A stretch of 64,000 bases of DNA, taken from Devosia submarina. Lineage in GTDB: Bacteria; Pseudomonadota; Alphaproteobacteria; Rhizobiales; Devosiaceae. The notes beneath the pieces were generated by a model. It worked only from the letters and a program-made list of their open reading frames with translations, was not told the origin of the DNA and searched no databases. Every line of letters starts with the position of its first letter. Positions within the stretch are counted from its first letter, which is position 1. The DNA lies in the NCBI RefSeq assembly GCF_003056345.1, contig NZ_PYWB01000002.1, positions 248,001-312,000 on the forward strand, in the 5' to 3' direction. Below, in pieces: positions 1 through 64,000 of the stretch. The translations under genes were made by a program, and so were the position numbers.

Positions 1-124
1 GCGCTTCCTGGGAGCGGGCAACAAGCACGAGGCGGGCGCCGCGGCGGGCGAATTCATGGGCGATGGCGCGCCCATTGCCGCTGGAAGCCCCGGTGACAAC
101 AACGACATGATCGCGCAGGTTCAA
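1..124 (-). CDS. SDR-family dehydrogenase, N-terminus only (runs off the left edge)
   Basis: Read on the minus strand from a TTG at 124, the frame gives MNLRDHVVVVTGASSGNG, the TGxxxGxG dinucleotide-binding turn that opens short-chain dehydrogenases, followed by an alpha helix and a second strand (RLVLVARSQ). Only about 41 residues lie in the window, so neither the catalytic Ser-Tyr-Lys nor the substrate can be judged. TTG at 124 is chosen because the protein then starts two residues before LRD, as in many relatives. The frame stays open upstream without an obvious ATG, so the start is uncertain. The fourth fold residue is Asn (GNG) where Ile is commoner (GIG). Confidence 0.8.
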   Translation of the reverse strand, partial: MNLRDHVVVVTGASSGNGRAIAHEFARRGARLVLVARSQEA

Positions 125-267
125 GGCTGATGCTCCATCTGGCTGCGGAGCTGGAGCAATGCGTAACGCCGCGTCATTTCAAAGGGCGATCAGCTACTCA
201 GCTCAAGTTTGAGACGGCAATGCCAGCCCTCGCGGTTTGTTCCCGACGCGGCACATCCTTGCGGGGA

Positions 268-2337
268 TTAGTGCCCCGGTGGCGCTTTGGCGGAGAGCAT
301 TTCCTCGATCGTGCCGGCAAGGGCGGACAGCTCGAAAGGCTTGGTCATCAGCCGCGTTCCGGGCTCGAGTTCGTCCCCGTTCAGGCCCGCGCCCTTGGCG
401 TAGCCTGTTAAAAACAAAACCGGGAGCGACGGGCGAATCTCGCGGGCGAGCTTGACCAATTGCTGGCCGTTCATGCCGGGCAAGCCAATGTCGGAGATCA
501 GCAGGTCGATCCTGAGATCGGATTGCAGGATCGCAAGGCCCGCATTTCCGTCCACCGCAAATGCGGACTTGATGTTGAAATCATCAAGCACCGAACCGAT
601 CAGCATGCGGATGGCCGGATCGTCCTCCACCACCAGCACGGTTCCTCCATGCACGAGGGAAGTCGGCGCCATGGACGCAGGCATTGGCTCGTCCACACTT
701 GGCTGGGCCGGAGGCAAGAACATGGTGACGGTTGTGCCTGCGCCGGGCGCGCTGTCGATAGTGACATCGCCGCCGATCTGGCCCATGAAACCGTGGATCA
801 TGGAAAGGCCCAGGCCCGTTCCCTGCCCTAATGGCTTGGTGGTGAAAAACGGATCAAAGGCTTTCCTCATCACCTCGGGCGGCATGCCGCTGCCATTGTC
901 GGCTACGCTGACGGTGAGATAATCGCCCGCAGGCAGTCGCGGCCCGCTGGTTGGAAGGTGCCGGCTGCCCAGGGCAATTGTGATCACCCCGCCATCGGGC
1001 ATGGCGTCGCGCGCATTGATGGCGAGGTTGAGGATGGCGCTTTCCAGTTGCGCGGCATCGGCCCGGGCCCACCATTCGCCGGGCGGCACGTCGATGCCGA
1101 TGTCGATGGCTTCGCCGAGGGTTCGGCGCAGCAGATCGTGGAGCGAGCGGACGAGTTGGCCAATTTCAACGGCCTGCACGTCGAGCGCCTGGCGGCGGCC
1201 AAAGGCAAGGAGGCGCTGGGTCAACGAGGCCGCGCGGCGCGAAGAGGTGACTGCCCCATCGATGAAACGGGCGATATCGTCGTAGCGCCCGGCGGCAAGG
1301 CGGCGCTGGATAACGTCCAGGCTACCGATGATGCCGGCAAGCATGTTGTTGAAGTCATGGGCGATCCCGCCGGTGAGCTGGCCGATGGCTTCCATTTTTT
1401 GCGCCTGTCGCAGGGCTTCCTCGGTGTTGCGCAATTCCTCGGCGGCCTGGTGTTCGGCAGTGATATCCCGGCCCACGGCATGAACGACGCCATCTTCCAC
1501 CACGCCGCGCCAGTCAAACAGGCGATAGCTGCCGTCCCGGGCGCGGTAGCGGTTTTGAATGGTTATGACATCATCGCTTGCGGCCTGGTGCGCCACATAG
1601 CTTGCGGTGCGATCGCGATCCTCAGGGTGCATGAACTCGAAGATGGATTTGCCGATCATCTCTTGCGGGTCCCAGCCCAGGAGCCGCTTGGCACTCGGAT
1701 TGACCGAAAGGATGATGCCGGCCTCATCGCGCACCAGCATCACTTCCTGGGAGATGCGCCAGAGACGGTCATGATCCCTTTGCCGCTCCCGGGCTTCGCT
1801 ACGTCGTAGGGCAGCTTCGGCTTGCGATTGCCTATAGGCTGACCAGGTCCGGGCGGCGACCTCGCGGACCAGGACCGCTTCGGCCTCGGTCCAGTGTCGC
1901 TCCTGGGCAGAGTGGACATAAAGAATGCCAGTCAGCGCGCCTTCCCGTAGCAATGGCGCAACGATCAGCGCTTTGGTGCCGATGCTGCGCCAAGTCTGGA
2001 GATGGCCTTGCTCGACCCGCGCATCCTCGTCGCAATGATCAACGACCAAAGTTTCGCCGCGGCGCAATTGGTTGATGATCTGGGGGCCAAAGGCATCAAG
2101 GACGCGCGCTTCGCCTGCCAGCGACCCCATGGACCCAGCCCAGTCGCTCTCGACGCGGACGACCAGTCCGTCTTCGATGATGTCACCAAAACCAGTGCGA
2201 CCGGCTCCGAGGTGACGCCCAAGCAGTTCGGCCGCAATCGCTGTCATTGCCGCCGCGGAAGCGGCACCGCGTAGTGCTTCTTCCAGATCAAGAAGAAACT
2301 GGAGCCTTGCTTCGGCTGGCGAGACAGGATCAGGCAA
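268..2337 (-). CDS. Hybrid sensor histidine kinase (GAF-PAS-HisKA-HATPase-REC)
   Basis: A 689-residue soluble hybrid kinase with no membrane segment or signal peptide. A GAF-like domain covers about 20-170 and a PAS domain about 190-300. HisKA holds the phosphoacceptor His327 in GGIAHDFNN. The ATPase domain has an N-box (Asn437, Asn441) and the G boxes DNGSGM and GQGTGLGLS. A C-terminal receiver (about 566-680) has acidic pocket EDD, phospho-Asp616 in SDIGLPG and Lys666 in TKPF. All key residues are intact, so it should autophosphorylate and pass phosphate to its own receiver. No DNA-binding output gene is adjacent, so the partner is unknown. The start is a TTG with a weak ribosome site. It diverges from the GGDEF-EAL gene across about 260 bp. 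Confidence 0.93.
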   Translation of the reverse strand: MPDPVSPAEARLQFLLDLEEALRGAASAAAMTAIAAELLGRHLGAGRTGFGDIIEDGLVVRVESDWAGSMGSLAGEARVLDAFGPQIINQLRRGETLVVDHCDEDARVEQGHLQTWRSIGTKALIVAPLLREGALTGILYVHSAQERHWTEAEAVLVREVAARTWSAYRQSQAEAALRRSEARERQRDHDRLWRISQEVMLVRDEAGIILSVNPSAKRLLGWDPQEMIGKSIFEFMHPEDRDRTASYVAHQAASDDVITIQNRYRARDGSYRLFDWRGVVEDGVVHAVGRDITAEHQAAEELRNTEEALRQAQKMEAIGQLTGGIAHDFNNMLAGIIGSLDVIQRRLAAGRYDDIARFIDGAVTSSRRAASLTQRLLAFGRRQALDVQAVEIGQLVRSLHDLLRRTLGEAIDIGIDVPPGEWWARADAAQLESAILNLAINARDAMPDGGVITIALGSRHLPTSGPRLPAGDYLTVSVADNGSGMPPEVMRKAFDPFFTTKPLGQGTGLGLSMIHGFMGQIGGDVTIDSAPGAGTTVTMFLPPAQPSVDEPMPASMAPTSLVHGGTVLVVEDDPAIRMLIGSVLDDFNIKSAFAVDGNAGLAILQSDLRIDLLISDIGLPGMNGQQLVKLAREIRPSLPVLFLTGYAKGAGLNGDELEPGTRLMTKPFELSALAGTIEEMLSAKAPPGH

Positions 2338-2599
2338 AATGACGAATCCCAGATGACCTCATGTGGCTAGCACGCCTCGCTGATTTGAGCGAGGGCGGGA
2401 TCGGGTTTGCAAGACGGGAAGAACCTCGTGCGGATGGAGTCCGCTAGTGCCTGAGGGGCCTCCCCCGGCTTGTTGCAAGTGCCAAGCCTGCCTTGGGAAG
2501 GCTTTAAGAGCTGAGTAACTACGCTGCAAACTTGGGCGGTGGGGAAGGAATTTCTTTCGAGGTGCGCCGCTAAGCAGGACGGGAGGAACCAAGCTTTTC

Positions 2600-4822
2600 A
2601 TGTCCAGTTTGCACCCGACCGGCTCGACCAGCACAAGGTCTATTGCTTTCGTCTCCCTGGCGCTCGCCTTGGCGCTAGTGATGGCGTTTGTCATGGCCGC
2701 CTGGTGGGCGGTGGACAAGATCGATACGCGCGAACTGCTCAATGAACGGCAAAGCATTGCCGCGGGGCTGGTTGCACGCAAGAACCGCATTGCTCAGGAG
2801 CAGGACAGCTCGGCCGTCGGGGACGATGCTGTTGTGAATTTGCGCGCGAACAATCAGCCCTGGATTGCCAGAAATCTTGCGGATTGGATGAGCCAATTCT
2901 TTTCACATGACCGCGTCTACGTGCTGGCGCCTGATGATCGTGTGGTGCGGGCGGCGGAGGCGGGCGAACAGATCCCGTCCATCATCGATCTGCGCGACCG
3001 GGCCGTGGTTGAGCCCATAATTGCCAAGCTTCGGGAGAAGCTTGCCGTGGCTGCCAATGAGGGTGATGCCTCCATGGCAGCGCCCATGGGAACGGGGAAT
3101 ACCGACACGGTTCGCCTCCCGAGCAACGAGCTGGCCTATGTCAGTGTCCGCCCGATAGTGCCGTCCAGCGGCGCCGTTGTGCAGAGGCCGGGCGAAGAAT
3201 TCCTGGTCATTTCGGTGGTGGCGCTGGACGGCGATGTGCTGGGGGAGCTCGGCCAACAGCTGGGCTTGCCGGATCTAAGGATCGGAGGCCCCGGAAAGGG
3301 GAAAGGCGCGCTGCCCGTGGTGAACAATGCGGGGCGCACGATGGGCTTTGCCGTCTGGACGCCCAAGAAGCCGGCGCTTGTGTTGATGCAGGAGACGGCA
3401 CCTGCAACGCTGGGCCTGTTGCTGGTGGGCGGGCTGAGCCTGTTCGGATTCCTGATGTGGCTGCGCCGGACCATGTCGGCCCTGGAAAAGAGCCAGGCGC
3501 AGATCGAATATCTGGCGTTTCACGATCCCCTGACGGGAGTTGCCAACAGGGCGCTGTTTGATGTGCGGCTGCGCAATGCCCTCCACTATGAATATCTGGC
3601 TAAGGCCAAGGTGGCGCTGGTGTCCATTGATCTTGATACGTTCAAGGAGATCAATGACAGCCTTGGGCATGGGGCGGGCGATGAGCTGATCAAACAGGTC
3701 GCCAAGCGCCTCTCGAGCAGGCTTCCTGAAGGTGCGACGCTGACGCGGCTGGGTGGCGACGAGTTCGCAGTGGTGCAGCCTGGCGTGGTCAGTGAGGGCC
3801 ATGCGCGTTTCCTTTGCCAGACGCTGCTCGACACGTTCCATGATCCATTCCTGCTTGCGGGCGAATACGTCCGGGTGACGGCCAGCATGGGCCTAGCGCT
3901 GGAATCGGGCGAGGCCGTGTCGTCAACCGAGATCATGCGCCGGGCGGACGTTGCGCTCTATGCGGTGAAAGCGGCAGGGCGGGATGGCTTTCGCTGTTAT
4001 GAGCAGTCGATGGATCAGTCGCGGCGCGACAAGCGGACGCTCGAGATCGATTTGCGCAATGCGCTGGTGACCAATAGCGGGCTGCACCTCCTCTACCAGC
4101 CGATCTTTGACGCGGTGAGCAGCGCCATTGTTGGGGCCGAGGCGCTGGTGCGGTGGGAGCATCCCACCAGAGGCAATCTTACGCCCGATCTTTTTATCAG
4201 CGTTGCAGAAGAGCAAGGCGTGATTGAGCGATTGGGTCTTTGGGTGCTGAACGAGGCCTGCCGGTTTGCTGCCAATTCCGCCCTGCCCTGGGTGGCGGTC
4301 AATGTTTCCCCGCTGCAATTCAACAATGCTCATTTCGCGCAAAGCGTTCTTGATGTGCTGCGCGCCCAAAATCTGCCACCGCACCGGCTGCAGATCGAAA
4401 TTACCGAAGGGCTGCTGCTGCAGAACTCGCCTGTGGTGCGCGCGAGCCTGGAATCGCTTCGCGCCAATGGTATCGCCATTGCCCTCGACGATTTCGGGAC
4501 CGGTTATTCCTCGATCGGCTATCTGCGCAACCACAGCATCGACAAGCTCAAGATTGATCGCTCCTTTACCCAGCTGATCGGCCGCGACAAGGCGACCGAA
4601 ACCATTGTCCAATCCGTTGTGGAAATGGCCGAGGCGCTTGGGATGACGGTTACAGCCGAAGGGGTGGAAGACGACCTGCAGCGTCATACGCTGGTGAAAC
4701 TGGGCTGTGCAACGCTGCAGGGTTATCTCCTTTCGCGGCCCATTGCTGGAGAGCGGCTCGAGGATCTGCTCGCCAGCGACTTGGCCGGCGCGTCCATGCG
4801 GAAACAACCAGCACTTCGCTAG
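2600..4822 (+). CDS. CHASE4-like GGDEF-EAL cyclic-di-GMP protein
   Basis: A 740-residue inner-membrane protein with an N-terminal membrane segment (about 16-38), a periplasmic CHASE4-like sensor (about 45-260), a second membrane helix (about 268-288), then GGDEF (about 300-465) and EAL (about 478-725). The cyclase signature is an exact GGDEF at 385-389. No RxxD product-inhibition site lies five residues before it. The phosphodiesterase half keeps EAL (514-516), NVSP Asn568, DDFGTG (630-635), KID Lys651 and AEGVE, so both activities look possible. It probably makes or degrades c-di-GMP in response to a periplasmic signal. The convergent neighbour is a permease. c-di-GMP often controls cellulose-like synthases such as the one at 16-20 kb, but no direct link is visible. 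Confidence 0.93.
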   Translation: MSSLHPTGSTSTRSIAFVSLALALALVMAFVMAAWWAVDKIDTRELLNERQSIAAGLVARKNRIAQEQDSSAVGDDAVVNLRANNQPWIARNLADWMSQFFSHDRVYVLAPDDRVVRAAEAGEQIPSIIDLRDRAVVEPIIAKLREKLAVAANEGDASMAAPMGTGNTDTVRLPSNELAYVSVRPIVPSSGAVVQRPGEEFLVISVVALDGDVLGELGQQLGLPDLRIGGPGKGKGALPVVNNAGRTMGFAVWTPKKPALVLMQETAPATLGLLLVGGLSLFGFLMWLRRTMSALEKSQAQIEYLAFHDPLTGVANRALFDVRLRNALHYEYLAKAKVALVSIDLDTFKEINDSLGHGAGDELIKQVAKRLSSRLPEGATLTRLGGDEFAVVQPGVVSEGHARFLCQTLLDTFHDPFLLAGEYVRVTASMGLALESGEAVSSTEIMRRADVALYAVKAAGRDGFRCYEQSMDQSRRDKRTLEIDLRNALVTNSGLHLLYQPIFDAVSSAIVGAEALVRWEHPTRGNLTPDLFISVAEEQGVIERLGLWVLNEACRFAANSALPWVAVNVSPLQFNNAHFAQSVLDVLRAQNLPPHRLQIEITEGLLLQNSPVVRASLESLRANGIAIALDDFGTGYSSIGYLRNHSIDKLKIDRSFTQLIGRDKATETIVQSVVEMAEALGMTVTAEGVEDDLQRHTLVKLGCATLQGYLLSRPIAGERLEDLLASDLAGASMRKQPALR

Positions 4823-4838
4823 AGCTGCCCGCTGGGCC

Positions 4839-6623
4839 TTATAGAGCCCAGACCAGCAGCAGCATGGGCACGGATACAAGAACCACCAGCAGCGAGAGCG
4901 GCAGGCCGAGGCGCCAATAGTCGCCGAACCTGTATCCACCGGGCCCCATGACAAGCGTATTGCACTGATGACCTATGGGGGTGAGGAAGTCGGACCCGGC
5001 CCCAATTGCCACCGCCATCAGAAAGGCTTCAGGGCGATAGCCAAGGTCCGCCGCAAAGGTGGCGGCGATTGGGGCCATCACCAGCACGGTAGCGGCGTTG
5101 TTCAAAAACGGCGTCACGGCCATGGCCGCCACCATGATGAGAGCCAAGGCGCCATAGGAGGGCAGGATGCTTGCCGTGCTGGAAAGCCAACCGGCGATGA
5201 GATCGGTTGCTCCCGTGGTGCGCAGGGAGTCGCTCACCGGGATCAGGGCTGCCAGCATGATCAGGATGGGTGCATCGAGATACGAATAAACATCACGCAT
5301 TGGGACCGTCCGGGTGACGACCATCAGGACCGCCGCGGCAAAGAATGCCAGAGGAACGGGCACAAGGCCGAGCGCCGTACTGCCCATGGCAAGGGCCAGG
5401 ATCACAACCGGCACAAGGCCATTGCGGATGGTACCGAGCTTGAGATGACGCTCAACCAGCGGCAGGCAATTCCACTGCCGCAGCAGTTCGGGCAGTTGAT
5501 CCATGTTGCCCTGCAGCACGATAACGTCGCCATTCTGGAACTTGATCTCACCCAAGCGTTCGGTGAAACGCTTGTCGCGCCGGCTGACGGCAAGGAGATT
5601 AAGGCCGGTCGTGTCGAACAGGGTCAACTCGCGCGCGCTACGCCCGATGAGGCTTGAATGCTCGCCCACGACAGCTTCGACAACGCCGGTGTTTTCCGAG
5701 GCGACCTGCGCGTCCCGCCGTTCGGAAAAGACGAGCTTGCCCTGCGCAACCATCTTGTCGAGCGCGTCGGGATCGCCTTCCACAAGCAGAAGATCGCCTT
5801 CGCGGATAATGGAGTCTGGCAGGGGCCGTCGATGCTTGCCGTCGGCAGAGATGATGCCGATGACCATGGCGCGCCCGCCGCCAAGGCCCTGCAGCTCGCC
5901 AATAGTTTGGCCCACGCTTGGCGATTCCATGGGGACATGGACTTCGGTCGTATAGTTTTTGATCTCGATGGCCTCGTCCATGGAGCGGCCTTCGCGCGAC
6001 CGGACGGGCAGGAGCCAGTAAAACAGCGCCAGAAAGATGATTCCAACTGCGGCAAGGGTGGCGCCGACGGGGGTAAAGTCAAACATGGTGAAGGGCGTGC
6101 CGGTCAGGTCCTCCCGCACGCGTGAAACGATGATGTTGGGGGAGGTGCCGATCTGGGTCATGAGGCCGCCCAGGAGCGAGCCGAAGGCCATGGGCATCAG
6201 GAACATCGAAGGCGACACGCCCGAGCTGCGTGCCATCTGGAACGCGATGGGGATCATGATCGCCAGGGCGCCGATATTCTTGATAAAGGCCGAAAGCACG
6301 GTAACGACCAGCACAAGCAGGATCAATTGGGCACGCGGCGTGCTCACCCCCGGGGCAAACCGGCGCACGGCGACTTCCATGATGCCGCTTCGGGCAACAG
6401 CTGCACTGACCACGAGGGCACTGCCGACAATAACGACAATGTCGTCGGAAAGGCCGGAGAATGCCGCGTCGGGCGGAACGATCCCCACGGCAACTGCCAC
6501 GAGCAAAGCGCCTGCTGCAACAAGATCGTAGCGCCAGCGCCCCCACACAAAAGCGACCATCATCGCGGCGATGACGGCAAAGGCGAGAAGCTGGGCAGTG
6601 GTCATAGGCAAGGGCTCCGGCAA
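4839..6623 (-). CDS. SLC13/DASS-type anion permease with two RCK-C (TrkA-C) domains
   Basis: A 594-residue polytopic membrane protein. The N-terminal helices are followed by a soluble insert (about 210-380) containing two TrkA-C-like repeats (segments VHVPMESPSVGQTIGEL and GEHSSLIGRSARELTL). A second membrane half contains the family motifs NNAATVLVMAP and GAGSDFLTPIGHQ. This architecture is typical of sodium- or proton-coupled sulfate, phosphate or dicarboxylate carriers of the divalent anion symporter family. The substrate cannot be read from sequence; sulfate or related oxyanions are common for RCK-containing members. The gene converges on the GGDEF-EAL gene with 16 bp between stops, which can form a small CTGGGC/GCCCAG hairpin. 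The start is ATG at 6623-6603 region as annotated at 6623 or a few codons inward. Confidence 0.88.
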   Translation of the reverse strand: MPEPLPMTTAQLLAFAVIAAMMVAFVWGRWRYDLVAAGALLVAVAVGIVPPDAAFSGLSDDIVVIVGSALVVSAAVARSGIMEVAVRRFAPGVSTPRAQLILLVLVVTVLSAFIKNIGALAIMIPIAFQMARSSGVSPSMFLMPMAFGSLLGGLMTQIGTSPNIIVSRVREDLTGTPFTMFDFTPVGATLAAVGIIFLALFYWLLPVRSREGRSMDEAIEIKNYTTEVHVPMESPSVGQTIGELQGLGGGRAMVIGIISADGKHRRPLPDSIIREGDLLLVEGDPDALDKMVAQGKLVFSERRDAQVASENTGVVEAVVGEHSSLIGRSARELTLFDTTGLNLLAVSRRDKRFTERLGEIKFQNGDVIVLQGNMDQLPELLRQWNCLPLVERHLKLGTIRNGLVPVVILALAMGSTALGLVPVPLAFFAAAVLMVVTRTVPMRDVYSYLDAPILIMLAALIPVSDSLRTTGATDLIAGWLSSTASILPSYGALALIMVAAMAVTPFLNNAATVLVMAPIAATFAADLGYRPEAFLMAVAIGAGSDFLTPIGHQCNTLVMGPGGYRFGDYWRLGLPLSLLVVLVSVPMLLLVWAL

Positions 6624-6747
6624 AACCGCACAACGCGGCTGGATCGTTTTTCAGCAGGGTCGATAAACATTTTTTTGTTGGCCTCCCACCGGCTAATCAC
6701 CTCGTGGAAGTTTCAGGGCTGAAGTAGGGGAAGGTGCTGTTAAGCGG

Positions 6748-6773
6748 GGAACGTTTTGGGACGGGTTGCTGTT
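6748..6773 (+). promoter_or_regulatory. Candidate EcfG (general stress sigma) promoter before the DUF892 gene
   Basis: GGAAC at 6748-6752 is followed after 17 bases by TGTT at 6770-6773, one mismatch from the alphaproteobacterial EcfG consensus GGAAC-N16/17-CGTT. It lies 35 bp before the start codon of a DUF892 stress-type protein, the right distance and a sensible target. The assignment is by consensus only. Confidence 0.55.
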
Positions 6774-6808
6774 GGGAGGCAACAAGCAAAACACAAGAGG
6801 ATAGCGCC

Positions 6809-7300
6809 ATGGCGAACCCCAAGACCCTTGAAGATGCTTTTTACGAAGGCCTGAAGGATATCTATTTCGCCGAGCGGACCTCCGTGCGGGCGCTCAAAAA
6901 AGCCGCTAAGGCTGCGCAGGAGCCAAAGCTCAAGGAGGCTCTCGAGCGCCATGAAGAGGAAAGTGCGCAGCAGGTGGAGCGCCTGCAGCAAGTGTTCGAG
7001 ATTTTCGGGAAGGCTGCGCGTGGCAAGACCTGCGAGGCTATCCAGGGCCTGATGGCAGAGCTCGAGGAACACATCGAGGACTTCAAGGACAGCGAGGCTG
7101 CAGACGCCGTGCTGATCAGCGGCGCGCAGGCGATGGAGCACTACGAGATCGCCCGCTATGGCACGTTGCGCTCATGGGCAGCGCAGCTCGGGCTCAATGA
7201 CGCCGTCAAGCTGCTCGAGCAGACGCTGGCGGAAGAAGAAAAGACCGACGAATTGCTGACCCAGATGGCCGAAGAATTCGCCAACCGGGCTGCTGCCTAG
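6809..7300 (+). CDS. DUF892 / YciF-type ferritin-like stress protein
   Basis: A 163-residue all-helical protein that opens with TLEDAFYEGLKDIYFAE and carries HEEES, MEHYEIARYGTL and a final EEEKTDELLTQMAE helix, the pattern of the DUF892 (YciE/YciF) family of ferritin-like four-helix proteins. Glu and His residues in these helices are spaced like a di-iron site, though enzymatic activity is not established for the family. The family is known as stress-induced. ATG at 6809 is chosen because AAGAGGAT precedes it by about eight bases. It stands alone behind an EcfG-type promoter and ahead of a strong hairpin, so it is probably monocistronic and induced in general stress. Confidence 0.9.
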   Translation: MANPKTLEDAFYEGLKDIYFAERTSVRALKKAAKAAQEPKLKEALERHEEESAQQVERLQQVFEIFGKAARGKTCEAIQGLMAELEEHIEDFKDSEAADAVLISGAQAMEHYEIARYGTLRSWAAQLGLNDAVKLLEQTLAEEEKTDELLTQMAEEFANRAAA

Positions 7301-7307
7301 AACGACT

Positions 7308-7335
7308 GGCGGGAGCATCGGCTCCCGCCTCCCCC
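7308..7335 (+). terminator. Hairpin terminator-like element after the DUF892 gene
   Basis: A perfect 9-bp stem GGCGGGAGC / GCTCCCGCC with an ATCG loop begins eight bases after the DUF892 stop codon. The following tract is C-rich (TCCCCCACCC) instead of T-rich, so intrinsic termination is probable but not certain. Confidence 0.5.
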
Positions 7336-7425
7336 ACCCAAGCGGGAGAGCGCACGATCTGCTCTTCACCCCGGCACCTAAATCCTTGTACTGGTTTGCC
7401 GTGACGCACACGCACGGAAACAACC

Positions 7426-8358
7426 ATGTCCCTCCTCACAGAAGACGCCAAGGGCGTTTACATCATCGCCGTAACGCCCTTCACGCCCGAGGGCGAGGTG
7501 GATTGGGCAAGCGTTGACCGCATGGTCGACTTCTACGAGGAAAAGGGCGTTTCCGGCATGACGATCCTGGGGCAGTTGGGCGAGGCGCCCAAGCTGACGT
7601 CGGAGGAGTCCCGCGCAATCGCCAAGCGCGTACTGGACCGGGTGGGCAATCGTATGCCCATCGTTGTGGGTGTTTCGGCACCCGGCCTTGCGCCCATGCG
7701 CGAACTCGCCGATTCCGTGATGGACATGGGCGCCGCGGGGGTGATGGTGGCGCCACCCTGGACCACCAAGACGGACGATCAGGCTTATAGCTTCTACGTG
7801 TCCGTTGGTGAGGCTTTGGGCAAGACGCCCTGGGTTCTGCAGGATTATCCGCTGACCACCAATGTGACGATCGCGCCCAAGGTGATCGATCGTATCATCC
7901 GCGACGTGCCGACTTGCGTCATGCTCAAGCATGAGGACTGGCCGGGGCTCAACAAGATCAGTGCCCTACGTGCCTCGAGTGACAAGGGCGAAACGCGCCG
8001 CATCTCGATCCTGTGCGGCAATGGCGGGCTGTTTTTGCCCGAGGAAATGGGCCGCGGCGCCGATGGGGCGATGACCGGCTTCTGCTTCCCCGAGATGATG
8101 GTTGGCGTGGTCGAGCATTATGGAAAGGGCGAGGTGGAGCGCGCGCATGACCTTTTCGATGCCTATTTGCCGCTGGCTCGCTACGAGCAGCAGCAGGGAT
8201 TGGGTCTCGCGGTGCGCAAATATGTATTGGCTAAGCGCGGCGTCATTGCTTCGGCGACCCTCCGCAAACCAGGTGGCTCCCTTGGCAAACTCGACATTGC
8301 CGATGTTGAGCGGCTTTTGGCGCGGCAGGCGAAGCGTCTGCAGGAAATCGGCGCATAA
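7426..8358 (+). CDS. Dihydrodipicolinate synthase (DapA) family aldolase/lyase
   Basis: A 310-residue class I Schiff-base aldolase of the DapA/N-acetylneuraminate lyase superfamily. The TIM barrel starts VYIIAVTPFTPEGEVD. The usual GTTGE turn is GQLGEA at 49-54, Tyr141 sits in LQDYPL, and the Schiff-base Lys168 in CVMLKHED. The altered GTTGE loop (threonines replaced by Gln-Leu) argues against true lysine biosynthesis, because those threonines take part in the proton relay, and for a catabolic lyase such as a 2-keto-3-deoxy-sugar acid or hydroxy-oxo-acid aldolase. No catabolic partner is adjacent. The start is ATG at 7426. The next gene on the same strand is an unrelated sensor kinase. Confidence 0.88.
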   Translation: MSLLTEDAKGVYIIAVTPFTPEGEVDWASVDRMVDFYEEKGVSGMTILGQLGEAPKLTSEESRAIAKRVLDRVGNRMPIVVGVSAPGLAPMRELADSVMDMGAAGVMVAPPWTTKTDDQAYSFYVSVGEALGKTPWVLQDYPLTTNVTIAPKVIDRIIRDVPTCVMLKHEDWPGLNKISALRASSDKGETRRISILCGNGGLFLPEEMGRGADGAMTGFCFPEMMVGVVEHYGKGEVERAHDLFDAYLPLARYEQQQGLGLAVRKYVLAKRGVIASATLRKPGGSLGKLDIADVERLLARQAKRLQEIGA

Positions 8359-8425
8359 GAGCCGCGGCAGCAATGATATGGTCAATTCTTTGGGGTAGCA
8401 TCTTGCCCGGCGGAGGGGCAGAGCG

Positions 8426-9988
8426 TTGAAAGCACGGACTTGGAGGGGCGTCTCCCCCACTCAGCTAGCTGTCGGGCTGTTTACGCTGTTCCTGGCGCTG
8501 TTTGTGGGGCTGTTCGCCTACTACGTCACGCAAGGCATCGAACGGCAGCACGAGCGCTTCGCCGATCGTTCCAGCTATGCTGCCAAGGTTGTCAGCGCCA
8601 ACACCTTCTGGATCTGGGAGGTGGCTATCCAGACGCTTCGGCTTGCCGATGTGGAACTGGGCGAAACCATTTTCAGCGAACCCGACAAGATGGCGCTATT
8701 GCTGAACGACCTTCCTGCCGGCACGGAAATCTACATCGTCGATGCCGCTGGGAACATGGTTTACTCCACTATTTCCGGAGCGGAACGCGTTTCGGTGGAC
8801 GATCGCGGGTATTTTCAGGCTGTGAAAAGCGGCCGCCCATTCTACACATCGGCGCTTCTCCAAAGCAAAATCACAGGTGAATCAATCTTTGTGGTCAGCA
8901 AAAGGGTCGAGCGCGGCGGCGCTTTTGCAGGCGCGATCATGCTCTCCTTCCCTGAAAGCCTGCTGCAGGAAATATTTGCTACGGTAGACCTTGATCCGGG
9001 GTCAACGATCAGCCTGATCCGCAATGACGGACAGTTGATGGCCCGGCACCCACCTGCGGGGGAACCGGTGGACATGAAGAACCATGTCCTTTTCACCGAA
9101 TATCTCCTGTCTAGCCCCGAAGGCACATATGTTTCCGCCGTTTCGCCGGTAGATGGCGTGGCGCGCGTCGTCAGTTACAAGACCGTGCCGGGAACCCCCA
9201 TTATAGCGCTAGCCTCCATTGCGACCGACGAAGCTTGGGATCAGTTCCAGCGCGGCATCATCATCCTGATCCTTATTGTATCACCCGTGCTGATCGGGCT
9301 GGTGCTGGGATGTTTCTGGATCATAAGCCTCCTCAACAAGGCTTCCAGGCGTTCGGAGGAGCTACAGGCCTCGGTTGACCTCAACACCATGCTGTTTCGC
9401 GAAATCCACCACCGGGTGAAAAACAACCTTCAATCGGTGCAGGCACTCGTGCGGATGCAGGACATGCCGGAAACCGCAAAGCGCGATTTGCAGAGCCGGT
9501 TTGCCGCAATGGCGGCCATGCACGAGCATATCTACATGGCCGATCGCTATGAGGATATCGACGCCAAGGAGTTCATCCCAGCCATATTGAGGGAAGTGGT
9601 GCGCGCCTATGGTTCTGACGCAGAGCTGCAGCTGAACATCGCCAGCATGGCGGTGGACAGGGACCATGCAACCCCGCTGGCGCTGTTGCTGAGCGAGTTG
9701 GTCACCAACGCGTTCAAGCATGCCCTTCCGGAGGGCGGCGGGCTGATCACGGTCGAGCTTTCGCCACGTGAGGATGGCCTCGCCAATCTGGTTGTGCGGG
9801 ACAATGGGCCCGGAATGACGGAGCCGGTTCCGAGCAAAAGCATGGGCATGCGGCTCATCAACGGCATTGTGGCGCAGATGGGCGGAACTTATGCCTTCCG
9901 GAACGAGAACGGCACGGTTTTTGAAGCCCAGATCGCCTTGAGCATCAAGGCGCGTTCCGTTGCAGAAAAGGTAGCTTCGCAAGCATAG
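8426..9988 (+). CDS. Membrane HWE/HisKA_2-type sensor histidine kinase
   Basis: A 520-residue inner-membrane kinase. Helix about 13-33, a periplasmic PDC/Cache-like sensor (about 40-270), a second helix (about 277-303), then the HisKA_2 dimerisation helix with EIHHRVKNNLQS (phosphoacceptor His328 or His329) and an ATPase domain with SELVTNAFKHAL (Asn428), DNGPGM and SMGMRLI. This kinase class is abundant in alphaproteobacteria and often feeds response regulators without DNA-binding domains, including the PhyR stress pathway. That fits the EcfG-type promoters nearby but is not proved. The start is a TTG with GGAGGGG eight bases upstream. No response regulator is adjacent. Confidence 0.92.
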   Translation: MKARTWRGVSPTQLAVGLFTLFLALFVGLFAYYVTQGIERQHERFADRSSYAAKVVSANTFWIWEVAIQTLRLADVELGETIFSEPDKMALLLNDLPAGTEIYIVDAAGNMVYSTISGAERVSVDDRGYFQAVKSGRPFYTSALLQSKITGESIFVVSKRVERGGAFAGAIMLSFPESLLQEIFATVDLDPGSTISLIRNDGQLMARHPPAGEPVDMKNHVLFTEYLLSSPEGTYVSAVSPVDGVARVVSYKTVPGTPIIALASIATDEAWDQFQRGIIILILIVSPVLIGLVLGCFWIISLLNKASRRSEELQASVDLNTMLFREIHHRVKNNLQSVQALVRMQDMPETAKRDLQSRFAAMAAMHEHIYMADRYEDIDAKEFIPAILREVVRAYGSDAELQLNIASMAVDRDHATPLALLLSELVTNAFKHALPEGGGLITVELSPREDGLANLVVRDNGPGMTEPVPSKSMGMRLINGIVAQMGGTYAFRNENGTVFEAQIALSIKARSVAEKVASQA

Positions 9989-9994
9989 GAGAGA

Positions 9995-10016
9995 GCCGGC
10001 CACCGAAGTGGCCGGC
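9995..10016. terminator. GC-rich hairpin between convergent genes
   Basis: A perfect 9-bp palindrome GCCGGCCAC / GTGGCCGGC closed by a CGAA tetraloop lies between two convergent stop codons. It has no T tract on either side. It probably acts as a bidirectional terminator or transcript-end stabiliser. Confidence 0.5.
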
Positions 10017-10023
10017 CGCGGGA

Positions 10024-11295
10024 TCATGCCTTGGCAAGGGCCTGGTCGATATCGGCGATGATGTCGTCTATATGCTCGATGCCGATCGAGAGGCGCACGA
10101 GGTCTTCGGACACGCCGGCGCGGGCCAGTTCCTCGGGGGCAAGCTGGCGGTGAGTGGTGGATGCCGGATGGCAGGCGAGCGACTTTGCGTCGCCTATATT
10201 GACCAGCCGCAGGATCATGCCCAAAGCGTCGATGAACTTGCCGCCCGCTTCTGCACCGCCCTTGATGCCAAAGCTGACAATGCCTGATGCATGCCCCTTG
10301 GTGATGCGCTTGGCCACCTCATTGTATTTGCTGGTGGGCAGGGCCGCATAATTGACCCAGCTGACCTTGGGGTGGTTTTCAAGATATTGGGCGACCTTGA
10401 GCGCGTTTTCGCAATGGCGCTCCATGCGCAGGCCTAATGTTTCCAGCCCCATGAGGAACAGGAAGGCGCTGTGCGGCGAGAGCGCTGCGCCCGTGTTGCG
10501 GAGGGGAACGACGCGGCAGCGGCCGATATAGGCTGCAGGGCCCAGCGCCTCGGTATAAACCACGCCATGGTAGGACGGATCGGGTTCGTTGAGGACCGGG
10601 AAGCGGGCCTTGTTGGCCACCCAGTCGAACTTGCCGCTATCGACGATGATGCCGCCGATCGAATTGCCATGGCCCCCGATATATTTGGTGAGCGCATGAA
10701 TGACGATGTCGGCGTCGAAATCGATGGGGCGGCAGAGGAAAGGCGTGGCCACCGTGTTGTCGACGATCAGCGGCACGCCATGGGCATGGGCGACTTTGGC
10801 CAGGAGTTCGATATCGACTACATTGCCGGCAGGGTTGCCAATGGACTCGCAGAACACGGCCTTGGTGTTGTCGTCGATCAGGGCGGCGATCGCATCGATA
10901 TTGCCGGCGTCGGCAAGGCGCACTTCAATGCCCTGGCGCGGGAAGCTGTGCATGAATAGATTATAGGTGCCGCCATAGAGCTGGCTGATCGAGACGATGT
11001 TGTCACCGACGCCGGCGATAGCCTGGATGGCATAGGTGATCGCCGCCATGCCCGAGGCAACCACCAGACCGCCAATGCCGCCCTCCATTTCGGCAACGCG
11101 CTGCTCCAGCACGGCAGTGGTGGGGTTCATGATGCGGGTATAGATATTGCCCGGCACGGCCAGGTTGAAGAGATCGGCGCCGTGCTGCGTATCATCGAAC
11201 GTATAGGAGGTGGTCTGGTAGATCGGCACGGCTGCGGCCTTGGTCGTGGGATCCGAATTGTAGGCGTGGTGCAAGGCGAGGGTTTCGAGCTTCAT
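10024..11295 (-). CDS. O-acetylhomoserine aminocarboxypropyltransferase / Cys-Met PLP enzyme
   Basis: A 423-residue member of the Cys/Met metabolism PLP family, close in length and motif to O-acetylhomoserine sulfhydrylases (MetY/MetZ). The enzyme would join sulfide or methanethiol to O-acetylhomoserine. The PLP-binding Lys204 lies in HALTKYIGGHG; YGGTYNLF, CESIGNPAG and VDNTVATPF are conserved active-site segments, and the tail SIGIEHIDDIIADIDQAL is typical. ATG at 11295 is chosen because AAGAAAGGAA lies seven bases upstream and MKLETLALHH matches the family N-terminus; the frame itself stays open another 39 codons. I examined the leader for a SAM-II riboswitch and could not match the consensus. 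The gene stands alone. Confidence 0.9.
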   Translation of the reverse strand: MKLETLALHHAYNSDPTTKAAAVPIYQTTSYTFDDTQHGADLFNLAVPGNIYTRIMNPTTAVLEQRVAEMEGGIGGLVVASGMAAITYAIQAIAGVGDNIVSISQLYGGTYNLFMHSFPRQGIEVRLADAGNIDAIAALIDDNTKAVFCESIGNPAGNVVDIELLAKVAHAHGVPLIVDNTVATPFLCRPIDFDADIVIHALTKYIGGHGNSIGGIIVDSGKFDWVANKARFPVLNEPDPSYHGVVYTEALGPAAYIGRCRVVPLRNTGAALSPHSAFLFLMGLETLGLRMERHCENALKVAQYLENHPKVSWVNYAALPTSKYNEVAKRITKGHASGIVSFGIKGGAEAGGKFIDALGMILRLVNIGDAKSLACHPASTTHRQLAPEELARAGVSEDLVRLSIGIEHIDDIIADIDQALAKA

Positions 11296-11408
11296 TGGAG
11301 TTCCTTTCTTTGGCATCTGGTGGGTCAGCCCTGATTGCTCATGGAATCGCGCTTCGGCGAAAGCCTGGTGGCATATTCGCCAGTGTGGACGCGAGGGCAA
11401 TGGGGCAT

Positions 11409-11618
11409 TCAAGCGTGTGGCAGTGATCCCTCGCGTGGGCGGAGGATAGAAAGCGTCAGGAGTAGGGCACTGCTCACCGCGTGAAGCAAGATTTGCAAGG
11501 GCACCGACAAGCCGCTTTCGAGCAGGACCAAGGCGATGTCACCGGCAGGGATGATGGCGCTTGCGGCGAGGAGGCGGCCTGCAGTCAGAATAAGGCAAAG
11601 GCGGGAGCGCTGCGGCAT
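11409..11618 (-). CDS. Possible small membrane protein (69 aa)
   Basis: A short frame of unknown family with two hydrophobic stretches (about residues 7-20 and 25-58) and a basic C-terminus. It is supported by GGGAG six bases before its ATG and by lying between genes without overlapping another coding frame. I recognise no relative. It runs away from the EcfG-driven SPW gene and lies upstream of the sulfhydrylase-type gene, so it could also be non-coding leader sequence. Confidence 0.35.
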   Translation of the reverse strand: MPQRSRLCLILTAGRLLAASAIIPAGDIALVLLESGLSVPLQILLHAVSSALLLTLSILRPREGSLPHA

Positions 11619-11658
11619 TCAAATGCTCCCAAGTTCAATGGGCGGGCCGGATGCCGTG

Positions 11659-11683
11659 GGAACCGTTCGGGGAAATTTCCGTT
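11659..11683 (+). promoter_or_regulatory. EcfG-type general stress promoter before the SPW gene
   Basis: GGAAC at 11659-11663, then exactly 16 bases, then CGTT at 11680-11683: a full match to the EcfG consensus GGAAC-N16/17-CGTT. The start codon of the SPW membrane protein is 34 bp downstream. This is the cleanest regulatory site in the window. Confidence 0.75.
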
Positions 11684-11717
11684 GGATTTGCAGCAGATAA
11701 ATACACTGGAGGCTCAG

Positions 11718-12101
11718 ATGATCAACACACGCACGCATGGTATCATCGACTACCTTATGGGCTTGGCGCTTATTCTTGTCCCATTTCTCTTCAACTTCGG
11801 TGCCGTAGAGCCGGCAGCGCTCTGGGTACCAGTTATCCTGGGTATCGTGGTCTTGATGACCAGCCTGATTACCAAGTATGAACTCAGCGTCGCAAAAATC
11901 ATCCCCATGCCAATTCATATTGGCGCGGACGTCGTCGTCGGCCTGCTCCTGGCCGTTTCGCCATGGCTCTTCGGCTTTGCCGACCAGATGTGGATGCCGC
12001 ACGTTGTGCTCGGCGCGCTTGAAATCGGTGTTGCTCTGACCACCCAGAAGCATTCCGCCTATGACGCCCACAATGGTGTCGGCCACGCCGCCCACCGCTA
12101 A
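11718..12101 (+). CDS. SPW repeat membrane protein
   Basis: A 127-residue membrane protein with four hydrophobic segments. Two repeats each end in the pattern that names the SPW family: LILVPFLFNFGAVEPA-LWVPVILG in the first half and AVSPWLFGFADQMWMPHVVLG in the second. The function is not known; members are common small inner-membrane proteins in alphaproteobacteria. ATG at 11718 follows TGGAGG at a good distance; the frame is open further upstream but that part lacks family similarity. A full EcfG promoter upstream and an intrinsic terminator downstream make it a monocistronic general-stress gene. Confidence 0.85.
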   Translation: MINTRTHGIIDYLMGLALILVPFLFNFGAVEPAALWVPVILGIVVLMTSLITKYELSVAKIIPMPIHIGADVVVGLLLAVSPWLFGFADQMWMPHVVLGALEIGVALTTQKHSAYDAHNGVGHAAHR

Positions 12102-12129
12102 TACGCTTCATACATATAAAGCTTTTGAA

Positions 12130-12156
12130 GGTCGCCCTCGGGCGGCCTTTTCTCTT
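12130..12156 (+). terminator. Rho-independent terminator of the SPW gene
   Basis: GGTCGCCC, a two-base turn, GGGCGGCC and then TTTTCTCTTT form an 8-bp GC-rich stem (one G-T pair) followed by a T-rich tract. It sits 28 bp past the SPW stop codon and 40 bp from the convergent acyltransferase stop. Confidence 0.8.
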
Positions 12157-12195
12157 TCGGGTTTGCACCGCCCCAGGAGACTGCTCCGGCAAACA

Positions 12196-13446
12196 TCAAA
12201 TCGGCTGGGTCAGCACGTGTTCTAGAGTATGGACGAGGCCAGTGCTGCCCATGAAGATGTTTGCGCTAAGCCTTTGGACATGCCTGCGCCATGTCCGGGC
12301 GAGGCCTTGAGCATGGGCGATCGCACCCTTGCCCAAGGTTTTGGCACGTTGCCGTGCAGCCCAGCCAACGGTGTGCAGCCGCGCGATACAGTCGGTGCCC
12401 CAATTTCTGGGTCCCACGACTAGAGTGCCCATTGGCACATCACCGTTCCACAAGCCTTGGATGACATGACCATCGGCGGTGGTGGACGAGTCCATGTCCG
12501 TGCAGTCAGTGCCGGCGTAAAAGGCTTCGACGATCATATATTCCAGCACCAAGCCTGGACTAAATTTGCGATAGCGCTCGTCATAGGCACATTTGGGCGT
12601 GAAGATCGTTTCGCCGGCCTGCATGTTGATGCTTAGCGCAATTGGTTTGTCATCCAGCAACAGGCTATCGACCGATGTCTGGCCGTCTCTTGGGCAAAAG
12701 GCTTGGCGGGCAAAGCGCGCATGCTGGGGCTTGGACAGGAAAGAGGTGCCAGCCTTACCCTTCCAGCCGGCATGCTCGACGGCAAGAAACTGTTCGATGC
12801 GTTGCGTCACCAGAGCGGGATCGGCTGCCCGCTCGAAGCGCACCTCGCCCAATTCCTCGAGCCGGCGAATTGTGCGTTGAATATCCTTCACCCGGCTCCT
12901 GGACACGGTTGAACGCAGATGCTCGGCAAAGTCGCACGATGAGCGGGTGAGCCGGGAGCGCCTATAATTTGCCAGCGGCAGGCAGCGCAGCGAGCTGGTG
13001 CCCGCCAGAAAGTTCAAGCGTTGGGCGAAGCGGCTGCAAAGGTCCACATGCGGAAAACTCCAGCGGCGCGGGATCTGACTCGTGCGAATGGCATCGCTCC
13101 AGGCGACGATCACATCGTCCGCCCGGTCCTTGTTGATCAGGGGCTGGCTGCAGAACTGATACAGATTGGTTGCCGCGACGGCGCGCGTGAGAGGAAGCTG
13201 CTTTAGACGGAACGGAAACATGCCGAGCAGTTGGCTTCCGTCCTCGCTGCGAACACAAACGGCGCGAAGCCCTGATGCCCGGTCAATGGTGTTCAGGCCC
13301 GCCAGAACATAGGAACGAGCATAGAAGGGATTCTCGTCCAGCGCATTGCGGGAAAGCTCGTCCCATGCCGCAGCTTCGATATTGCGGATGTCCTTTTCGT
13401 CGAGAACTTCAAGGATCAGTTTTGGCGCACTCGTCGTTGGTTTCAT
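12196..13446 (-). CDS. CelD/BcsL-like GNAT acyltransferase of a polysaccharide locus
   Basis: A 416-residue cytoplasmic protein of the GNAT-related CelD/BcsL group, often found in cellulose and exopolysaccharide clusters and thought to acylate polymer or precursor. Visible family segments are RVKDIQRTIRRLEELG, EHAGWKGKAGTSF, PIALSINMQAGETIFTPKCAYDERYRKFSPG and the final DCTDMDSS with GDVPMG. ATG at 13446 is chosen because GGAGGGGAG lies about eight bases upstream; the frame is open for 95 more codons, but those overlap the flippase gene. The start follows the flippase stop by two bases, so the two genes form one operon and are probably translationally coupled. Confidence 0.85.
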   Translation of the reverse strand: MKPTTSAPKLILEVLDEKDIRNIEAAAWDELSRNALDENPFYARSYVLAGLNTIDRASGLRAVCVRSEDGSQLLGMFPFRLKQLPLTRAVAATNLYQFCSQPLINKDRADDVIVAWSDAIRTSQIPRRWSFPHVDLCSRFAQRLNFLAGTSSLRCLPLANYRRSRLTRSSCDFAEHLRSTVSRSRVKDIQRTIRRLEELGEVRFERAADPALVTQRIEQFLAVEHAGWKGKAGTSFLSKPQHARFARQAFCPRDGQTSVDSLLLDDKPIALSINMQAGETIFTPKCAYDERYRKFSPGLVLEYMIVEAFYAGTDCTDMDSSTTADGHVIQGLWNGDVPMGTLVVGPRNWGTDCIARLHTVGWAARQRAKTLGKGAIAHAQGLARTWRRHVQRLSANIFMGSTGLVHTLEHVLTQPI

Positions 13447-13448
13447 GA

Positions 13449-14846
13449 TCAAAGCTCCCCTCCACGAGGCCTTATCTGGCCAAACACCGGCAGCACCAAA
13501 CCAAGCTGGCTTTGAGCAAACCACGCGAGCAGAATGCCTCGTACCGTCAATCCTGCCACGAGCCCCAGAGCTGCGCCCAGCGGCCCCAACAAGGGTACCA
13601 GGCTGACAGCAACACCCATGTTCACCACCAGTGCCAGCAGAAACGCTAGAGAACAAAGGCGCTCCTTGCCCAGCATGGTCAGAACGTCTTCCCCGGGTCC
13701 CAGCAGGCAGGCAATGACAATGCCCGAGCATAGAACAGGGACCAGATAGTGCGCCTGCCCGTAGTCTGAGCCAAAGAGGTTAAGCAACAATCCCCCAGCC
13801 AGCAAAAGCAGGACGGCTCCTGCTGCCGACACGGTGGTGGACAACAATGCGGACCGCCGGATCAGCGACTGCAATTTCTCGAGTTCGTTCGTGGCAGCGA
13901 GCTTGGCATATTTTTGGGCGGTCACGGCGGTGACACCATAGGGCACATAGGCCAGGATCTGCGCGATGCGCGAGGCCGCAAAGTAAAGCGCCACCGCCTC
14001 GGGTGGGGCAAAGAACCCCAGGATCAGGATGTCGGCATTGGCGAACAGAACTTCGGCAACATCTATGCTCGCGATCGGCAGTGCCGTCTTGGTCCATTGA
14101 TGTATTGAGTAGATTGGTCGGGCGTCACCAAGAGCAGCGCGGAGGTGGACCTTTAGCAGCGCGAACTGGATGGCAACACTCAGGATCAGTCCTAGGACAG
14201 TGAGCGCCATAACCGTATTCGCATCCGCACCCAGGCCGAGTGCCGCAAGGGCGCTCAACCCGATAATGATGATTAGGTGTCGAAGCAGATAGGCCGGGCC
14301 GATGCCCAGATTTGGCCGATCCAGGCCGCGCGCGATGGCTTCCAGAAAATCCTGCAGGGCCAGCAGCGGTATCCCCGCAAGCGCAAGGCTAGCTAATACA
14401 ACATACCCAGGCTCCAGTGGCGAAAGCGGGCTATAGATCAGGGCAGCGGCAGCTGCGATCACTATCGAGGAAACAGCGGCGGTAAAGGCCAAAGCAAAAA
14501 TCAGAAGTCCGCGCGCCCTGCCCTGCTCACCCCGCTCAAGATAATCAGCAAGCAGACGGCAAAGCAGCTGCGCTGTCCCAAACGTGCCGAAATGCCCCAG
14601 CAGCAGCAGGTAGACCAGGACCAGGGCATAGCGCCCGAACTCTTCGGCTCCCATGACTCGCGAAGCAAACACTTGAGCTGCCAACGCAATTCCCGCGCCA
14701 GCAATGCGTAGCCCCATGACGTGAAAGGATGGGCTCGCCAGCTGCGGCAAGCGGGCTGCAAGGCTTCCGACTGCATCCAGTGCCTGGTTGCTGAACAGTT
14801 TCTGCCGAACACTGAAAAGGCTCAAATTACTCTCGTGGGTCCGCAA
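13449..14846 (-). CDS. Wzx-like polysaccharide flippase
   Basis: A polytopic protein of up to 465 residues with about 12 to 14 hydrophobic helices, of the MATE/MOP oligosaccharide flippase superfamily. The N-terminal helix pair LRIAGAGIALAAQVFASRVMGAEEFGRYALVL is diagnostic: short sidechains, then the exchangeable 'LG-x-x-x-FG-x-Y' segment. Such proteins move lipid-linked oligosaccharide units across the inner membrane. The annotated start is TTG at 14846 with a poor ribosome site; ATG at 14717, just before the first helix, is an alternative. It is the first gene of a two-gene unit and diverges from the UDP-sulfoquinovose synthase, with which it probably shares a pathway. Confidence 0.87.
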   Translation of the reverse strand: MRTHESNLSLFSVRQKLFSNQALDAVGSLAARLPQLASPSFHVMGLRIAGAGIALAAQVFASRVMGAEEFGRYALVLVYLLLLGHFGTFGTAQLLCRLLADYLERGEQGRARGLLIFALAFTAAVSSIVIAAAAALIYSPLSPLEPGYVVLASLALAGIPLLALQDFLEAIARGLDRPNLGIGPAYLLRHLIIIIGLSALAALGLGADANTVMALTVLGLILSVAIQFALLKVHLRAALGDARPIYSIHQWTKTALPIASIDVAEVLFANADILILGFFAPPEAVALYFAASRIAQILAYVPYGVTAVTAQKYAKLAATNELEKLQSLIRRSALLSTTVSAAGAVLLLLAGGLLLNLFGSDYGQAHYLVPVLCSGIVIACLLGPGEDVLTMLGKERLCSLAFLLALVVNMGVAVSLVPLLGPLGAALGLVAGLTVRGILLAWFAQSQLGLVLPVFGQIRPRGGEL

Positions 14847-15270
14847 CTTCCATGCGCCGGCGCATCGTCAGGGAGGTTAGACGGGTGTCACCGGAAAAGT
14901 ACTGCTTTGTGCCCTTATGGTTACAAACATGATTAGGAACGGTGGTGGCGCCATCCACCGAGCTCGTTGGGGTGAGCGTCGACAGCTTCTGAAAGCGGAC
15001 GAGTCCGATACTCACCTTGCTTGCCTTTGTCGAGCCAGCAGCAGCGGCGTCTGAGCCCCTTGCCCAGAGCATGATTTCCGCAATTGGCAGCCCACTATTA
15101 AGCTTTTCTTGCCTCTAGCCAGCACCAGTTGGGAACACCGGGCGGCTCCCGGCACGCAGCTTGCCGATGTCGTGCGATGGTGGCGTTTCGGCTCGAGCCT
15201 CTCATCCAGGGGAGATAAAGCCGAACCATTTGGCACCGCAAACGTCTAGTTAGAAGTAGTGGAGGTCTGG
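14847..15270. other. Divergent intergenic region of the polysaccharide locus
   Basis: About 420 bases between the flippase and UDP-sulfoquinovose synthase genes, with no convincing coding frame. It must hold promoters for both arms. The only clear structure is the inverted repeat at 15187-15225. I could not assign -35/-10 boxes. Confidence 0.6.
15187..15225 (+). promoter_or_regulatory. Inverted repeat in the leader of the UDP-sulfoquinovose synthase gene
   Basis: TTCGGCT at 15187-15193 and AGCCGAA at 15219-15225 are exact complements, with an inner CTCT/GGAG pairing around the loop, forming a bulged hairpin. It ends 46 bases before the start codon. It could be an RNA leader structure, or a protein operator; no T tract follows, so it is not a terminator for this strand. 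Confidence 0.4.
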
Positions 15271-16482
15271 ATGAAAATCGTGGTTCTGGGCGGTGATGGC
15301 TTTTGCGGCTGGCCTACAGCCTTGCGGCTGTCGCGGGACGGTCATTCGGTCACCATTGTCGATAACCTGTCGCACCGGCGGATCGATCAAGAGCTAGGGG
15401 TCCAAAGCCTTACCCCCATAACTGCAATCGAGGAGCGGCTCGCGGCGTGGCAGCGCGTGAGTGGCAGGACTATTGCCTTTCAGAATATTGACATTGCTCG
15501 GGATTACGACGGCTTGGCAGCCATGCTGGCCGAGCAGGCGCCCGATGCTGTGGTGCATTTTGCCGAGCAGCGTGCAGCGCCCTATTCCATGCGCAATGCG
15601 GCAACCAAGCGCTACACGATCGACAACAACATCAATGCCACCCACAATTTGCTCGTGGCATTGGTGGATCTCGGCTTCGACACGCATCTGGTGCATTTGG
15701 GAACCATGGGCGTTTATGGCTATGATGGTGATGGGCTTGAAATACCAGAGGGCTATCTGGATGTAACTGTGTCCAACCAAGCGGGGCAGTCTCTCCCTCG
15801 TTCCATTCTTTATCCCACACAGCCCGGAAGCGTTTATCACCTCAGCAAGTCGCTCGATCAGCTGCTGTTCCAGTTTTATGCCCGCAATGACCGGCTGCGG
15901 ATCACTGACCTGCACCAAGGCATTGTTTGGGGCACCCAGACCGAGGAAACCCGGCTCGATGACGCCCTGGTCAACCGCTTCGATTATGACGGGGACTATG
16001 GCACGGTGCTCAACCGCTTCCTTGTACAGGCGGTCAACGGCTATCCATTGACCGTGCATGGCAGCGGCGGGCAGACACGGGCCTTCATCAATATCCAGGA
16101 TACGGTGCGTTGCGTGTCCCTTGCCCTGAACAACCCGCCTCCCCCGGGCGACAGGGTGCGCATCACCAATCAATTGGCCGAAACGCAGAGCGTGCGGGCA
16201 GTCGCCGCCATGGTCGCCGGAATAACTGGCGTTCCCATTGCCAATGTTGACAATCCTCGCAAGGAGGGTGAAAGCAACACGCTGCGTGCATCGAACCAAA
16301 CATTCCGCGGGTTGGGACTGGACCTCATCCTGCTCAAAGATGCGCTGCTGAACGAAACGCTGGAAATCGTGGAACGCTACAAGGATCGCTTCAATCCTGA
16401 AGTGGTACCGGCCCGTTCACTGTGGACGCGTGACAATCGCCCGGGCCTCGTGCCGGGCCTTGGCGAGGGCATAACCAAGTAA
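15271..16482 (+). CDS. sqdB: UDP-sulfoquinovose synthase (SQD1/SqdB type)
   Basis: A 403-residue NAD-dependent extended SDR that converts UDP-glucose and sulfite to UDP-sulfoquinovose. It tracks plant SQD1 and bacterial SqdB along its length: GGDGFCGWPTALRLS (NAD-binding), DNLSHRRIDQELGVQSLTPI, VVHFAEQRAAPYSM, LGTMGVYG with catalytic Thr145, YHLSKS with Tyr189 and Lys193, and NRFDYDGDYGTVLNRF. ATG at 15271 is chosen because GGAGGT precedes it by about six bases; a GTG four codons upstream lies before that site. It shares the TAATG junction with the BcsB-like gene. No sulfolipid glycosyltransferase (SqdX/SqdD) is visible; the neighbours are polysaccharide synthase genes, so the sugar may go into a polymer. 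Confidence 0.93.
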   Translation: MKIVVLGGDGFCGWPTALRLSRDGHSVTIVDNLSHRRIDQELGVQSLTPITAIEERLAAWQRVSGRTIAFQNIDIARDYDGLAAMLAEQAPDAVVHFAEQRAAPYSMRNAATKRYTIDNNINATHNLLVALVDLGFDTHLVHLGTMGVYGYDGDGLEIPEGYLDVTVSNQAGQSLPRSILYPTQPGSVYHLSKSLDQLLFQFYARNDRLRITDLHQGIVWGTQTEETRLDDALVNRFDYDGDYGTVLNRFLVQAVNGYPLTVHGSGGQTRAFINIQDTVRCVSLALNNPPPPGDRVRITNQLAETQSVRAVAAMVAGITGVPIANVDNPRKEGESNTLRASNQTFRGLGLDLILLKDALLNETLEIVERYKDRFNPEVVPARSLWTRDNRPGLVPGLGEGITK

Positions 16483-18170
16483 TGCGCGACCTGTTGCGGC
16501 TCCTGGGCCTGGCAATCCTGGTATTTGCCATAGTCGGGTTTGCCATGATCTACTCCCGTGACAGCGCCTTCCGCTATGGTGTGACGGCCTTTGTGTCCGG
16601 CGCGAGCGGCGCGGTTAGTCGCGGCTTTGTTGACCTGACTGGCTTTGGCAGAGGGGAAAGCACCCCCCAACTGGAAACAACGACCCTGCGGATTGCCCGG
16701 GCGCGGCCGGCAGATTGGGTCGGTCTGACAGGTTACGGCGATCGGACGACCGTGCCTTTTTCGGTGCCTTTGGTGGGCAGCTATGTCGATGGCCAGCTCG
16801 ATTTGCGCTTTGACGCACAACTGGCCCAGGGCAGCACCGGATTGCTCAGCATTGCAGTCAATGGCAGGCAGCGCAGTGAAATCGTGATCGACACAGGCCA
16901 CAACGCCTATGACGTGACCATTCCGCTCACCCAGAGCGATCTTCTGGCAAACACCGTTCTGGTGGAGTTGACCTCGCGCGGAACAGGCAACGACGGGCAG
17001 ATGTGCCCCAGTGAAGCGGCCAATGCAGGGATCGCGATCAGCCTTTTACCCGAAAGTGCAATTGTGCTGACCACGTTGCAAGCGGAGCGGGATCCCCAGA
17101 CTGCCCTGATTGCTGCCGCCGATCCATTGAATATCTATTTGGGAGAAGATCCGGAAGACCAGATCGTTGCTGTCTGGGGTGCCCAGCATATGGCCCGTGC
17201 CGGCGTATCCGCGATCCTGGTTGAAGACAAAGTGACACCCGGGCGGGTCATCGTAACCGACAATGCAACTGCGCCGAACCCGGTCGAGCTCGATAGCGGT
17301 GGCAATATCGTGCTGAACGGGCTGCTGGGCCTGCGCCGGGCTATCGAATTCCGCCGCGCCGAGACTCGTGATCTGTTTGAGCAGTGGCCCATTCCAGCGG
17401 CAGGCCTCACCAAACAAACCATGGCTCGCAATTTCAACGGCACCGAGAGCTGGACTGTTTCCTACCCGATCGCCGACTTGCCTGGGGGGCTTACGCCAAC
17501 CAGCTTTGAGCTGGCGTTGCGCGCCAGCCAGCTGGCGGACGGAAATGAGTGGATCGTTCGCGTCTCGCTCAACGGCAATCTGCTGCAGACGGCGCGTTTG
17601 CCCGGCAACGTGCCCGATATATCCCTAGCGATTGACTTGCCGGTGGCGCTTCAGGGTCTGAATAACACCATCGAAGTCGAGCTGGTCGATACATCACCGG
17701 TCCAGGGCGCCTGCCGGGCTGCTCCTGATGCGCGGGCACAATTAATGCCGCAGAGCCGGTTGGTCGCATCAGCATCCCAACCCAGCACCGGTTGGGGCGC
17801 TTTGGTGCGGCGACTGGCGACCGCCTCCTTTGTTACGCCTGGCAATCAGGCGCCGCTCAATGCCACCCAGGCCACCCGTCTAGCGACCGCACTGGCCCAG
17901 TTCCTGCCAGTGGAGGCCAATGTGACCTTCCAGCCCGAGGCCCCGCCCATGACCCTGACGGCCCTCAGCAAAGACAAGCTTGCCGAAATGTTGCAGCAGC
18001 CTCAAGCGAGCGCGCCCGACCAGGACGCCTGGATCATCATTTCCCGAGGCGGAACAGCGGCTGACTCCCTTAACTTGCATGACCTGAAGGCTCTGGACCC
18101 GGCGAGCGTTCTGGAGCGAATGCATTCAACCAGTTTGGCAATCCTTGTCCAAAGCCCGTCCCCGCAGTGA
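16482..18170 (+). CDS. BcsB-like cellulose-synthase regulatory/periplasmic subunit
   Basis: A 562-residue protein with an N-terminal signal anchor (about 5-24) and a long periplasmic region of jelly-roll and flavodoxin-like modules, as in BcsB, the partner that guides the polymer leaving BcsA. Typical pieces are LDLRFDAQLAQGSTGLLSIAVNG, the CPSEAANAG loop with a conserved cysteine, SYPIADLPGGLTPTSFEL and a second Cys in VQGACRAAP. It is shorter than enteric BcsB (about 750-780) and lacks a clear C-terminal membrane anchor. ATG overlaps the sqdB stop by one base (TAATG). The downstream glycosyltransferase overlaps its 3' end by 26 bases. Cellulose specificity cannot be assumed given the sqdB partner. 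Confidence 0.85.
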   Translation: MRDLLRLLGLAILVFAIVGFAMIYSRDSAFRYGVTAFVSGASGAVSRGFVDLTGFGRGESTPQLETTTLRIARARPADWVGLTGYGDRTTVPFSVPLVGSYVDGQLDLRFDAQLAQGSTGLLSIAVNGRQRSEIVIDTGHNAYDVTIPLTQSDLLANTVLVELTSRGTGNDGQMCPSEAANAGIAISLLPESAIVLTTLQAERDPQTALIAAADPLNIYLGEDPEDQIVAVWGAQHMARAGVSAILVEDKVTPGRVIVTDNATAPNPVELDSGGNIVLNGLLGLRRAIEFRRAETRDLFEQWPIPAAGLTKQTMARNFNGTESWTVSYPIADLPGGLTPTSFELALRASQLADGNEWIVRVSLNGNLLQTARLPGNVPDISLAIDLPVALQGLNNTIEVELVDTSPVQGACRAAPDARAQLMPQSRLVASASQPSTGWGALVRRLATASFVTPGNQAPLNATQATRLATALAQFLPVEANVTFQPEAPPMTLTALSKDKLAEMLQQPQASAPDQDAWIIISRGGTAADSLNLHDLKALDPASVLERMHSTSLAILVQSPSPQ

Positions 18171-19956
18171 CCTGCCGCCAACCGGCCATCAATATTGGTC
18201 AGTCGACAGTGCCCCGGCGACGCTGACGCGTCCGTTGCCGCTTACTTCGGCGCCTCTTGTGCTGCTGCTGTTCACCTTGTTCAGTTCCATAACACTGTTT
18301 GCGGTCAACACCGTGCCGTGGCTTGTCGAGACCTTTCCTAATCACGACTTCGTCTTTTCGCCCTATATGGGCACCCATTCCATCCCTCTACGCATCTTCA
18401 TCCTCAGCTTCTACCTCGCCTTTACGGCGGCCGTAGGCGCGACCTCTTTGGGCAAGCTCAAATTGCTGGTGGAGATGACGTCCTTGTTCATCCTCATCTG
18501 CTGCGCCTTCGACCTGCTCAACGTCGTTCTCTACGAAGCCTTTGGTTTCATCTATTCGCTGCATGTGGTGGAAATCCTTTCGGGCCTGTTCGGCTATTTC
18601 GTGTTTTCGCTCAAGCTGCTGGACCACGGCAGCATGCCCCAGAGGGCCAGCACCCCTGTGGGACGGCGATACAAGGGTCGCGGAGCACTAAGGCTGGGTA
18701 TTGCTGTGGCAATCGCCATTGTGCTTTCGGTTCAGGTCGACCGTCTGGACCTCTTCATCATCGAACGCTTGCGGGACATCGCGCTGTTGGGCGGAACGGG
18801 ACCGGGCGTCTTTCTTTTCCTGCCCATGTTGTTTCTGCTGCTTTATATCGACGGCACGGTCCAGGCGATCATCCGGCGCAAGGTCGTGTTTACCCCGCCG
18901 GTCACGGTGATCGTGCCGGCACATAATGAGGGCCACGTCATCGGCCGCACCATTGCGAGCCTGGATGCCTCGGCAGCCCAATATGGCGGCGAGGTGCTGG
19001 TTCTGGTGCTGAACAACTGCTCGAGCGACGACACGATCAAGGCTACTTGGCTCGCCTTCGACAAGGCAAGGCATCTCAGGGGGCGGGTCGTCGATGTGCC
19101 GACGCCAGGCAAGGCCAAGGCTCTCAACCGCGGGGTCATGGAGGTGGATACGCCCTTCATGATCCGCATCGATGCCGATACGCAGGTTCAGCCGCCAACA
19201 CTTCGCCGCGCCATGCGTCATTTTTCCCGCCAGGGTGTCGGCATTGTTGGAGGATTGCCCTTGGCGCCGGGAGATGGTCCGTTTGATCGGGCCCGTACGC
19301 TCGAAGTGCTGCTCAAGCACGGCTATTACCAGGTTGCGTATGGCGCAACCGACGCCATAGTGGGTGTGCCCGGCATGTTCGCGGCTTATCGCACTCGTCT
19401 TGTGCGCGCGGCGGGCGGGTTCGTCACCGGCATGAATGGCGAGGACACCGACGTTTCCCTGCGCATCGGTGAAATGGGCTATCGGATCGTTGGCGATCCA
19501 TCAGTGGTCTATGTTTCGGAAGTACCAGTGACCTACCGGCACTTGCGCGAACAGCGCATGCGCTGGTTCCGCTCGGTTTATCACGTCAGTGCCCGCAACC
19601 GGAACTACCTCGATAGCTGGCGCTTCTCCATGCGCGGCAAGATCATCCTTCCATTCATGCTGCTCAATTCAGCGCGCCGGGCCATGATGGTGCCATTGGC
19701 GCTGTTCAGCCTGCTCCATCTCGGCTTCGCCTTTGAGCAGGAAGCAACGCTTACCGCTAGCGCTGCGCTCGCTGTCCTATTAGGAGCACCCATGCTGATG
19801 GCGGCCTTCGCAGCTCTCGCCAATGGCCGCCCAGGAGCATTGCTCGGACTGCCGCATTATACCCTGTTCCGCATTGCACGATCATACCTGACGTTGGAAT
19901 CCGTGCTCAGCATTGCTTTCGCCGATTCCCGCAAGATGCGTAAAACTGCAACTTAA
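18145..19956 (+). CDS. BcsA-like processive family 2 glycosyltransferase
   Basis: A 603-residue membrane glycosyltransferase. Several N-terminal helices (from about residue 30) precede a GT-A domain beginning VTVIVPAHNEGHVIGRT; DAD (343-345) binds metal and nucleotide sugar, and QRMRW (470-474) is the QxxRW motif of processive beta-glycan synthases such as cellulose and hyaluronan synthase. C-terminal helices follow. No PilZ domain is seen after the last helix, so direct c-di-GMP control of the BcsA kind is absent here. The start is a TTG at 18145 inside the BcsB-like gene; a start further downstream would cut the first helices. With sqdB and the BcsB-like protein it forms a three-gene operon. 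Confidence 0.9.
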   Translation: MSKARPRSDLPPTGHQYWSVDSAPATLTRPLPLTSAPLVLLLFTLFSSITLFAVNTVPWLVETFPNHDFVFSPYMGTHSIPLRIFILSFYLAFTAAVGATSLGKLKLLVEMTSLFILICCAFDLLNVVLYEAFGFIYSLHVVEILSGLFGYFVFSLKLLDHGSMPQRASTPVGRRYKGRGALRLGIAVAIAIVLSVQVDRLDLFIIERLRDIALLGGTGPGVFLFLPMLFLLLYIDGTVQAIIRRKVVFTPPVTVIVPAHNEGHVIGRTIASLDASAAQYGGEVLVLVLNNCSSDDTIKATWLAFDKARHLRGRVVDVPTPGKAKALNRGVMEVDTPFMIRIDADTQVQPPTLRRAMRHFSRQGVGIVGGLPLAPGDGPFDRARTLEVLLKHGYYQVAYGATDAIVGVPGMFAAYRTRLVRAAGGFVTGMNGEDTDVSLRIGEMGYRIVGDPSVVYVSEVPVTYRHLREQRMRWFRSVYHVSARNRNYLDSWRFSMRGKIILPFMLLNSARRAMMVPLALFSLLHLGFAFEQEATLTASAALAVLLGAPMLMAAFAALANGRPGALLGLPHYTLFRIARSYLTLESVLSIAFADSRKMRKTAT

Positions 19957-20040
19957 AGCCTCACGGCCTGTTCTTGTTCTTGGGCGAGTGTCCATGCGCG
20001 GTTTTCGGCAGGTGCCGAGCTGCGGTGAGGTCCCGGAGCA

Positions 20041-20331
20041 ATGCGCTATCCGCTGGTGGCATTTCTGTTCGTCTTTTTGCTGGGTCCCTATACAGCCCAT
20101 GCTCTGCTTACAGGCTCTGCGCGCTTCCAGTCCAAGTCGGCAGTCCAGGCTGTAGAGATCGGTCCCATTGCCAAAGCGGTTATCCACAGCAGGAGCTTGG
20201 ATGCTGGCGCCCGACTATCCCACTTGATCAGCTTGAATGCGCCCGGGATTCGGTCTGCTCCCATGCGCGCTGGCTTTCAGCACACGGGCAATACCCTGCC
20301 CTCGCCATCTCCGGGGTCCCAGCTGCGCTAG
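20041..20331 (+). CDS. Possible short secreted protein after the glycosyltransferase
   Basis: A 96-residue frame with a good signal peptide: MRYPLVAFLFVFLLG, then AHA-LL as a plausible cleavage site. The mature part has no recognisable family. GAGG and GGAG lie upstream of the ATG. It starts 85 bp after the glycosyltransferase and on the same strand. Sequence in another frame just beyond its stop (20332-20560) also looks protein-like, so this could be the front of a frameshifted gene. The 19957-20574 stretch holds nothing else I can support. Confidence 0.35.
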   Translation: MRYPLVAFLFVFLLGPYTAHALLTGSARFQSKSAVQAVEIGPIAKAVIHSRSLDAGARLSHLISLNAPGIRSAPMRAGFQHTGNTLPSPSPGSQLR

Positions 20332-20574
20332 GCCGGATAGGCGGACAGCGACGGCGCTCTTTCTTACAGCCGAGCTTGCCGCTCATGGCTGCATCTATGC
20401 GATGCATGAGGTGTGGGACTACGGCGATATAGGCGTCGCGACAATCCCATTTAGATCCAGCGACAGACAGCCATTTCGCAGATGTGACCACGCAACTCCG
20501 TGGTTACAAACTGCTCCCATATGGGAACAGGCCGCTGCTAGGTCTTTGAGATCACGGGCATTTTAGAAGGGGGG

Positions 20575-20664
20575 TGGCGGAGAGAAAGGGATTCGAACCC
20601 TTGAGACGGTTCCCCGCCTACACACTTTCCAGGCGTGCGCCTTCGACCACTCGGCCATCTCTCC
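20575..20664 (-). tRNA. tRNA-Ser (anticodon GGA)
   Basis: On the minus strand the sequence begins GGAGAGATGGCCGAGTGG and ends with TTCGAATCCC, the acceptor complement TCTCTCC, discriminator G and an encoded CCA. The 7-bp acceptor stem is perfect, the anticodon loop reads CTGGAAA, and a long variable arm (GGCGGGGAACCGTC) marks a class II serine tRNA. It reads UCC and UCU codons. Confidence 0.97.
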
Positions 20665-20907
20665 GCATCGCCTAATCTCCGGATGGAAAACTCCGGAGGG
20701 CCGGCTGGTGGCCGGCGCGAGCGAGGCGCAATATACTTATCGGCGGGCCGGACGCAAGCGTTCACGACGCTGGGATCACGATTGTTTTTGCCTAAAGCGC
20801 TTCCCATCTTGTGAGAAGCCTAGCGGGCGTGGCACAAACGCCTTTGTCCGCAGGATAAAAAAGGCAGCTCGGCCTTGTTCTTATCCCCGTCGGCACAGGG
20901 AATTTGG

Positions 20908-21231
20908 ATGCGGCTGATCTTGAGAATATTGGGCACCTGGCTGATTGGCCTGGCGCTGGTCCTGCTTGTTATCGATGGGACAAAATCGTTGGGCGCCAGT
21001 GCTTTGGTGTTTACCAGCCTCAGCGATCTTTGGACGCAAGTGCATGCGCCGAGCCTGGATGGGGTGCGGGCTTTCTTTGCCAGCCGGTTCTTTGCGGACC
21101 TGTTGGACAATGGGCTCGATACGCTTTTGACCTATCCGGCGTTTGCGGTGTTCGGGATCCCCGGCATCATCGTGGCGCTGGCGGGCCGGACGCCGCGGCG
21201 GGAGCGCTTCTTGCGGCAGGACCAGATCTGA
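20908..21231 (+). CDS. Small two-helix inner-membrane protein, unknown function
   Basis: A 107-residue protein with a membrane helix at about 4-24 ([19 protein letters not shown]), a mid-section [20 protein letters not shown], a second helix near 72-92 ([17 protein letters not shown]) and a basic tail [10 protein letters not shown]. Proteins of this shape are widespread and uncharacterised in Hyphomicrobiales. ATG at 20908 is used because AGGGA lies six bases upstream and the first helix follows directly. The next gene, msrA, is 53 bp downstream on the same strand and may be co-transcribed. Confidence 0.75.
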
Positions 21232-21284
21232 AAGGACGCCCGAAGCGTTCTTGGTTGCCGAATTGTGTCGTGAAAGGAAACAAG

Positions 21285-21947
21285 ATGTTTTTCAGATCCA
21301 AGCCCTCGACCATTCCTTCCCCCAGCGAAGCCCTTCCTGGCCGCGACACGCAAATGCCCGTGGCGGCTCAGCATTTCGTGAATGGCGCTTCCCTCAAGGA
21401 TCCTTATCCCGAGGGTTCGGAAATTATCTATTTCGGGCTTGGTTGCTTTTGGGGCGCCGAGCGGCTGTTCTGGGAATTGCCCGGCGTGGTGGTGACGGCC
21501 GTGGGCTACCAGGGCGGATCAACCAAGAATCCGACCTATGAGGAAGTCTGCTCGGGGCTTACCGGGCATACCGAAGCCGTCAAGGTCGTGTTCGACCCGG
21601 CCAAGATCAACCTCGAGACGCTGCTCAAGACGTTCTGGGAAGAACATGACCCGACGCAGGGGATGCGCCAAGGTAATGATGTGGGCACGCAGTACCGATC
21701 CGCAATTTATACGACTTCCCCCGCCCAGGAGGAGATCGTGAAGAAAAGTCGCGATGCCTACGAGAATGCGTTGAACAAGAAGGGTTTGGGGCCGATTACG
21801 ACGGAGATCGCACCGGCTGCCGAATTCTTTTACGCCGAGACCTACCATCAGCAATATCTGGCCAAAAACCCCAATGGCTACTGCGGGTTACAAGGAACGG
21901 GCGTGTCCTGTCCGACCGGGCTGGGCGTGACGGCCGCGACGGAATAG
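21285..21947 (+). CDS. msrA: Peptide-methionine (S)-S-oxide reductase MsrA
   Basis: A 220-residue cytoplasmic repair enzyme that reduces S-methionine sulfoxide in proteins. The catalytic Cys54 sits in [18 protein letters not shown]; downstream are [52 protein letters not shown] and [18 protein letters not shown], with resolving cysteines in the tail ([12 protein letters not shown]), as in long-form MsrA. ATG at 21285 follows AAAGGAAACAAG. The longer open frame upstream overlaps the membrane-protein gene and is not used. An intrinsic terminator follows. Confidence 0.96.
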
Positions 21948-21972
21948 TGCTCGGGATTTTTTCGTTTCATCC

Positions 21973-22006
21973 AAGCCGATCCCGGTTCACCGGATCGGCT
22001 TTTTTG
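21973..22006 (+). terminator. Rho-independent terminator of msrA
   Basis: AAGCCGATCC pairs with GGATCGGCTT (10 bp, perfect) around a short loop and is followed by TTTTT. It starts 26 bp after the msrA stop codon. Confidence 0.9.
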
Positions 22007-22047
22007 CTAGCAGACTGTTAACGTTGAGCTTAGCGTTTCACCCCATT

Positions 22048-22392
22048 ATGCATCGCGAAATGTTCGAGGCGTTTATCCTCGGCTTGCCGGGCGCGACGCT
22101 GGTGCGCCAGTGGCGCGATGATTCCGTGGGCAAGGTCGGGGGCAAGGTGTTTGCGCTGCTCGACAAGGATCCGGGCGAGATCTGGTTCAAGGCGTCACCC
22201 ATGGCGTATGAATTGCTGTGCGAGTTGGAGGGGGTCCGTCCGGCGCCCTATTTCGCGCGGGCGGGGTGGGTGGCGGTGTCGGCAAGCAGTCCGCTGAGCG
22301 AGGACGAGATGAAGGCCTATGTGCGGGAGGCGCATCGGCTGGTGGCGGCGCGGTTGACGCGGAAGGTGCGGGCGGAGTTGGGGTTGGACTAG
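22048..22392 (+). CDS. MmcQ/YjbR-family DNA-binding-like protein
   Basis: A 114-residue protein of the YjbR/MmcQ fold. It opens MHREMFEAFILGLPGA, and VGKVGGKVFALLDKDPGEIWFKASPMAYELL and GWVAVSASSPLSEDEMKAYVREAHRLVAARLTRK follow the family order of a beta sheet, then helices with a basic end. The fold resembles DNA-binding proteins but no activity is proved. ATG at 22048 gives the usual family length; a TTG at 22024 is an alternative. No strong ribosome site precedes either. It follows the msrA terminator, so it needs its own promoter. Confidence 0.8.
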   Translation: MHREMFEAFILGLPGATLVRQWRDDSVGKVGGKVFALLDKDPGEIWFKASPMAYELLCELEGVRPAPYFARAGWVAVSASSPLSEDEMKAYVREAHRLVAARLTRKVRAELGLD

Positions 22393-22425
22393 GTCCGTTT
22401 GTTCCGAGGCGAGGCCCATTTTGAT

Positions 22426-22458
22426 CCTCCCCCTGGGGAGGGGGAGGTGTCGACTGGA
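22426..22458. repeat. Dispersed palindrome, C-rich/G-rich type, copy 1
   Basis: CCTCCCC facing GGGGAGG, followed by GGTGTCGACTGG. A related unit in inverse orientation occurs at 24521-24553, sharing TCGACACC next to the palindrome, and the hairpin at 45342-45365 is the same type. Confidence 0.6.
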
Positions 22459-22540
22459 TGCTCCACTCGCCCGCTCCAGGGTCGAGCCGGGACACGGTGA
22501 GGCTCCGGAGAATCCAGTTGGATGAAGCTATAAATTCGCA

Positions 22541-22618
22541 CGGTGTCATCCCGGACTTGATCCGGGATCCATCTTGAGATCTCAGGATGGGCCCCGGGTC
22601 GAGCCCGGGGTGACACCG
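22541..22618. repeat. Dispersed intergenic palindrome (TCATCCCGG...CCGGGGTGA type), copy 1
   Basis: The left arm GGTGTCATCCCGGACTTGAT and the right arm ATCGAGCCCGGGGTGACACC-like complement form an imperfect inverted repeat around an inner GATCCATCTTGAGAT / CAGGATGGGCC section. A second, longer copy sits at 25445-25580. Such units are typical non-coding REP-like elements of this bacterial group. Confidence 0.7.
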
Positions 22619-22656
22619 TAGGTGATGATGGGGCGGTAGTCGTCAGTTAAGTCGGT

Positions 22657-23718
22657 TTAGTCCACCCTGCCGCGAGCCGCTACCGGGACGGTTTCGATAA
22701 TCTCCGAGCCCGAGATCAGCGTCACTTCATCAAAGAGGTTGCTGACGACGCAGGCGTGGTTGGGGATGATGCGGAGTTGTTCGCCGATGGCGGGTTTGAT
22801 GGGGCAGTTGGAAAGGTCGATCGTGCCGTGCTCTTCGCTCAAGCCGGTGATGACGGCGTCGGGATAGTTTTCAATAAGGCCAAAGCCTTGGAGGCCTAGC
22901 GTGTCGGAGGTCAGGGATTTGGAGCCAGCGTCGATGATGGCGCGGTTCTCGGTGGGGCGGCTGACGACAGTGGCGAGAACCGTCAGGGCGCAATCGGTCC
23001 ACTCACCGACGCCTTTGCCCACCTGGAAACGGTCCATGTAGATATAGGTGCCGGGGCGATGCTCGGTGGCGGCGGTAACTTCGTGGGCTCGCCAGAGGTC
23101 GGGCGTGCCGCCATTGGAGATGATAGGGGACGCAAGGCCAGCGACGGTGAGTTTTTCGCGGGCGGCGGCGAGCCAGCTTTGGTTGGCTTCGACCTGGCCG
23201 GCTGCGGGATAGGTCATGAGGCCGCCAAAGAGGAGGCCCGGGGACTGGCTGATCTTGTGCGCCAGCGCGAGCGCGGTTTCGGGGGTCTGAACGCCGCAGC
23301 GGCCCATGCCGGTATCGCATTCCACAAGAACGGTGAGCGGCTTGGCGCTATCGGCGAAAGTGGAGGACAGGCCATCGACCGTTTCGGCGCTGTCGGCGGT
23401 GACGGAGATGTTGACGCGATCGGCGAGAGCCCGGAGGCGCTTGAGCTTGGCCGGACCGATGATGTTGTAGGGGAGGAAAATCTCGGTGATGCCGGCGTCG
23501 GCCATGGTTTCGGCTTCGCCAAGCTTCTGGACCGTGATGCCAACGGCGCCCAGCTCCATTGCCCGTTTGGCAAAGCGGGGCAGCTTGTGGGTCTTGATGT
23601 GGGGGCGGAGCTTGAGGCCATGGCTATCGGCATAATCCTGCGCGCGCCGCAGATTGGCTTCGATGCGGTCGACATCGATCAGGACGGCTGGGGTTTCGAG
23701 CTGGGAAAAAGCGGTCAT
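22657..23718 (-). CDS. D-threonine aldolase / D-serine dehydratase-like PLP enzyme
   Basis: A 353-residue fold-type III PLP enzyme. The N-terminal alanine-racemase-like barrel carries RPHIKTHK with the PLP lysine (residues 42-45), GITVQKLGEAE, VECDTGMGRCG and SNGGTPDLW. The C-terminal beta domain has NHACVVSNLFDE, the His-x-Cys metal site of the D-TA/DSD1 family. It probably cleaves or dehydrates a D-3-hydroxy amino acid. It overlaps the upstream SDR gene by four bases (ATGA), so the two are co-translated: aldolase-like products and an alcohol oxidation step would fit one catabolic route, though the substrate is unknown. The opposite strand is open over this gene but has no family match. Confidence 0.88.
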   Translation of the reverse strand: MTAFSQLETPAVLIDVDRIEANLRRAQDYADSHGLKLRPHIKTHKLPRFAKRAMELGAVGITVQKLGEAETMADAGITEIFLPYNIIGPAKLKRLRALADRVNISVTADSAETVDGLSSTFADSAKPLTVLVECDTGMGRCGVQTPETALALAHKISQSPGLLFGGLMTYPAAGQVEANQSWLAAAREKLTVAGLASPIISNGGTPDLWRAHEVTAATEHRPGTYIYMDRFQVGKGVGEWTDCALTVLATVVSRPTENRAIIDAGSKSLTSDTLGLQGFGLIENYPDAVITGLSEEHGTIDLSNCPIKPAIGEQLRIIPNHACVVSNLFDEVTLISGSEIIETVPVAARGRVD

Positions 23719-24488
23719 TTGGTTCTCAGGACATCATCGACGAAGCGCAGATTTCCGGCGGTGAGCCCCGCATCGACCGGCAGGACGGTGCCGGTGATAC
23801 CAGAGGATGCGTCGGAGCAGAAGAACAGGGCGGCATTAGCCACCTCAACGGGCGACACCATGCGACCCAGGGGATAATGGGGCAAGACATTATCGAGAAG
23901 CGTTGGATCGGCCTCGAGGCGATGATCCCAGGCGGGGGTTCGTACCGAGCCGGGGCAGACAACGTTGGAGCGCACGCCGTTCCTGCCGCGCTCAACGGCG
24001 ATGGCCTTGCTATAGGCGACAAGGCCCGCCTTGGCGGCGGAATAGGCGGGATTACCGTAATGACCCAGGGCATTGACCGAGGCGATGAAGACGAGGCTCC
24101 CCTGCCCGCGGGCGGCCATTGCCTTGATGATGGGGTCGGTCAGGGCATAGGCACCGCCCAAATTGATGGCGAGTTCGCTGGCCCATACATCGTCGTCCAC
24201 CTGCTCGAGCACTTCGGCGCGGGTCCAGCCGGCATTGGAGACGACGGCATCGGGCGCGCCGTGCTGCATCAAATGTTGTTCGATGGCGAGGCGTGTGTCC
24301 TTGGGATCAGCCTGATCGCACAGGATCGTGTGAGCGAGATCGAGGCCCTCGAGCATGCCCGGCTCACGGTCAACGCCGATGATGCTGGCTCCGGCAGTGC
24401 GGAAGGCCTCCACCAGAGCGCGGCCGATGCCGCCACCGGCGCCGGTAATGAGGACGCTCTTGCCATCCAGGCGGAAAGGATTGGTCAT
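23715..24488 (-). CDS. SDR-family oxidoreductase
   Basis: A 257-residue classical short-chain dehydrogenase. TGAGGGIGRAL is the coenzyme loop, VDRE with an acidic residue after strand two suggests NAD(H), VSNAGWT is the NNAG-like motif, and SVNALGHYGNPAYSAAKAG holds catalytic Ser, Tyr and Lys. CPGSVRTPAW and the tail GTVLPVDAGLTAG are standard. ATG at 24488 is chosen because GGAGCCCACC precedes it; the frame extends 15 codons further without similarity. It is the first gene of a two-gene unit with the D-threonine-aldolase-like enzyme (4-bp overlap). Confidence 0.9.
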   Translation of the reverse strand: MTNPFRLDGKSVLITGAGGGIGRALVEAFRTAGASIIGVDREPGMLEGLDLAHTILCDQADPKDTRLAIEQHLMQHGAPDAVVSNAGWTRAEVLEQVDDDVWASELAINLGGAYALTDPIIKAMAARGQGSLVFIASVNALGHYGNPAYSAAKAGLVAYSKAIAVERGRNGVRSNVVCPGSVRTPAWDHRLEADPTLLDNVLPHYPLGRMVSPVEVANAALFFCSDASSGITGTVLPVDAGLTAGNLRFVDDVLRTK

Positions 24489-24520
24489 GGTGGGCTCCGG
24501 CTCTTTTGTGTCGGTGGATG

Positions 24521-24553
24521 GTGCAGTCGACACCCTCCCCCTTACGGGGAGGG
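24521..24553. repeat. Dispersed palindrome, C-rich/G-rich type, copy 2
   Basis: GTGCAGTCGACACCCTCCCC followed by CTTACGGGGAGGG. It is the inverse of the unit at 22426-22458, sharing the flank TCGACACC as well as the stem, so the two are copies of one element and not chance GC palindromes. Confidence 0.6.
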
Positions 24554-24737
24554 ATCAAGGGTGGGGGTGGGCTGGTCCTAATATCAGGGCTCTCACCACC
24601 CCCTCCCACCCGCCATTCGAGCATAGCTTTCATGGCTTTCTCACCTCAAATCGCTCCACTGGAGCGATTCGCCCTGCGGGACGGCTCGAAGCCCGTCCAG
24701 GGGGAGGTGCTGTTTCGTGTTCGGGCTGGCATTGTGA

Positions 24738-24864
24738 CACGACCTCGTGGTTCGACAGGCTCACCATGAGGTCTACTGGTGGTGTGGGGGTCCAATGAAA
24801 TCAACTGAGGTGTACTGATGGTAGAGTAGACCTCATCCTGAGCCTGTCGAAGGACGAGGTCGTG
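24738..24864. repeat. Two facing copies of the CACGACCTCGT...AGGTCTACT element
   Basis: The left copy (24738-24777) reads CACGACCTCGTGGTTCGACA and on to ATGAGGTCTACT. The right copy (24825-24864) is its reverse complement with a few changes: AGTAGACCTCATCCTGAGCC and on to GACGAGGTCGTG. Single or paired relatives occur at 29761-29795 and 38864-38942. Each unit is itself partly palindromic (CGACCTCGTGGTTCG). Confidence 0.75.
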
Positions 24865-24874
24865 CCCAATATTC

Positions 24875-25258
24875 TCACGACCCCTTATAGGCCACGCATT
24901 CGATTTCGACCTTGCAGTCGACCATCATATGGCTTTGCACGCACGCGCGGGCGGGAGGATGCTCGCCGAAATAGCTTTTGTAGACGCCGTTGAAGCTCCA
25001 GAAATCGCGGGGATCGTCGAGCCAGACGCCGCAGCGCACCACGTGTTCGAGCCCGTATCCGGCTTCTTCGAGAATGGCGATGATGTTCTGGATGGTAAGA
25101 TGGGTTTCTTCCACGATGCCGCCGCGGACGATCTCGCCGTCCTTCATGGCAACCTGACCGGACACATAGAGCCAACCACCGGCTTCCACCGCGCGGGCGA
25201 AGGGCAGGTTCTGGCCGCCGGCACCGGTTTTTTCGGCTCCGTAGCGTTTGATCGGCAT
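24875..25258 (-). CDS. RidA (YjgF/YER057c/UK114) family protein
   Basis: A 127-residue RidA-fold protein. LPFARAVEAGGWLYVSGQVA, TIQNIIAILEEAGYGLEHVV and the PPARACVQ segment carry the expected arginine that binds the carboxylate of reactive enamine or imine intermediates; CKVEIECVAYKG is the usual C-terminal strand. RidA proteins hydrolyse 2-aminoacrylate-type products of PLP enzymes. That suits its place beside a D-threonine/D-serine-type PLP enzyme, although a repeat-rich gap separates them and co-transcription is not shown. Confidence 0.9.
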   Translation of the reverse strand: MPIKRYGAEKTGAGGQNLPFARAVEAGGWLYVSGQVAMKDGEIVRGGIVEETHLTIQNIIAILEEAGYGLEHVVRCGVWLDDPRDFWSFNGVYKSYFGEHPPARACVQSHMMVDCKVEIECVAYKGS

Positions 25259-25657
25259 GGTGGGCTCCCTTTTCTAGTTTGTAACGGAATTTCGCTGATA
25301 GGGAGTTTAGGCGAGGGAGAGGCTGATGTGTGGAGTATTTCGCACTCGATTCTGTAAATTTCTTACGTGATTGGGGCGCCTTGCTTGTGTAGGATGACGG
25401 AAGCAGCGCGTGTGAGATCGGTTAAATCGATCATCCCGCCGCCGCGGTGTCATCCCGGCCTTGAGCCGGGATCCATCTTGAGATCGAGCCAGCACCGCAA
25501 GAGGTTGGGATTGCACCATGACCTTGCGGCGGGGGTGCCATCTCGGGATGGGCCCCGGCTCAAGGCCGGGGTGACATCGCAGGTGGGGCAAGGTCGGTTG
25601 TAATCACTCTCGCCCCGCGCCTTGATCGCTTTTTCCATCGGGCGGTCAGCAAGATAA
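25259..25657. other. Repeat-bearing intergenic region before the first M81 gene
   Basis: About 400 bases between the divergent RidA and M81/MlrC genes. It contains the long REP-like element at 25445-25580 and presumably both promoters. I find no coding frame with a ribosome site or family resemblance. Confidence 0.6.
25445..25580. repeat. Dispersed intergenic palindrome (TCATCCCGG...CCGGGGTGA type), copy 2
   Basis: The outer arms GGTGTCATCCCGGCCTTGAG and CTCAAGGCCGGGGTGACATC are near-perfect complements, enclosing a second inverted pair (GATCCATCTTGAGATCGAGC and CATCTCGGGATGGGCC) and about 60 bases of spacer absent from the copy at 22541-22618. It can form one long hairpin. Confidence 0.75.
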
Positions 25658-27145
25658 TTGTCTTCCGCTTACGACGAGCACCAATTGCGCATTTTTACTG
25701 CTGCCCTGGCCACTGAGACCAATACGTTTTCGCCCATAGCCATCGACAAGCGGGCTTTCGAGGCGTCGCTTTATGCGCGGCCAGGGGAGCATCCGGCGAC
25801 GCCCACCCTGTGCACGGCGCCGATTACCGTGGGGCGGGAGGTGTGTGCGCGGGAGGGCTGGACGCTGGTCGAGGGCAGCGCCAGCTGGGCCGATCCGGCG
25901 GGGCTGATTGCGCGCGCGACCTTTGAAGAGCTGCGCGACGAGATCTTGGGGCAGCTTCAGGCGGCGATGCCGGTGGATGCCGTGGTGCTGGGGCTACATG
26001 GGGCCATGGTGGCGCAGGGCTATGATGATCCGGAAGGGGATTTTCTGGCGCGGGTGCGCAAGCTCGTGGGGCCCGATGTGCTGGTGTGCGCCGAGCTTGA
26101 TCCCCACAGCCATCTCACGGCCAAGCGGGTGGGGGCGGCTGATTTCCTCGTTGCGTTCAAGGAATTCCCCCACATCGATTTCGTTGATCGAGCGCGGGAT
26201 TTGTGGGCTATCGCCGTGCGGGCGCTTAAGGGCGAGATCAAGCCGGTGATGAGCGTGTTCGATTGCCGGATGATCGATGTGTTTCCCACCAGCAAGCAGC
26301 CCATGCGCGGGTTCGTGGACAAGCTCTACCAGCTGGAAAAGACGGAGCCCGGCGTGCTGTCGCTGTCGGTGATCCACGGGTTCATGGCCGGGGACGTGCC
26401 CGAAATGGGCACCAAGATCATTGCCGTGACCGATAACAATGCAGCGCAGGGCGCGGCGCTGGCAGAACAGCTGGGGCGCGAGCTTTTTTCTATGCGCGGC
26501 ACCTTCATGGTGGCGCAGGTCGACGAGAAGGAAGCTGTGGAGGCGGCGCTCAGGGCCCCCAAAGGTCCGGTGGTGATTGCCGATGTGTGGGACAATCCGG
26601 GTGGGGGCACGGCGGGAGACGCTACCGTGATCCTGGGAGAGCTGATCGCGCGGGGTGTTCAAGATGTGGCGGTGGGAACGGTTTGGGACCCGATCGCGGT
26701 GCAGATCTGTTTTGCGGCTGGAGAGGGCGCTGAGATTCCGCTGCGGTTCGGGGCCAAGTCGGCGCCGCTGACGGGCGATCCGATCGACAAGCGCGTCCGG
26801 GTGCGCAAGCTGGTGCGTGATGCCCAGATGCGGTTCGGGGAAAGTTTTGCCCCCTTTGGCGATGCGGCGTGGATCAGCTTTGACGGAATCGATGTGATCC
26901 TCAATTCAACGCGCGCGCAAAGCTTTGATCCGAGCCTGTTTTCGGCTCTTGGCATTGATCCCAAGTCCAGGAGAATCCTCCTGATCAAATCCACCAATCA
27001 TTTCTATGACTCGTTCTCGCGCATTGCCGGCGAGATCATCTATTGCGCGGCGGGCAAGCCCTATCCCAATACGCCGGCGACAACGCCCTACCAGAAGGCG
27101 CGCCGCACGATCTGGCCCATGGTGGAGAACCCCTGGGCCGAGTAG
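25658..27145 (+). CDS. M81-family (MlrC-like) metallopeptidase, paralogue 1
   Basis: A 495-residue protein of the M81/MlrC family, named for the microcystin-degradation protein MlrC; most members have unknown substrates, probably linear peptides or modified amides. ALATETNTFSP is the N-terminal signature with a metal-site Glu-Thr, VVLGLHGAMVAQGYDDPEGDFL carries His and Asp/Glu ligands, CAELDPHSHLT a further His, and DNPGGGTAGDAT the conserved glycine loop that starts the C-terminal domain. The start is a TTG at 25658 with a weak ribosome site. It diverges from RidA. A second paralogue lies at 36710-38146. Confidence 0.88.
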   Translation: MSSAYDEHQLRIFTAALATETNTFSPIAIDKRAFEASLYARPGEHPATPTLCTAPITVGREVCAREGWTLVEGSASWADPAGLIARATFEELRDEILGQLQAAMPVDAVVLGLHGAMVAQGYDDPEGDFLARVRKLVGPDVLVCAELDPHSHLTAKRVGAADFLVAFKEFPHIDFVDRARDLWAIAVRALKGEIKPVMSVFDCRMIDVFPTSKQPMRGFVDKLYQLEKTEPGVLSLSVIHGFMAGDVPEMGTKIIAVTDNNAAQGAALAEQLGRELFSMRGTFMVAQVDEKEAVEAALRAPKGPVVIADVWDNPGGGTAGDATVILGELIARGVQDVAVGTVWDPIAVQICFAAGEGAEIPLRFGAKSAPLTGDPIDKRVRVRKLVRDAQMRFGESFAPFGDAAWISFDGIDVILNSTRAQSFDPSLFSALGIDPKSRRILLIKSTNHFYDSFSRIAGEIIYCAAGKPYPNTPATTPYQKARRTIWPMVENPWAE

Positions 27146-27395
27146 ATCGGCCAAAGCTCCAGCAGGATTTAAATCAAAGGCTGCGTAGTAATCTTAACGG
27201 TTTACTACGCATGCCGGCCTTGCTTGTTCGCGCCCGTTTACACCGCAATAATCATCTTGCGAATAAAGGGGCAGACATTTGCCATGGGCAAGGCAGGACG
27301 GCTATTCCCGCGCTTCTATTTGGAACCGTGCTTCTGGCCTGGAGCGTTGTGCTGCCAAGTTCAGGTCTGCTCTATGACACGGGGTGGCTAGGCTA

Positions 27396-27710
27396 ATGGT
27401 CGCGCAAACTCAACTTCTTCTTGCCCTGGCTGCCGGTGCGCTGGCTGGTCTTTTGTTTTTGCTGCTTGGCCGCTGGCTGATGGCCAGGGACGCGCAGGCG
27501 GCTCCCGATGTGTCGGCGGAGCAGGCTCCTGCCCTGCAGCCGCGCCCGGCCGTGACCCAGGATAATCTCAGCCCCGAGGCGCAGGCCTTTATCAAAGCGC
27601 TGCAGGGCCACACGGAAGCGCCCAAAAAGCCCAGTGTCGATCCGGTCTGGGCCGTGGATATCTGGGATGCGCGGCAATCCCCGGACGGTGCCCGCGGACT
27701 GCCGCACTAA
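27396..27710 (+). CDS. Small single-helix membrane protein
   Basis: A 104-residue protein with an N-terminal helix (QLLLALAAGALAGLLFLLLGRWL) and a soluble tail containing LSPEAQAFIKALQGHTEAP. I recognise no family. ATG at 27396 is used; GTG at 27384 is possible. It converges on the hexosaminidase gene with nine bases between stops. A GGAAC...CGTT pair lies upstream (27322-27348) but with an 18-base spacer, so I do not call a promoter. Confidence 0.5.
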   Translation: MVAQTQLLLALAAGALAGLLFLLLGRWLMARDAQAAPDVSAEQAPALQPRPAVTQDNLSPEAQAFIKALQGHTEAPKKPSVDPVWAVDIWDARQSPDGARGLPH

Positions 27711-27719
27711 GCTTTTCCC

Positions 27720-29732
27720 TTAGTGCTCGGACCAGTGCCCATACATGATGGGCATGGTGCCGACCAAGGCCTTGAAGCGGTCCCAGCTCTTGCGTTCGGG
27801 CAGGGTCCAGCCCGATTCCGCGATGGCCGAGAGGCGCGGGAAAACGAGGCGATCAAAGATCGCGCGGTCGGTCATGGACTCAGACCAGATGCAGGCCTGG
27901 ATGCCCAGGAGATGGGTCAGAGCATGCTCGCTGAAGCCGGCACGGGCTTCGAACTCATAGGTTTCCTGCGGGCCTGACCAGCCGGCCCAGCCGGCACCGG
28001 GCTCGGCCCAGGCCACGCCATTGGCCATGTCGAGATAATAGCGCTGGCCGGGGGAGACGACGATGTTGTAGCCGCGCTCGGCGAGCTCGGCGTTGACCTC
28101 CACATTGCGCCAGCCGATGACAAAGCTCTTGCCTTTGTCCACCGCATCGCCATGGGCCGCCTCTTCCCAGCCGCCGGTTATGGCGCCCTTGGAGGAAATG
28201 TAGTCGTGGACGCGGCGGATGAAATGGGCCTGCAGGAGCGCGGTGGGCGAGCCTTCGATTTCGTCGGCGCCGTGGTGGTTGCCGAGCTGGTTGAACTGCG
28301 CCTCGTGCTTGCGGCGCATTTCGGGGCCGCCGAGCTTTTCGATCATGTCGAGCGCCAGGGGCGAGCCGGACCAGGCGGCGAGCGGAACTTCGTCGGCGCC
28401 GACGTGGAAAATGCCGGCGGGGAAGAGTTCGAGGACTTCATCGATCACGGTTTCCATGAAGCGGTAGACGGGCTCATGGGCAGGGTTGAGCGAATTGTTG
28501 GGAAAGCCCTGGACGGATTGGTATTCGCCGGTTTCGTTGGGATCGCGCAACTCCGGTAAGGCCTGAAGAAGCGCATAGGAATGGCCGGGGATGTCGATCT
28601 CGGGAATCACGGAGACGGCAAGGCTGTCGGCCAGGGCTACGATCTGGCGGACGGCGTTTTTGCTGTAGTAGCCACCGGTGGGATAGGGGCCGGAGCCAAG
28701 GAGCGGGGGCAAGGCCTTGCCGTGGCCGCGCCAGGCGCCGATTTCGGTGAGCTGCGGATAGGCGGAGATTTCGAGGCGCCAGGCTTCGTCTTCGCTTAGG
28801 TGCCAGTGGAATTTGTTGAGCTTGTTCCAGGCGAGGAGCTTGATGAGGCGGCTCACTTCGGCGGTGGAATAGAACTGGCGGGCGACGTCGAGGTGGCAGC
28901 CGCGATAGCCGAAGCCCGGTGCGTCGGTGATGGTGCCGCCGGTGGGGAAAACAAAAGTCTGCGGGTGCTGGCGGGCGCCGCGCAGGATCTGGCCGAGCGT
29001 CACGAGGCCATAGAACATGCCCTGGCGGGTGGTGGCATGGACGGTTGCGCTATCGGCGGTGAAGCCGATCTCGTAGGCTTCTGCGGCAAGGCCGGGCTTG
29101 TGGACGATCGAAACGGGCATGCCGGCTTCGGAGAGGGGGCGGACGATGCCTTCGACGGGGAAGAGGTCGTCGACGAGACCCGCAAAGGCTGCGGCGGCAC
29201 GGCCGGCGCCCTCGCCTTGGGGCTGGAGGTCAAAGCCGGGAGGGGCTGTGCGCGCGCCGGTGGTGGCGACCGACTGGGGCCAAGGAATGATGGAGAGCGG
29301 GACCGGGGCTTTGGGGGGGATGGGGAATTTGGCCGCGCCCTTGAGAAGGGGCGAGTTGTGGCCCTTGGCCTGGGTCGGGGTGGTGGCGAGGGTGACGATG
29401 GTGCCATCGGAGAGCACCACATAGGCGGAATTGGCGCCATCGCTCCAGTGGCGCAGGCCATAGGAAAGGCCCCGGGCAATGGCGGTCCATTTTTCACCGG
29501 GCTCGAGGACGAAGCCCTGGGGCGGGGCGATCAGGGTGTGGTTGGACAGGCGGCGCAGCAGGATGCCGTTTTCGAGCGTTGCGGTGGGGTCGATGCGAGC
29601 GGGGCCGGAAAAGCCGAGCTGGAAATCGCGGATCGGCTCGTCGCCGTTGTTGGTGAGCTCGAGGCCATAGCCCATGGGCTCGCCGTCCTTTGCGGGGCTC
29701 CAGGTGGTGACGAGGGAAAGCGAGATGGTCAT
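27720..29732 (-). CDS. GH20 beta-N-acetylhexosaminidase, cytoplasmic
   Basis: A 670-residue family 20 glycosidase that removes terminal GlcNAc or GalNAc. A beta-sandwich N-terminal region and a GH20b-like domain (LSIIPWPQSV, AYEIGFTADSATVHATTRQGMFYGL) precede the catalytic barrel, with GYRGCHLDVARQFYS, FHWHLSEDEAWRLE, VIPEIDIPGHSYALL and the catalytic Asp-Glu pair in HVGADEVP. There is no signal peptide, so it acts on imported oligosaccharides. ATG at 29732 is preferred over TTG at 29738. It is the last gene of the minus-strand operon with an ABC importer and RpiR regulator, after a repeat-bearing gap of about 150 bp. Confidence 0.92.
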   Translation of the reverse strand: MTISLSLVTTWSPAKDGEPMGYGLELTNNGDEPIRDFQLGFSGPARIDPTATLENGILLRRLSNHTLIAPPQGFVLEPGEKWTAIARGLSYGLRHWSDGANSAYVVLSDGTIVTLATTPTQAKGHNSPLLKGAAKFPIPPKAPVPLSIIPWPQSVATTGARTAPPGFDLQPQGEGAGRAAAAFAGLVDDLFPVEGIVRPLSEAGMPVSIVHKPGLAAEAYEIGFTADSATVHATTRQGMFYGLVTLGQILRGARQHPQTFVFPTGGTITDAPGFGYRGCHLDVARQFYSTAEVSRLIKLLAWNKLNKFHWHLSEDEAWRLEISAYPQLTEIGAWRGHGKALPPLLGSGPYPTGGYYSKNAVRQIVALADSLAVSVIPEIDIPGHSYALLQALPELRDPNETGEYQSVQGFPNNSLNPAHEPVYRFMETVIDEVLELFPAGIFHVGADEVPLAAWSGSPLALDMIEKLGGPEMRRKHEAQFNQLGNHHGADEIEGSPTALLQAHFIRRVHDYISSKGAITGGWEEAAHGDAVDKGKSFVIGWRNVEVNAELAERGYNIVVSPGQRYYLDMANGVAWAEPGAGWAGWSGPQETYEFEARAGFSEHALTHLLGIQACIWSESMTDRAIFDRLVFPRLSAIAESGWTLPERKSWDRFKALVGTMPIMYGHWSEH

Positions 29733-29760
29733 GGGCAATCTTCTTTGCTGGCGGTGGCTG

Positions 29761-29841
29761 CGACCTCGTGGTTCGACAGGCTCACCATGAGGTCTGGGCG
29801 GTGTTGGGGCTCACCATGGATCACCCGGACGAGCCGGGTGA
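29761..29841. repeat. Dispersed repeat: one CGACCTCGTGG unit plus a TCACCCGG palindrome
   Basis: 29761-29795 matches the CGACCTCGTGGTTCGACAGG element seen at 24738 and 38864. Next to it 29821-29841 is TCACCCGGACGAGCCGGGTGA, a near-perfect palindrome of the type also found at 31968-31984. Both lie between the RpiR and hexosaminidase genes of one operon. Confidence 0.65.
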
Positions 29842-29879
29842 TGACGGTGGAGAGGAAGCAGGGATAGGGCGAAATGCCA

Positions 29880-30746
29880 TCAATCCCCCAAGGGCTGGCT
29901 GTCGTCGCCGTCGCGGTTGACGACAAGCTGGTGCTTGATGCGGCGCATACTGGTGATGGCCGTGGGGCCAAGACGGGTGGCGACCGTCTGGGCGAGCACA
30001 TCAACGGTGGCAAGGAACGCGTAGCGGCCGGGTGTGGGGCGCAGGATGTCGGCGTTTTCGTGCCAGTTGACGGGCAGGAGTATGTCGGCCTGCTTGGAAA
30101 CCATGGAGGCCGAGCGCGTGACGACGATGCGCACGAGGCCATATTCGCCGGCGACGGTCAGGGTCTTGGCAAGCTGGGCATTGTTGCCCGAAAGGGAAAA
30201 GGCGATGATCACCGTTCCTGGCGGCGCGGCGGCGGCGCGCATGAGTTGGAGCTGGTGATCGTCGGTGGAGGCGACCTTGAGGCCGAGACGGAAGAGCCGT
30301 GCCTCCATTTCGCCGGCCATCATGGAGGAGGCGCCACCCGAGCCGAAGGCCAGCACGTAGTTGGATTTCTGGATGCTTTCGGCTGCCCGCTCGACGGCGG
30401 CGAAATCAAGGTGGTCGAAGGTTTCGTAGATGATGGACTGGATGCCGTTGACGACGCCCTGGGCGATTTCATGAACGCTTGTGGGGCCGGCCGCCGGGGC
30501 GAAATAGCGCTGCCCGACGAAGCGGGATTGCGCCAGGCGCACCTTGAAATCGGCATAGGAGTCGCAGCCCAGGCGCCGGCAGAAGCGCGTCACCGTGGGC
30601 GGGGAGACATCGGCCTGGGCGGCGAGATCGACGATCGACATCTTGAGGACGCTATCGGCGTCAGCCAGGACGATCTCGGTCAATGCCCGTTCGGAGCGGG
30701 TGAAGGCGTTTTTCTCGGTCTGCAAGAGGCCGACAATGTCGAGCAT
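29880..30746 (-). CDS. MurR/RpiR-family transcriptional regulator
   Basis: A 288-residue regulator. The N-terminal HTH_6 domain contains MSIVDLAAQADVSPPTVTRF-type helices with CRRLG, and the C-terminal SIS domain (about 125-265) contains VLAFGSGGASSMMAGEME and IIAFSLSGNNAQLAKTL, the phosphosugar-binding loops. Members sense phosphorylated amino sugars or sugars. Position inside the amino-sugar operon, just after the ATPase and before the hexosaminidase, suggests autoregulation of this unit with an amino-sugar phosphate as signal (inference). Confidence 0.92.
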   Translation of the reverse strand: MLDIVGLLQTEKNAFTRSERALTEIVLADADSVLKMSIVDLAAQADVSPPTVTRFCRRLGCDSYADFKVRLAQSRFVGQRYFAPAAGPTSVHEIAQGVVNGIQSIIYETFDHLDFAAVERAAESIQKSNYVLAFGSGGASSMMAGEMEARLFRLGLKVASTDDHQLQLMRAAAAPPGTVIIAFSLSGNNAQLAKTLTVAGEYGLVRIVVTRSASMVSKQADILLPVNWHENADILRPTPGRYAFLATVDVLAQTVATRLGPTAITSMRRIKHQLVVNRDGDDSQPLGD

Positions 30747-30775
30747 TCCGGTTCCTCCGCCAGGGTTGCGGACGC

Positions 30776-31852
<1,077 letters not shown>

Positions 31853-31907
31853 GATGGTCTCCGGTGAAATTGCGCGATAGCGGGGCGTTCAAGTCAGGAC
31901 TTGGTTT

Positions 31908-31990
31908 GCCGTCATTGCCCGGCTCGTCCGGGCAATCCAGCGATCTCCCGGCATCCCATGGACCACCCGGACAAGCCGGGTGGTGACGTT
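31908..31990. repeat. REP-like palindromes between binding-protein and ATPase genes
   Basis: Two stacked palindromes: TTGCCCGGCTCGTCCGGGCAA at 31915-31935 and CCACCCGGACAAGCCGGGTGG at 31963-31983, joined by TCCAGCGATCTCCCGGCATC. They are built like the unit at 29821-29841. In the transcript they would fold into two adjacent hairpins. Confidence 0.65.
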
Positions 31991-32023
31991 GTGGAGAGAG
32001 TGGCACTCTCTAGGGCAATCAGC

Positions 32024-33247
32024 TTACTTGTACTGCTCGAGTTCGCCGGCGGCCTTGGTCAGGGCTTCCTGCGGTTCGGCCTGGCCGGTGACAACGGACT
32101 GGACCATTTCGATCATGACGTTCTGGAAGCCGACATAGTCGGTGAACAGAGGCTCTGGGCCACCATATTCGATGCCGTCGATGAAGGGCTTCCAGTGCGG
32201 CTGCTCGGCGACCAGCTTGTCGACCTCGGCAGACGGACGCAGGGGCGTCAGGCCGCCTTCGGACAGTTCGTACTCCAGCTGGTTTTCAGGCGAAGTCAGG
32301 AACTTGCCGAATTCGATGACCTTGTCTTCCTGACCGGTGCCCTTGAAGACAGCCAGCGAGTCGGTGATCAGCAGGGTTCCGGGACCTTCGGCATTGGGGC
32401 CGGTCGGCAGCGGAGCAACACCCCAGTTCAGGCCAGCTTCAGTGCCGCGAACCGCGCAGCTGACGGCGCAATGGAGCATGGCAACGCCACCATCGAGCCA
32501 GATGGCACGCACTTCGTTTTGCTCATAGGCCGTTGGGCCTTCTTCGGAATAGGGAACGATGTCCCTGAAGGCGGTGAGTGCTTCGAGGTTTTGTGGGGAA
32601 TCAAGGACGATGTTGCCCTCGGCGTCGATCACCTCGCCACCATTGGTGTAGATCCAGTGGAGGAACCAGTGGACGGTGCCGTCGAAGGTCTTGGCGACCA
32701 TGCCGAAGCCGGCAGCGTCGGTGTTTTCGGTGATCTGCTTGGCAAAAGCGATCTCTTCTTCCCACGTCTTGGGCGCGGTTTCCGGATCAAGGCCGGCCTG
32801 CTCGAAGATGTCCTTGTTCCAGAAGAAGGCCTTGGTGGAGAAGGCCACCGGGATCCCCCATTGATTGCCTTCGAAGGTGACGGTTTCAGGCACGAAATTG
32901 TAGTAGGAGCCCCTTTCCTCTTCGGTCATCGGCACAGGAACGATGAGATCGTTCTGGGCGAACTGCTTAAGGGTGCGCGAGCCGACATAGGCGATGTCGA
33001 CCGGGGTGCCGGCAACGGCGAGCGTGGTCACCTTGTCCTGGCACTGGCCCCAGCCGACGAGTTCCGGCACGACCTGGTAGTCGGGGTTTGCGGCGTTCCA
33101 CTCTTCAAACAGGCGGGTGTAAACGGGGGTCACCACATCGCCGCACAGGATGATGTTGATGTCCTCAGCGACTGCCACGCCGGACAGCGCGGTGGTGCCC
33201 GAGAGGGCACATAACGACGCCAGCACGAAGCCTTTAGTCTTGTTCAT
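32024..33247 (-). CDS. Sugar ABC transporter substrate-binding protein (family 1)
   Basis: A 407-residue periplasmic binding protein with a Sec signal peptide (MNKTKGFVLASLCALSG, cleavage after AVA near residue 27). The mature part follows the maltose-binding-like cluster: FEEWNAANPDYQVVPELVGW, VDIAYVGSRTLKQFAQND, NQWGIPVAFSTKAFFWNKDI, WLDGGVAMLHCAVSCAV and LLITDSLAVFKG. Two nearby Cys residues are unusual for the family. With a cytoplasmic GH20 in the operon, chitobiose or another amino-sugar oligosaccharide is the likely ligand (inference). ATG is preceded by AGGGAGACTAC. Confidence 0.93.
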   Translation of the reverse strand: MNKTKGFVLASLCALSGTTALSGVAVAEDINIILCGDVVTPVYTRLFEEWNAANPDYQVVPELVGWGQCQDKVTTLAVAGTPVDIAYVGSRTLKQFAQNDLIVPVPMTEEERGSYYNFVPETVTFEGNQWGIPVAFSTKAFFWNKDIFEQAGLDPETAPKTWEEEIAFAKQITENTDAAGFGMVAKTFDGTVHWFLHWIYTNGGEVIDAEGNIVLDSPQNLEALTAFRDIVPYSEEGPTAYEQNEVRAIWLDGGVAMLHCAVSCAVRGTEAGLNWGVAPLPTGPNAEGPGTLLITDSLAVFKGTGQEDKVIEFGKFLTSPENQLEYELSEGGLTPLRPSAEVDKLVAEQPHWKPFIDGIEYGGPEPLFTDYVGFQNVMIEMVQSVVTGQAEPQEALTKAAGELEQYK

Positions 33248-33322
33248 TCTGTAGTCTCCCTTGTTGAACGCCCGAAGGCGCCTTCCCTCTCGTCCAATCC
33301 CTCCAGGGTTCGGACGAAATTT

Positions 33323-34255
33323 CTAATGCTTGACCGCACCCGCCGTCAGACCTGCCACCAAATAGCGCTGCAGGAAGACGATCACGATCATGACCGGCAG
33401 AATCCCTATGAAGCTGGCTGCCATAAGCTCGTTCCAGAGCACCTCCTGCTTGCCAAAGAAGGCAAAGAGGCCAACGGGCAGCGGCATGAACTCGGTCTTG
33501 GAATTGAAGGTCAGTGCGAAGATGAACTGCTGGGCGTAAGCGCCGATAAAGGTCATGATGGCCACCACGACAACGCCCGGCATGGCGAGCGGCAGGATCA
33601 CCCGCCGCAGCGTATAAAGCCGCGAGGCGCCATCGGCCCAGGCCGCTTCATCGAGCTCCTTTGGAATGCGCATCATATAGGTGCGCAGCAGCCAGATGGA
33701 GGACGGGATCAGGAAGGCCGCGCCCGGCACGATCATGGCCCAATAGGTGTTGAGCAGGCCCAGGCCGCGCATGAGGCGGAACAGCGGGATCAGGAGCACG
33801 GCGCCCGAGAACATGTTGACCGCCAGAAACAGGCCCAGCAGCACGCCGGCGCCGGCAAAATTGAAGCGGGCAAACGCGTAGGCGGCCGGCACGACGATGG
33901 TGATCACGATCAGCGTCACGACCGTCGAGATAAAGAAGGAGTTGAAGATGTACATGCCCAGCATGGGCACGGACGTCCACATGTCGACATAGGCGTCAAA
34001 GGAGCCGTTTTTGGGAATGAAGCTGTAGGGCCTCGAAAAGAGCTGCGCGAGAGGCTTGAGCGAAACCAGGAAGCCTTCGATGAACGGCGCCAGCACAAAG
34101 AACAGGAACAAGGCGATGCCGAGGTACAAGGCGGCGACTTCATACCATTTGTAGCGGTCGATCATCGCCTTGGTGGAGCGGGCGCGGCGTTTTGGCTTGA
34201 CCAAAGCGGGGCTATCGACAGAGGCGACTTCCGTGGTGCGGGCGACGTCGCTCAT
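33323..34255 (-). CDS. Sugar ABC transporter permease (MalG type)
   Basis: A 310-residue permease with six helices. The EAA coupling loop ELDEAAWADGASRLYTLRRVILPLAMPGV is in the expected place before the last two helices, and the C-terminus VAGLTAGAVKH ends like MalG-class subunits. A longer-than-usual N-terminus contains a basic stretch (KPKRRARSTK). It overlaps the upstream permease gene by four bases (ATGA), so the two are co-translated as a heterodimer. Confidence 0.94.
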   Translation of the reverse strand: MSDVARTTEVASVDSPALVKPKRRARSTKAMIDRYKWYEVAALYLGIALFLFFVLAPFIEGFLVSLKPLAQLFSRPYSFIPKNGSFDAYVDMWTSVPMLGMYIFNSFFISTVVTLIVITIVVPAAYAFARFNFAGAGVLLGLFLAVNMFSGAVLLIPLFRLMRGLGLLNTYWAMIVPGAAFLIPSSIWLLRTYMMRIPKELDEAAWADGASRLYTLRRVILPLAMPGVVVVAIMTFIGAYAQQFIFALTFNSKTEFMPLPVGLFAFFGKQEVLWNELMAASFIGILPVMIVIVFLQRYLVAGLTAGAVKH

Positions 34256-35139
34256 TTGGCTTCTCCCTGGGACAGCTTGCGAACGGCACGGAAGTAGACG
34301 AGGCAGAAGATCGACACGAAGATGCAGATCACCACGGCGCGGGCAGCGCCTTCGCCATATTTGCGGCTGCCCATGGCGGTCTTGTAGGTATCGATGATCA
34401 TGGTGGTGGTGGAGCCGGAGGGGCCACCCTGTGTCAGGATCCAGATGATGTCGAGGCTGTTGAAGGTGGCGATGAGCGAAAGAAGGCTCATGGTCAGGAT
34501 GGCGGGCAGCATCAGCGGCAGGGTGATGCGGCGCCAGCGATAAAAGCGCCCTGCCCCATCGGTCCAGGCGGCTTCATAAAGATCCTTGGGGATCGATTGC
34601 ATGGCGGCCAGGAAGTAGATGGTGACCATGGGCACGCCGATCCACACGTCGGTGACGATGGTGGCCCAGAAGGCGGTGTGGCCATAGGCGAGCCAGGCGA
34701 CAGGGCCATTGGTGAGGCCAAAGTTTTGCAGCAGGCCCGAAATCATGCCGAACTGGCCATTATACATCCAGCCCCACATGAAGATGCCGATGGCCATGGG
34801 GACGATCCAGGGCGGCATGGTGAGGACGCGGAACAGCGTCTGGCCAGGAATGGCGGCGTTGAGCAGGACCGCACCGCACATGCCGATGATCATCTTCAGC
34901 GCGACCGAGAAGAAGGTCCAGATAAAGGTACGGATGATGACTTCGGTGAAATTGCCGGCGCCGAAAATGCGCTCGTAATTGGCCCAGCCGACCCAGTCAT
35001 AGGTGGGGCGCAGGGCCGCATTGGTGAAGCTGAGGACAATGGTGTCGAACAGCGGATAGGCAACGATGATGAGGATATAGACCAGCGCCGGGGCCAGCAG
35101 GGCGAGAGCGAAAAGAGAAGCGCTGCGGGTGCTGGTCAT
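34252..35139 (-). CDS. Sugar ABC transporter permease (MalF type)
   Basis: A 295-residue permease with six helices and the coupling loop IPKDLYEAAWTDGAGRFYRWRRITLPLMLP. ATG at 35139 is chosen because GAGGAGAACCCC sits directly upstream and MTSTRSASLF leads into the first helix; the frame extends 23 more codons into the preceding oxidoreductase gene. It overlaps the MalG-type gene by four bases. Confidence 0.94.
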   Translation of the reverse strand: MTSTRSASLFALALLAPALVYILIIVAYPLFDTIVLSFTNAALRPTYDWVGWANYERIFGAGNFTEVIIRTFIWTFFSVALKMIIGMCGAVLLNAAIPGQTLFRVLTMPPWIVPMAIGIFMWGWMYNGQFGMISGLLQNFGLTNGPVAWLAYGHTAFWATIVTDVWIGVPMVTIYFLAAMQSIPKDLYEAAWTDGAGRFYRWRRITLPLMLPAILTMSLLSLIATFNSLDIIWILTQGGPSGSTTTMIIDTYKTAMGSRKYGEGAARAVVICIFVSIFCLVYFRAVRKLSQGEAK

Positions 35140-35149
35140 GGGGTTCTCC

Positions 35150-36304
35150 TCAGCTCGCCCGGCCCAGGGCAGCGTCGAATTGCTGCCAGAGCGGGGCCAT
35201 GTCGACAACCGAGCGGGTTCGCATCGCCTCGTCCATGCTCAGCGCCAGAAGGCCGGCCTCAAGCGCGTCGGTGACGGAAACCGGCAGGGGCGCGCCCTCG
35301 GTCATGTGCTTGAGGATATCGGCGGCCATCTGCTCGTCGGCGCCGTAATGCTGGCTGAGCCCACTGGTCTTGTAGGTGGAATCCACCAAACGATCCGAGG
35401 TGCGCGAATCGGTGACGCGCAGGAAATTGCGGATGAAGTCACCCTCGGCCATGCCCTTGGCGCCCATTACGGCGAAGCGGCGGAAATCGTCGGGCACGTT
35501 GAGATTGGTGTGGAAGGTGAGGGCTGCGCCGTTTTCGTACTGCACGATGGCGGTCTGGAAATCGATGATGTCGCCATCGCTGTCGAAGACCTTGTCGGTG
35601 CCTTCCCAGCCGCTGGGCTTGCGATGGTAGACTTCCATGTCGTTGATGCCGACATTGGTGGGCGCATTGGCGGGGACAAAGGTACGTCGGCCGCCGAAGC
35701 TTGAGACATATTGGGGGCGGCAGCCCATGACGCCATTGTAGAGATCAAGGTCGTGGCAGCATTTTTCGAGCATGAAGCTGCCCGAATAGCGCTCGAAGCG
35801 GCGCCAGTCGCGCATGAAAAAGGCGCCGTGATAGGGCGGGATATGCTCGGAGGCCTCTATGGAGGTGATGTCGCCCAGCATGCCCTGGGCCTGCGCCTTG
35901 CGCAGATCGACATAAAGGGGCGCATAGCGCAGAACGAGGCCCACCATGAGATTGTCCGAGCCATGCTGGGCAATTAGCTTGGCCAGTTCCATGGTTTCGT
36001 CGATGGAGGTGACCACCGGCTTTTCGGTGAAGATCTTGAGGCCGCGCGCCAACCCAATGCGGATATGCTCGAGATGGAGGTGATTGGGCGAGCCGACCAT
36101 GAGGAGGTCGAGTTCGTTGTTGTCGAGCAGGGCTTCGAGCGAGTCGTACTGTGTGCCGACATCGACGCCATGCTCTTTTGCGTAGGGCAGGCCAGCAGGC
36201 GCGGGATCCACATAGCCGACAATCGAAAAGTCATCCCGCGCTGCGGAAAAGACGCGCGCCAGATAACCCAGTCGATAGCCGAGGCCGATGATGCCTACCC
36301 GCAT
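35150..36304 (-). CDS. Gfo/Idh/MocA-family oxidoreductase heading the sugar operon
   Basis: A 384-residue NAD(P)-dependent dehydrogenase. GIIGLGYRLGYLARVF is the Rossmann turn, MVGSPNHLHLEH and IFTEKPVVTSIDETMEL give the EKP motif with the catalytic-region Lys, and EKCCHDLDLYNGVMG holds the conserved His-Asp. ATG at 36304 is chosen because MRVGIIGLGY matches the family start; a longer open frame upstream reads through the promoter. It is the first gene of the operon and lies 10 bp before the permease gene. It probably oxidises or epimerises the imported sugar or a derivative. Confidence 0.92.
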   Translation of the reverse strand: MRVGIIGLGYRLGYLARVFSAARDDFSIVGYVDPAPAGLPYAKEHGVDVGTQYDSLEALLDNNELDLLMVGSPNHLHLEHIRIGLARGLKIFTEKPVVTSIDETMELAKLIAQHGSDNLMVGLVLRYAPLYVDLRKAQAQGMLGDITSIEASEHIPPYHGAFFMRDWRRFERYSGSFMLEKCCHDLDLYNGVMGCRPQYVSSFGGRRTFVPANAPTNVGINDMEVYHRKPSGWEGTDKVFDSDGDIIDFQTAIVQYENGAALTFHTNLNVPDDFRRFAVMGAKGMAEGDFIRNFLRVTDSRTSDRLVDSTYKTSGLSQHYGADEQMAADILKHMTEGAPLPVSVTDALEAGLLALSMDEAMRTRSVVDMAPLWQQFDAALGRAS

Positions 36305-36709
36305 TGCCTGTTGTTCCCCATTATTCCAGCCGATCTCTTGCGTGGATCGGTGCGTGGTTTTGTAAACGATTTTCAAGGTTAGGTTCGTTTCTGAAAGCAT
36401 GTCAACACGAATCCGGCGCGTTGACAATACCAATTGAAGCCACCCCGCAAGTTTGCTCAACAAGGCAGCAATTTGCCTGTTTTCCGGGCGATCCAAGGCG
36501 GCGATCAGCCGTGAACGCAGTGGACAAGCGCATAGGAAAAGCTGATGCTGTTGCGATTGGTATTCGCCGGCAGGCACATTCGCGATGTGCGGTGGGCTAC
36601 ACAGGTGAAAATGTGGGACACAGATGTTTAGGCTTGGAATAGCTGACACCGGAATGGCCGCGCAGGCAAGTCAAAGACGCAAGATGCTGGCTGGCAGAGG
36701 AGTATGGTG
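36305..36709. other. Divergent promoter region between the sugar operon and the second M81 gene
   Basis: About 400 bases, noticeably richer in A and T near 36355-36440 than the flanking genes. It holds the candidate sugar-operon promoter at 36377-36405. I see no coding frame with support. Confidence 0.6.
36377..36405 (-). promoter_or_regulatory. Candidate housekeeping promoter of the sugar operon
   Basis: On the minus strand TTGACA (36405-36400) is followed after 17 bases by CTAACC (36382-36377). The -35 box is perfect and the -10 box poor. Just downstream AAAATCGTTTACAAAACC is A/T-rich and could hold an operator. The start codon is about 70 bp further on. Confidence 0.4.
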
Positions 36710-38146
36710 ATGCGTATTGCGGTTGCGGGGCTTCATACCGAATGCAGCACCTATAATCCCGTCCTGGCGCGGGAGGCCGATTTCCGGGTGTTGCGGGGTG
36801 CGGCCATGCTGGGGGATGATTACTTCAATTTCCTGACCCATTTTCCGGCCGAGTTCATCACGATCCTGCATGCAAGAGCCATTGCTGGCGGACCGGTGGA
36901 GCGGGAGATCTACCAGCGCTGGAAAGGGGAGATTCTGGACGGGATCCGGGCGGCGTTGCCGCTTGGTGGCGTCTACCTTGCCATGCATGGCGCGATGTTT
37001 GTGGAAGGTATGCTAGATGCCGAGGGGGATTTCATTTCCGCGGTGCGGGCGCTTGTGGGACCCGATGTACTGATCGCGGCGAGCTATGATCTGCATGGCA
37101 ATGTGAGCCAGCCTATTGTGGATGGTCTCGATATTTTTTCGACCTATAGGACGGCGCCGCATATCGATGTGCAGGACACGATGCGTCGCGCGGTGACCAT
37201 GCTGGTGCGGGCGGTGCGCACGGGGGTGAGGCCCATGCTGGCCTGGGCGCCGGTGCCGGTGCTCCTGCCGGGGGAGCGGACCTCGACACAGGACGAGCCG
37301 GCGCGCAGTTTCTACGCACAGATGCACGAGGTGGAGGAGCCGAGCGGTGTCTGGGATGCGTCGTTCCAGGTGGGCTATGTGTGGGCCGATGAGCCGCGCG
37401 CGACGGCCTGTGCGGTGATCACGGGGACGGATCGCCAAGCAATGGGTGTAGCGGCAACCCGGCTGGCGCAGGATTATTGGACTGTGCGCGAGCAGTTTGT
37501 GTTTGGCACAAAGACTGGCAGCATCGCGGAGTGCGTGGGCTGGGCGGTCGCGTCCGAAACAGCGCCAGTGGTGCTGGCCGAGTCGGGAGATAACCCCACG
37601 GGTGGCGGCGTGGGCGATCGGGCCGAGGTGCTCGAGGCGCTGATCGCGGCGGACGCCCGCGGCGTCGTTTTTGCGGGGATTGCTGACAAGGCGGCGACGG
37701 ACGCGGCCTATGCGGCGGGGGTGGGTGCGCGCGCAATGCTCACCATCGGGGGGAGCCTTGATCCGTCCAGCCGGCGCGTTTCGGCAGAGGCCGAAGTGCT
37801 GTTTCTGTTGGAAGTGGCCGAGGAAAGGATGCGCGAGGCGGTGGTGCGGATGGGGGGGATCGATCTGGTGCTGACGGCGCGGCGGCGGCCATTTCACAAC
37901 ATTGGGGATTTCACCCGGTTGGGACTGGATCCGAGGACTGCCAAGATCGTGGTGGTGAAATCGGGGTATCTGTCGCCCGAACTGGGGCCGATTGCCAATC
38001 CGAGTTTGATGGCCCTGTCGCCGGGCGTGGTGGATCAGTTTGTGGAGCGGCTGGAGCGGCGGCATAAGGTGGGGCCGCAATACCCATTCGACAAGGATTT
38101 TGAATGGGCGCCTGAAGTGCGGTGGTCCAGGAGGGCTGCGGGCTGA
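36710..38146 (+). CDS. M81-family (MlrC-like) metallopeptidase, paralogue 2
   Basis: A 478-residue M81 protein. MRIAVAGLHTECSTYNP is the start signature, VYLAMHGAMFVEGMLDAEGDF and AASYDLHGNVS give the His/Asp/Glu metal ligands, and GDNPTGGGVGDRAEVLE the C-terminal glycine loop. It is clearly divergent from the paralogue at 25658 (TECSTY versus TETNTF). The start at 36710 is chosen over the ATG at 36704 because AGAGGAG (36696-36702) lies seven bases before 36710 and only one base before 36704. Its stop codon overlaps the likely start of the SURF1 gene, so the two are probably co-translated. Confidence 0.88.
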   Translation: MRIAVAGLHTECSTYNPVLAREADFRVLRGAAMLGDDYFNFLTHFPAEFITILHARAIAGGPVEREIYQRWKGEILDGIRAALPLGGVYLAMHGAMFVEGMLDAEGDFISAVRALVGPDVLIAASYDLHGNVSQPIVDGLDIFSTYRTAPHIDVQDTMRRAVTMLVRAVRTGVRPMLAWAPVPVLLPGERTSTQDEPARSFYAQMHEVEEPSGVWDASFQVGYVWADEPRATACAVITGTDRQAMGVAATRLAQDYWTVREQFVFGTKTGSIAECVGWAVASETAPVVLAESGDNPTGGGVGDRAEVLEALIAADARGVVFAGIADKAATDAAYAAGVGARAMLTIGGSLDPSSRRVSAEAEVLFLLEVAEERMREAVVRMGGIDLVLTARRRPFHNIGDFTRLGLDPRTAKIVVVKSGYLSPELGPIANPSLMALSPGVVDQFVERLERRHKVGPQYPFDKDFEWAPEVRWSRRAAG

Positions 38147-38844
38147 ACCGGCATCTTGCGATTTTCGGCGCTGTGGCGCTGCTGGCGGCGCTGGGATTCA
38201 CCGGGCTGGGCTTTTGGCAGCTAGAGCGGCTGAGGGCAAAGAATGCGCTCGTGGCGGCCATTGAGCAGCGAATTGCAGCCGAGCCGGTGGATTTGAACCA
38301 GGATGGAATTTGGGAACGATTTAATCCGGAGCGAGATGAGTATCGCCCTGTGATCGTGCGGGGACGGTTTGATCACGGAGCCGAAACGCTGGTGCAGGCA
38401 GTGACAGCACATGGCGGCGGGTTCTGGGTGGTAACGCCCCTGGCGCTTTCCGACGGGCGCAGTGTGCTGGTTAATCGGGGGTTTGTCCCGCCGGAGCGGC
38501 GGGAGCCTGGGACGCGGCCCGGACCGGAGGACGAGGTTTCTATTTCGGGGCTCCTGCGGCGGAGCGAGCCGAATGGCGGGTTTTTACGGGGCAATGATCC
38601 GGTGGCCGAACGGTGGTATTCGCGAGATGTGCAGGCCATTGCGCAGAACAAGAAGCTCAGGGGCGCCGCGCCGTTTTTTGTTGATGCGGATGAGGATCAG
38701 CCGGGTGCGTATCCGATCGGGGGGCTAACGGTGCTCAGTTTTCCAAACAGCCATTTGGGTTATGCGCTGACCTGGTTTGCGCTGGCGGGAATGGTGGTTG
38801 GTGGGTTTGGATATGTGGTTTGGGAGGGACGGCGGACCAAGTGA
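38143..38844 (+). CDS. SURF1-family cytochrome oxidase biogenesis protein
   Basis: A 233-residue inner-membrane protein of the SURF1 family, which helps insert heme a into aa3-type oxidases. An N-terminal helix ends in LGFWQLERLRAKN, the periplasmic part has EYRPVIVRGRFDH, GFWVVTPLALSDGRSVLVNRGFVPP, and a C-terminal helix SHLGYALTWFALAG closes the protein; all are family hallmarks. The only canonical start is GTG at 38122, but AGGAGGG (38129-38135) lies after it and seven bases before CTG at 38143, giving an MNRHL start that fits the family. This CTG overlaps the M81 stop (CTGA). No cox genes are nearby, which is unusual. Confidence 0.85.
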   Translation: MNRHLAIFGAVALLAALGFTGLGFWQLERLRAKNALVAAIEQRIAAEPVDLNQDGIWERFNPERDEYRPVIVRGRFDHGAETLVQAVTAHGGGFWVVTPLALSDGRSVLVNRGFVPPERREPGTRPGPEDEVSISGLLRRSEPNGGFLRGNDPVAERWYSRDVQAIAQNKKLRGAAPFFVDADEDQPGAYPIGGLTVLSFPNSHLGYALTWFALAGMVVGGFGYVVWEGRRTK

Positions 38845-38863
38845 ATGCCTGGGATCATAGTGC

Positions 38864-38942
38864 CACGACCTCGTGGTTCGACAGGCTCACCATGTGGTCT
38901 ACTGAGGTTGTGGGTCGACGGGCTTAGCACGAGGTCTACTGC
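38864..38942. repeat. CACGACCTCGTGG element, tandem degenerate pair
   Basis: CACGACCTCGTGGTTCGACA and on to GTGGTCTACTGAG (38864-38905) is followed by a degraded second unit, TGGGTCGACGGGCTTAGCAC with GAGGTCTACTG (38910-38942). The first half matches the copies at 24738 and 29761 almost base for base. Confidence 0.7.
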
Positions 38943-39052
38943 GGCTCTGCGTTGGATGCTATTTGCAACCTGCCCTATTTTTCGCTTCATTCGAGGCGTG
39001 AAGCGTAGGATGTATGCGGCGGGACAGGGGCCGCGTGGGCCGGGAGCATGCC

Positions 39053-40054
39053 ATGAGCGCTATCAGGATTGTTGTTGCACTGCTGATGCTTGCTTTTGGG
39101 GGCTCGGCGGCGCTGGGGCAGGACAAGGTGGTTTTCGGAACCAATTGGCTAGCGCAGGCAGAGCATGGGGGATTTTACCAGGCGCTGGCCGATGGGACCT
39201 ATGAGCAATATGGCCTGGATGTCACGATCCGCCAGGGTGGACCGCAGGCGCCTAATCGGCAATTGCTGGTCGCCGGGCAGATCGACTTTTACATTGGCGG
39301 GATGACGACGATCGATGCGGCGGCCGAGGGCGTTCCCATTGTTGCCGTGGCCGCCATTTTCCAGAAAGACCCGCAGGTTCTGCTGGCCCATCCCGAGGCG
39401 CCCTTTGGCGATGTTGCGAGCCTGCGGGGCGCCAGCAAGATCATCATGGGCAAGGATACGTTTTTTTCCGGCTATTGGCCCTGGATCAAATCGACATTCG
39501 AAGGGTTCAGCGACGAGCTCTACGAGCCCTATACGTTTAATCCCGCTCCGTTTTTGGCTGACCCCATGGCGGTACAGCAGGGCTATGTAACGTCCGAGCC
39601 GTTCGAGATCGAACGGCAGGCGGGCTGGGCGCCCAAGATGTTTCTCCTCGCCGATTACGGCTATCAGCCCTATTCCACCACGATCCAGACCGGGCAAAGC
39701 CTGGTGGAAGAGAACCCGGACCTCGTGCAGCGCTTCGTGGATGCTTCGGCGATCGGCTGGTACAATTATCTTTATGGCGACAATAGCGAAGCCAATGCGC
39801 TGATCCTTCGCGACAATCCGGACATGAGCGAGGGGCAGATTGCCTTTGGCATCGAAAAGCTCAAGCAATATGGCATCGTGGTTTCCGGCGACGCAGAGAC
39901 AGGTGGTATTGGCTGCATGAGCGATGCGCGTTGGTCCGAGTTTTACCGGCAGATGACCGAGGCGGGCGTCTACAAGGCGGGGATTGATCTCTCCAGAGCC
40001 TATACAACTGCGTTTACCTGCAAGGGCGTCGGCGTCGAGCTGATGGCGCAATAG
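39053..40054 (+). CDS. NMT1/THI5-type ABC substrate-binding protein
   Basis: A 333-residue periplasmic protein with a signal peptide (helix about 4-20, cleavage near ALGQ). The mature part starts VVFGTNWLAQAEHGGFYQAL, the hallmark of the NMT1/THI5-like group that binds pyrimidine, riboflavin or related heterocyclic ligands. QLLVAGQIDFYIGG and WYNYLYGDNSEANALILRDNP follow. The tail AFTCKGVGVELMAQ carries a Cys. ATG at 39053 follows GGGAG by six bases. It heads a three-gene importer with ATPase and permease. I see no TPP or FMN riboswitch upstream, so ligand identity is open. Confidence 0.9.
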   Translation: MSAIRIVVALLMLAFGGSAALGQDKVVFGTNWLAQAEHGGFYQALADGTYEQYGLDVTIRQGGPQAPNRQLLVAGQIDFYIGGMTTIDAAAEGVPIVAVAAIFQKDPQVLLAHPEAPFGDVASLRGASKIIMGKDTFFSGYWPWIKSTFEGFSDELYEPYTFNPAPFLADPMAVQQGYVTSEPFEIERQAGWAPKMFLLADYGYQPYSTTIQTGQSLVEENPDLVQRFVDASAIGWYNYLYGDNSEANALILRDNPDMSEGQIAFGIEKLKQYGIVVSGDAETGGIGCMSDARWSEFYRQMTEAGVYKAGIDLSRAYTTAFTCKGVGVELMAQ

Positions 40055-40060
40055 GTGGAA

Positions 40061-40810
40061 ATGCCCAAGCTTGTTGCCATGCGCGCGGTCAGCAAGGTTT
40101 TTGCTGATGGAACGCTAGCGCTCGACCAGATGTCGCTTGAGGTGGAGACAGGCGAGTTCCTGTCGCTGCTGGGACCTTCGGGGTGCGGCAAATCCACGGC
40201 GCTGCGACTGATGGCGGGGCTGGCGGAGCCCAGCTCCGGCGTCGTGGAACGGCCAAGCGGGGGCGGGATCGGGTTTGTGTTTCAGGAGCCGACGCTGATG
40301 CCCTGGCAGACGGTGTTCGGCAATGTTTTTCTGCCGCTGAAGCTCAGGGGCTTTAGCAAGGCAGAGGTGCGCGAGCGCGTGATGGATGGGCTCCAAAGCG
40401 TGGGGCTGGCTGATTTCGCTCATTCCTATCCGCGCCAGCTTTCGGGGGGCATGAAAATGCGGGTGTCCATTGCCCGGGCGCTGGTGACCCGTCCGAGCCT
40501 GCTGCTGATGGACGAGCCTTTTGCTGCGCTGGACGAAATCACCCGGCACAAGCTCAATGACGATCTTCTGGCGCTGTGGCGCCGCAGCGGGCTGACCATC
40601 GTATTCGTGACCCATTCGGTATTTGAATCGGCCTTTTTATCCAGCCGGATCGTGGTGATGCGGCCCCGGCCGGGGCGGGTGTTCCGGGAATTGGCGATCA
40701 GCCAGCCGGCGCAGCGAGGGGCCGATTATCGGGTTTCAGAGAGCTATCGCGCCGATTGCCAGCTGGTGTCGGAAGCCTTGCAGGGCGCCATCAGCGCGGC
40801 GGGGAACTAA
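40061..40810 (+). CDS. NitT/TauT-type ABC ATPase
   Basis: A 249-residue ATPase of the nitrate/taurine/pyrimidine importer class: Walker A GPSGCGKSTALRL, Q-loop FVFQEPTLMPWQTV, signature LSGGMKMRVSIARAL, Walker B LLLMDEPFAALDE, switch His in VFVTHSVFESAFL. The signature has MKMRV where QQQRV is usual, common in this subfamily. ATG at 40061 is preferred over GTG at 40055; the gene starts within seven bases of the binding-protein stop. Confidence 0.93.
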   Translation: MPKLVAMRAVSKVFADGTLALDQMSLEVETGEFLSLLGPSGCGKSTALRLMAGLAEPSSGVVERPSGGGIGFVFQEPTLMPWQTVFGNVFLPLKLRGFSKAEVRERVMDGLQSVGLADFAHSYPRQLSGGMKMRVSIARALVTRPSLLLMDEPFAALDEITRHKLNDDLLALWRRSGLTIVFVTHSVFESAFLSSRIVVMRPRPGRVFRELAISQPAQRGADYRVSESYRADCQLVSEALQGAISAAGN

Positions 40811-40814
40811 CGCC

Positions 40815-41633
40815 ATGCCTCCTGCCCCACGGCCCGCCGGCATATCCGCCCGTCAAAGAATGCTGCAAATCTTCGTGCCGCTGCTGGCGCTGGGTTTTGG
40901 GCTGGTTGTTTGGCAGTGGATCGTTTGGGCCTATGAGATCCCGCGCTATATCCTGCCGGGTCCGGCTGACACTGCCATTGCGCTCCTGACAGATAGCGCA
41001 ACCCTTTGGCCGGCACTGCTGGTGACGCTGCGCATCACCTTCATGGCGCTGGCAATGGCGATGGTCGGCGGCGTGTTTTTAGCCGTCATTATTGTCCAGA
41101 GCCGGTGGCTGGAGCTGGCGCTGTCGCCCTATACGGTGATCCTGCAGGTGACGCCGATCATTGCCATTGCGCCGTTGATTCTGATCTATGCCCCCGATAC
41201 GCAGACGGCGCTGATGATCTGCGCCTTTCTGGTCGCGTTTTTCCCCATTCTCTCCAACATGATCCAGGGGCTCAAAAGCGTCGATCACCATCTTATCGAC
41301 CTGTTCGAGCTTTACGGTGCCAGCAGATGGCAGTCGCTGGTTTATCTCCGGCTTCCCGCGTCCCTGCCCTTTTTGATGGTGGGCTTGCGGATTGCAGGGG
41401 GGCTGTCGCTAATCGCCGCCGTTGTGGCGGAGTTTGCGGCGGGATCGGCGGGCCAGGGTTCGGGGCTCGCCTTCCGGCTGATCGAAGCGCAATATCGGCT
41501 CAATCTGCCGCGCATGTTTGCAGCGCTTGTGCTGCTCTGTGGCGCGGGGATTGCCATTTATGGCCTGACCTCCTTTGTTGCCTGGCTGGCGCTGCGGCGC
41601 TGGCATGAGAGCGCCGTGCGGCGGGAAGGCTAA
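40815..41633 (+). CDS. NitT/TauT-type ABC permease
   Basis: A 272-residue permease with about six helices. The coupling loop LIDLFELYGASRWQSLVYLRLPASLPFL is the EAA-like element, and IPRYILPGPADTAIALL after the first helix is diagnostic of this permease class. It starts four bases after the ATPase stop and completes the three-gene importer. Its stop overlaps the convergent dehydrogenase gene by four bases. Confidence 0.93.
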   Translation: MPPAPRPAGISARQRMLQIFVPLLALGFGLVVWQWIVWAYEIPRYILPGPADTAIALLTDSATLWPALLVTLRITFMALAMAMVGGVFLAVIIVQSRWLELALSPYTVILQVTPIIAIAPLILIYAPDTQTALMICAFLVAFFPILSNMIQGLKSVDHHLIDLFELYGASRWQSLVYLRLPASLPFLMVGLRIAGGLSLIAAVVAEFAAGSAGQGSGLAFRLIEAQYRLNLPRMFAALVLLCGAGIAIYGLTSFVAWLALRRWHESAVRREG

Positions 41634-42646
41634 AGGGATGGCCGGGCGATGATCTTGATTTCGCCCTGGGCTGGAGCGCTGGCGATGATCGCCGGGACCT
41701 CTGCAAGCGGCACGATGCGGCTGACCAGGGAATCGAGCGCAAGGGTTCTGCTGGCGACCAGGGCGGCGGCGCGCGCATGGGTCAATGGATTGAGGTAGGC
41801 GCCTTCGAGGCGGATTTCGTTGACTAGGAGGTCGAAGGGCTCGATGCTGACGGCCTGGCCTTGCGGCATCACGCCGAAGATGATTGCCGCCCCGCCACGA
41901 CGGACGCTTGCGATGGATTGGCTAAACGTGTCGGGCACACCGGCGCATTCCAGCGCCACATCGGCGCCTTGGGGAACAATTGCCTTGATCTGCCCTACCG
42001 CATCACGGGCCTGAGGGTCGATGGCATGGGTGGCGCCAAGCTGAAGGGCAAGGTCGCGGCGAGGCTTCTGGCGGGTGGAAAGAATGATCGTGGTGGCGCC
42101 GGCGAGCCGGCAGAGTTGCACCATGAGCAGGCCGATGACGCCGCCGCCAAGGATGGCGACGCTGTCGCCCGGGCGGATGCTGGCCACATCGAGGGCATGA
42201 AGGCAACAGGCGAGCGGCTCGCAAAAGGCGGCGTGAACGGGGTCGGTATGGCGAGGCAGCTTATGGGCCTGCGCCTGGGGCATGACAAGGTATTGGGCGA
42301 AGCCGCCATCGCGCTGCACGCCAATCGCGGTGAGATTTGCGCAAAGATTGGGGCGCCCATTGCGGCATTGCGGGCAGGTGCCGCAGGCAATGTTCGGGTC
42401 GCCCGTCACCAGATCGCCGGTCTGGACGCGCTGGACTTGGGAGCCGGTGGCGATGACCCGGCCGGCAAATTCATGGCCCAGGGTGACGGGCGGATTGGTG
42501 GGATATTCGCCGGCATACATGTGCCGGTCCGAACCGCATATGCCGCAGGCCTCCACCGCGATCACGACATCCTCAGGGCCAGGTTCGGGCTCGGGTATGT
42601 CTTGCAGCTCGAGCTGGTTGGCGCGGAGAAGGCGAACGGCCTGCAT
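41630..42646 (-). CDS. Zinc-dependent sorbitol/polyol-type dehydrogenase
   Basis: A 338-residue medium-chain dehydrogenase. Catalytic zinc ligands lie in CGICGSDRHMYAGE and GHEFAGRV; the structural zinc lobe CGTCPQCRNGRPNLC is complete; ILGGGVIGLLMVQL is the NAD-binding turn. It resembles L-iditol, sorbitol and threonine dehydrogenases. It starts five bases after the permease gene of the ribose-type importer, so it is the last gene of that operon and probably oxidises the imported sugar alcohol or sugar. Confidence 0.92.
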   Translation of the reverse strand: MQAVRLLRANQLELQDIPEPEPGPEDVVIAVEACGICGSDRHMYAGEYPTNPPVTLGHEFAGRVIATGSQVQRVQTGDLVTGDPNIACGTCPQCRNGRPNLCANLTAIGVQRDGGFAQYLVMPQAQAHKLPRHTDPVHAAFCEPLACCLHALDVASIRPGDSVAILGGGVIGLLMVQLCRLAGATTIILSTRQKPRRDLALQLGATHAIDPQARDAVGQIKAIVPQGADVALECAGVPDTFSQSIASVRRGGAAIIFGVMPQGQAVSIEPFDLLVNEIRLEGAYLNPLTHARAAALVASRTLALDSLVSRIVPLAEVPAIIASAPAQGEIKIIARPSL

Positions 42647-42650
42647 GGTG

Positions 42651-43622
42651 CTAGCGGCTACGGCGGCGGAGCTGGTCGAAGAAGACGATGATGATGATCA
42701 GGGCGCCCGTGATGATGCGCTGCCAGAAGGAGTTGACGTTGAGCAGGTTCGCGCCATTGCTGATGGTGGCAAGAATAAATGCGCCGATCAGCGGGCCGTG
42801 GACGGAGCCAACCGCGCCGAACAGCGAGGTACCCCCGATTACCGAGGAGGCGATGGCCTGGAGTTCCCAGCCGTCGCCCTGCGTGGCGTTGCCGACGCCC
42901 AGGCGCGCGGCGAGCATGACGCCAACAATGGCGGCGCACATGGCGGAAAGGCCATAGGCGATATAGATCATGCGCGGGACGCTGACGCCCGAAAGGCGCG
43001 CGGCCTCGGGGTTGGAGCCCACTGCGTAGAGATAGCGGCCCCATTTGCTGAGGTGGAGGAATACGAAAGCCGGGACGGCAACGATGATCACCATCCAGAA
43101 GAGGTTCGGCACGCCCAGGAAGCTTTCACGCGAGAACTGGTTGAAGCCGGCATCGGTGATGTTGATGGTCGAGCCATTGGTCATCAGAAGGCCAATGCCG
43201 CGCAAGGAAGTGAGTGTCGCCAGGGTAATGATGAAAGGCGGCAGGCCCATCTTGACGATGCCGAAGGCGTGGAAAAAGCCGATCAGGAGGCCCATCAGGA
43301 GCGTTACGATGATGGCGATCCAGACCGGCACGCCTGATTGAATGAGGCTTGCGACCACCACTGTGGAAAAGCCCACAATGGCGCCCACCGACAGATCGAT
43401 GCCGGCGGTGATGATGACGAAGGTTTGCCCGATAGCCAGGATGGCGATCATGGAGCCCTGGCGCAGCAGATTGGAGATGTTGTTGCCGGTGGCGAAATTG
43501 GGTGTCGCGATGCTGAGCGCTACGCACAGGAGAACCAGCAGACCGACCAGGGTGAGCGCAAACAGGAAGTTCCAGTTGCGCCGGGTCTTGACGGAGGTCG
43601 GAACGGTTTCGGTGGTCATCAT
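42651..43622 (-). CDS. Ribose/xylose-type ABC permease (RbsC class)
   Basis: A 323-residue permease with about eight to ten helices. GQTFVIITAGIDLSVGAIVGFS and GSNPEAARLSGV are the RbsC-class signatures. It carries the usual short cytoplasmic N-terminus and ends in a basic tail QLRRRSR. It lies between ATPase (18 bp upstream) and dehydrogenase (4 bp downstream). Confidence 0.94.
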   Translation of the reverse strand: MMTTETVPTSVKTRRNWNFLFALTLVGLLVLLCVALSIATPNFATGNNISNLLRQGSMIAILAIGQTFVIITAGIDLSVGAIVGFSTVVVASLIQSGVPVWIAIIVTLLMGLLIGFFHAFGIVKMGLPPFIITLATLTSLRGIGLLMTNGSTINITDAGFNQFSRESFLGVPNLFWMVIIVAVPAFVFLHLSKWGRYLYAVGSNPEAARLSGVSVPRMIYIAYGLSAMCAAIVGVMLAARLGVGNATQGDGWELQAIASSVIGGTSLFGAVGSVHGPLIGAFILATISNGANLLNVNSFWQRIITGALIIIIVFFDQLRRRSR

Positions 43623-43640
43623 TGTCTCCAGATACGCCGG

Positions 43641-45197
43641 CTAAACGCCGATGGCCTCGGCCAGAATGTCTTCGTGCGATCGCTCGCGATAGGATTGACT
43701 GCCAACGAGATGGCCTTCGCGGAACACGTGGAGCGTGTCGGCGAGTTCATAGACTTCGGGCAGGTAAGACGAGATCAGGATGATCCCGGCACCATTTTTG
43801 AGCAGGCGGGCAAAGAGGCGGTAGATTTCGGCCTTGGTGCCCACGTCGACGCCCACGGTGGGCTCGTCGAAAATGAAAACCTCAGCACCATGGTTGAGCC
43901 ATTTGCCGATGACAATCTTTTGCTGGTTGCCGCCCGACATGGAGGAGGCGAGCGAACGACGTGATGGCGTCTTGATCTGAAGGTCTCGGATCTGCGCATC
44001 GGCACGGCGCTTTTCCTCGCCACTGTCGATGACGGGGCCGCGCATGAGCTGGTCGTAGACAGGCAGATTGATGTTGAGCCCGATCGGCAGATTAAGGTTC
44101 AGCCCCTGGTCGCGCCGGCTCTCCGGGGCGAGGGCTATGCCCAGATCGATGGCCTTGCGCTCGTTGGAGATGTCGACCGGCTGTTCCTTCCAGAGGATTT
44201 CGCCCGAGGTTTTTGGATTGCGCCCGAAAATGGAAAGCGCGAACTCGCTGCGGCCGGCGCCGATCAGGCCATAAAGGCCGACAATTTCGCCCTGGCGCAC
44301 GGTGATCGACACGTCGTTGAACCCCTTGCCGCTGAGATTGCGCGTTTGCAGCAGGGTCTTGCCGAAGGGGATTTCTTCCTTGTGGTAGATCTGCTCGAGC
44401 GTGCGGTTGATCATCAAGGCGACGAGTTCGGCGTCGTTGGTGTCCTCGATATTGCGGGTGCCGACATGGGTGCCGTCGCGCAGGACCGAAACGCGATCGG
44501 CGAGTTCGAACACTTCTTCCATGCGGTGGCTGATGTAGACGATGGTGACGCCCTCGGCCTTGAGGCGGCGGATCAAGGCGAAAAGCTGGGCCGCTTCCTG
44601 GCGGGTGAGGTAGGCGGTGGGTTCGTCGAAAATGATGAACTTGGTGCCGCGTAACGAGGCGCGGGCGGTGGCGACCAATTGCTGCTGGCCGATGGTGAGA
44701 GTGCCGAGCAGCGCGTCCGCGGGCAGGCTGAAGCCCATGTCATCGAGGATCTTCTGGGCTGCGCGGCTCATTTCACGGCGCTGCAGGAGGCCCCATTTGG
44801 TGTTTTCGTCGCCAAGGAAGATGTTGGCGGCAACGGAGAGTTGCCGGCAGAGCACCACTTCTTGGTGGACAGCGTTGATGCCGTGGTTGATGGCTTCGTT
44901 GGGCGTGGCGAGGTCGACCTCCTGCCCATTCCAGATGATGGTGCCGCCCGTGCGTCGGATTACGCCGGTGAGGAGCTTGATCAGGGTGGACTTTCCGGCG
45001 CCATTCTCGCCCACAATGGCGTGGATCTCGCCCCGGCGGAAGCTGAGCGTGCTTTTCTTGAGCGCCTGGACGTGACCATAGCGCTTTTCGAGGTCGCGCA
45101 GTTCAAGGATGATGTCGTGGGGTGGCAGAGCCGCTGCGCTGGTTTGACCGGCTGGGTGCGGCGGACCACTACTTAGATCAGTCAAGTTTGCCCCCAT
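43641..45197 (-). CDS. Ribose-type ABC ATPase with two nucleotide domains (RbsA class)
   Basis: A 518-residue tandem ATPase. The N-terminal domain has GENGAGKSTLIKLL, TIGQQQLVATARA and IIFDEPTAYL; the C-terminal domain has a degenerate Walker A GLIGAGRSEFALS, signature MSGGNQQKIVIGKWL and FIFDEPTVGVDVG. This asymmetry is normal for RbsA/XylG/MglA proteins. A 210-bp gap with a strong hairpin separates it from the upstream binding-protein gene. Confidence 0.95.
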   Translation of the reverse strand: MGANLTDLSSGPPHPAGQTSAAALPPHDIILELRDLEKRYGHVQALKKSTLSFRRGEIHAIVGENGAGKSTLIKLLTGVIRRTGGTIIWNGQEVDLATPNEAINHGINAVHQEVVLCRQLSVAANIFLGDENTKWGLLQRREMSRAAQKILDDMGFSLPADALLGTLTIGQQQLVATARASLRGTKFIIFDEPTAYLTRQEAAQLFALIRRLKAEGVTIVYISHRMEEVFELADRVSVLRDGTHVGTRNIEDTNDAELVALMINRTLEQIYHKEEIPFGKTLLQTRNLSGKGFNDVSITVRQGEIVGLYGLIGAGRSEFALSIFGRNPKTSGEILWKEQPVDISNERKAIDLGIALAPESRRDQGLNLNLPIGLNINLPVYDQLMRGPVIDSGEEKRRADAQIRDLQIKTPSRRSLASSMSGGNQQKIVIGKWLNHGAEVFIFDEPTVGVDVGTKAEIYRLFARLLKNGAGIILISSYLPEVYELADTLHVFREGHLVGSQSYRERSHEDILAEAIGV

Positions 45198-45341
45198 CTT
45201 CCCGCTTGTATGGTGTTAATCCCAAGCGGAAAGCTCGATTGGTTCGCTTGCGGTAAAACGGAGTTCCCGCTTCGTGGAATGACCCCGGTGGGAGGATAGA
45301 GCGAATTGGTCGCCCTATTGTGGCTCTCACACCCCCTCCCA

Positions 45342-45365
45342 ACCTCCCCCGTTAAAGGGGGAGGT
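45342..45365. terminator. Perfect 9-bp hairpin between binding-protein and ATPase genes
   Basis: ACCTCCCCC and GGGGGAGGT pair perfectly around a GTTAAA loop inside the operon, 44 bp past the binding-protein stop. There is no T tract, so it is more likely a 3'-end stabiliser or partial terminator that lets more binding protein than ATPase be made. It belongs to the same palindrome type as 22426 and 24521. Confidence 0.6.
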
Positions 45366-45408
45366 GCCGCTCTGTGATGGTGGCACGAGCGTGCCACTTG
45401 CATTTCAG

Positions 45409-46395
45409 CTAGTTCACTTTGGGATTGAGCAGTTCCTGGCTGCGCTCGTCGTCCATGTTGGCGGTGGTGATGAGGTTAGCGCCCGTGTCGACGAATTTTT
45501 CAACCGTTTCGCCCTTGGACACGGCAAGCGCGGTTTTGATGCCATCATAGCCCATGCGGTAGGGGTCCTGAACGACCAGGGCGTCGATGGTGCCGTCCTT
45601 GAGGAAGCCTACGAGCTTGTCGTCGCTGTCAAAGCCTACCAGGGCGACGCGCTCGGCTGCGCCATTTTCGGCGATGGCCTGGCCGGCGCCCTGAGCCTGG
45701 ATAAGGTTGGAGGCGAAGATGCCGACAAGGTTGGGGTTGGCGGTGAGCAGGTCGGTGGTGATGTTGAGGCCCGTGGCGGCCTGGCCATCGGCATATTTGT
45801 CGGCGACGAGGTTGAGGCCGGGATATTCGGCGGCAAGCTGTTCCATGAAGCCCTGGCGGCGTTCTTCGAGCGAGCCGGCATTGGGGCTGTTGGTGATGAT
45901 GGCGACGTCGCCCTCGATCTTGCCGGTTGCGGCCTCGATCGCAGCGGCAAGGCCGTCGGCAGCGATGCGGCCGCCCTGCACGTTGTCGGTGGTCAGGAAC
46001 GAGGAAAAGGCGTCCGATTCGGCCGAAGAGTCGATGCCGATGATCGGAACGGACTGCGCGGCTTCGGTGATGGGCGCGCCAAGCGCCGAGCGTTCAGTGG
46101 GCGCGATCACGATGGCGGCAGGGCTGCCCGAAACGGCGTTTTCCAGAATGGAAATCTGGCCATTGATGTCGGTTTCGGCCTGGGCACCCAGCTCGGGGAC
46201 GTTGACGCCGAGTTCCTGCCCGGCAGCACGGGCACCGGCCAGAACGATCTGCCAGTAGAAGGACGTGGTGTCCTTGACGATGATGGGGATGGTTACGTCC
46301 TGCGCCAGCGACACGGACGAACCCAACATGCCCGCAGCCAATGCGATGGACGATAGGCCCAGGACCGCGCGGCGGCCCAGCTTCTTGATGGTCAT
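45409..46395 (-). CDS. Ribose-type sugar-binding protein (RbsB class)
   Basis: A 328-residue periplasmic binding protein. A twin-arginine-containing signal (KKLGRRAVLGLSSIALAAG) precedes VTIPIIVKDTTSFYWQIVLAGARAAGQELG; VIAPTERSALGAPI, VPIIGIDSS, GSLEERRQGFMEQL and ALVGFDSDDKLVGFLKDGTIDALVVQDPYRMGY mark the RbsB/XylF fold. The exact sugar cannot be told. It is the first gene of a four-gene operon (binding protein, ATPase, permease, dehydrogenase), with AAAGGGAG ahead of its ATG. Confidence 0.93.
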   Translation of the reverse strand: MTIKKLGRRAVLGLSSIALAAGMLGSSVSLAQDVTIPIIVKDTTSFYWQIVLAGARAAGQELGVNVPELGAQAETDINGQISILENAVSGSPAAIVIAPTERSALGAPITEAAQSVPIIGIDSSAESDAFSSFLTTDNVQGGRIAADGLAAAIEAATGKIEGDVAIITNSPNAGSLEERRQGFMEQLAAEYPGLNLVADKYADGQAATGLNITTDLLTANPNLVGIFASNLIQAQGAGQAIAENGAAERVALVGFDSDDKLVGFLKDGTIDALVVQDPYRMGYDGIKTALAVSKGETVEKFVDTGANLITTANMDDERSQELLNPKVN

Positions 46396-46517
46396 TCTCT
46401 TCTCCCTTTACGGCACGCTTCGGCTTCTGTTGGTCCGATAGCGCGCTCCAACATAGAAGCACGGCTGAGGAGAATGTAAAGCGGGCAAACGCTATTTTTC
46501 GGGGATCATTAAGCCGG

Positions 46518-47222
46518 CTAGTGGCGCAGGAGCCGATCGCGGGCTTCGTTGATCTTGGAGGCGAGATAGCTCGAGCCCCCATGATCGGGATGAACAGCCT
46601 TCATCAGTTCGCGATGGGCGGCCTTGATATCGTCATCGCTGGCGCCCGGCTGAAGGCCGAGTATCTCATAGGCCTCGGCAAGTTCGTCCACTGGCGCGGA
46701 CTGGCTAGGGCCTGCATTTCCGGCGCTGTCCTGCTCGGCGAAATATTCACGCCAGCCGGCGCGATTGCTGTCGAGCCAGCTTTGGAGAAGGCTGATGCTG
46801 TCGGCGTCGCCCTGCACTTCCTCGATCAGGAGGCGCGTATCGTATTCCCCCAGATCCATAAGGTCGGCGCCGGTAAATTGGCCACTTGTTACGCGCCCGG
46901 CGACGGCACCAGTGTCGTGATCGAGCTCCATGGCGAAAAACCGGCTGCGGACCTTGGATATATTGCCGGGATCGCCCAGATTGCCATCAAGGGAAAAGGG
47001 ACCAAGCCTGCCGGTGCGCAGGATGGAGAAGACGCCGGCGCCAACAAAAACGGCGAGATCGATCCGGCGGGCCAGCACCAGGCCAATCGTCAGGAGCGCG
47101 CCGGCACCCCCGACAAGCCAGCGCAGGCCGGACCTGATGGTGCGAGGATCAAGGCGGCGGATATATTGGTAGGCGGCCAGGATAGCCAGCAGCGTGACAC
47201 CGCCGAGCAGAATATAGCTCAT
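46518..47222 (-). CDS. Membrane-anchored J-domain protein
   Basis: A 234-residue protein with two N-terminal helices (about 2-18 and 36-62), a middle region LGEYDTRLLIEEVQGDADSISLLQSWLDSNRAGWREYF, and a C-terminal J domain AYEILGLQPGASDDDIKAAHRELMKAVHPDHGG with an intact His-Pro-Asp. It would recruit and stimulate DnaK at the membrane. The middle region resembles that of other alphaproteobacterial DjlA-like proteins. The start overlaps the VWA gene stop by four bases, so the two are co-translated. Confidence 0.87.
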   Translation of the reverse strand: MSYILLGGVTLLAILAAYQYIRRLDPRTIRSGLRWLVGGAGALLTIGLVLARRIDLAVFVGAGVFSILRTGRLGPFSLDGNLGDPGNISKVRSRFFAMELDHDTGAVAGRVTSGQFTGADLMDLGEYDTRLLIEEVQGDADSISLLQSWLDSNRAGWREYFAEQDSAGNAGPSQSAPVDELAEAYEILGLQPGASDDDIKAAHRELMKAVHPDHGGSSYLASKINEARDRLLRH

Positions 47223-47941
47223 CGGCCTTCGATCTGCGCGAGCAAGGCGCGTGCGTGCTTGGTGCCCTGAAGCCTGAGATGTTCGCGTCCGCCGCCGGCA
47301 TAGGCGGCCACGGCCTTCAGAAGGGCTGCCAGCTCCTGGGGTGCGGAGGCATCAAAGCGGGCATAGGCACCCTTGGTCAAACGGGCAAATTCGCGAAAGG
47401 CTGCCTCGACACGGCTGTCGTGGCCTTCCTGGAACAAAAACATGGGGCAGTTAAGAAGGCCCAGCTCGCCCGCTTTTTGCGCGAGCTCGTCCACATTCTC
47501 CTCGATGGCGTCACCCACGAAAACAACGGCGTTGATCTTGCCCTTGGTATGCTCGGCACGGGCATGGGCAAAGACCTTCCCGATCTGGGTATTGCCGCCG
47601 CGGCAATCGATGCGGCTCATCAGGCGGGCAAGAGCTTGCGCATCGATCACCCATTTGGAGGCGCGGCATTCCCCGAAGCCGCGGAAATAGAGTAGCTGCA
47701 CTTGCAGGCCGCGGTCCTTGGGGAGGGCCTTGAACATCTCGGCCTGAAGCGACTGAGCCAAATCCCAGGTGGGCTGACGGCTCATGGTGGCATCAAGGGC
47801 AAACAGGAGCCGCCCCTGCCCTGCGCCTGCCGGACGCGCCAGCGTGCCGACCTTTTGGACAAAGGCGGCGACATCGGCGCTGACATTGGCCGATTGCTGC
47901 AGCGGCTTGTTGGGGGTGTTCGCGGGATCCTTGCTTGCCAT
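47219..47941 (-). CDS. VWA-domain (MIDAS) protein
   Basis: A 240-residue cytoplasmic protein with a von Willebrand factor A fold. LLFALDATMSRQ is the metal-ion-dependent adhesion motif in the DxTxS form; CRGGNTQIGK supplies the Thr and VVFVGDAIEEN the second Asp. The rest (YARFDASAPQELAALLKAVAAYAGGG) matches small VWA proteins of Hyphomicrobiales. ATG at 47941 is used; an in-frame GTG at 47974 with AGGA upstream is an alternative. It sits between a small conserved gene and the J-domain gene, which suggests a protein-folding or complex-assembly role (inference). Confidence 0.82.
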   Translation of the reverse strand: MASKDPANTPNKPLQQSANVSADVAAFVQKVGTLARPAGAGQGRLLFALDATMSRQPTWDLAQSLQAEMFKALPKDRGLQVQLLYFRGFGECRASKWVIDAQALARLMSRIDCRGGNTQIGKVFAHARAEHTKGKINAVVFVGDAIEENVDELAQKAGELGLLNCPMFLFQEGHDSRVEAAFREFARLTKGAYARFDASAPQELAALLKAVAAYAGGGREHLRLQGTKHARALLAQIEGR

Positions 47942-47984
47942 AGGGAAGATATGTGCTCGGGCAAGCGCCCGCACAAGTCCTGCG

Positions 47985-48290
47985 CTAGAGGCGATCGGGA
48001 TGGGGCGGCTTGGTTTGCCCTACAAGCTTGGCCAGTTCGGAGAAGGCTGGCGTCTGGCCATCGGCCGCGCTGTTGTTGGCAAGGAACAGCAGCCGGGGCG
48101 CGAAGGCGACCGCATCCTGCTCTGCGCCGCTCAGGCTCTCGTTGCGGTAGTCGCCCAGGGCAGTCTGCTCGGCGCGGCGCAGGGCCAGTCCGACTTCGTC
48201 GCGCGTCAGAATACCTTTTTCGACAAGGGCGTTGTTGATGGCGGCGATGGCGAGGTAGAGGCCCTCGAGCTGCAGATTGGCCGTGTTCAA
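47985..48290 (-). CDS. Conserved small protein of unknown function (101 aa)
   Basis: It begins MNTANLQLEGLYLAIAAINN and continues with helices that contain LVEKGILTRDEVGLALRRAEQTAL; a hydrophobic patch FAPRLLFLANN lies near the C-terminus. No catalytic motif is seen. The start is a TTG at 48290, chosen because AGGAGA lies seven bases upstream; the longer open frame has no protein-like sequence before it. It lies between the DUF983 gene (26 bp) and the VWA gene (about 40 bp), in one apparent operon. Confidence 0.7.
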   Translation of the reverse strand: MNTANLQLEGLYLAIAAINNALVEKGILTRDEVGLALRRAEQTALGDYRNESLSGAEQDAVAFAPRLLFLANNSAADGQTPAFSELAKLVGQTKPPHPDRL

Positions 48291-48316
48291 AATCTGTCTC
48301 CTGTTGCTGGCAAAAT

Positions 48317-48718
48317 TCAGAAGCCGTGGAGCCGGCGCGCCCATTGCATGCCCACAATGGCGCCCTTGATGGAGGGCAGCATGAGCAGCGGCAGGATCAC
48401 GGCAAGTGGTATAAGGATGGCGAGGTAGATCCACGCCGCGATTTCGGGCCCGGACTGGAAATGGAGCAGGCCGCCGACCAGAATATGGCCGACAATGGTG
48501 ATGGCGACATAGGCCGGCAGGTCGTCGGCACGATGGTGGCTGTAGTCGAGCCCGCACTGCTCGCAGCTATCGGCGATCTTTAGGTATTTGCGATAGAGCT
48601 TGCCTTCGCCACAACGCGGGCAGCGGCAGCGAACGCCATTCATCATCGCAGGGCCCAGGTCGCGATCGGTGTCAGAGGCTTGCCTGGAGGCGCTTTGAAC
48701 GTCCTGGTTGTTGCTCAT
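48317..48718 (-). CDS. DUF983 zinc-ribbon membrane protein
   Basis: A 133-residue protein: CRCPRCGEGKLYRKYLKIADSCEQCGLD gives two Cys-x2-Cys pairs of a zinc ribbon, then two membrane helices (about 68-90 and 95-115). DUF983 members are frequently encoded with cytochrome-oxidase genes, and their function is unknown. ATG at 48718 follows GGGAG by seven bases. Together with the three genes downstream it may form a four-gene operon. Confidence 0.9.
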   Translation of the reverse strand: MSNNQDVQSASRQASDTDRDLGPAMMNGVRCRCPRCGEGKLYRKYLKIADSCEQCGLDYSHHRADDLPAYVAITIVGHILVGGLLHFQSGPEIAAWIYLAILIPLAVILPLLMLPSIKGAIVGMQWARRLHGF

Positions 48719-48912
48719 GGCGTGGCTCCCGTTCTCCCTGAATGAACCATGCGAACCTCTTATGGTTCCGGCTTGCCTGGAGCCCCGATAGGGACTTGAA
48801 AACCAAACAGCGAATTCTAGATCACCTCCTGCCAAGCCCATCATGGGTTGGTTTGTCAGTGGGACCCTTATAGGGTCCTTCCTATCTATGTTGCTCATCA
48901 GAGGATGTAGTT

Positions 48913-49239
48913 ATGTGGACAAACACTGGTTTTGCCATTGATCCCAGGGATGTCGATGAGGTCGAGCGGAGCGATCTGATCGGGTATTACCACCCGCGCG
49001 AGATCGTCGCCGACCAAAGCCTCAGCGTGGCGCGACGACGAGCATTGCTCGCCCATTGGCTGTCGGATCGCAATGCGGTGCGCGGCGTGCCGGGGCTGAG
49101 ATCAACCAGCACGGGCGTTACGGCCAGGGTGGATGACCTGCGGGCCGCGCTTTGTGCGCTTGATCGCGTTGAGGAGATGGTGCCCGCCGAATTGGCAGCG
49201 CACCAGATGGGGCAATCGAGCATGGGAGCGGCAGCGTGA
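48913..49239 (+). CDS. Hypothetical protein (108 aa)
   Basis: The N-terminal part reads VDEVERSDLIGYYHPREIVADQSLSVARRRALLAHWLSDRNAVRGVPGLR, a helical region where SVARRRALLAHWLSD also occurs in other short alphaproteobacterial proteins of unknown role. GAGGATGTAGTT precedes the ATG. It overlaps the next gene by four bases (GTGA), so both are translated from one message. Confidence 0.7.
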   Translation: MWTNTGFAIDPRDVDEVERSDLIGYYHPREIVADQSLSVARRRALLAHWLSDRNAVRGVPGLRSTSTGVTARVDDLRAALCALDRVEEMVPAELAAHQMGQSSMGAAA

Positions 49240-49430
49240 ATCTCTCGTGGAATTCCCTTACGCCCTTGCAGCAACGAGCCCTTGCGGCGCTGAGCCAGCT
49301 TGGCACATCGCCCCTGCCGAGCGAACTGGCCGAGCAACTATATAGCCTTGGGCTCGTCGAGCCGGTGGATGCAAGGCGCTATTGTATGAGCTTGAAGGGC
49401 AGCACGGTGTTGCCGCCAACCATTCACTAG
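49236..49430 (+). CDS. Hypothetical protein (64 aa), coupled to the gene before it
   Basis: A short protein starting with GTG inside the previous stop. LTPLQQRALAALSQLG and LAEQLYSLGLVEPVD suggest a small helical or winged-helix-like domain. I do not recognise a family. Its four-base overlap with the previous gene is the main coding evidence. Confidence 0.6.
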   Translation: MNLSWNSLTPLQQRALAALSQLGTSPLPSELAEQLYSLGLVEPVDARRYCMSLKGSTVLPPTIH

Positions 49431-49665
49431 CTTTGCAAGCCCTAGGCCCGGGAGCGTTTCCGGGCCGTTTGCCGGCTGCTGGCGATAGGGACGAGTTGCC
49501 ACGCAGGTGACCGAGCTCACCAGATCAACTGGTGGGCGATGGTCGGGTCATTGTTAGGCAGGAAAGGCGGCTGGAACTTCCATGTCGAAGCAGCGCACCC
49601 TTGCGCAGGCAACCCGGGAACGGCAGAGCCGTTGTCCCTCATATCGAGCGGCAAGTGAGCGTAAC

Positions 49666-49854
49666 ATGAGCGATTCAGCAAATCCCGAGCGCCCCCGGCC
49701 GGAAACCGACGAGGTGCTGGTTGAGCGCAACCGCGGCGTGGCCGAACGGGCTGCCCTGGGCAACAATCCCTATGGCAGCATGGTGCGCATCATCCTGGGC
49801 GTAGTGGCGTTTATTGTGGTGTTCGGCACGATCTTTTACCTGGCGATGAACTAG
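49666..49854 (+). CDS. Small C-tail-anchored membrane protein (62 aa)
   Basis: An acidic/basic N-terminal half (PERPRPETDEVLVERNRG) and a C-terminal helix (MVRIILGVVAFIVVFGTIFYLAMN). ATG at 49666 has only a weak ribosome site; ATG at 49582 in the same frame would add a basic 28-residue extension. The family is unknown. It faces another small tail-anchored gene at 49958. Confidence 0.55.
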   Translation: MSDSANPERPRPETDEVLVERNRGVAERAALGNNPYGSMVRIILGVVAFIVVFGTIFYLAMN

Positions 49855-49912
49855 GCCGCGCCGGCAAGCACGACGGGCCCGCATGATCGGGCTAGTTCGC
49901 GCCGTTTCTCCC

Positions 49913-49931
49913 AAGCGTCGGGCCGACGCTT
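49913..49931. terminator. Hairpin between two convergent small genes
   Basis: AAGCGTC, GGGCC, GACGCTT: a perfect 7-bp stem between convergent stop codons. No T tract. Possible bidirectional terminator. Confidence 0.4.
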
Positions 49932-49957
49932 GTGCGGAGGTCGTGAAGCAAGGGTTT

Positions 49958-50239
49958 TTAGTCGGCTGCCAGGAAAATGGTCGAGATCGCGACGATGGCG
50001 ACGACCACTATAAGCAGAAGGTAGATCATGCCGCCGGAAACTGCCGGCCGGCCTTCGCCGCCAGGCGACCAGGGGGCAGATTGCTTTTCGAGCTTGCGCT
50101 CCTGGGGCGTGGGCGGAGAGCCGCCCGCCTCAGCGTCTGTGCCCAGGGGGGCAGTTGCGGGATCGGGCATGGCGACTTTCTCACCAGTGCGGCCCTTGTC
50201 GATATCGTCACGCAGTTGATCGGTTGTCGGGTTTGCCAT
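49958..50239 (-). CDS. Small C-tail-anchored membrane protein (93 aa)
   Basis: Starts MANPTTDQLRDDIDKGRTGEKV, a charged segment reminiscent of stress-related DUF proteins; a proline-rich linker (PWSPGGEGRPAVSGG) follows, and a C-terminal helix MIYLLLIVVVAIVAISTIFLA. The function is unknown. ATG at 50239 lacks a strong ribosome site. The neighbour across the divergent gap is a DUF2934 gene. Confidence 0.6.
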   Translation of the reverse strand: MANPTTDQLRDDIDKGRTGEKVAMPDPATAPLGTDAEAGGSPPTPQERKLEKQSAPWSPGGEGRPAVSGGMIYLLLIVVVAIVAISTIFLAAD

Positions 50240-50371
50240 GCATACATAAAGTGGCAACCAGCAACCGCGTTCCATGCTTGAGCCAGGGATCGTGGACCCA
50301 TATCGTGCGTTACAACGTGAACGATGGGGCAGCGGGGCTGTTTAGCATCGGTATTTCATCGGGAATGGACA

Positions 50372-50617
50372 ATGCCAGACGAGAACGACCCCTGGATCGA
50401 CAAGGATTTTGAGTCAGCGGTGCGCGACACCGCCTATTTCCTGTGGGAGAACGATGGCCGCCCCCTGGGCCGGGAAAAGGAATACTGGTTCACCGCCCTC
50501 GACAGATGCCTGCGCCAACGCGAGGCAGACGCCCTGCTGCGCCAAAATCCACCTGCAGAAGGGGCAGAACAGGGTGGGGCCTCCGCGGATACCAGCGGTA
50601 AGAACAGCGGCACTTGA
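50372..50617 (+). CDS. DUF2934 domain protein
   Basis: An 81-residue protein. AYFLWENDGRPLGREKEYWF is the DUF2934 signature (aromatic-Trp-Glu, Gly-Arg-Pro, Glu-x-Trp), as found in many short Hyphomicrobiales and Acetobacterales proteins of unknown function. The tail is polar. ATG at 50372 starts MPDENDPW. It is 72 bp ahead of a response regulator gene on the same strand. Confidence 0.82.
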   Translation: MPDENDPWIDKDFESAVRDTAYFLWENDGRPLGREKEYWFTALDRCLRQREADALLRQNPPAEGAEQGGASADTSGKNSGT

Positions 50618-50689
50618 ACCATCTGGCTTAACCAAAGTTATAGCCATGTAACGCAGGTCGCGCGAAACTGCGGGACGAGGTGGAGCGAC

Positions 50690-51172
50690 ATGGCATCAGA
50701 AGAAGCGGCCGATCTCAACGGCAAACGCATCGTTGTGGTCGAGGATGATTTTGTGCTTGCCACCGATATCTGCCGGTCCTTGCGGGATCTGGGTGCCACT
50801 GTGCTCGGCCCCGCGCCGACGCCGTTTTATGCCATGCACCTGATTGGGCGCAAAAAGATCGATGCGGCCGTGCTTGATGTGCGGCTGCATGGCACCACAG
50901 TGTTCGAAGTTGCCGACATGCTGCGCGACCAGGGCGTGCCGATCATTTTCGCAACGGCCTCGGATCGCAAGTCGATGCCGAACCGGTTCCGGGAATCGCC
51001 GTTGCTGGAAAAGCCGTTTGATCGCAAAAAGCTGGTCAACGAGATCCATGCGGTGACGCGGCGGCCTGTTGTGCGGCCGACCAGCCCCTTGCGTACGATA
51101 TTGCCCAGCACGCAGCGGGAAGCTCCGGCGCAGATGTTTGCCCGCGCCCTGGCCCGCAGCTTTGCCCGCTAG
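50690..51172 (+). CDS. Single-domain response regulator
   Basis: A 160-residue receiver-only protein: acidic pocket VVEDD (17-20), phospho-Asp63 in AVLDVRLHG, and Lys in LEKPFDRK. The C-terminal 35 residues (after TRRPVV) look disordered and end in a basic FARALARSFAR. Such proteins often take phosphate from HWE or HisKA_2 kinases like the one at 8426, but that link is speculative. GTGGAG precedes the ATG. The stop abuts the Crp/Fnr gene's stop. Confidence 0.92.
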   Translation: MASEEAADLNGKRIVVVEDDFVLATDICRSLRDLGATVLGPAPTPFYAMHLIGRKKIDAAVLDVRLHGTTVFEVADMLRDQGVPIIFATASDRKSMPNRFRESPLLEKPFDRKKLVNEIHAVTRRPVVRPTSPLRTILPSTQREAPAQMFARALARSFAR

Positions 51173-51952
51173 CTAGTTGGAACGCAGATAGCGTCCGTCA
51201 AACGACGCTATGGCTTCAAGGCCGGCCGGATCCAGAATCGTCACCATGCCCTGCCCCATGCTGATCAGCTTGCGCTTGCGCAATTGCTGGATGGTGCGGT
51301 TGATATGGACGGTGGAGAGCCCCAGCGCCTCGCCCAGTTCCGCCTGGGTCATGGAAAGCTCGAACTGGTTGCTGGCAGCCACGAGGCCCACGGTGCGCAG
51401 GCGATAAAACAGTTCGCACAGGAAATGGGCCAGGCGCTGCAGGGCGTCGCGCGCACCCAGGCTGATGATCAACTCCCGCCCGCAGGACTGATCGATCGCG
51501 GCGGCGCGCATCATGGCGACAAGAATGTTGGGCATCTTGTCGGCAGCGGCCGAAAGCTGACGAAGATCGATCCGGCCAACCACGACCTGACCTAGGGAAA
51601 GCACGCTTTGCCGGGTAACGCTGGAGGACAGAAAGCCATAGTCGCAGAGGTCCCCCGGAACGACAAAGCCGGTCATCTGCCGGCGGGCGCTGTCGAGCAC
51701 CTTGTAATGGCAGGCGAGGCCTTCCAGCAGGACCAAAGCTTCCTTGGAGGGTTGCTGTTCCCGCAGAATGTCCTGATGCGGCGCAACTGTGTAGACAGTC
51801 TCGACCAGCGATTCGAGGATTTTGCTTTCCTGCGGCTGCAGGGGATAAAGCGCGTTGAGCCGGCGTGCGAACACATCATGTTCACCATCGCCGATGGTCC
51901 GCTCCTGTCCGCGAAAACCCTCGGCTGCTTCAACGGAATAGTGGCTGCTCAT
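51173..51952 (-). CDS. Crp/Fnr-family transcriptional regulator
   Basis: A 259-residue regulator with an N-terminal cyclic-nucleotide-binding-like beta barrel (about 45-160: LVLLEGLACHYKVLDSARRQMTGFVVPGDLCDYGF) and a C-terminal helix-turn-helix (SMTQAELGEALGLSTVHINRTIQQLRKRK). It lacks an FNR-type N-terminal four-cysteine cluster. In this bacterial group similar Crp/Fnr proteins sit next to stress and small-gene clusters. It converges on the response regulator gene with no gap. Confidence 0.93.
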   Translation of the reverse strand: MSSHYSVEAAEGFRGQERTIGDGEHDVFARRLNALYPLQPQESKILESLVETVYTVAPHQDILREQQPSKEALVLLEGLACHYKVLDSARRQMTGFVVPGDLCDYGFLSSSVTRQSVLSLGQVVVGRIDLRQLSAAADKMPNILVAMMRAAAIDQSCGRELIISLGARDALQRLAHFLCELFYRLRTVGLVAASNQFELSMTQAELGEALGLSTVHINRTIQQLRKRKLISMGQGMVTILDPAGLEAIASFDGRYLRSN

Positions 51953-52191
51953 CTGTGACCTTGCTTGCGCTCGTCAACACTCCTTCTGGACGCCTGATAT
52001 GTTTCTTGTTGGACATAACGAAGCGGCGCAGTTCGAATGAAGTTGAACGCTCCTGAGCCGTCAACGCTGAAACGGCCCGAGATGATCCTTAGCGGACCGG
52101 TGGTTGATCACCCATAGCAGGTGAAGCGGCAATCCGTTTTAACATAGATTTAGCTGGCAGCGACAAGCAGGTCGATAGCCCGCCGGATCTC

Positions 52192-52359
52192 TCAGCTGTC
52201 CTTCCTGCCGGTCTGGTCACTTTCCGCGCGCTCGATATGCGGTTCGGTGACCCCGGTTTCCGCCAGGCCCTTGTTGCTGCGCGGGGTATTGCGGTTGTGG
52301 TCGGCTTCGCTTTGCCGTTCCTTGCGGCGCTCGGTGTTATGCTCTGTCTTGCCCGTCAT
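52192..52359 (-). CDS. Small very hydrophilic protein (55 aa)
   Basis: A short frame, MTGKTEHNTERRKERQSEAD and on to GRKDS, with almost no hydrophobic residues: a disordered, highly charged peptide. AGGAG lies twelve bases before its ATG. It diverges from the 110-aa gene at 52453. I recognise no family, but codon-position composition looks coding and the reading frame is closed by a normal TGA. Confidence 0.55.
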   Translation of the reverse strand: MTGKTEHNTERRKERQSEADHNRNTPRSNKGLAETGVTEPHIERAESDQTGRKDS

Positions 52360-52452
52360 GGTTGTTTGCTTCTCCTGTTTGCTTAACCGGCGTTATCCGG
52401 CGAACCTTTTACCCCTTGGCTCCATTCGGCTTGCGTCGAGGAGCGATTCAAA

Positions 52453-52785
52453 ATGACCAATGCGAGCAAGTTCACCCATGAAGATTGGGCGTCGTGGTAT
52501 GAACGGGCTCGCACGCATACCCGCGTCGCGCCAAGGCTGACCGAGGATCTGCGCGCTGGAACGGCGAGTGCGGCCTTGCTGGCGACGGCGGCTGCAACCC
52601 TGGCGGAAATGGACGACGACATCATTGCCGGGGAGTTCCTCGCGCGTTCCCTAGCCGCATCTGGAGCGAGTCAGGCAGTTGAAGCAATTGCCGGGGAATT
52701 GTCCCAAATCGCACAGGATCTGCTGCAGGCCATTGTGGAGGCCAAGAACGGGCAGAATTTCTGGGACGGAACAAGCCTCCCCTAG
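52453..52785 (+). CDS. Hypothetical helical protein (110 aa)
   Basis: Starts MTNASKFTHEDWASWYERA and is mainly helical, with an alanine-rich core (TASAALLATAAATLAEMDDD) and a second helix AVEAIAGELSQIAQDLLQAIVEAKNG. No known motif. GAGGAG lies nine bases before the ATG. A terminator-like hairpin follows. Confidence 0.6.
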   Translation: MTNASKFTHEDWASWYERARTHTRVAPRLTEDLRAGTASAALLATAAATLAEMDDDIIAGEFLARSLAASGASQAVEAIAGELSQIAQDLLQAIVEAKNGQNFWDGTSLP

Positions 52786-52790
52786 ATGCG

Positions 52791-52822
52791 GAAAGCCGCC
52801 ATCGGCAAATGGCAGCCTTTTG
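52791..52822. terminator. Bidirectional terminator-like hairpin
   Basis: AAAG-CC-GCCAT, CGGCAA, ATGGC-AGC-CTTTT: a stem with a small internal loop, flanked by A and T runs, between convergent genes ending at 52785 and 52849. It could stop transcription from both sides. Confidence 0.5.
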
Positions 52823-52848
52823 CCTTGAGACGCTCGTCGGGCCGCGTC

Positions 52849-53091
52849 CTAGTGGTTGCGCGCTGTCGTATTGCGCTCCGCCGGCACTTCGCCGCTCGAC
52901 ATGGCCCGGGAGAAGGGCACGAGCTGGTAAATGGCGGAAAGGCCAACCAGGATGTAAACGATGCGGGCAAGCGCCCCATCCTGGCCACCGAAAATTGCGG
53001 CAACAAGATCAAACTGGAAAGCACCGACCAGCAGCCAGTTGATGCCGCCAATAATAATCAGCAAAAGAGTGATAGGATTTAGCGCTTTCAT
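52849..53091 (-). CDS. DUF378 small membrane protein
   Basis: An 80-residue protein with two helices: LNPITLLLIIIGGINWLLVGAF and ARIVYILVGLSAIYQLVPF. The GGINWLLVGAFQFDLVAAIFGG segment is the DUF378 signature. ATG at 53091 is preferred because GGAG lies six bases upstream; the ATG at 53103 precedes that site. The function is unknown. Confidence 0.85.
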   Translation of the reverse strand: MKALNPITLLLIIIGGINWLLVGAFQFDLVAAIFGGQDGALARIVYILVGLSAIYQLVPFSRAMSSGEVPAERNTTARNH

Positions 53092-53153
53092 TGCAAGCTC
53101 CATAGGCAGGTAGAGTTACAAGGGCCAAAGCGCTGTGCAGTTCACGACTTAAC

Positions 53154-54872
53154 TCATGTGATCTGCACGCCGTTTGCCAGCAGGCGCTGCCCGTAGCGCC
53201 TTAACTGCCGGTCGATGCGGGCGAATTCTTGCCTGTTGTTGCGATCCCGCGCCATGCTCCACAGGCCGATCTGGAAACCGAGATAGCAAAGCTCGCTCGC
53301 GGCGACGAAATCGGGTTCGATCGAACGGCCGATGCGCTCGGCCAAAGCCGTGGCGAGTTGGTCGCGATCTTGAAAGCAAAGATCCAGCTCGACTGCGGCA
53401 CCGGCGAGATCCCAGGCGATATCCTGGCAGCCGACCAGATCATGGGCGGCGTGATGATCGAGGCTGTCGAACTTGAACCATTGCCCATCTTTCAAGTGCC
53501 ACTCCCAAGCATGTATGCGGTTATCGGTGCAGCAGGGGATGGGATGGAAGCGCTCCGGATTGCCGAGGGCTGTGCGGAGACTGGTTGCGGCGTTCTCGCC
53601 ATAGCGCTGACCGATATTGTAGATGGCGGCCTCGAAGAGTTCACCAAGGCTCGCCCCTCCCCCTTGCGGGGGCAAGTTGGACCGAAAGGCAAGATAGTCG
53701 ATCAGGCGGCCCGGAGGGAGTGTTTGCCCGGATGCGGTCTGCCCCTCGAGCCATGGCATAAGGAGAAAACCGCAGGCCAAAAACATGGGTTGAGGCAGGA
53801 AGCCGGCATCGCCCAGCGCTTGGGCCAAGGCGAGCTTGTTCTGGCCAGCGTCGCCATTGCCGGAGAATTTCGCGAGCCATTTGCCGCCCTTGGTTTCCGC
53901 CAGGAATTTGCGCTTTTCCATAGCTGGATCGGCCGGGACCTCGGCAGGGGCCTTCAGATCGCGCCAGTTTCCCCCGGAGATGTCACGCAAGGGCGCCGTT
54001 AGTGGACCTACGGCCGACGCGATCCAGCTTTCCAGGCTTTGTGCGGGTTCTGCGGCGTCCAGAACCAAGGCGTCGAAGCTGACATGGTGCTTGGGCGCTT
54101 TTGCCCAACGCTGGCGATGCGCCTCTTGTGCTTGGGGGCCGAGATCGCCGAAATGGCTGGGAAAGAAATGAATGCGTTTCTCGGCAATTCCGTGTCTCAC
54201 CAGCCAATCGGCGACGCAGTTGAAGGACGAGCCGGACAAGCCCGGACCTTCGTCCACGACGGCAAAGGCGCCCTCTCTTTCCAGCAGATGGCGGGAGAGT
54301 TTTGGCCCAAGCACTAATTGGCGATCAAAGGGGTGACCAGAGGGACGAATGGTTATCGCTGGTGGTGCTCCGAGGCCCGCAGCCACCAGGGCCGCAAGCC
54401 CTGCGCCGATGCTGCGGATGCCGATCACCGTCGTGTCGGTTCCCAGCCCCGATTGGCGCGCTGCCGCGATATAGCTTTCGGGGTAAAGGGCGTAGAAGGC
54501 ATAACCTTCTGCCTGCTTGGTGGTGATGGAGCCGGCTTGCCCTAGTGCATAGAGTTGCTGGAAGGCCGCGGGAGGCAGGGGCTCGGTGTTGGAGAAGCCG
54601 CTGTCCCATGAAGCTGCAACAGTTTGGGCAAGCGATAACAGCAGCGCATTGCCCGCCTTCTGCGTGGGGCTGATTTCATCGGCATGAATGTGATGGAACT
54701 CGCGGTCGGCTATGCCTTGCACCAGTTCGGATAGGCGGATGAAAGCTGCAACGAGTGACTGGTGGCGTTCCCTCCTCGGACCGAGATTGCCCACTTTTTG
54801 CAGGCGTTGCCTGAGTTCGCGCGCAACATTGCTCGCATCTTCAAGGCGCTTCATATCTCCAAAGACTTGCAC
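53154..54872 (-). CDS. Fusion of a phosphoribosyltransferase-like domain and a kinase-like (APH-like) domain
   Basis: A 572-residue soluble protein I cannot name. The N-terminal half has a type I PRTase-like core: TTVIGIRSIGAGLAALVAAGLG (about 147-168) and VVDEGPGLSGSS (205-216), which sits where the PRPP loop should be, with an acidic pair replaced by Asp-Glu. The C-terminal half (about 318-560) resembles aminoglycoside-phosphotransferase-like kinases: WLAKFSG (Lys335), a hinge MPWLEG, and HDLVGCQDIAWDLAG (477-491), which looks like the metal-binding and DLA segments. A histidine phosphatase gene lies divergently 250 bp away. Coverage of two enzyme-like folds in one chain suggests a nucleotide- or sugar-phosphate-modifying enzyme. 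The family assignment is by eye and tentative. Confidence 0.65.
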   Translation of the reverse strand: MQVFGDMKRLEDASNVARELRQRLQKVGNLGPRRERHQSLVAAFIRLSELVQGIADREFHHIHADEISPTQKAGNALLLSLAQTVAASWDSGFSNTEPLPPAAFQQLYALGQAGSITTKQAEGYAFYALYPESYIAAARQSGLGTDTTVIGIRSIGAGLAALVAAGLGAPPAITIRPSGHPFDRQLVLGPKLSRHLLEREGAFAVVDEGPGLSGSSFNCVADWLVRHGIAEKRIHFFPSHFGDLGPQAQEAHRQRWAKAPKHHVSFDALVLDAAEPAQSLESWIASAVGPLTAPLRDISGGNWRDLKAPAEVPADPAMEKRKFLAETKGGKWLAKFSGNGDAGQNKLALAQALGDAGFLPQPMFLACGFLLMPWLEGQTASGQTLPPGRLIDYLAFRSNLPPQGGGASLGELFEAAIYNIGQRYGENAATSLRTALGNPERFHPIPCCTDNRIHAWEWHLKDGQWFKFDSLDHHAAHDLVGCQDIAWDLAGAAVELDLCFQDRDQLATALAERIGRSIEPDFVAASELCYLGFQIGLWSMARDRNNRQEFARIDRQLRRYGQRLLANGVQIT

Positions 54873-55121
54873 TGGCTTGGCTCTTGTTCTGCGATCAGCA
54901 GGAACAAAGCTTGGCGGGTCCCGTTGGCCTCATAGAATGTATGGGGTTGGCATGGCGATGACGGAGCAAGGAGCGCAGGGGGAGAGCGCGAGCGCGAGGA
55001 TTTCTGCGTGTTTTAGCGTGGGAGAGGTGGCTAAAGCTTGTCCTCATCCCCCGCAACAGCTGCCTTCTGGCTTAACGCAGGTTAACTCCTCTGCCCCTCA
55101 TGCTTTTGCGGGGCCAAGGGC

Positions 55122-55721
55122 GTGACAGCTGCGTTTTTTCTGGTGCGCCATGCCGCCCATGACAATGTGGGCGGGTTTTTGGCCGGACGGGCACCTTCGA
55201 TCCATTTGGGTCCCGATGGGCTGGCGCAGGCGCAGCGCCTGGCCACGCGCATGGCGCGGGAGCGCTTCGAAGCGATTTATGCCAGCCCTCGCGAGCGAAC
55301 GCAGGAAACAGCCGCTGCCATTGCTGCGGCTAGTGGCGACATGCCCATCAGCATTGCCGAGGAACTGGACGAAGTGGATTTCGGCGCCTGGTCCGGTTCG
55401 ACCTTTGATCAGCTCAACAAGCTCGATGAATGGCAGCGCTGGAACAGCCAGCGCAGCATGGCCGAAACTCCCAATGGGGAAACCATGATCGACGTGCAGC
55501 GCCGCTCAATTGGGCTGGTACGGCAGCTGGCGCGGCAGAATGCCGATGGCCGCTTCGTGCTGGTCAGCCACGCCGATATCATCAAGTCTATAGTCAGCCA
55601 CATATTGGGCCTGCCGATCGATGCATGGCCGCGCCTGGAAATCTCGCCGGCGTCAATCACCACGATCGTGGTTGGGCAATGGGGCAGCAAGGTGCTGACC
55701 CTTAACGAAACTACCCCATGA
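55122..55721 (+). CDS. Histidine phosphatase family protein
   Basis: A 199-residue phosphoglycerate-mutase-like phosphatase. LVRHAAHDN holds the catalytic His in the RH(G/A) motif, SPRERTQETA the second Arg, and LVSHADIIKSIVSHILGLP the second catalytic His; Glu/Asp in ELDEVDFGAWSG is the acid. The start is a GTG. It opens a three-gene plus-strand unit with the methyltransferase (16 bp) and the glycosidase-like gene, so it may dephosphorylate a sugar or sugar-nucleotide intermediate. Confidence 0.9.
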   Translation: MTAAFFLVRHAAHDNVGGFLAGRAPSIHLGPDGLAQAQRLATRMARERFEAIYASPRERTQETAAAIAAASGDMPISIAEELDEVDFGAWSGSTFDQLNKLDEWQRWNSQRSMAETPNGETMIDVQRRSIGLVRQLARQNADGRFVLVSHADIIKSIVSHILGLPIDAWPRLEISPASITTIVVGQWGSKVLTLNETTP

Positions 55722-55737
55722 ACAAGGAGGCATGCGC

Positions 55738-56490
55738 ATGACCCTGCCTATTGCTGAAATCCGCCAAAAGGTTGAAGCACTCGGACCGTGGTTCCACAAT
55801 CTGGATCTGGGCGGTGTCCGTACGGCGCCGGAGCATTTTCTGGGCGATTACCCCAACATCAAGTGGCGCAAGATCGCCGATGCCATTCCGGCCGATCTTT
55901 CGGGCAAGACGGTGCTCGATATTGGGTGCAATGCAGGGTTCTATTCGATCGAGATGAAGAAGCGCGGCGCAGCGCGCGTGCTGGGCATCGACTTCGACGA
56001 TGTTTATCTCAATCAGGCGCGCTTTGCCGCCGAAGTGGCTGAGGCCGATATCGAGTTCCGGAAGATGTCGGTTTATGATGTCGGCGCGCTCGGCGAGAAC
56101 TTCGACGTCGTGATCTTCATGGGCGTGCTTTACCATTTGCGCCACCCGCTCCTCGCGCTGGATTTGATCCGCGAGCATGTGGCAGCGGACATGTTGATCT
56201 TTCAATCGATGCAGCGCGGCAGCAAGGATGTGCCCGAGCTCGCCGAGAACTATCCGTTCTCCGATTATGAATTGTTCAATGATCCGGCTTACCCCAAACT
56301 GCACTTCATTGAGCATCGCTATGCCAATGATCCGACCAATTGGTGGGTGCCCAATGCAGCCTGTGCCGAAGCCATGTTGCGCAGTTCGGGCTTTGAAATC
56401 ACCGCCCATCCGGAAGCGGAAGTTTATATCTGCCGGGCCATTCAACAATCGGCAGACGCCTATCCTATTTACCCCAGCAAGGGAGCCTAA
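55738..56490 (+). CDS. CmoB-like class I SAM methyltransferase of a surface-glycan cluster
   Basis: A 250-residue enzyme. VLDIGCNAGFYSIEMKKRGA is the SAM-binding motif I, and the flanks (WFHNLDLGG, FDVVIFMGVLYHLRHP) are of the kind found in tRNA (mo5U34) methyltransferase relatives, but this group tends to occur in glycan clusters and not near tRNA genes; NCBI models label similar proteins TIGR04290 (from memory, unverified). The start at 55738 is chosen because AAGGAGG (55724-55730) is seven bases before it and one base before the ATG at 55732. It is followed after three bases by the glycosidase-like gene. Confidence 0.85.
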   Translation: MTLPIAEIRQKVEALGPWFHNLDLGGVRTAPEHFLGDYPNIKWRKIADAIPADLSGKTVLDIGCNAGFYSIEMKKRGAARVLGIDFDDVYLNQARFAAEVAEADIEFRKMSVYDVGALGENFDVVIFMGVLYHLRHPLLALDLIREHVAADMLIFQSMQRGSKDVPELAENYPFSDYELFNDPAYPKLHFIEHRYANDPTNWWVPNAACAEAMLRSSGFEITAHPEAEVYICRAIQQSADAYPIYPSKGA

Positions 56491-56493
56491 AGC

Positions 56494-57435
56494 ATGATCG
56501 AAGCGGCCATGATCTGGAACGAGCCGAACAACAAGTCCCATTGGGATCCCGAGATTGATCCGGAATGGGCGCAGTTCGGCCACATGGTCAATCTGGCTGC
56601 CGATGCGATCGCCCAGGCCAATCCGGACGTGACACGAGTGCTCGGCGGCATTTCCCCGATCGATCCGGGCTTCATGACGCGCATGAAGGATTATGGTGTG
56701 CTCGACCGGGTCAACGCCGTGGCCGTGCATGGTTTTCCGCTCGACTGGAATCTGTGGCAGATCCACGACTGGCCCAAGAAGCTTGACGAGATCCGCGCCG
56801 TTACCGATCTGCCGATCTGGGTGAGCGAGGTGGGCATTTCCACCTTTGGTGCCGAGGAAGTGCAGGTCTGGGGGTTGCAGCGCACGGCCGAACTGCTCAA
56901 GGGCAATGCCGCGCGCATCCAGTGGTACAGCCTTTATGATCTGCCGCGCGAGTGGGAAGCGACCACCCGCCACCGCGAGGCCGAGGGTTCATCCTATTAT
57001 CGGCACTTCTACATGGGGCTGCTGCGCGAGGACGGATCGCCCAAGCCGGCGCTGGAGGAGTTTGCCAAGCACACGCCCGAGATGGGGCTGGTGCAGTGGT
57101 TCCACTATCATGACCATCGGCTGGACGACGCAGTGGCCTGGATGAAGCGATTGGGCGTGACGCATCTGCGCACGGGGCTTTCCTGGGCCGACAGCTTCCG
57201 GCCCAATGCGCTCGATTGGTTCGACCGGCAGATGCAGGCGCTGGAAGATTTCAACGTTACCGTGACGTTCTGCTTCACCCCTGAGCACCGGGGCATTGCG
57301 CCCCATCACACCAGCGCGCCGCAAGTGCCCGAGGAATTCGCCGCGTTCTGCGCGCAGATGATCGAGCGCTATGCGCCGCGTGCCGACGCTCGGTCCCAAG
57401 CCGAGTTTCTTCAAACCCCAGCACTGACGATCTAG
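56494..57435 (+). CDS. Glycosidase-like protein with an apparently circularly permuted barrel
   Basis: A 313-residue protein with the two clan GH-A catalytic motifs: MIWNEPNN (acid/base Glu10 after Asn9) at the very start and WVSEVGIST (nucleophile Glu112). In normal clan GH-A barrels the NEP motif ends strand 4 and follows four N-terminal strand-helix units. Here residues 215-297 (VTHLRTGLSW, then VTVTFCFTP, then FAAFCAQMIERYAP) look like those first strands, placed after the catalytic half. Joining the C-terminus to the N-terminus would restore ERYAP-...-IWNEPNN. The tail after residue 295 has no recognisable role. It starts three bases after the methyltransferase stop with GGGAG upstream. 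It has no signal peptide. Confidence 0.75.
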   Translation: MIEAAMIWNEPNNKSHWDPEIDPEWAQFGHMVNLAADAIAQANPDVTRVLGGISPIDPGFMTRMKDYGVLDRVNAVAVHGFPLDWNLWQIHDWPKKLDEIRAVTDLPIWVSEVGISTFGAEEVQVWGLQRTAELLKGNAARIQWYSLYDLPREWEATTRHREAEGSSYYRHFYMGLLREDGSPKPALEEFAKHTPEMGLVQWFHYHDHRLDDAVAWMKRLGVTHLRTGLSWADSFRPNALDWFDRQMQALEDFNVTVTFCFTPEHRGIAPHHTSAPQVPEEFAAFCAQMIERYAPRADARSQAEFLQTPALTI

Positions 57436-57438
57436 CCC

Positions 57439-58815
57439 CTAGCCGTCGCCTCGGCTCAAGCGGAGCCGCTTGGCGACGGCCCCTATCCTGCCCCGGCCAT
57501 AGGCCAGGCCATGGTAGAGTTTGAGGGCCGCATGGGCCCAGGTGACATAGATGGCCGGGCGATGCTGCTGGCGCGCCAGCCAGAACATGCGATGGCTCCA
57601 CAGGCTGATCCCATAGCGCAGGCGATAGATCAGCTTGCGCTGGAACGGCAAATCCCTACTGGGCGCGACGCGCTTGCGGGGCCTGAGGCCCAGGCGATGC
57701 CAAGACAGGCGGTATGCGAGGCCCTCGCGCCGCTGGCGAAAACCGGCGGCCTGGGTGTTGGCGATGTAGTCGGCGTCAACGGGTTTGAGCTCGAGCCTTG
57801 TGGCCGCAATGGCTTCGGCGACGATATCGCGCAGTACGGGCGAGCGCACCACAACGACATTGGTGCCGCGCCAGTCGGATGAATAGGGTTCGACCCAGGC
57901 ATCGCCAAAGGAGATGTCGGCGGTTTCCGCCAGGACATCGTCGCAGTAATTGCAGGCCGAATTCTGGAAGAAGCCGGCGCCCCAATCGCCATCGCCCAGA
58001 TACCACCAGTCCTTCTGGCGGACGGAGCCATCCTTTAGTTTAAGCTGGGCGGTGTACCAGTTTGCAGGACGTTCAGGACCCTTGATGCGATATTCGGCGC
58101 CGCTTACCGCCTCGATGCTGGTGTCCATCTGCCAGGCAAAGCTTTCCACGAGCCGCGCGCTTTTCATATGCCCGCAGAAAAGCCCCAGAGTATAGGTGAT
58201 CCGTTCGGCAAGGATCGGGTCCTGCGCGCGGGCCAGATGCACGGCCTTGATGAAGCAGGGTATGCCTATAACGGCGTAGCGTCCGGGAACCTCACGTATT
58301 TCGCGAAGAATGGCCGAGAGTTCCACGGGGTAGTAGCGAGATTTGGCGCCGGCATGGACCTCCTCGACGCTGCGGGACATGCCATAGCCAAAGAAAACGT
58401 CGCCGCCAGTGGGCCGCACATGGGCGACGCCATCCACCATGCCTCGGCGCAGCAATTCGGCCGCGACCCAGCTGACCATGCCGCCCGAGCTGCCTTGCTG
58501 GCGAAACGGTTCTTCGCTGACGGCGCCGACATAGGCGGTTTCGAACCGGCCCAGGCGCGCGTCCTGGTGCGGCGCTTGCGGGAAACGCACCGATGCGATC
58601 TCGTCTTCGTTGGTCGCCACCGGAGAAAAGGGGCAGGTCTGCGCCAAAGCCTCAGAGCGCCGGCGCTGCTCGGCGCGTGACGTCATGGGCTTGTATTGCC
58701 CATAGCGGTCCAGTTCCATTTGCACATTCGGCAGCGCCATGGTGCAGGCGCCGCAGCCGATGCAAAGGCCGGACTTGGTGATCTCGCCCAAGCTGACCGC
58801 GTCAGGCAAGGACAT
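57439..58815 (-). CDS. FrhB/FdhB-like iron-sulfur flavoprotein of a glycan cluster
   Basis: A 458-residue protein of the coenzyme F420 hydrogenase/dehydrogenase beta-subunit family. CIGCGACTMALPN (Cys18, 21, 24) binds a 4Fe-4S cluster together with a Cys-Pro in TCPFSP; GSSGGMVSWVAAELL and VIGIPCFIKAVHLARAQD give the flavin fold with a further conserved Cys. Bacteria outside methanogens use such proteins with polysaccharide pyruvyl transferases. It overlaps that gene by 14 bases, so the two are made together. The role is probably reductive or pyruvyl-linked sugar modification (inference). A basic C-terminal region (residues 380-450) is longer than in many relatives. Confidence 0.87.
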   Translation of the reverse strand: MSLPDAVSLGEITKSGLCIGCGACTMALPNVQMELDRYGQYKPMTSRAEQRRRSEALAQTCPFSPVATNEDEIASVRFPQAPHQDARLGRFETAYVGAVSEEPFRQQGSSGGMVSWVAAELLRRGMVDGVAHVRPTGGDVFFGYGMSRSVEEVHAGAKSRYYPVELSAILREIREVPGRYAVIGIPCFIKAVHLARAQDPILAERITYTLGLFCGHMKSARLVESFAWQMDTSIEAVSGAEYRIKGPERPANWYTAQLKLKDGSVRQKDWWYLGDGDWGAGFFQNSACNYCDDVLAETADISFGDAWVEPYSSDWRGTNVVVVRSPVLRDIVAEAIAATRLELKPVDADYIANTQAAGFRQRREGLAYRLSWHRLGLRPRKRVAPSRDLPFQRKLIYRLRYGISLWSHRMFWLARQQHRPAIYVTWAHAALKLYHGLAYGRGRIGAVAKRLRLSRGDG

Positions 58816-59872
58816 GATCGAGGTAGCTATCGGATTGGATCCGCATGGCTGCGATGGTATGGCCGATCTGGGGATCCAGAACGTCGTTCAGAATGCTTTG
58901 GAACTGAGTGCCCGTGGTTTCGGGCGAAACCATGTGGCGCTCGGCTCCCAGGGCGCCCACAAGATCTCGCACCTTGTTGAAGCGGTAGTCAGACGGCGCG
59001 GTGACGAAGGGTTTGCCGTTGACCAGGGCAAAGACGCAGCCGTGAAAGAAGTTGGTTACAACTGCCCGCGCCCCCGCAACAATCGCAGCGAATTCCATGG
59101 GGCCGGCGCCGATCAGCTGCTCGTCGGCCCAAGCATTTTCATAGCCGATGCTGAGGAGCTGGACGCCCTGATTGTTGGCCCATTGGCGCATGGATTGCTG
59201 CAGCCATTCGGGAAAACCGTGGCCATAGACCAGGGCATAAGGTTCACGCTCGGGTAGAGGCGGCACTTTGGGGATGAGGTGCGCGAATTGCAGGCAAGGG
59301 TCGAGCACCAAAGGCGGGGTGCGGCCCGTAGCCTCGGCGACAAGAGATTGCGAGTTCTGATCACGCACGGAGATCGCGTCAAAGCGCTTGAGCCGCGAGG
59401 ACCAATAGCCCTCCAGCCCACCAGAGGCAGATTGGTTGCCAAAGCTTGCCGCATAGGAGGCCAGCAGTCCGGCATTAAGGCCATCGCCATAGAAAATGCC
59501 CTTCCCGCCATACCAAGGGTGACGGAGGTTCCACACTTCGTCGCTGCCCACGAGCACCACGTCGCAGGCTTCGCTTTGCTCGGGCTCAAGCAGGGGAAAG
59601 GGCTGGGACAGGGGCAATCGGTCGAAAGCTTCGAAAAATTTACGCGCCTTTTGGACATAGGCCGAGCGATGGCTGGCGGGCGGCGCATCAGGGATGGGGT
59701 GGAGGGCGACGCGCCACTCGGCCAGATTGATGCGGCGGGAATGGTGGTCCAGCAGGACGGCATCATGGCCGCGCGCGCGCAATCCTTCAGCGAGGCACCG
59801 CGCCTGCCAATAGGAGCCATAATTGATGCAACGATGGAAGGTGAGGATGCCGACGCGCTTGGGTGAACTCAT
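58802..59872 (-). CDS. Polysaccharide pyruvyl transferase family protein
   Basis: A 356-residue protein: VGILTFHRCINYGSYWQARCLAEGLRARGHD, with the YGSYWQ-type N-terminal loop, SDEVWNLRHPWYGGKG, LLASYAASFGN and TNFFHGCVFALVNGKPF are family hallmarks. The family adds pyruvate ketals from phosphoenolpyruvate to polysaccharide sugars. Active-site arginines are plausible (RKF, RCL) but cannot be proved here. It begins six bases after the Gfo/Idh gene and overlaps the FrhB-like gene, with which it is often paired. Confidence 0.9.
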   Translation of the reverse strand: MSSPKRVGILTFHRCINYGSYWQARCLAEGLRARGHDAVLLDHHSRRINLAEWRVALHPIPDAPPASHRSAYVQKARKFFEAFDRLPLSQPFPLLEPEQSEACDVVLVGSDEVWNLRHPWYGGKGIFYGDGLNAGLLASYAASFGNQSASGGLEGYWSSRLKRFDAISVRDQNSQSLVAEATGRTPPLVLDPCLQFAHLIPKVPPLPEREPYALVYGHGFPEWLQQSMRQWANNQGVQLLSIGYENAWADEQLIGAGPMEFAAIVAGARAVVTNFFHGCVFALVNGKPFVTAPSDYRFNKVRDLVGALGAERHMVSPETTGTQFQSILNDVLDPQIGHTIAAMRIQSDSYLDHVLA

Positions 59873-59878
59873 AATACT

Positions 59879-60898
59879 CTAACGGGCATAGATGCGGTCC
59901 AGAATGTCGGCCACCGCGGTAAATTGTTCGGCTGCCGGATCGAACCGGCCACCCTGCGCAACGCTTGCGGCCCAGGCGGCCGGGGCGCGACCGGACCAAT
60001 CGTCGGGTGGCTGGGACAGCACACGCGATTGGGTCCCGGTATTGTGCCGGGCCTCGAAATCGAGAAACGAACCGCCCACATTGCTGAAGCTGGCGCCGCC
60101 CTCGGTGCCATAGAAATCGGCACTGATCACCGCATCGCGTCCGGCATGAAGATGCCAGGAGGTGGTGACGCGCACGACAGCGCCCGTAGCCAGGGTCAGC
60201 GTTGCGACGGCGAAATCTTCCACTGTGTCGCTGTTGGCGGCAAGAGGCTGGCCTTTGCTGAACAGCTGGCTCGTGACCGATGTGACCTCGGGGAAATGGA
60301 GCACCCAGAGGGCCAGATCCACCATGTGAACGCCCAGATCCATGACGCAGCCGCCGCCCGACAAGGTCTTGTCGAAGAACCAGGGTTTGTCTGGGCCATA
60401 GGCATTGTGGAACACCAGATCTGCCGCAAAGACCTGCCCCAGCGTGCCGGAGCGCACAACGGACGCGACCTGCTCCATGCCCGCGGTGTAGCGATAGGAA
60501 AGGTCGACCCCGAGCGTTCGATCCGCCTTGCGGGCAGCATCGACGACGGCTACAACCTCGTCCCGGGTGCGGCCCAGCGGCTTTTGGCAAAAGACGGGCA
60601 AGCCCCGCTCCAGCGCCTTGATCGACTGCTCGGCATGAAGGGCGCTTGGCGTGGCGATGACCACGCCATCCAGATCATGGGAGAGAAGCTCGTCAAACGA
60701 TGATGCAACCAGGGCGTCAGGCGCAATCTCCTGGGCAGCCCGGACCATTTCGGCTGAGGGGTCCGAAACCACAGCCGCCTCGACCAGCCCCTGATCCACC
60801 AGCGCGCGCATGCGGTTGAGCCCGATGCGGCCGGTTCCGAGAAAGCCGATGCGGGGCAGAGCTTGCGCTCCTTGGGGCGAAGCGGAGGCACCGCTCAT
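59879..60898 (-). CDS. Gfo/Idh/MocA-family oxidoreductase, glycan cluster
   Basis: A 339-residue NAD(P)-dependent sugar dehydrogenase. IGFLGTGRIGLNRMRAL is the coenzyme turn, VFCQKPLGRTRDEV the EKP-like motif with Gln in place of Glu, and GGGCVMDLGVHMVDLALWVL the conserved GGGxxxDxGxH. It overlaps the MDR gene upstream by four bases. Members in glycan operons oxidise or isomerise a nucleotide sugar or a free inositol-type compound. The Q for E change is common and not inactivating. Confidence 0.9.
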   Translation of the reverse strand: MSGASASPQGAQALPRIGFLGTGRIGLNRMRALVDQGLVEAAVVSDPSAEMVRAAQEIAPDALVASSFDELLSHDLDGVVIATPSALHAEQSIKALERGLPVFCQKPLGRTRDEVVAVVDAARKADRTLGVDLSYRYTAGMEQVASVVRSGTLGQVFAADLVFHNAYGPDKPWFFDKTLSGGGCVMDLGVHMVDLALWVLHFPEVTSVTSQLFSKGQPLAANSDTVEDFAVATLTLATGAVVRVTTSWHLHAGRDAVISADFYGTEGGASFSNVGGSFLDFEARHNTGTQSRVLSQPPDDWSGRAPAAWAASVAQGGRFDPAAEQFTAVADILDRIYAR

Positions 60899-61881
60899 GG
60901 ATAAACCACCAGGGCCTTCATGAAGCCATCCGGCCGGTCGCGCGTCGCATTGAGCGCCGTGTCCAGCTCCTCGAGCGGATATTTGTGCGTGTAAAGGGCG
61001 CTCGGATCGAGCCGGCCCTCCTCTACAGCGGCGATGGCGTCGCGAATGCCTTGCACATACATGGCTGGGTCGCGCTCATGGGCGTTGATCACATCAAAGC
61101 CGCGCCAGTTCCACATCTGCATGTTGACTTGACGGGGACCATCCTGATGGTAGCCCGCAACGATCAGCCGGCCTCGTTCGCGCGTGAGTTCGGCGGCAAG
61201 ATCAAGCGGCCATTGCTTGCCCACGGCTTCGATGACCCGATCGCAGAACTGTTCATTGGTGAGTTGCTTGACCTGCTCGATGATCTGCCAATGATCGTTC
61301 ATCGGGATGATCTCGGCAGCGCCCAGTTGCTTGGCCAGATCAAGGGCGAATGGCCGCCGACCTATGGCGATTACCCGGGCGCCGGCGGCAACAGCGAGCT
61401 GGATCAAGAGGGCACCAAGAAAGCCGATGCCGATGATGGCGACGGTTTGCCCGGCGGCAATCTCGCTGCGCCGGAAGATGTTCATGGCGCACCCCAGCGG
61501 CTCGCCGGGGAAGGGAACGCCGTCCAGCGTTGATGGGAGCTTCACCACGGCCTTGGCATCGGCAATGTCGTGGGTGGCATAGCTATGGTAGGACAGGGCT
61601 GCGACGCGGTCCCCCACATCCACGCCTTCCACATCCGGGCCAATTGCATCAATGCGGCCCCAGCCTTCATGGCCGAGCCCACCGGGTTCGGTGGGGAATT
61701 TCATCCATTCAGGGCCGGACCAGGGGCCAAGATTTGAGGCGCAGACGCCACAGCCCTCGAGCCGGACCCGAACCTGACCCGGTCCGGGGCTAGGCAGTTC
61801 ATGCTGTTGTATTGTGATCGTGCCGGGGCCAGTAACGACAGCCGCTTGCATTTGCTCGCTCGTTGGAGGCGCAGCATCCAT
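60895..61881 (-). CDS. MDR-family zinc-type alcohol dehydrogenase without structural zinc lobe
   Basis: A 328-residue medium-chain dehydrogenase. CGVCASNLGPWSGPEWMKFPTEPGGLGHEGWGRI supplies Cys, His and Glu for catalytic zinc; the four-Cys structural lobe of classic ADHs is missing (that region reads VAALSYHSYATHDIADAK). VAIIGIGFLGALLIQLAVAAGARVIAIGR is the NAD domain. ATG at 61881 is chosen because GAGGCTAAAATA precedes it. It overlaps the Gfo/Idh gene by four bases and probably works with it on the same sugar or polyol. Confidence 0.88.
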   Translation of the reverse strand: MDAAPPTSEQMQAAVVTGPGTITIQQHELPSPGPGQVRVRLEGCGVCASNLGPWSGPEWMKFPTEPGGLGHEGWGRIDAIGPDVEGVDVGDRVAALSYHSYATHDIADAKAVVKLPSTLDGVPFPGEPLGCAMNIFRRSEIAAGQTVAIIGIGFLGALLIQLAVAAGARVIAIGRRPFALDLAKQLGAAEIIPMNDHWQIIEQVKQLTNEQFCDRVIEAVGKQWPLDLAAELTRERGRLIVAGYHQDGPRQVNMQMWNWRGFDVINAHERDPAMYVQGIRDAIAAVEEGRLDPSALYTHKYPLEELDTALNATRDRPDGFMKALVVYP

Positions 61882-61891
61882 TATTTTAGCC

Positions 61892-62155
61892 TCAGTCACG
61901 GTTGACGAATTTGTTGAACCGGCTTTCGCCGCCATCAGCCGTTTTGTCCTGGTAGAGGAAGGCCAGTTTGTTTTCGTCGAAAATCTTGAAGAATTCGTCC
62001 CACGAGATCTGCTTGAGATTGTCTTCGGGCTCGCCAAAATCGATGCGCAGAATGCCGCCCTTGCCCTTGGTATCAACCATGGCGGGGTGACCGTCGCGCG
62101 CTTCGGCCCATTTGCGGATCTCGTCGTGCTTGGTGGTCGTGTTGGAACTGCTCAT
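61892..62155 (-). CDS. Small conserved acidic protein (87 aa), unknown function
   Basis: It starts TKHDEIRKWAEARDGHPAMV and carries GILRIDFGEPEDNLKQISWDEFFKIFDENKLAFLYQDKT with SRFNKFVNR at the end. Proteins with this HEIRKW...ISWDEFF...LAFLYQ pattern are widespread and often mislabelled as glucan-branching proteins; no activity is established. ATG at 62155 follows AAGGAG at nine bases. It is the second gene of the glycan operon, between UDP-glucose dehydrogenase and the MDR gene, an unusual place for it. Confidence 0.85.
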   Translation of the reverse strand: MSSSNTTTKHDEIRKWAEARDGHPAMVDTKGKGGILRIDFGEPEDNLKQISWDEFFKIFDENKLAFLYQDKTADGGESRFNKFVNRD

Positions 62156-62187
62156 GGCAAACACTCCTTACTGGTGATCGGTCGAAC

Positions 62188-63549
62188 TCAGGCGGGAGAC
62201 GCCGCCACCGGCGCCTTGGCGGTGATCGCGTGGCCGCGCCGTGCGGGCTGAACAACAATGCCGGAGCGTCCCAGGCCCTGATAGATAAGCCCTGCGGAGG
62301 CCGCGCGTTCCCGATCGATGATGTTGCGGAAATCAAGGAGGGCCTGGCCGCGCATGGCCTTGCGCAGTTCAGCCAGATCAAGGCTCCGGTATTCGTCCCA
62401 TTCGGTCAGCACTACCGTCACATCAGCGCCCCGCGTCGCGTCAAGAGCGCTCGTGTGCCAATGCGCATCGGGCAGCAGCCGCTTGGCGCCATTGGGCTGT
62501 GGATCATGGAGGTGAACATCGAGACCCGCTTCGATGAGCCTAGGAATGATGGTGAGGGCTGCGGCCTCGCGCACATCGTCGGTGTTGGCCTTGAAGCTCG
62601 TACCCAGGATCGCGACACGCCCATGCCGGGGCGCGGCGTCGATGATGCGGTCGGCCAGCGCTTCCTTGCGCAGTTCGTTGCGCTCGATCAGGGTTTCGAT
62701 CAGTGGCTGGGGTGCACCATGGCGGCGGCCTGTGCTGGCAAAGGCGCGGGTGTCCTTGGGAAAACAGGACCCGCCAAAGCCTGGGCCGGCGGAGAGAAAC
62801 GCCGATCCGATGCGATGGTCTCGCCCGATGCCATCAGCGACAGCGCCGACGTCACCCTCCAATTTCTCGCAAAGGTCGGCAACGTCGTTGATGAAGCCGA
62901 TGCGTAGAGCCAGAAGCGCATTGGCGGCGTATTTGATGAGTTCGGCATTGACGGTTTGCGTGGCGACGAGGGGGATTCCGCGCAGCAGCAGGGGTTCGTA
63001 GACCTCGCGCAACACAGCTTCAGACGCCGCATCGTCAGCACCGATCACAATGCGATCGGCATGCATGAAGTCCTTGATCGCAGAACCTTCACGCAGGAAT
63101 TCGGGATTTGAAGCGACCGCAATATCCTTGCTGCCGCGGCTGGCATCCACCAGCGCTTTGACGCGACGGGCCGTGCCCGCAACAACGGTGGATTTGATCA
63201 CCAAGACCGCGCGCGATTGCATATAGGGCGCAATGGTCTTGGCTGCCGTCTCAACATAGGAGAGGTCGATATCGCCATTGGCGTCGGACGGTGTGCCGAC
63301 GGCGAGGAATATCGCGTCGGCCGTGCCGGCGGCTTTGGTCGCGTGGGTAGTGAAATGCAGGCGGCCAAGGGCGATCTGCTTGCCGATAAGTTCGGACAGC
63401 CCGGGCTCGAAGATCGGCACTTCCGCGCGTTCCAGGGCCGCAATGCGATCACCATCAATATCGCAACACGTCACGTCGTGACCAAGCTCGGCAAGGCAGG
63501 CGCTTGTGGTCAAACCGACATAGCCGGCGCCCAGTACTACGATCTTCAT
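62188..63549 (-). CDS. ugd: UDP-glucose 6-dehydrogenase
   Basis: A 453-residue NAD-dependent enzyme that makes UDP-glucuronate from UDP-glucose. MKIVVLGAGYVGLTTSACLAELGHDV binds NAD, NAELIKYAANALLA holds catalytic Lys206, GPGFGGSCFPKDT the thioester Cys262, and GTSFKANTDDVREA the C-terminal substrate domain. ATG at 63549 is used: GAGGG lies nine bases upstream. It is the first gene of a six-gene minus-strand operon and supplies the acidic sugar precursor. An epimerase-like gene divergent across the next 420 bases may use the product. Confidence 0.95.
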   Translation of the reverse strand: MKIVVLGAGYVGLTTSACLAELGHDVTCCDIDGDRIAALERAEVPIFEPGLSELIGKQIALGRLHFTTHATKAAGTADAIFLAVGTPSDANGDIDLSYVETAAKTIAPYMQSRAVLVIKSTVVAGTARRVKALVDASRGSKDIAVASNPEFLREGSAIKDFMHADRIVIGADDAASEAVLREVYEPLLLRGIPLVATQTVNAELIKYAANALLALRIGFINDVADLCEKLEGDVGAVADGIGRDHRIGSAFLSAGPGFGGSCFPKDTRAFASTGRRHGAPQPLIETLIERNELRKEALADRIIDAAPRHGRVAILGTSFKANTDDVREAAALTIIPRLIEAGLDVHLHDPQPNGAKRLLPDAHWHTSALDATRGADVTVVLTEWDEYRSLDLAELRKAMRGQALLDFRNIIDRERAASAGLIYQGLGRSGIVVQPARRGHAITAKAPVAASPA

Positions 63550-63973
63550 TGTTGATGCCCTCTTGGTCAGCATGCAGCACGCAATGAACGCAGCAACAAG
63601 GGAGCAAGCAGCTTTGTTCCTTGAAAGGATCGCGCTCGATGATTGTTTGCCCAAGCGTTCTGCCGAGCAAGGATTATCACACTCCCATGTAACAACGGAG
63701 TCTGGGCGATCAAATCCGCGAAATTATGCAACTGCAAAAGGCGGCCTAGATTAACTTGGGATAATTCGCGTTTCTGCGTGCAGCGGAAGCTGGTGTGGAG
63801 CACGTGGGCGTGTAGCTAGGTATGACTCGGCAGTTTTATTGAGCTTTGTAGCTTGTGGCTTCCACAGGAGGCGCGACCCTCATGCGCGCGAGCCCATGCA
63901 AAGGAACACCGCGCGGAACTTGTCTGCTCACGACGGCTTCCTACTGCAGGTACTTACCTTCAAGTGGGCAAAC
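63550..63973. other. Divergent promoter region upstream of ugd
   Basis: About 420 bases, more A/T-rich than its surroundings, between ugd and the epimerase-like gene at the right edge. It should hold promoters for both. I see no coding frame, repeat or RNA I can support. Confidence 0.6.
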
Positions 63974-64000
63974 ATGAAACAGATACTCGTCACCGGCGGA
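63974..64000 (+). CDS. NAD-dependent epimerase/dehydratase-like gene, first nine codons only
   Basis: The frame from ATG at 63974 reads MKQILVTGG, the opening strand and turn of extended SDR sugar epimerases. Only nine codons are in the window, so the call rests on this segment plus its place opposite ugd. Confidence 0.6.

Follow-up and report, generated by a model that had tools for sequence, protein, structure and literature searches.

Three plus-strand genes of Devosia submarina, arranged in head-to-tail overlap at 15271-19956 of the 64,000 nucleotide stretch of DNA analysed here (the window), probably form one operon for a synthase-dependent exopolysaccharide machine which has its own supply of UDP-sulfoquinovose (UDP-SQ). 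The cassette is composed of sqdB, a gene for a BcsB-fold protein and a gene for a QxxRW glycosyltransferase (GT2). The UDP-sulfoquinovose synthase gene sqdB (15271-16482, 403 amino acids) has a TGGAGG at 15260-15265, 5' of its ATG, and its TAA stop codon has one base in common with the ATG of the gene for the BcsB-like periplasmic partner (16482-18170, 562 amino acids) in the TAATG at 16480-16484. The gene for the membrane-embedded GT2 synthase (18145-19956, 603 amino acids) overlaps the BcsB-like gene by 26 bases; its TTG start codon at 18145 is backed by the N-termini of relatives, most of which carry, as does the window GT2, the N-terminal motif SVDSAP. A preliminary description of this DNA had reported the SqdB homologue, the TAATG junction and the overlap of the BcsB-like and GT2 genes, and all three are borne out.

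The window SqdB scores 334 bits to the NCBIfam model for UDP-sulfoquinovose synthase (NF041015), under the curated cut-off of 575, matches plant SQD1 with an E-value of 2e-92 and is 61-62% identical to the Sinorhizobium SqdB. That the low NCBIfam score might mark a divergent enzyme was considered and rejected, as the two sqdD-linked SqdBs tested, those of Sinorhizobium (332 bits) and Palleronia (326 bits), score alike; the cut-off therefore does not split cassette from sulfolipid SqdBs. Of the residues needed in SQD1 or Agl3 according to PMC4388408, T145, M146, Y189, K193, R101 and H96, including the Thr/Tyr/Lys triad, are all kept. The sole exception among the residues checked is Glu147 of SQD1 and Agl3, which is V148 in the window; all 19 sqdD-linked SqdBs also have valine at this position. 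By these sequence features the protein appears to be a member of the UDP-sulfoquinovose synthase family, predicted to make UDP-SQ from UDP-glucose and sulfite.

The BcsB-like protein of the window has no Pfam match, even at an E-value of 1. Among four relatives, PF03170 (BcsB; cut-off 21) scores 32.1 in L120, 38.4 in L156 and 19.0 in L182, with no match in L160. The best matches to the predicted structure are BcsB; a profile search of the PDB sequences with the alignment of the BcsB-like proteins found no BcsB, which came up there through the fold only. The hydrophobic stretch of these proteins is N-terminal in 75/77 and C-terminal in 4/77, and the window protein has an N-terminal hydrophobic anchor and no C-terminal one. 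BcsB, in distinction, usually has a C-terminal membrane anchor. In the window GT2 (DAD, ED, QRMRW) the Pfam GT2 domains are detected and PilZ is not among the Pfam matches; DxD, ED and QRxRW are invariant in the 52/52 aligned GT2s. The GT2 model has a long helix followed by a short tail at its end, and resembles hyaluronan and cellulose synthases and also a mannosyltransferase (PcManGT), the latter being the first match of Foldseek and hyaluronan synthase the best VIA match. The cassette shares with BcsA-BcsB a membrane GT2 with DxD, ED and QxxRW and an adjoining gene for a periplasmic partner of the BcsB fold. It differs from bacterial cellulose synthase in the position of the anchor and in having its own sqdB, and in that PilZ was not detected in the GT2; the partners scanned include neither BcsC nor BcsZ.

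Named genomes were scanned with a GT2 profile, and the best 80 of 136 relatives were kept as loci (L100-L179). In this set sqdB lies just upstream of the GT2 gene, on the same strand and within 3.5 kb, in 75/80 loci, and a BcsB-like gene is present between the two in 69/80. Counting contents regardless of order, sqdB is present in 76 of the 80 loci (convergent in L176), a BcsB-like gene in 74, and the two together in 70. Where sqdB is missing from the locus (L100, L102, L114, L160), the genome has one elsewhere: in the tree two of these unlinked genes (L188, L189) group with those of cassettes, L191 is of the sulfolipid type and adjoins sqdD, and L190 belongs to the third group described below. 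Genes were called with a codon-score caller, an earlier longest-ORF caller having missed sqdB in many loci; some counts below have n = 79 because L128 was missed by the codon-score caller and counted by tblastn only. Three named loci (L103, L106, L146) duplicate loci of the order sample (L047, L049, L048).

In the order sample of 297 genomes, the five best SqdB matches besides that of the window (G202, G242, G173, G115, G080) all have BcsB-like and GT2 genes downstream, the BcsB-like gene of one of them (L050) being split in two pieces. The 45 other sqdB loci examined from this sample (L051-L095) are without the cassette, and in 14 of these sqdB is followed by an SqdD-like gene of about 270 amino acids (cluster 2). 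Annotated loci show the same pattern, as sqdB - glycosyltransferase - SDR in Marinovum, Loktanella and Palleronia and as sqdB - glycosyl transferase in Sinorhizobium. Across the class, a search of 385 sampled genomes at an E-value of 1e-60 gave SqdB in 31 genomes and the GT2 in three, one of them being the window's own; all three GT2 genes adjoin sqdB, with a space between the two in G318 which is too small for a BcsB gene.

The 80 loci come from Rhodobacterales (56), Hyphomicrobiales (11), Sphingomonadales (9), Parvularculales (1), Oceanospirillales (1) and genomes with no order given (2), and the linkage is seen in Alphaproteobacteria (four named orders), in one gammaproteobacterium and on one Rhodococcus plasmid. 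In the trio on this Rhodococcus qingshengii plasmid, the scores are 505 bits to the GT2 profile and 104 to the BcsB profile. The plasmid locus (L182 1430-12945) also carries a SulP-type anion transporter gene some kb upstream and an alkyl-sulfatase-like gene directly downstream. The survey of sqdB neighbourhoods proposed in the preliminary description hence finds the co-occurrence with BcsB/GT2 to recur across orders and not to be unique to this strain, and the refuting condition stated there (sulfolipid genes elsewhere, linkage in one strain only) did not overturn the proposal.

No SqdD glycosyltransferase gene adjoins the window sqdB, in line with the earlier description, and the window genome yields neither a second SqdB nor a separate SqdD-like GT8; the one GT8 it encodes shares 29% identity with SqdD over 157 amino acids (E 0.004). 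The search for SqdD was extended to 49 genomes with the cassette, which account for 50 of the 80 loci. No SqdD at an E-value of 1e-30 is present in 45 of them, and four have a separate sqdB-sqdD pair besides the cassette, which means that two sqdB copies with different partners coexist there. For the SqdB tree (quick method, no bootstrap) 137 sequences were found and one of less than 340 amino acids was dropped, leaving 136 rows; the label "cassette" was given to every SqdB in L100-L179, L176 included. The 19 sqdD-linked SqdBs form a single clade (SH-aLRT 100), and the main cassette group has 76 rows (support 94). Cassette labels change five times on the tree vs a shuffle mean of 43. The cassette SqdBs do not form a strict clade, as the Rhodococcus and L049/L050/L106 rows stand apart, the L176 row is found in the third group and the unlinked L188 and L189 rows are inside the main cassette group. 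Cassette and sulfolipid-type SqdBs thus lie largely apart in the tree.

The third sqdB group, which has neither sqdD nor the cassette, has 32 of the 136 rows, which branch together, with one row labelled as cassette. Two of its members (L184, L186) adjoin an annotated PAPS reductase gene and glycan genes, and a third (L190) has, by our reading, a similar neighbour; a PAPS reductase gene is within three genes of sqdB in 2/31 order loci labelled "other". This group may perhaps serve yet another sulfoquinovose glycan. PAPS reductase as a conserved sulfite supplier of the cassette was rejected, since it is near only 1/81 cassette loci.

In the window genome the cassette is situated to the left of a tRNA-Ser(GGA) gene (20575-20664, minus strand), which marks the edge of a variable region (7400-20664). 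Of ten congener stretches, nine retain this tRNA together with the next two genes on its right, but a search of these nine for nine genes from window 7.4-20 kb gave no match in the approximately 12 kb upstream of the tRNA; in the tenth stretch the tRNA and the first right-hand gene are also unmatched. The 297-genome sample contains six more genomes of the genus, and none of them has a strong SqdB match. As the congeners examined lack its genes, the cassette is accessory in this genome, and the genus alone could not have told chance from linkage. The two minus-strand genes next to sqdB, for a GNAT/CelD-like acyltransferase (12196-13446; PF13480) and a Wzx/MatE-like flippase (13449-14846; PF01943, PF01554), diverge from it as had been described. 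They were rejected as parts of the system: no tblastn match (E 1e-4) was found in the other cassette loci, up to about 10 kb on either side. Elsewhere in the window are a second glycan-type set (55122-63573) of polysaccharide pyruvyl transferase, UDP-sugar dehydrogenase, Gfo/Idh/MocA oxidoreductase and FrhB-like protein genes and, about 10 kb from the cassette, a gene for a CHASE4-GGDEF-EAL protein (2600-4822), a possible c-di-GMP enzyme.

Recurrent neighbours of the cassette, assigned by Pfam on one representative each, are a SlipAM-like barrel, Porin_4, Sel1 repeats (25.3 bits, under the cut-off of 30.7), RTX and GH10. The GH10 genes occur in Sphingomonadales loci, for example at L153 4170-5321. 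In 37/79 loci a member of the barrel, porin or Sel1 clusters is within two genes of the cassette, and in the other 42 none is; among more distant genes of these loci the clusters account for 0/747. Of the six loci without BcsB, five (L145, L150, L159, L162, L172) are among the six that have Porin_4. There is no outer-membrane-type gene beside the window cassette. Also within two genes are a hybrid histidine kinase (29/79) and a molybdopterin-oxidoreductase-like gene (28/79), recurrent neighbours which suggest that expression of the cassette is regulated. Immediately upstream of the cassette in L049 (10618-15731) and in L050 (4292-9406) are pst transport, phoU and phoB-type genes (assigned by Pfam on L049 and by clustering for L050), which hints at phosphate control in this lineage. 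Phosphate control as a general rule was rejected, there being no consistent Pho box upstream of sqdB: in a two-heptamer scan 11/14 bases were reached in 5/80 loci, L047 and L103 of these being one genome, and the best window site has 9/14, with 70% of its shuffles as good. In Sulfitobacter marinus, which like a Tateyamaria strain is among the carriers that can be cultured, a gene for a Hint_2-domain protein (L138 5563-6687) lies directly 5' of sqdB.

The function proposed here draws on gene order, conservation, family membership, active-site residues, predicted folds and the SqdB tree, all observed or computed. SqdB would supply UDP-SQ, which the GT2 may polymerise, alone or with a second UDP-sugar, in a processive reaction, the chain passing through the GT2's own membrane channel. 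The BcsB-like protein, held by its N-terminal helix, would take and guide the chain in the periplasm, and the neighbouring beta-barrel, porin or Sel1-repeat protein of many relatives could be the outer-membrane exit. That SQ or a sugar derived from it is polymerised and exported through a BcsB-type machine, as first put forward, is supported by the linkage; the product itself we infer.

The explanation given earlier as the alternative, a chance neighbourhood in which sqdB serves ordinary sulfolipid synthesis, is extremely improbable. We found no evidence for it, the order is conserved in 75/80 loci and in 3/3 of the class sample, and no SqdD to go with such a role was found in the window genome; the linkage of sqdB, BcsB and GT2 is not due to chance. 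In the strongest rival reading the GT2 is a sulfolipid synthase of a third kind, not homologous to the known ones, which would use UDP-SQ to put SQ on diacylglycerol or a different lipid, with the BcsB-like protein helping the glycolipid across the periplasm. It would fit the 45/49 cassette genomes without SqdD at 1e-30, where the SqdD route to SQDG is not found, the position of the L049/L050 cassette behind pst, phoU and phoB-type genes, and the fold in common with PcManGT, but the four genomes holding an sqdB-sqdD pair plus the cassette argue against it, as do BcsB and outer-membrane-type partners, which are those of polymer export, and the lack of a consistent Pho box. On balance we regard a sulfolipid synthase as unlikely.

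Nearly the same low weight is given to a product other than a long SQ-rich exopolymer, i.e. a glucan or a mixed polymer with SQ as a minor or decorating component, or a periplasmic oligosaccharide. A single GT2 can take two donors, as does hyaluronan synthase (the best VIA match), whose donors are UDP-GlcA and UDP-GlcNAc, and 42/79 loci are without an outer-membrane partner within two genes. Against this, sqdB is the constant partner and a second sugar-making gene was never seen as a recurrent neighbour.

The exopolysaccharide machine proposed here for the cassette may be set beside the systems already described. Hyaluronan synthase differs from the cassette GT2 in having no known BcsB partner. 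The sqdBDC sulfolipid operon of Rhodobacter sphaeroides, as presented in parts of PMC11346425, has the same SqdB family with the same active-site residues, and the cassette has BcsB-like and GT2 genes in place of SqdD (GT8) and SqdC, with SqdBs largely separate in the tree. In Sulfolobus acidocaldarius Agl3 provides SQ for archaeal N-glycans (excerpts of PMC4388408 and PMC12890257). There, as is proposed for the cassette, UDP-SQ serves a glycan and not a lipid; the product, in distinction to that proposed for the cassette, is a protein-linked oligosaccharide. The archaeal system is not known to use a BcsA/BcsB-type machine. Among the matches listed from the open-access literature, most subscription papers and preprints being outside it, there is neither an SQ polymer of bacteria nor an account of this operon; the preliminary description likewise knew of no such polymer.

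We give an even chance to a broader reading, in which exported SQ homopolymers or copolymers made by a dedicated GT2-BcsB synthase constitute a widespread class of bacterial polysaccharides, so far mostly of Rhodobacterales (56/80) and reaching as far as the Rhodococcus plasmid. The predicted product of sqdB is a sulfonated sugar in activated form, familiar chiefly from the lipids of membranes. If the proposal is true, organic sulfonate would have a pool apart from membrane lipids that has so far gone unrecognised, and the SQ polymer would be an extra source for the sulfonate cycle and would give a matrix which is permanently charged and phosphate-free. It would also account for sqdB in bacteria without SqdD. 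In a figure legend of PMC11346425 the presence of sqdB is taken as SQDG production in Rhodobacter species; in genomes carrying the cassette this inference from sqdB to SQDG would be unsafe.
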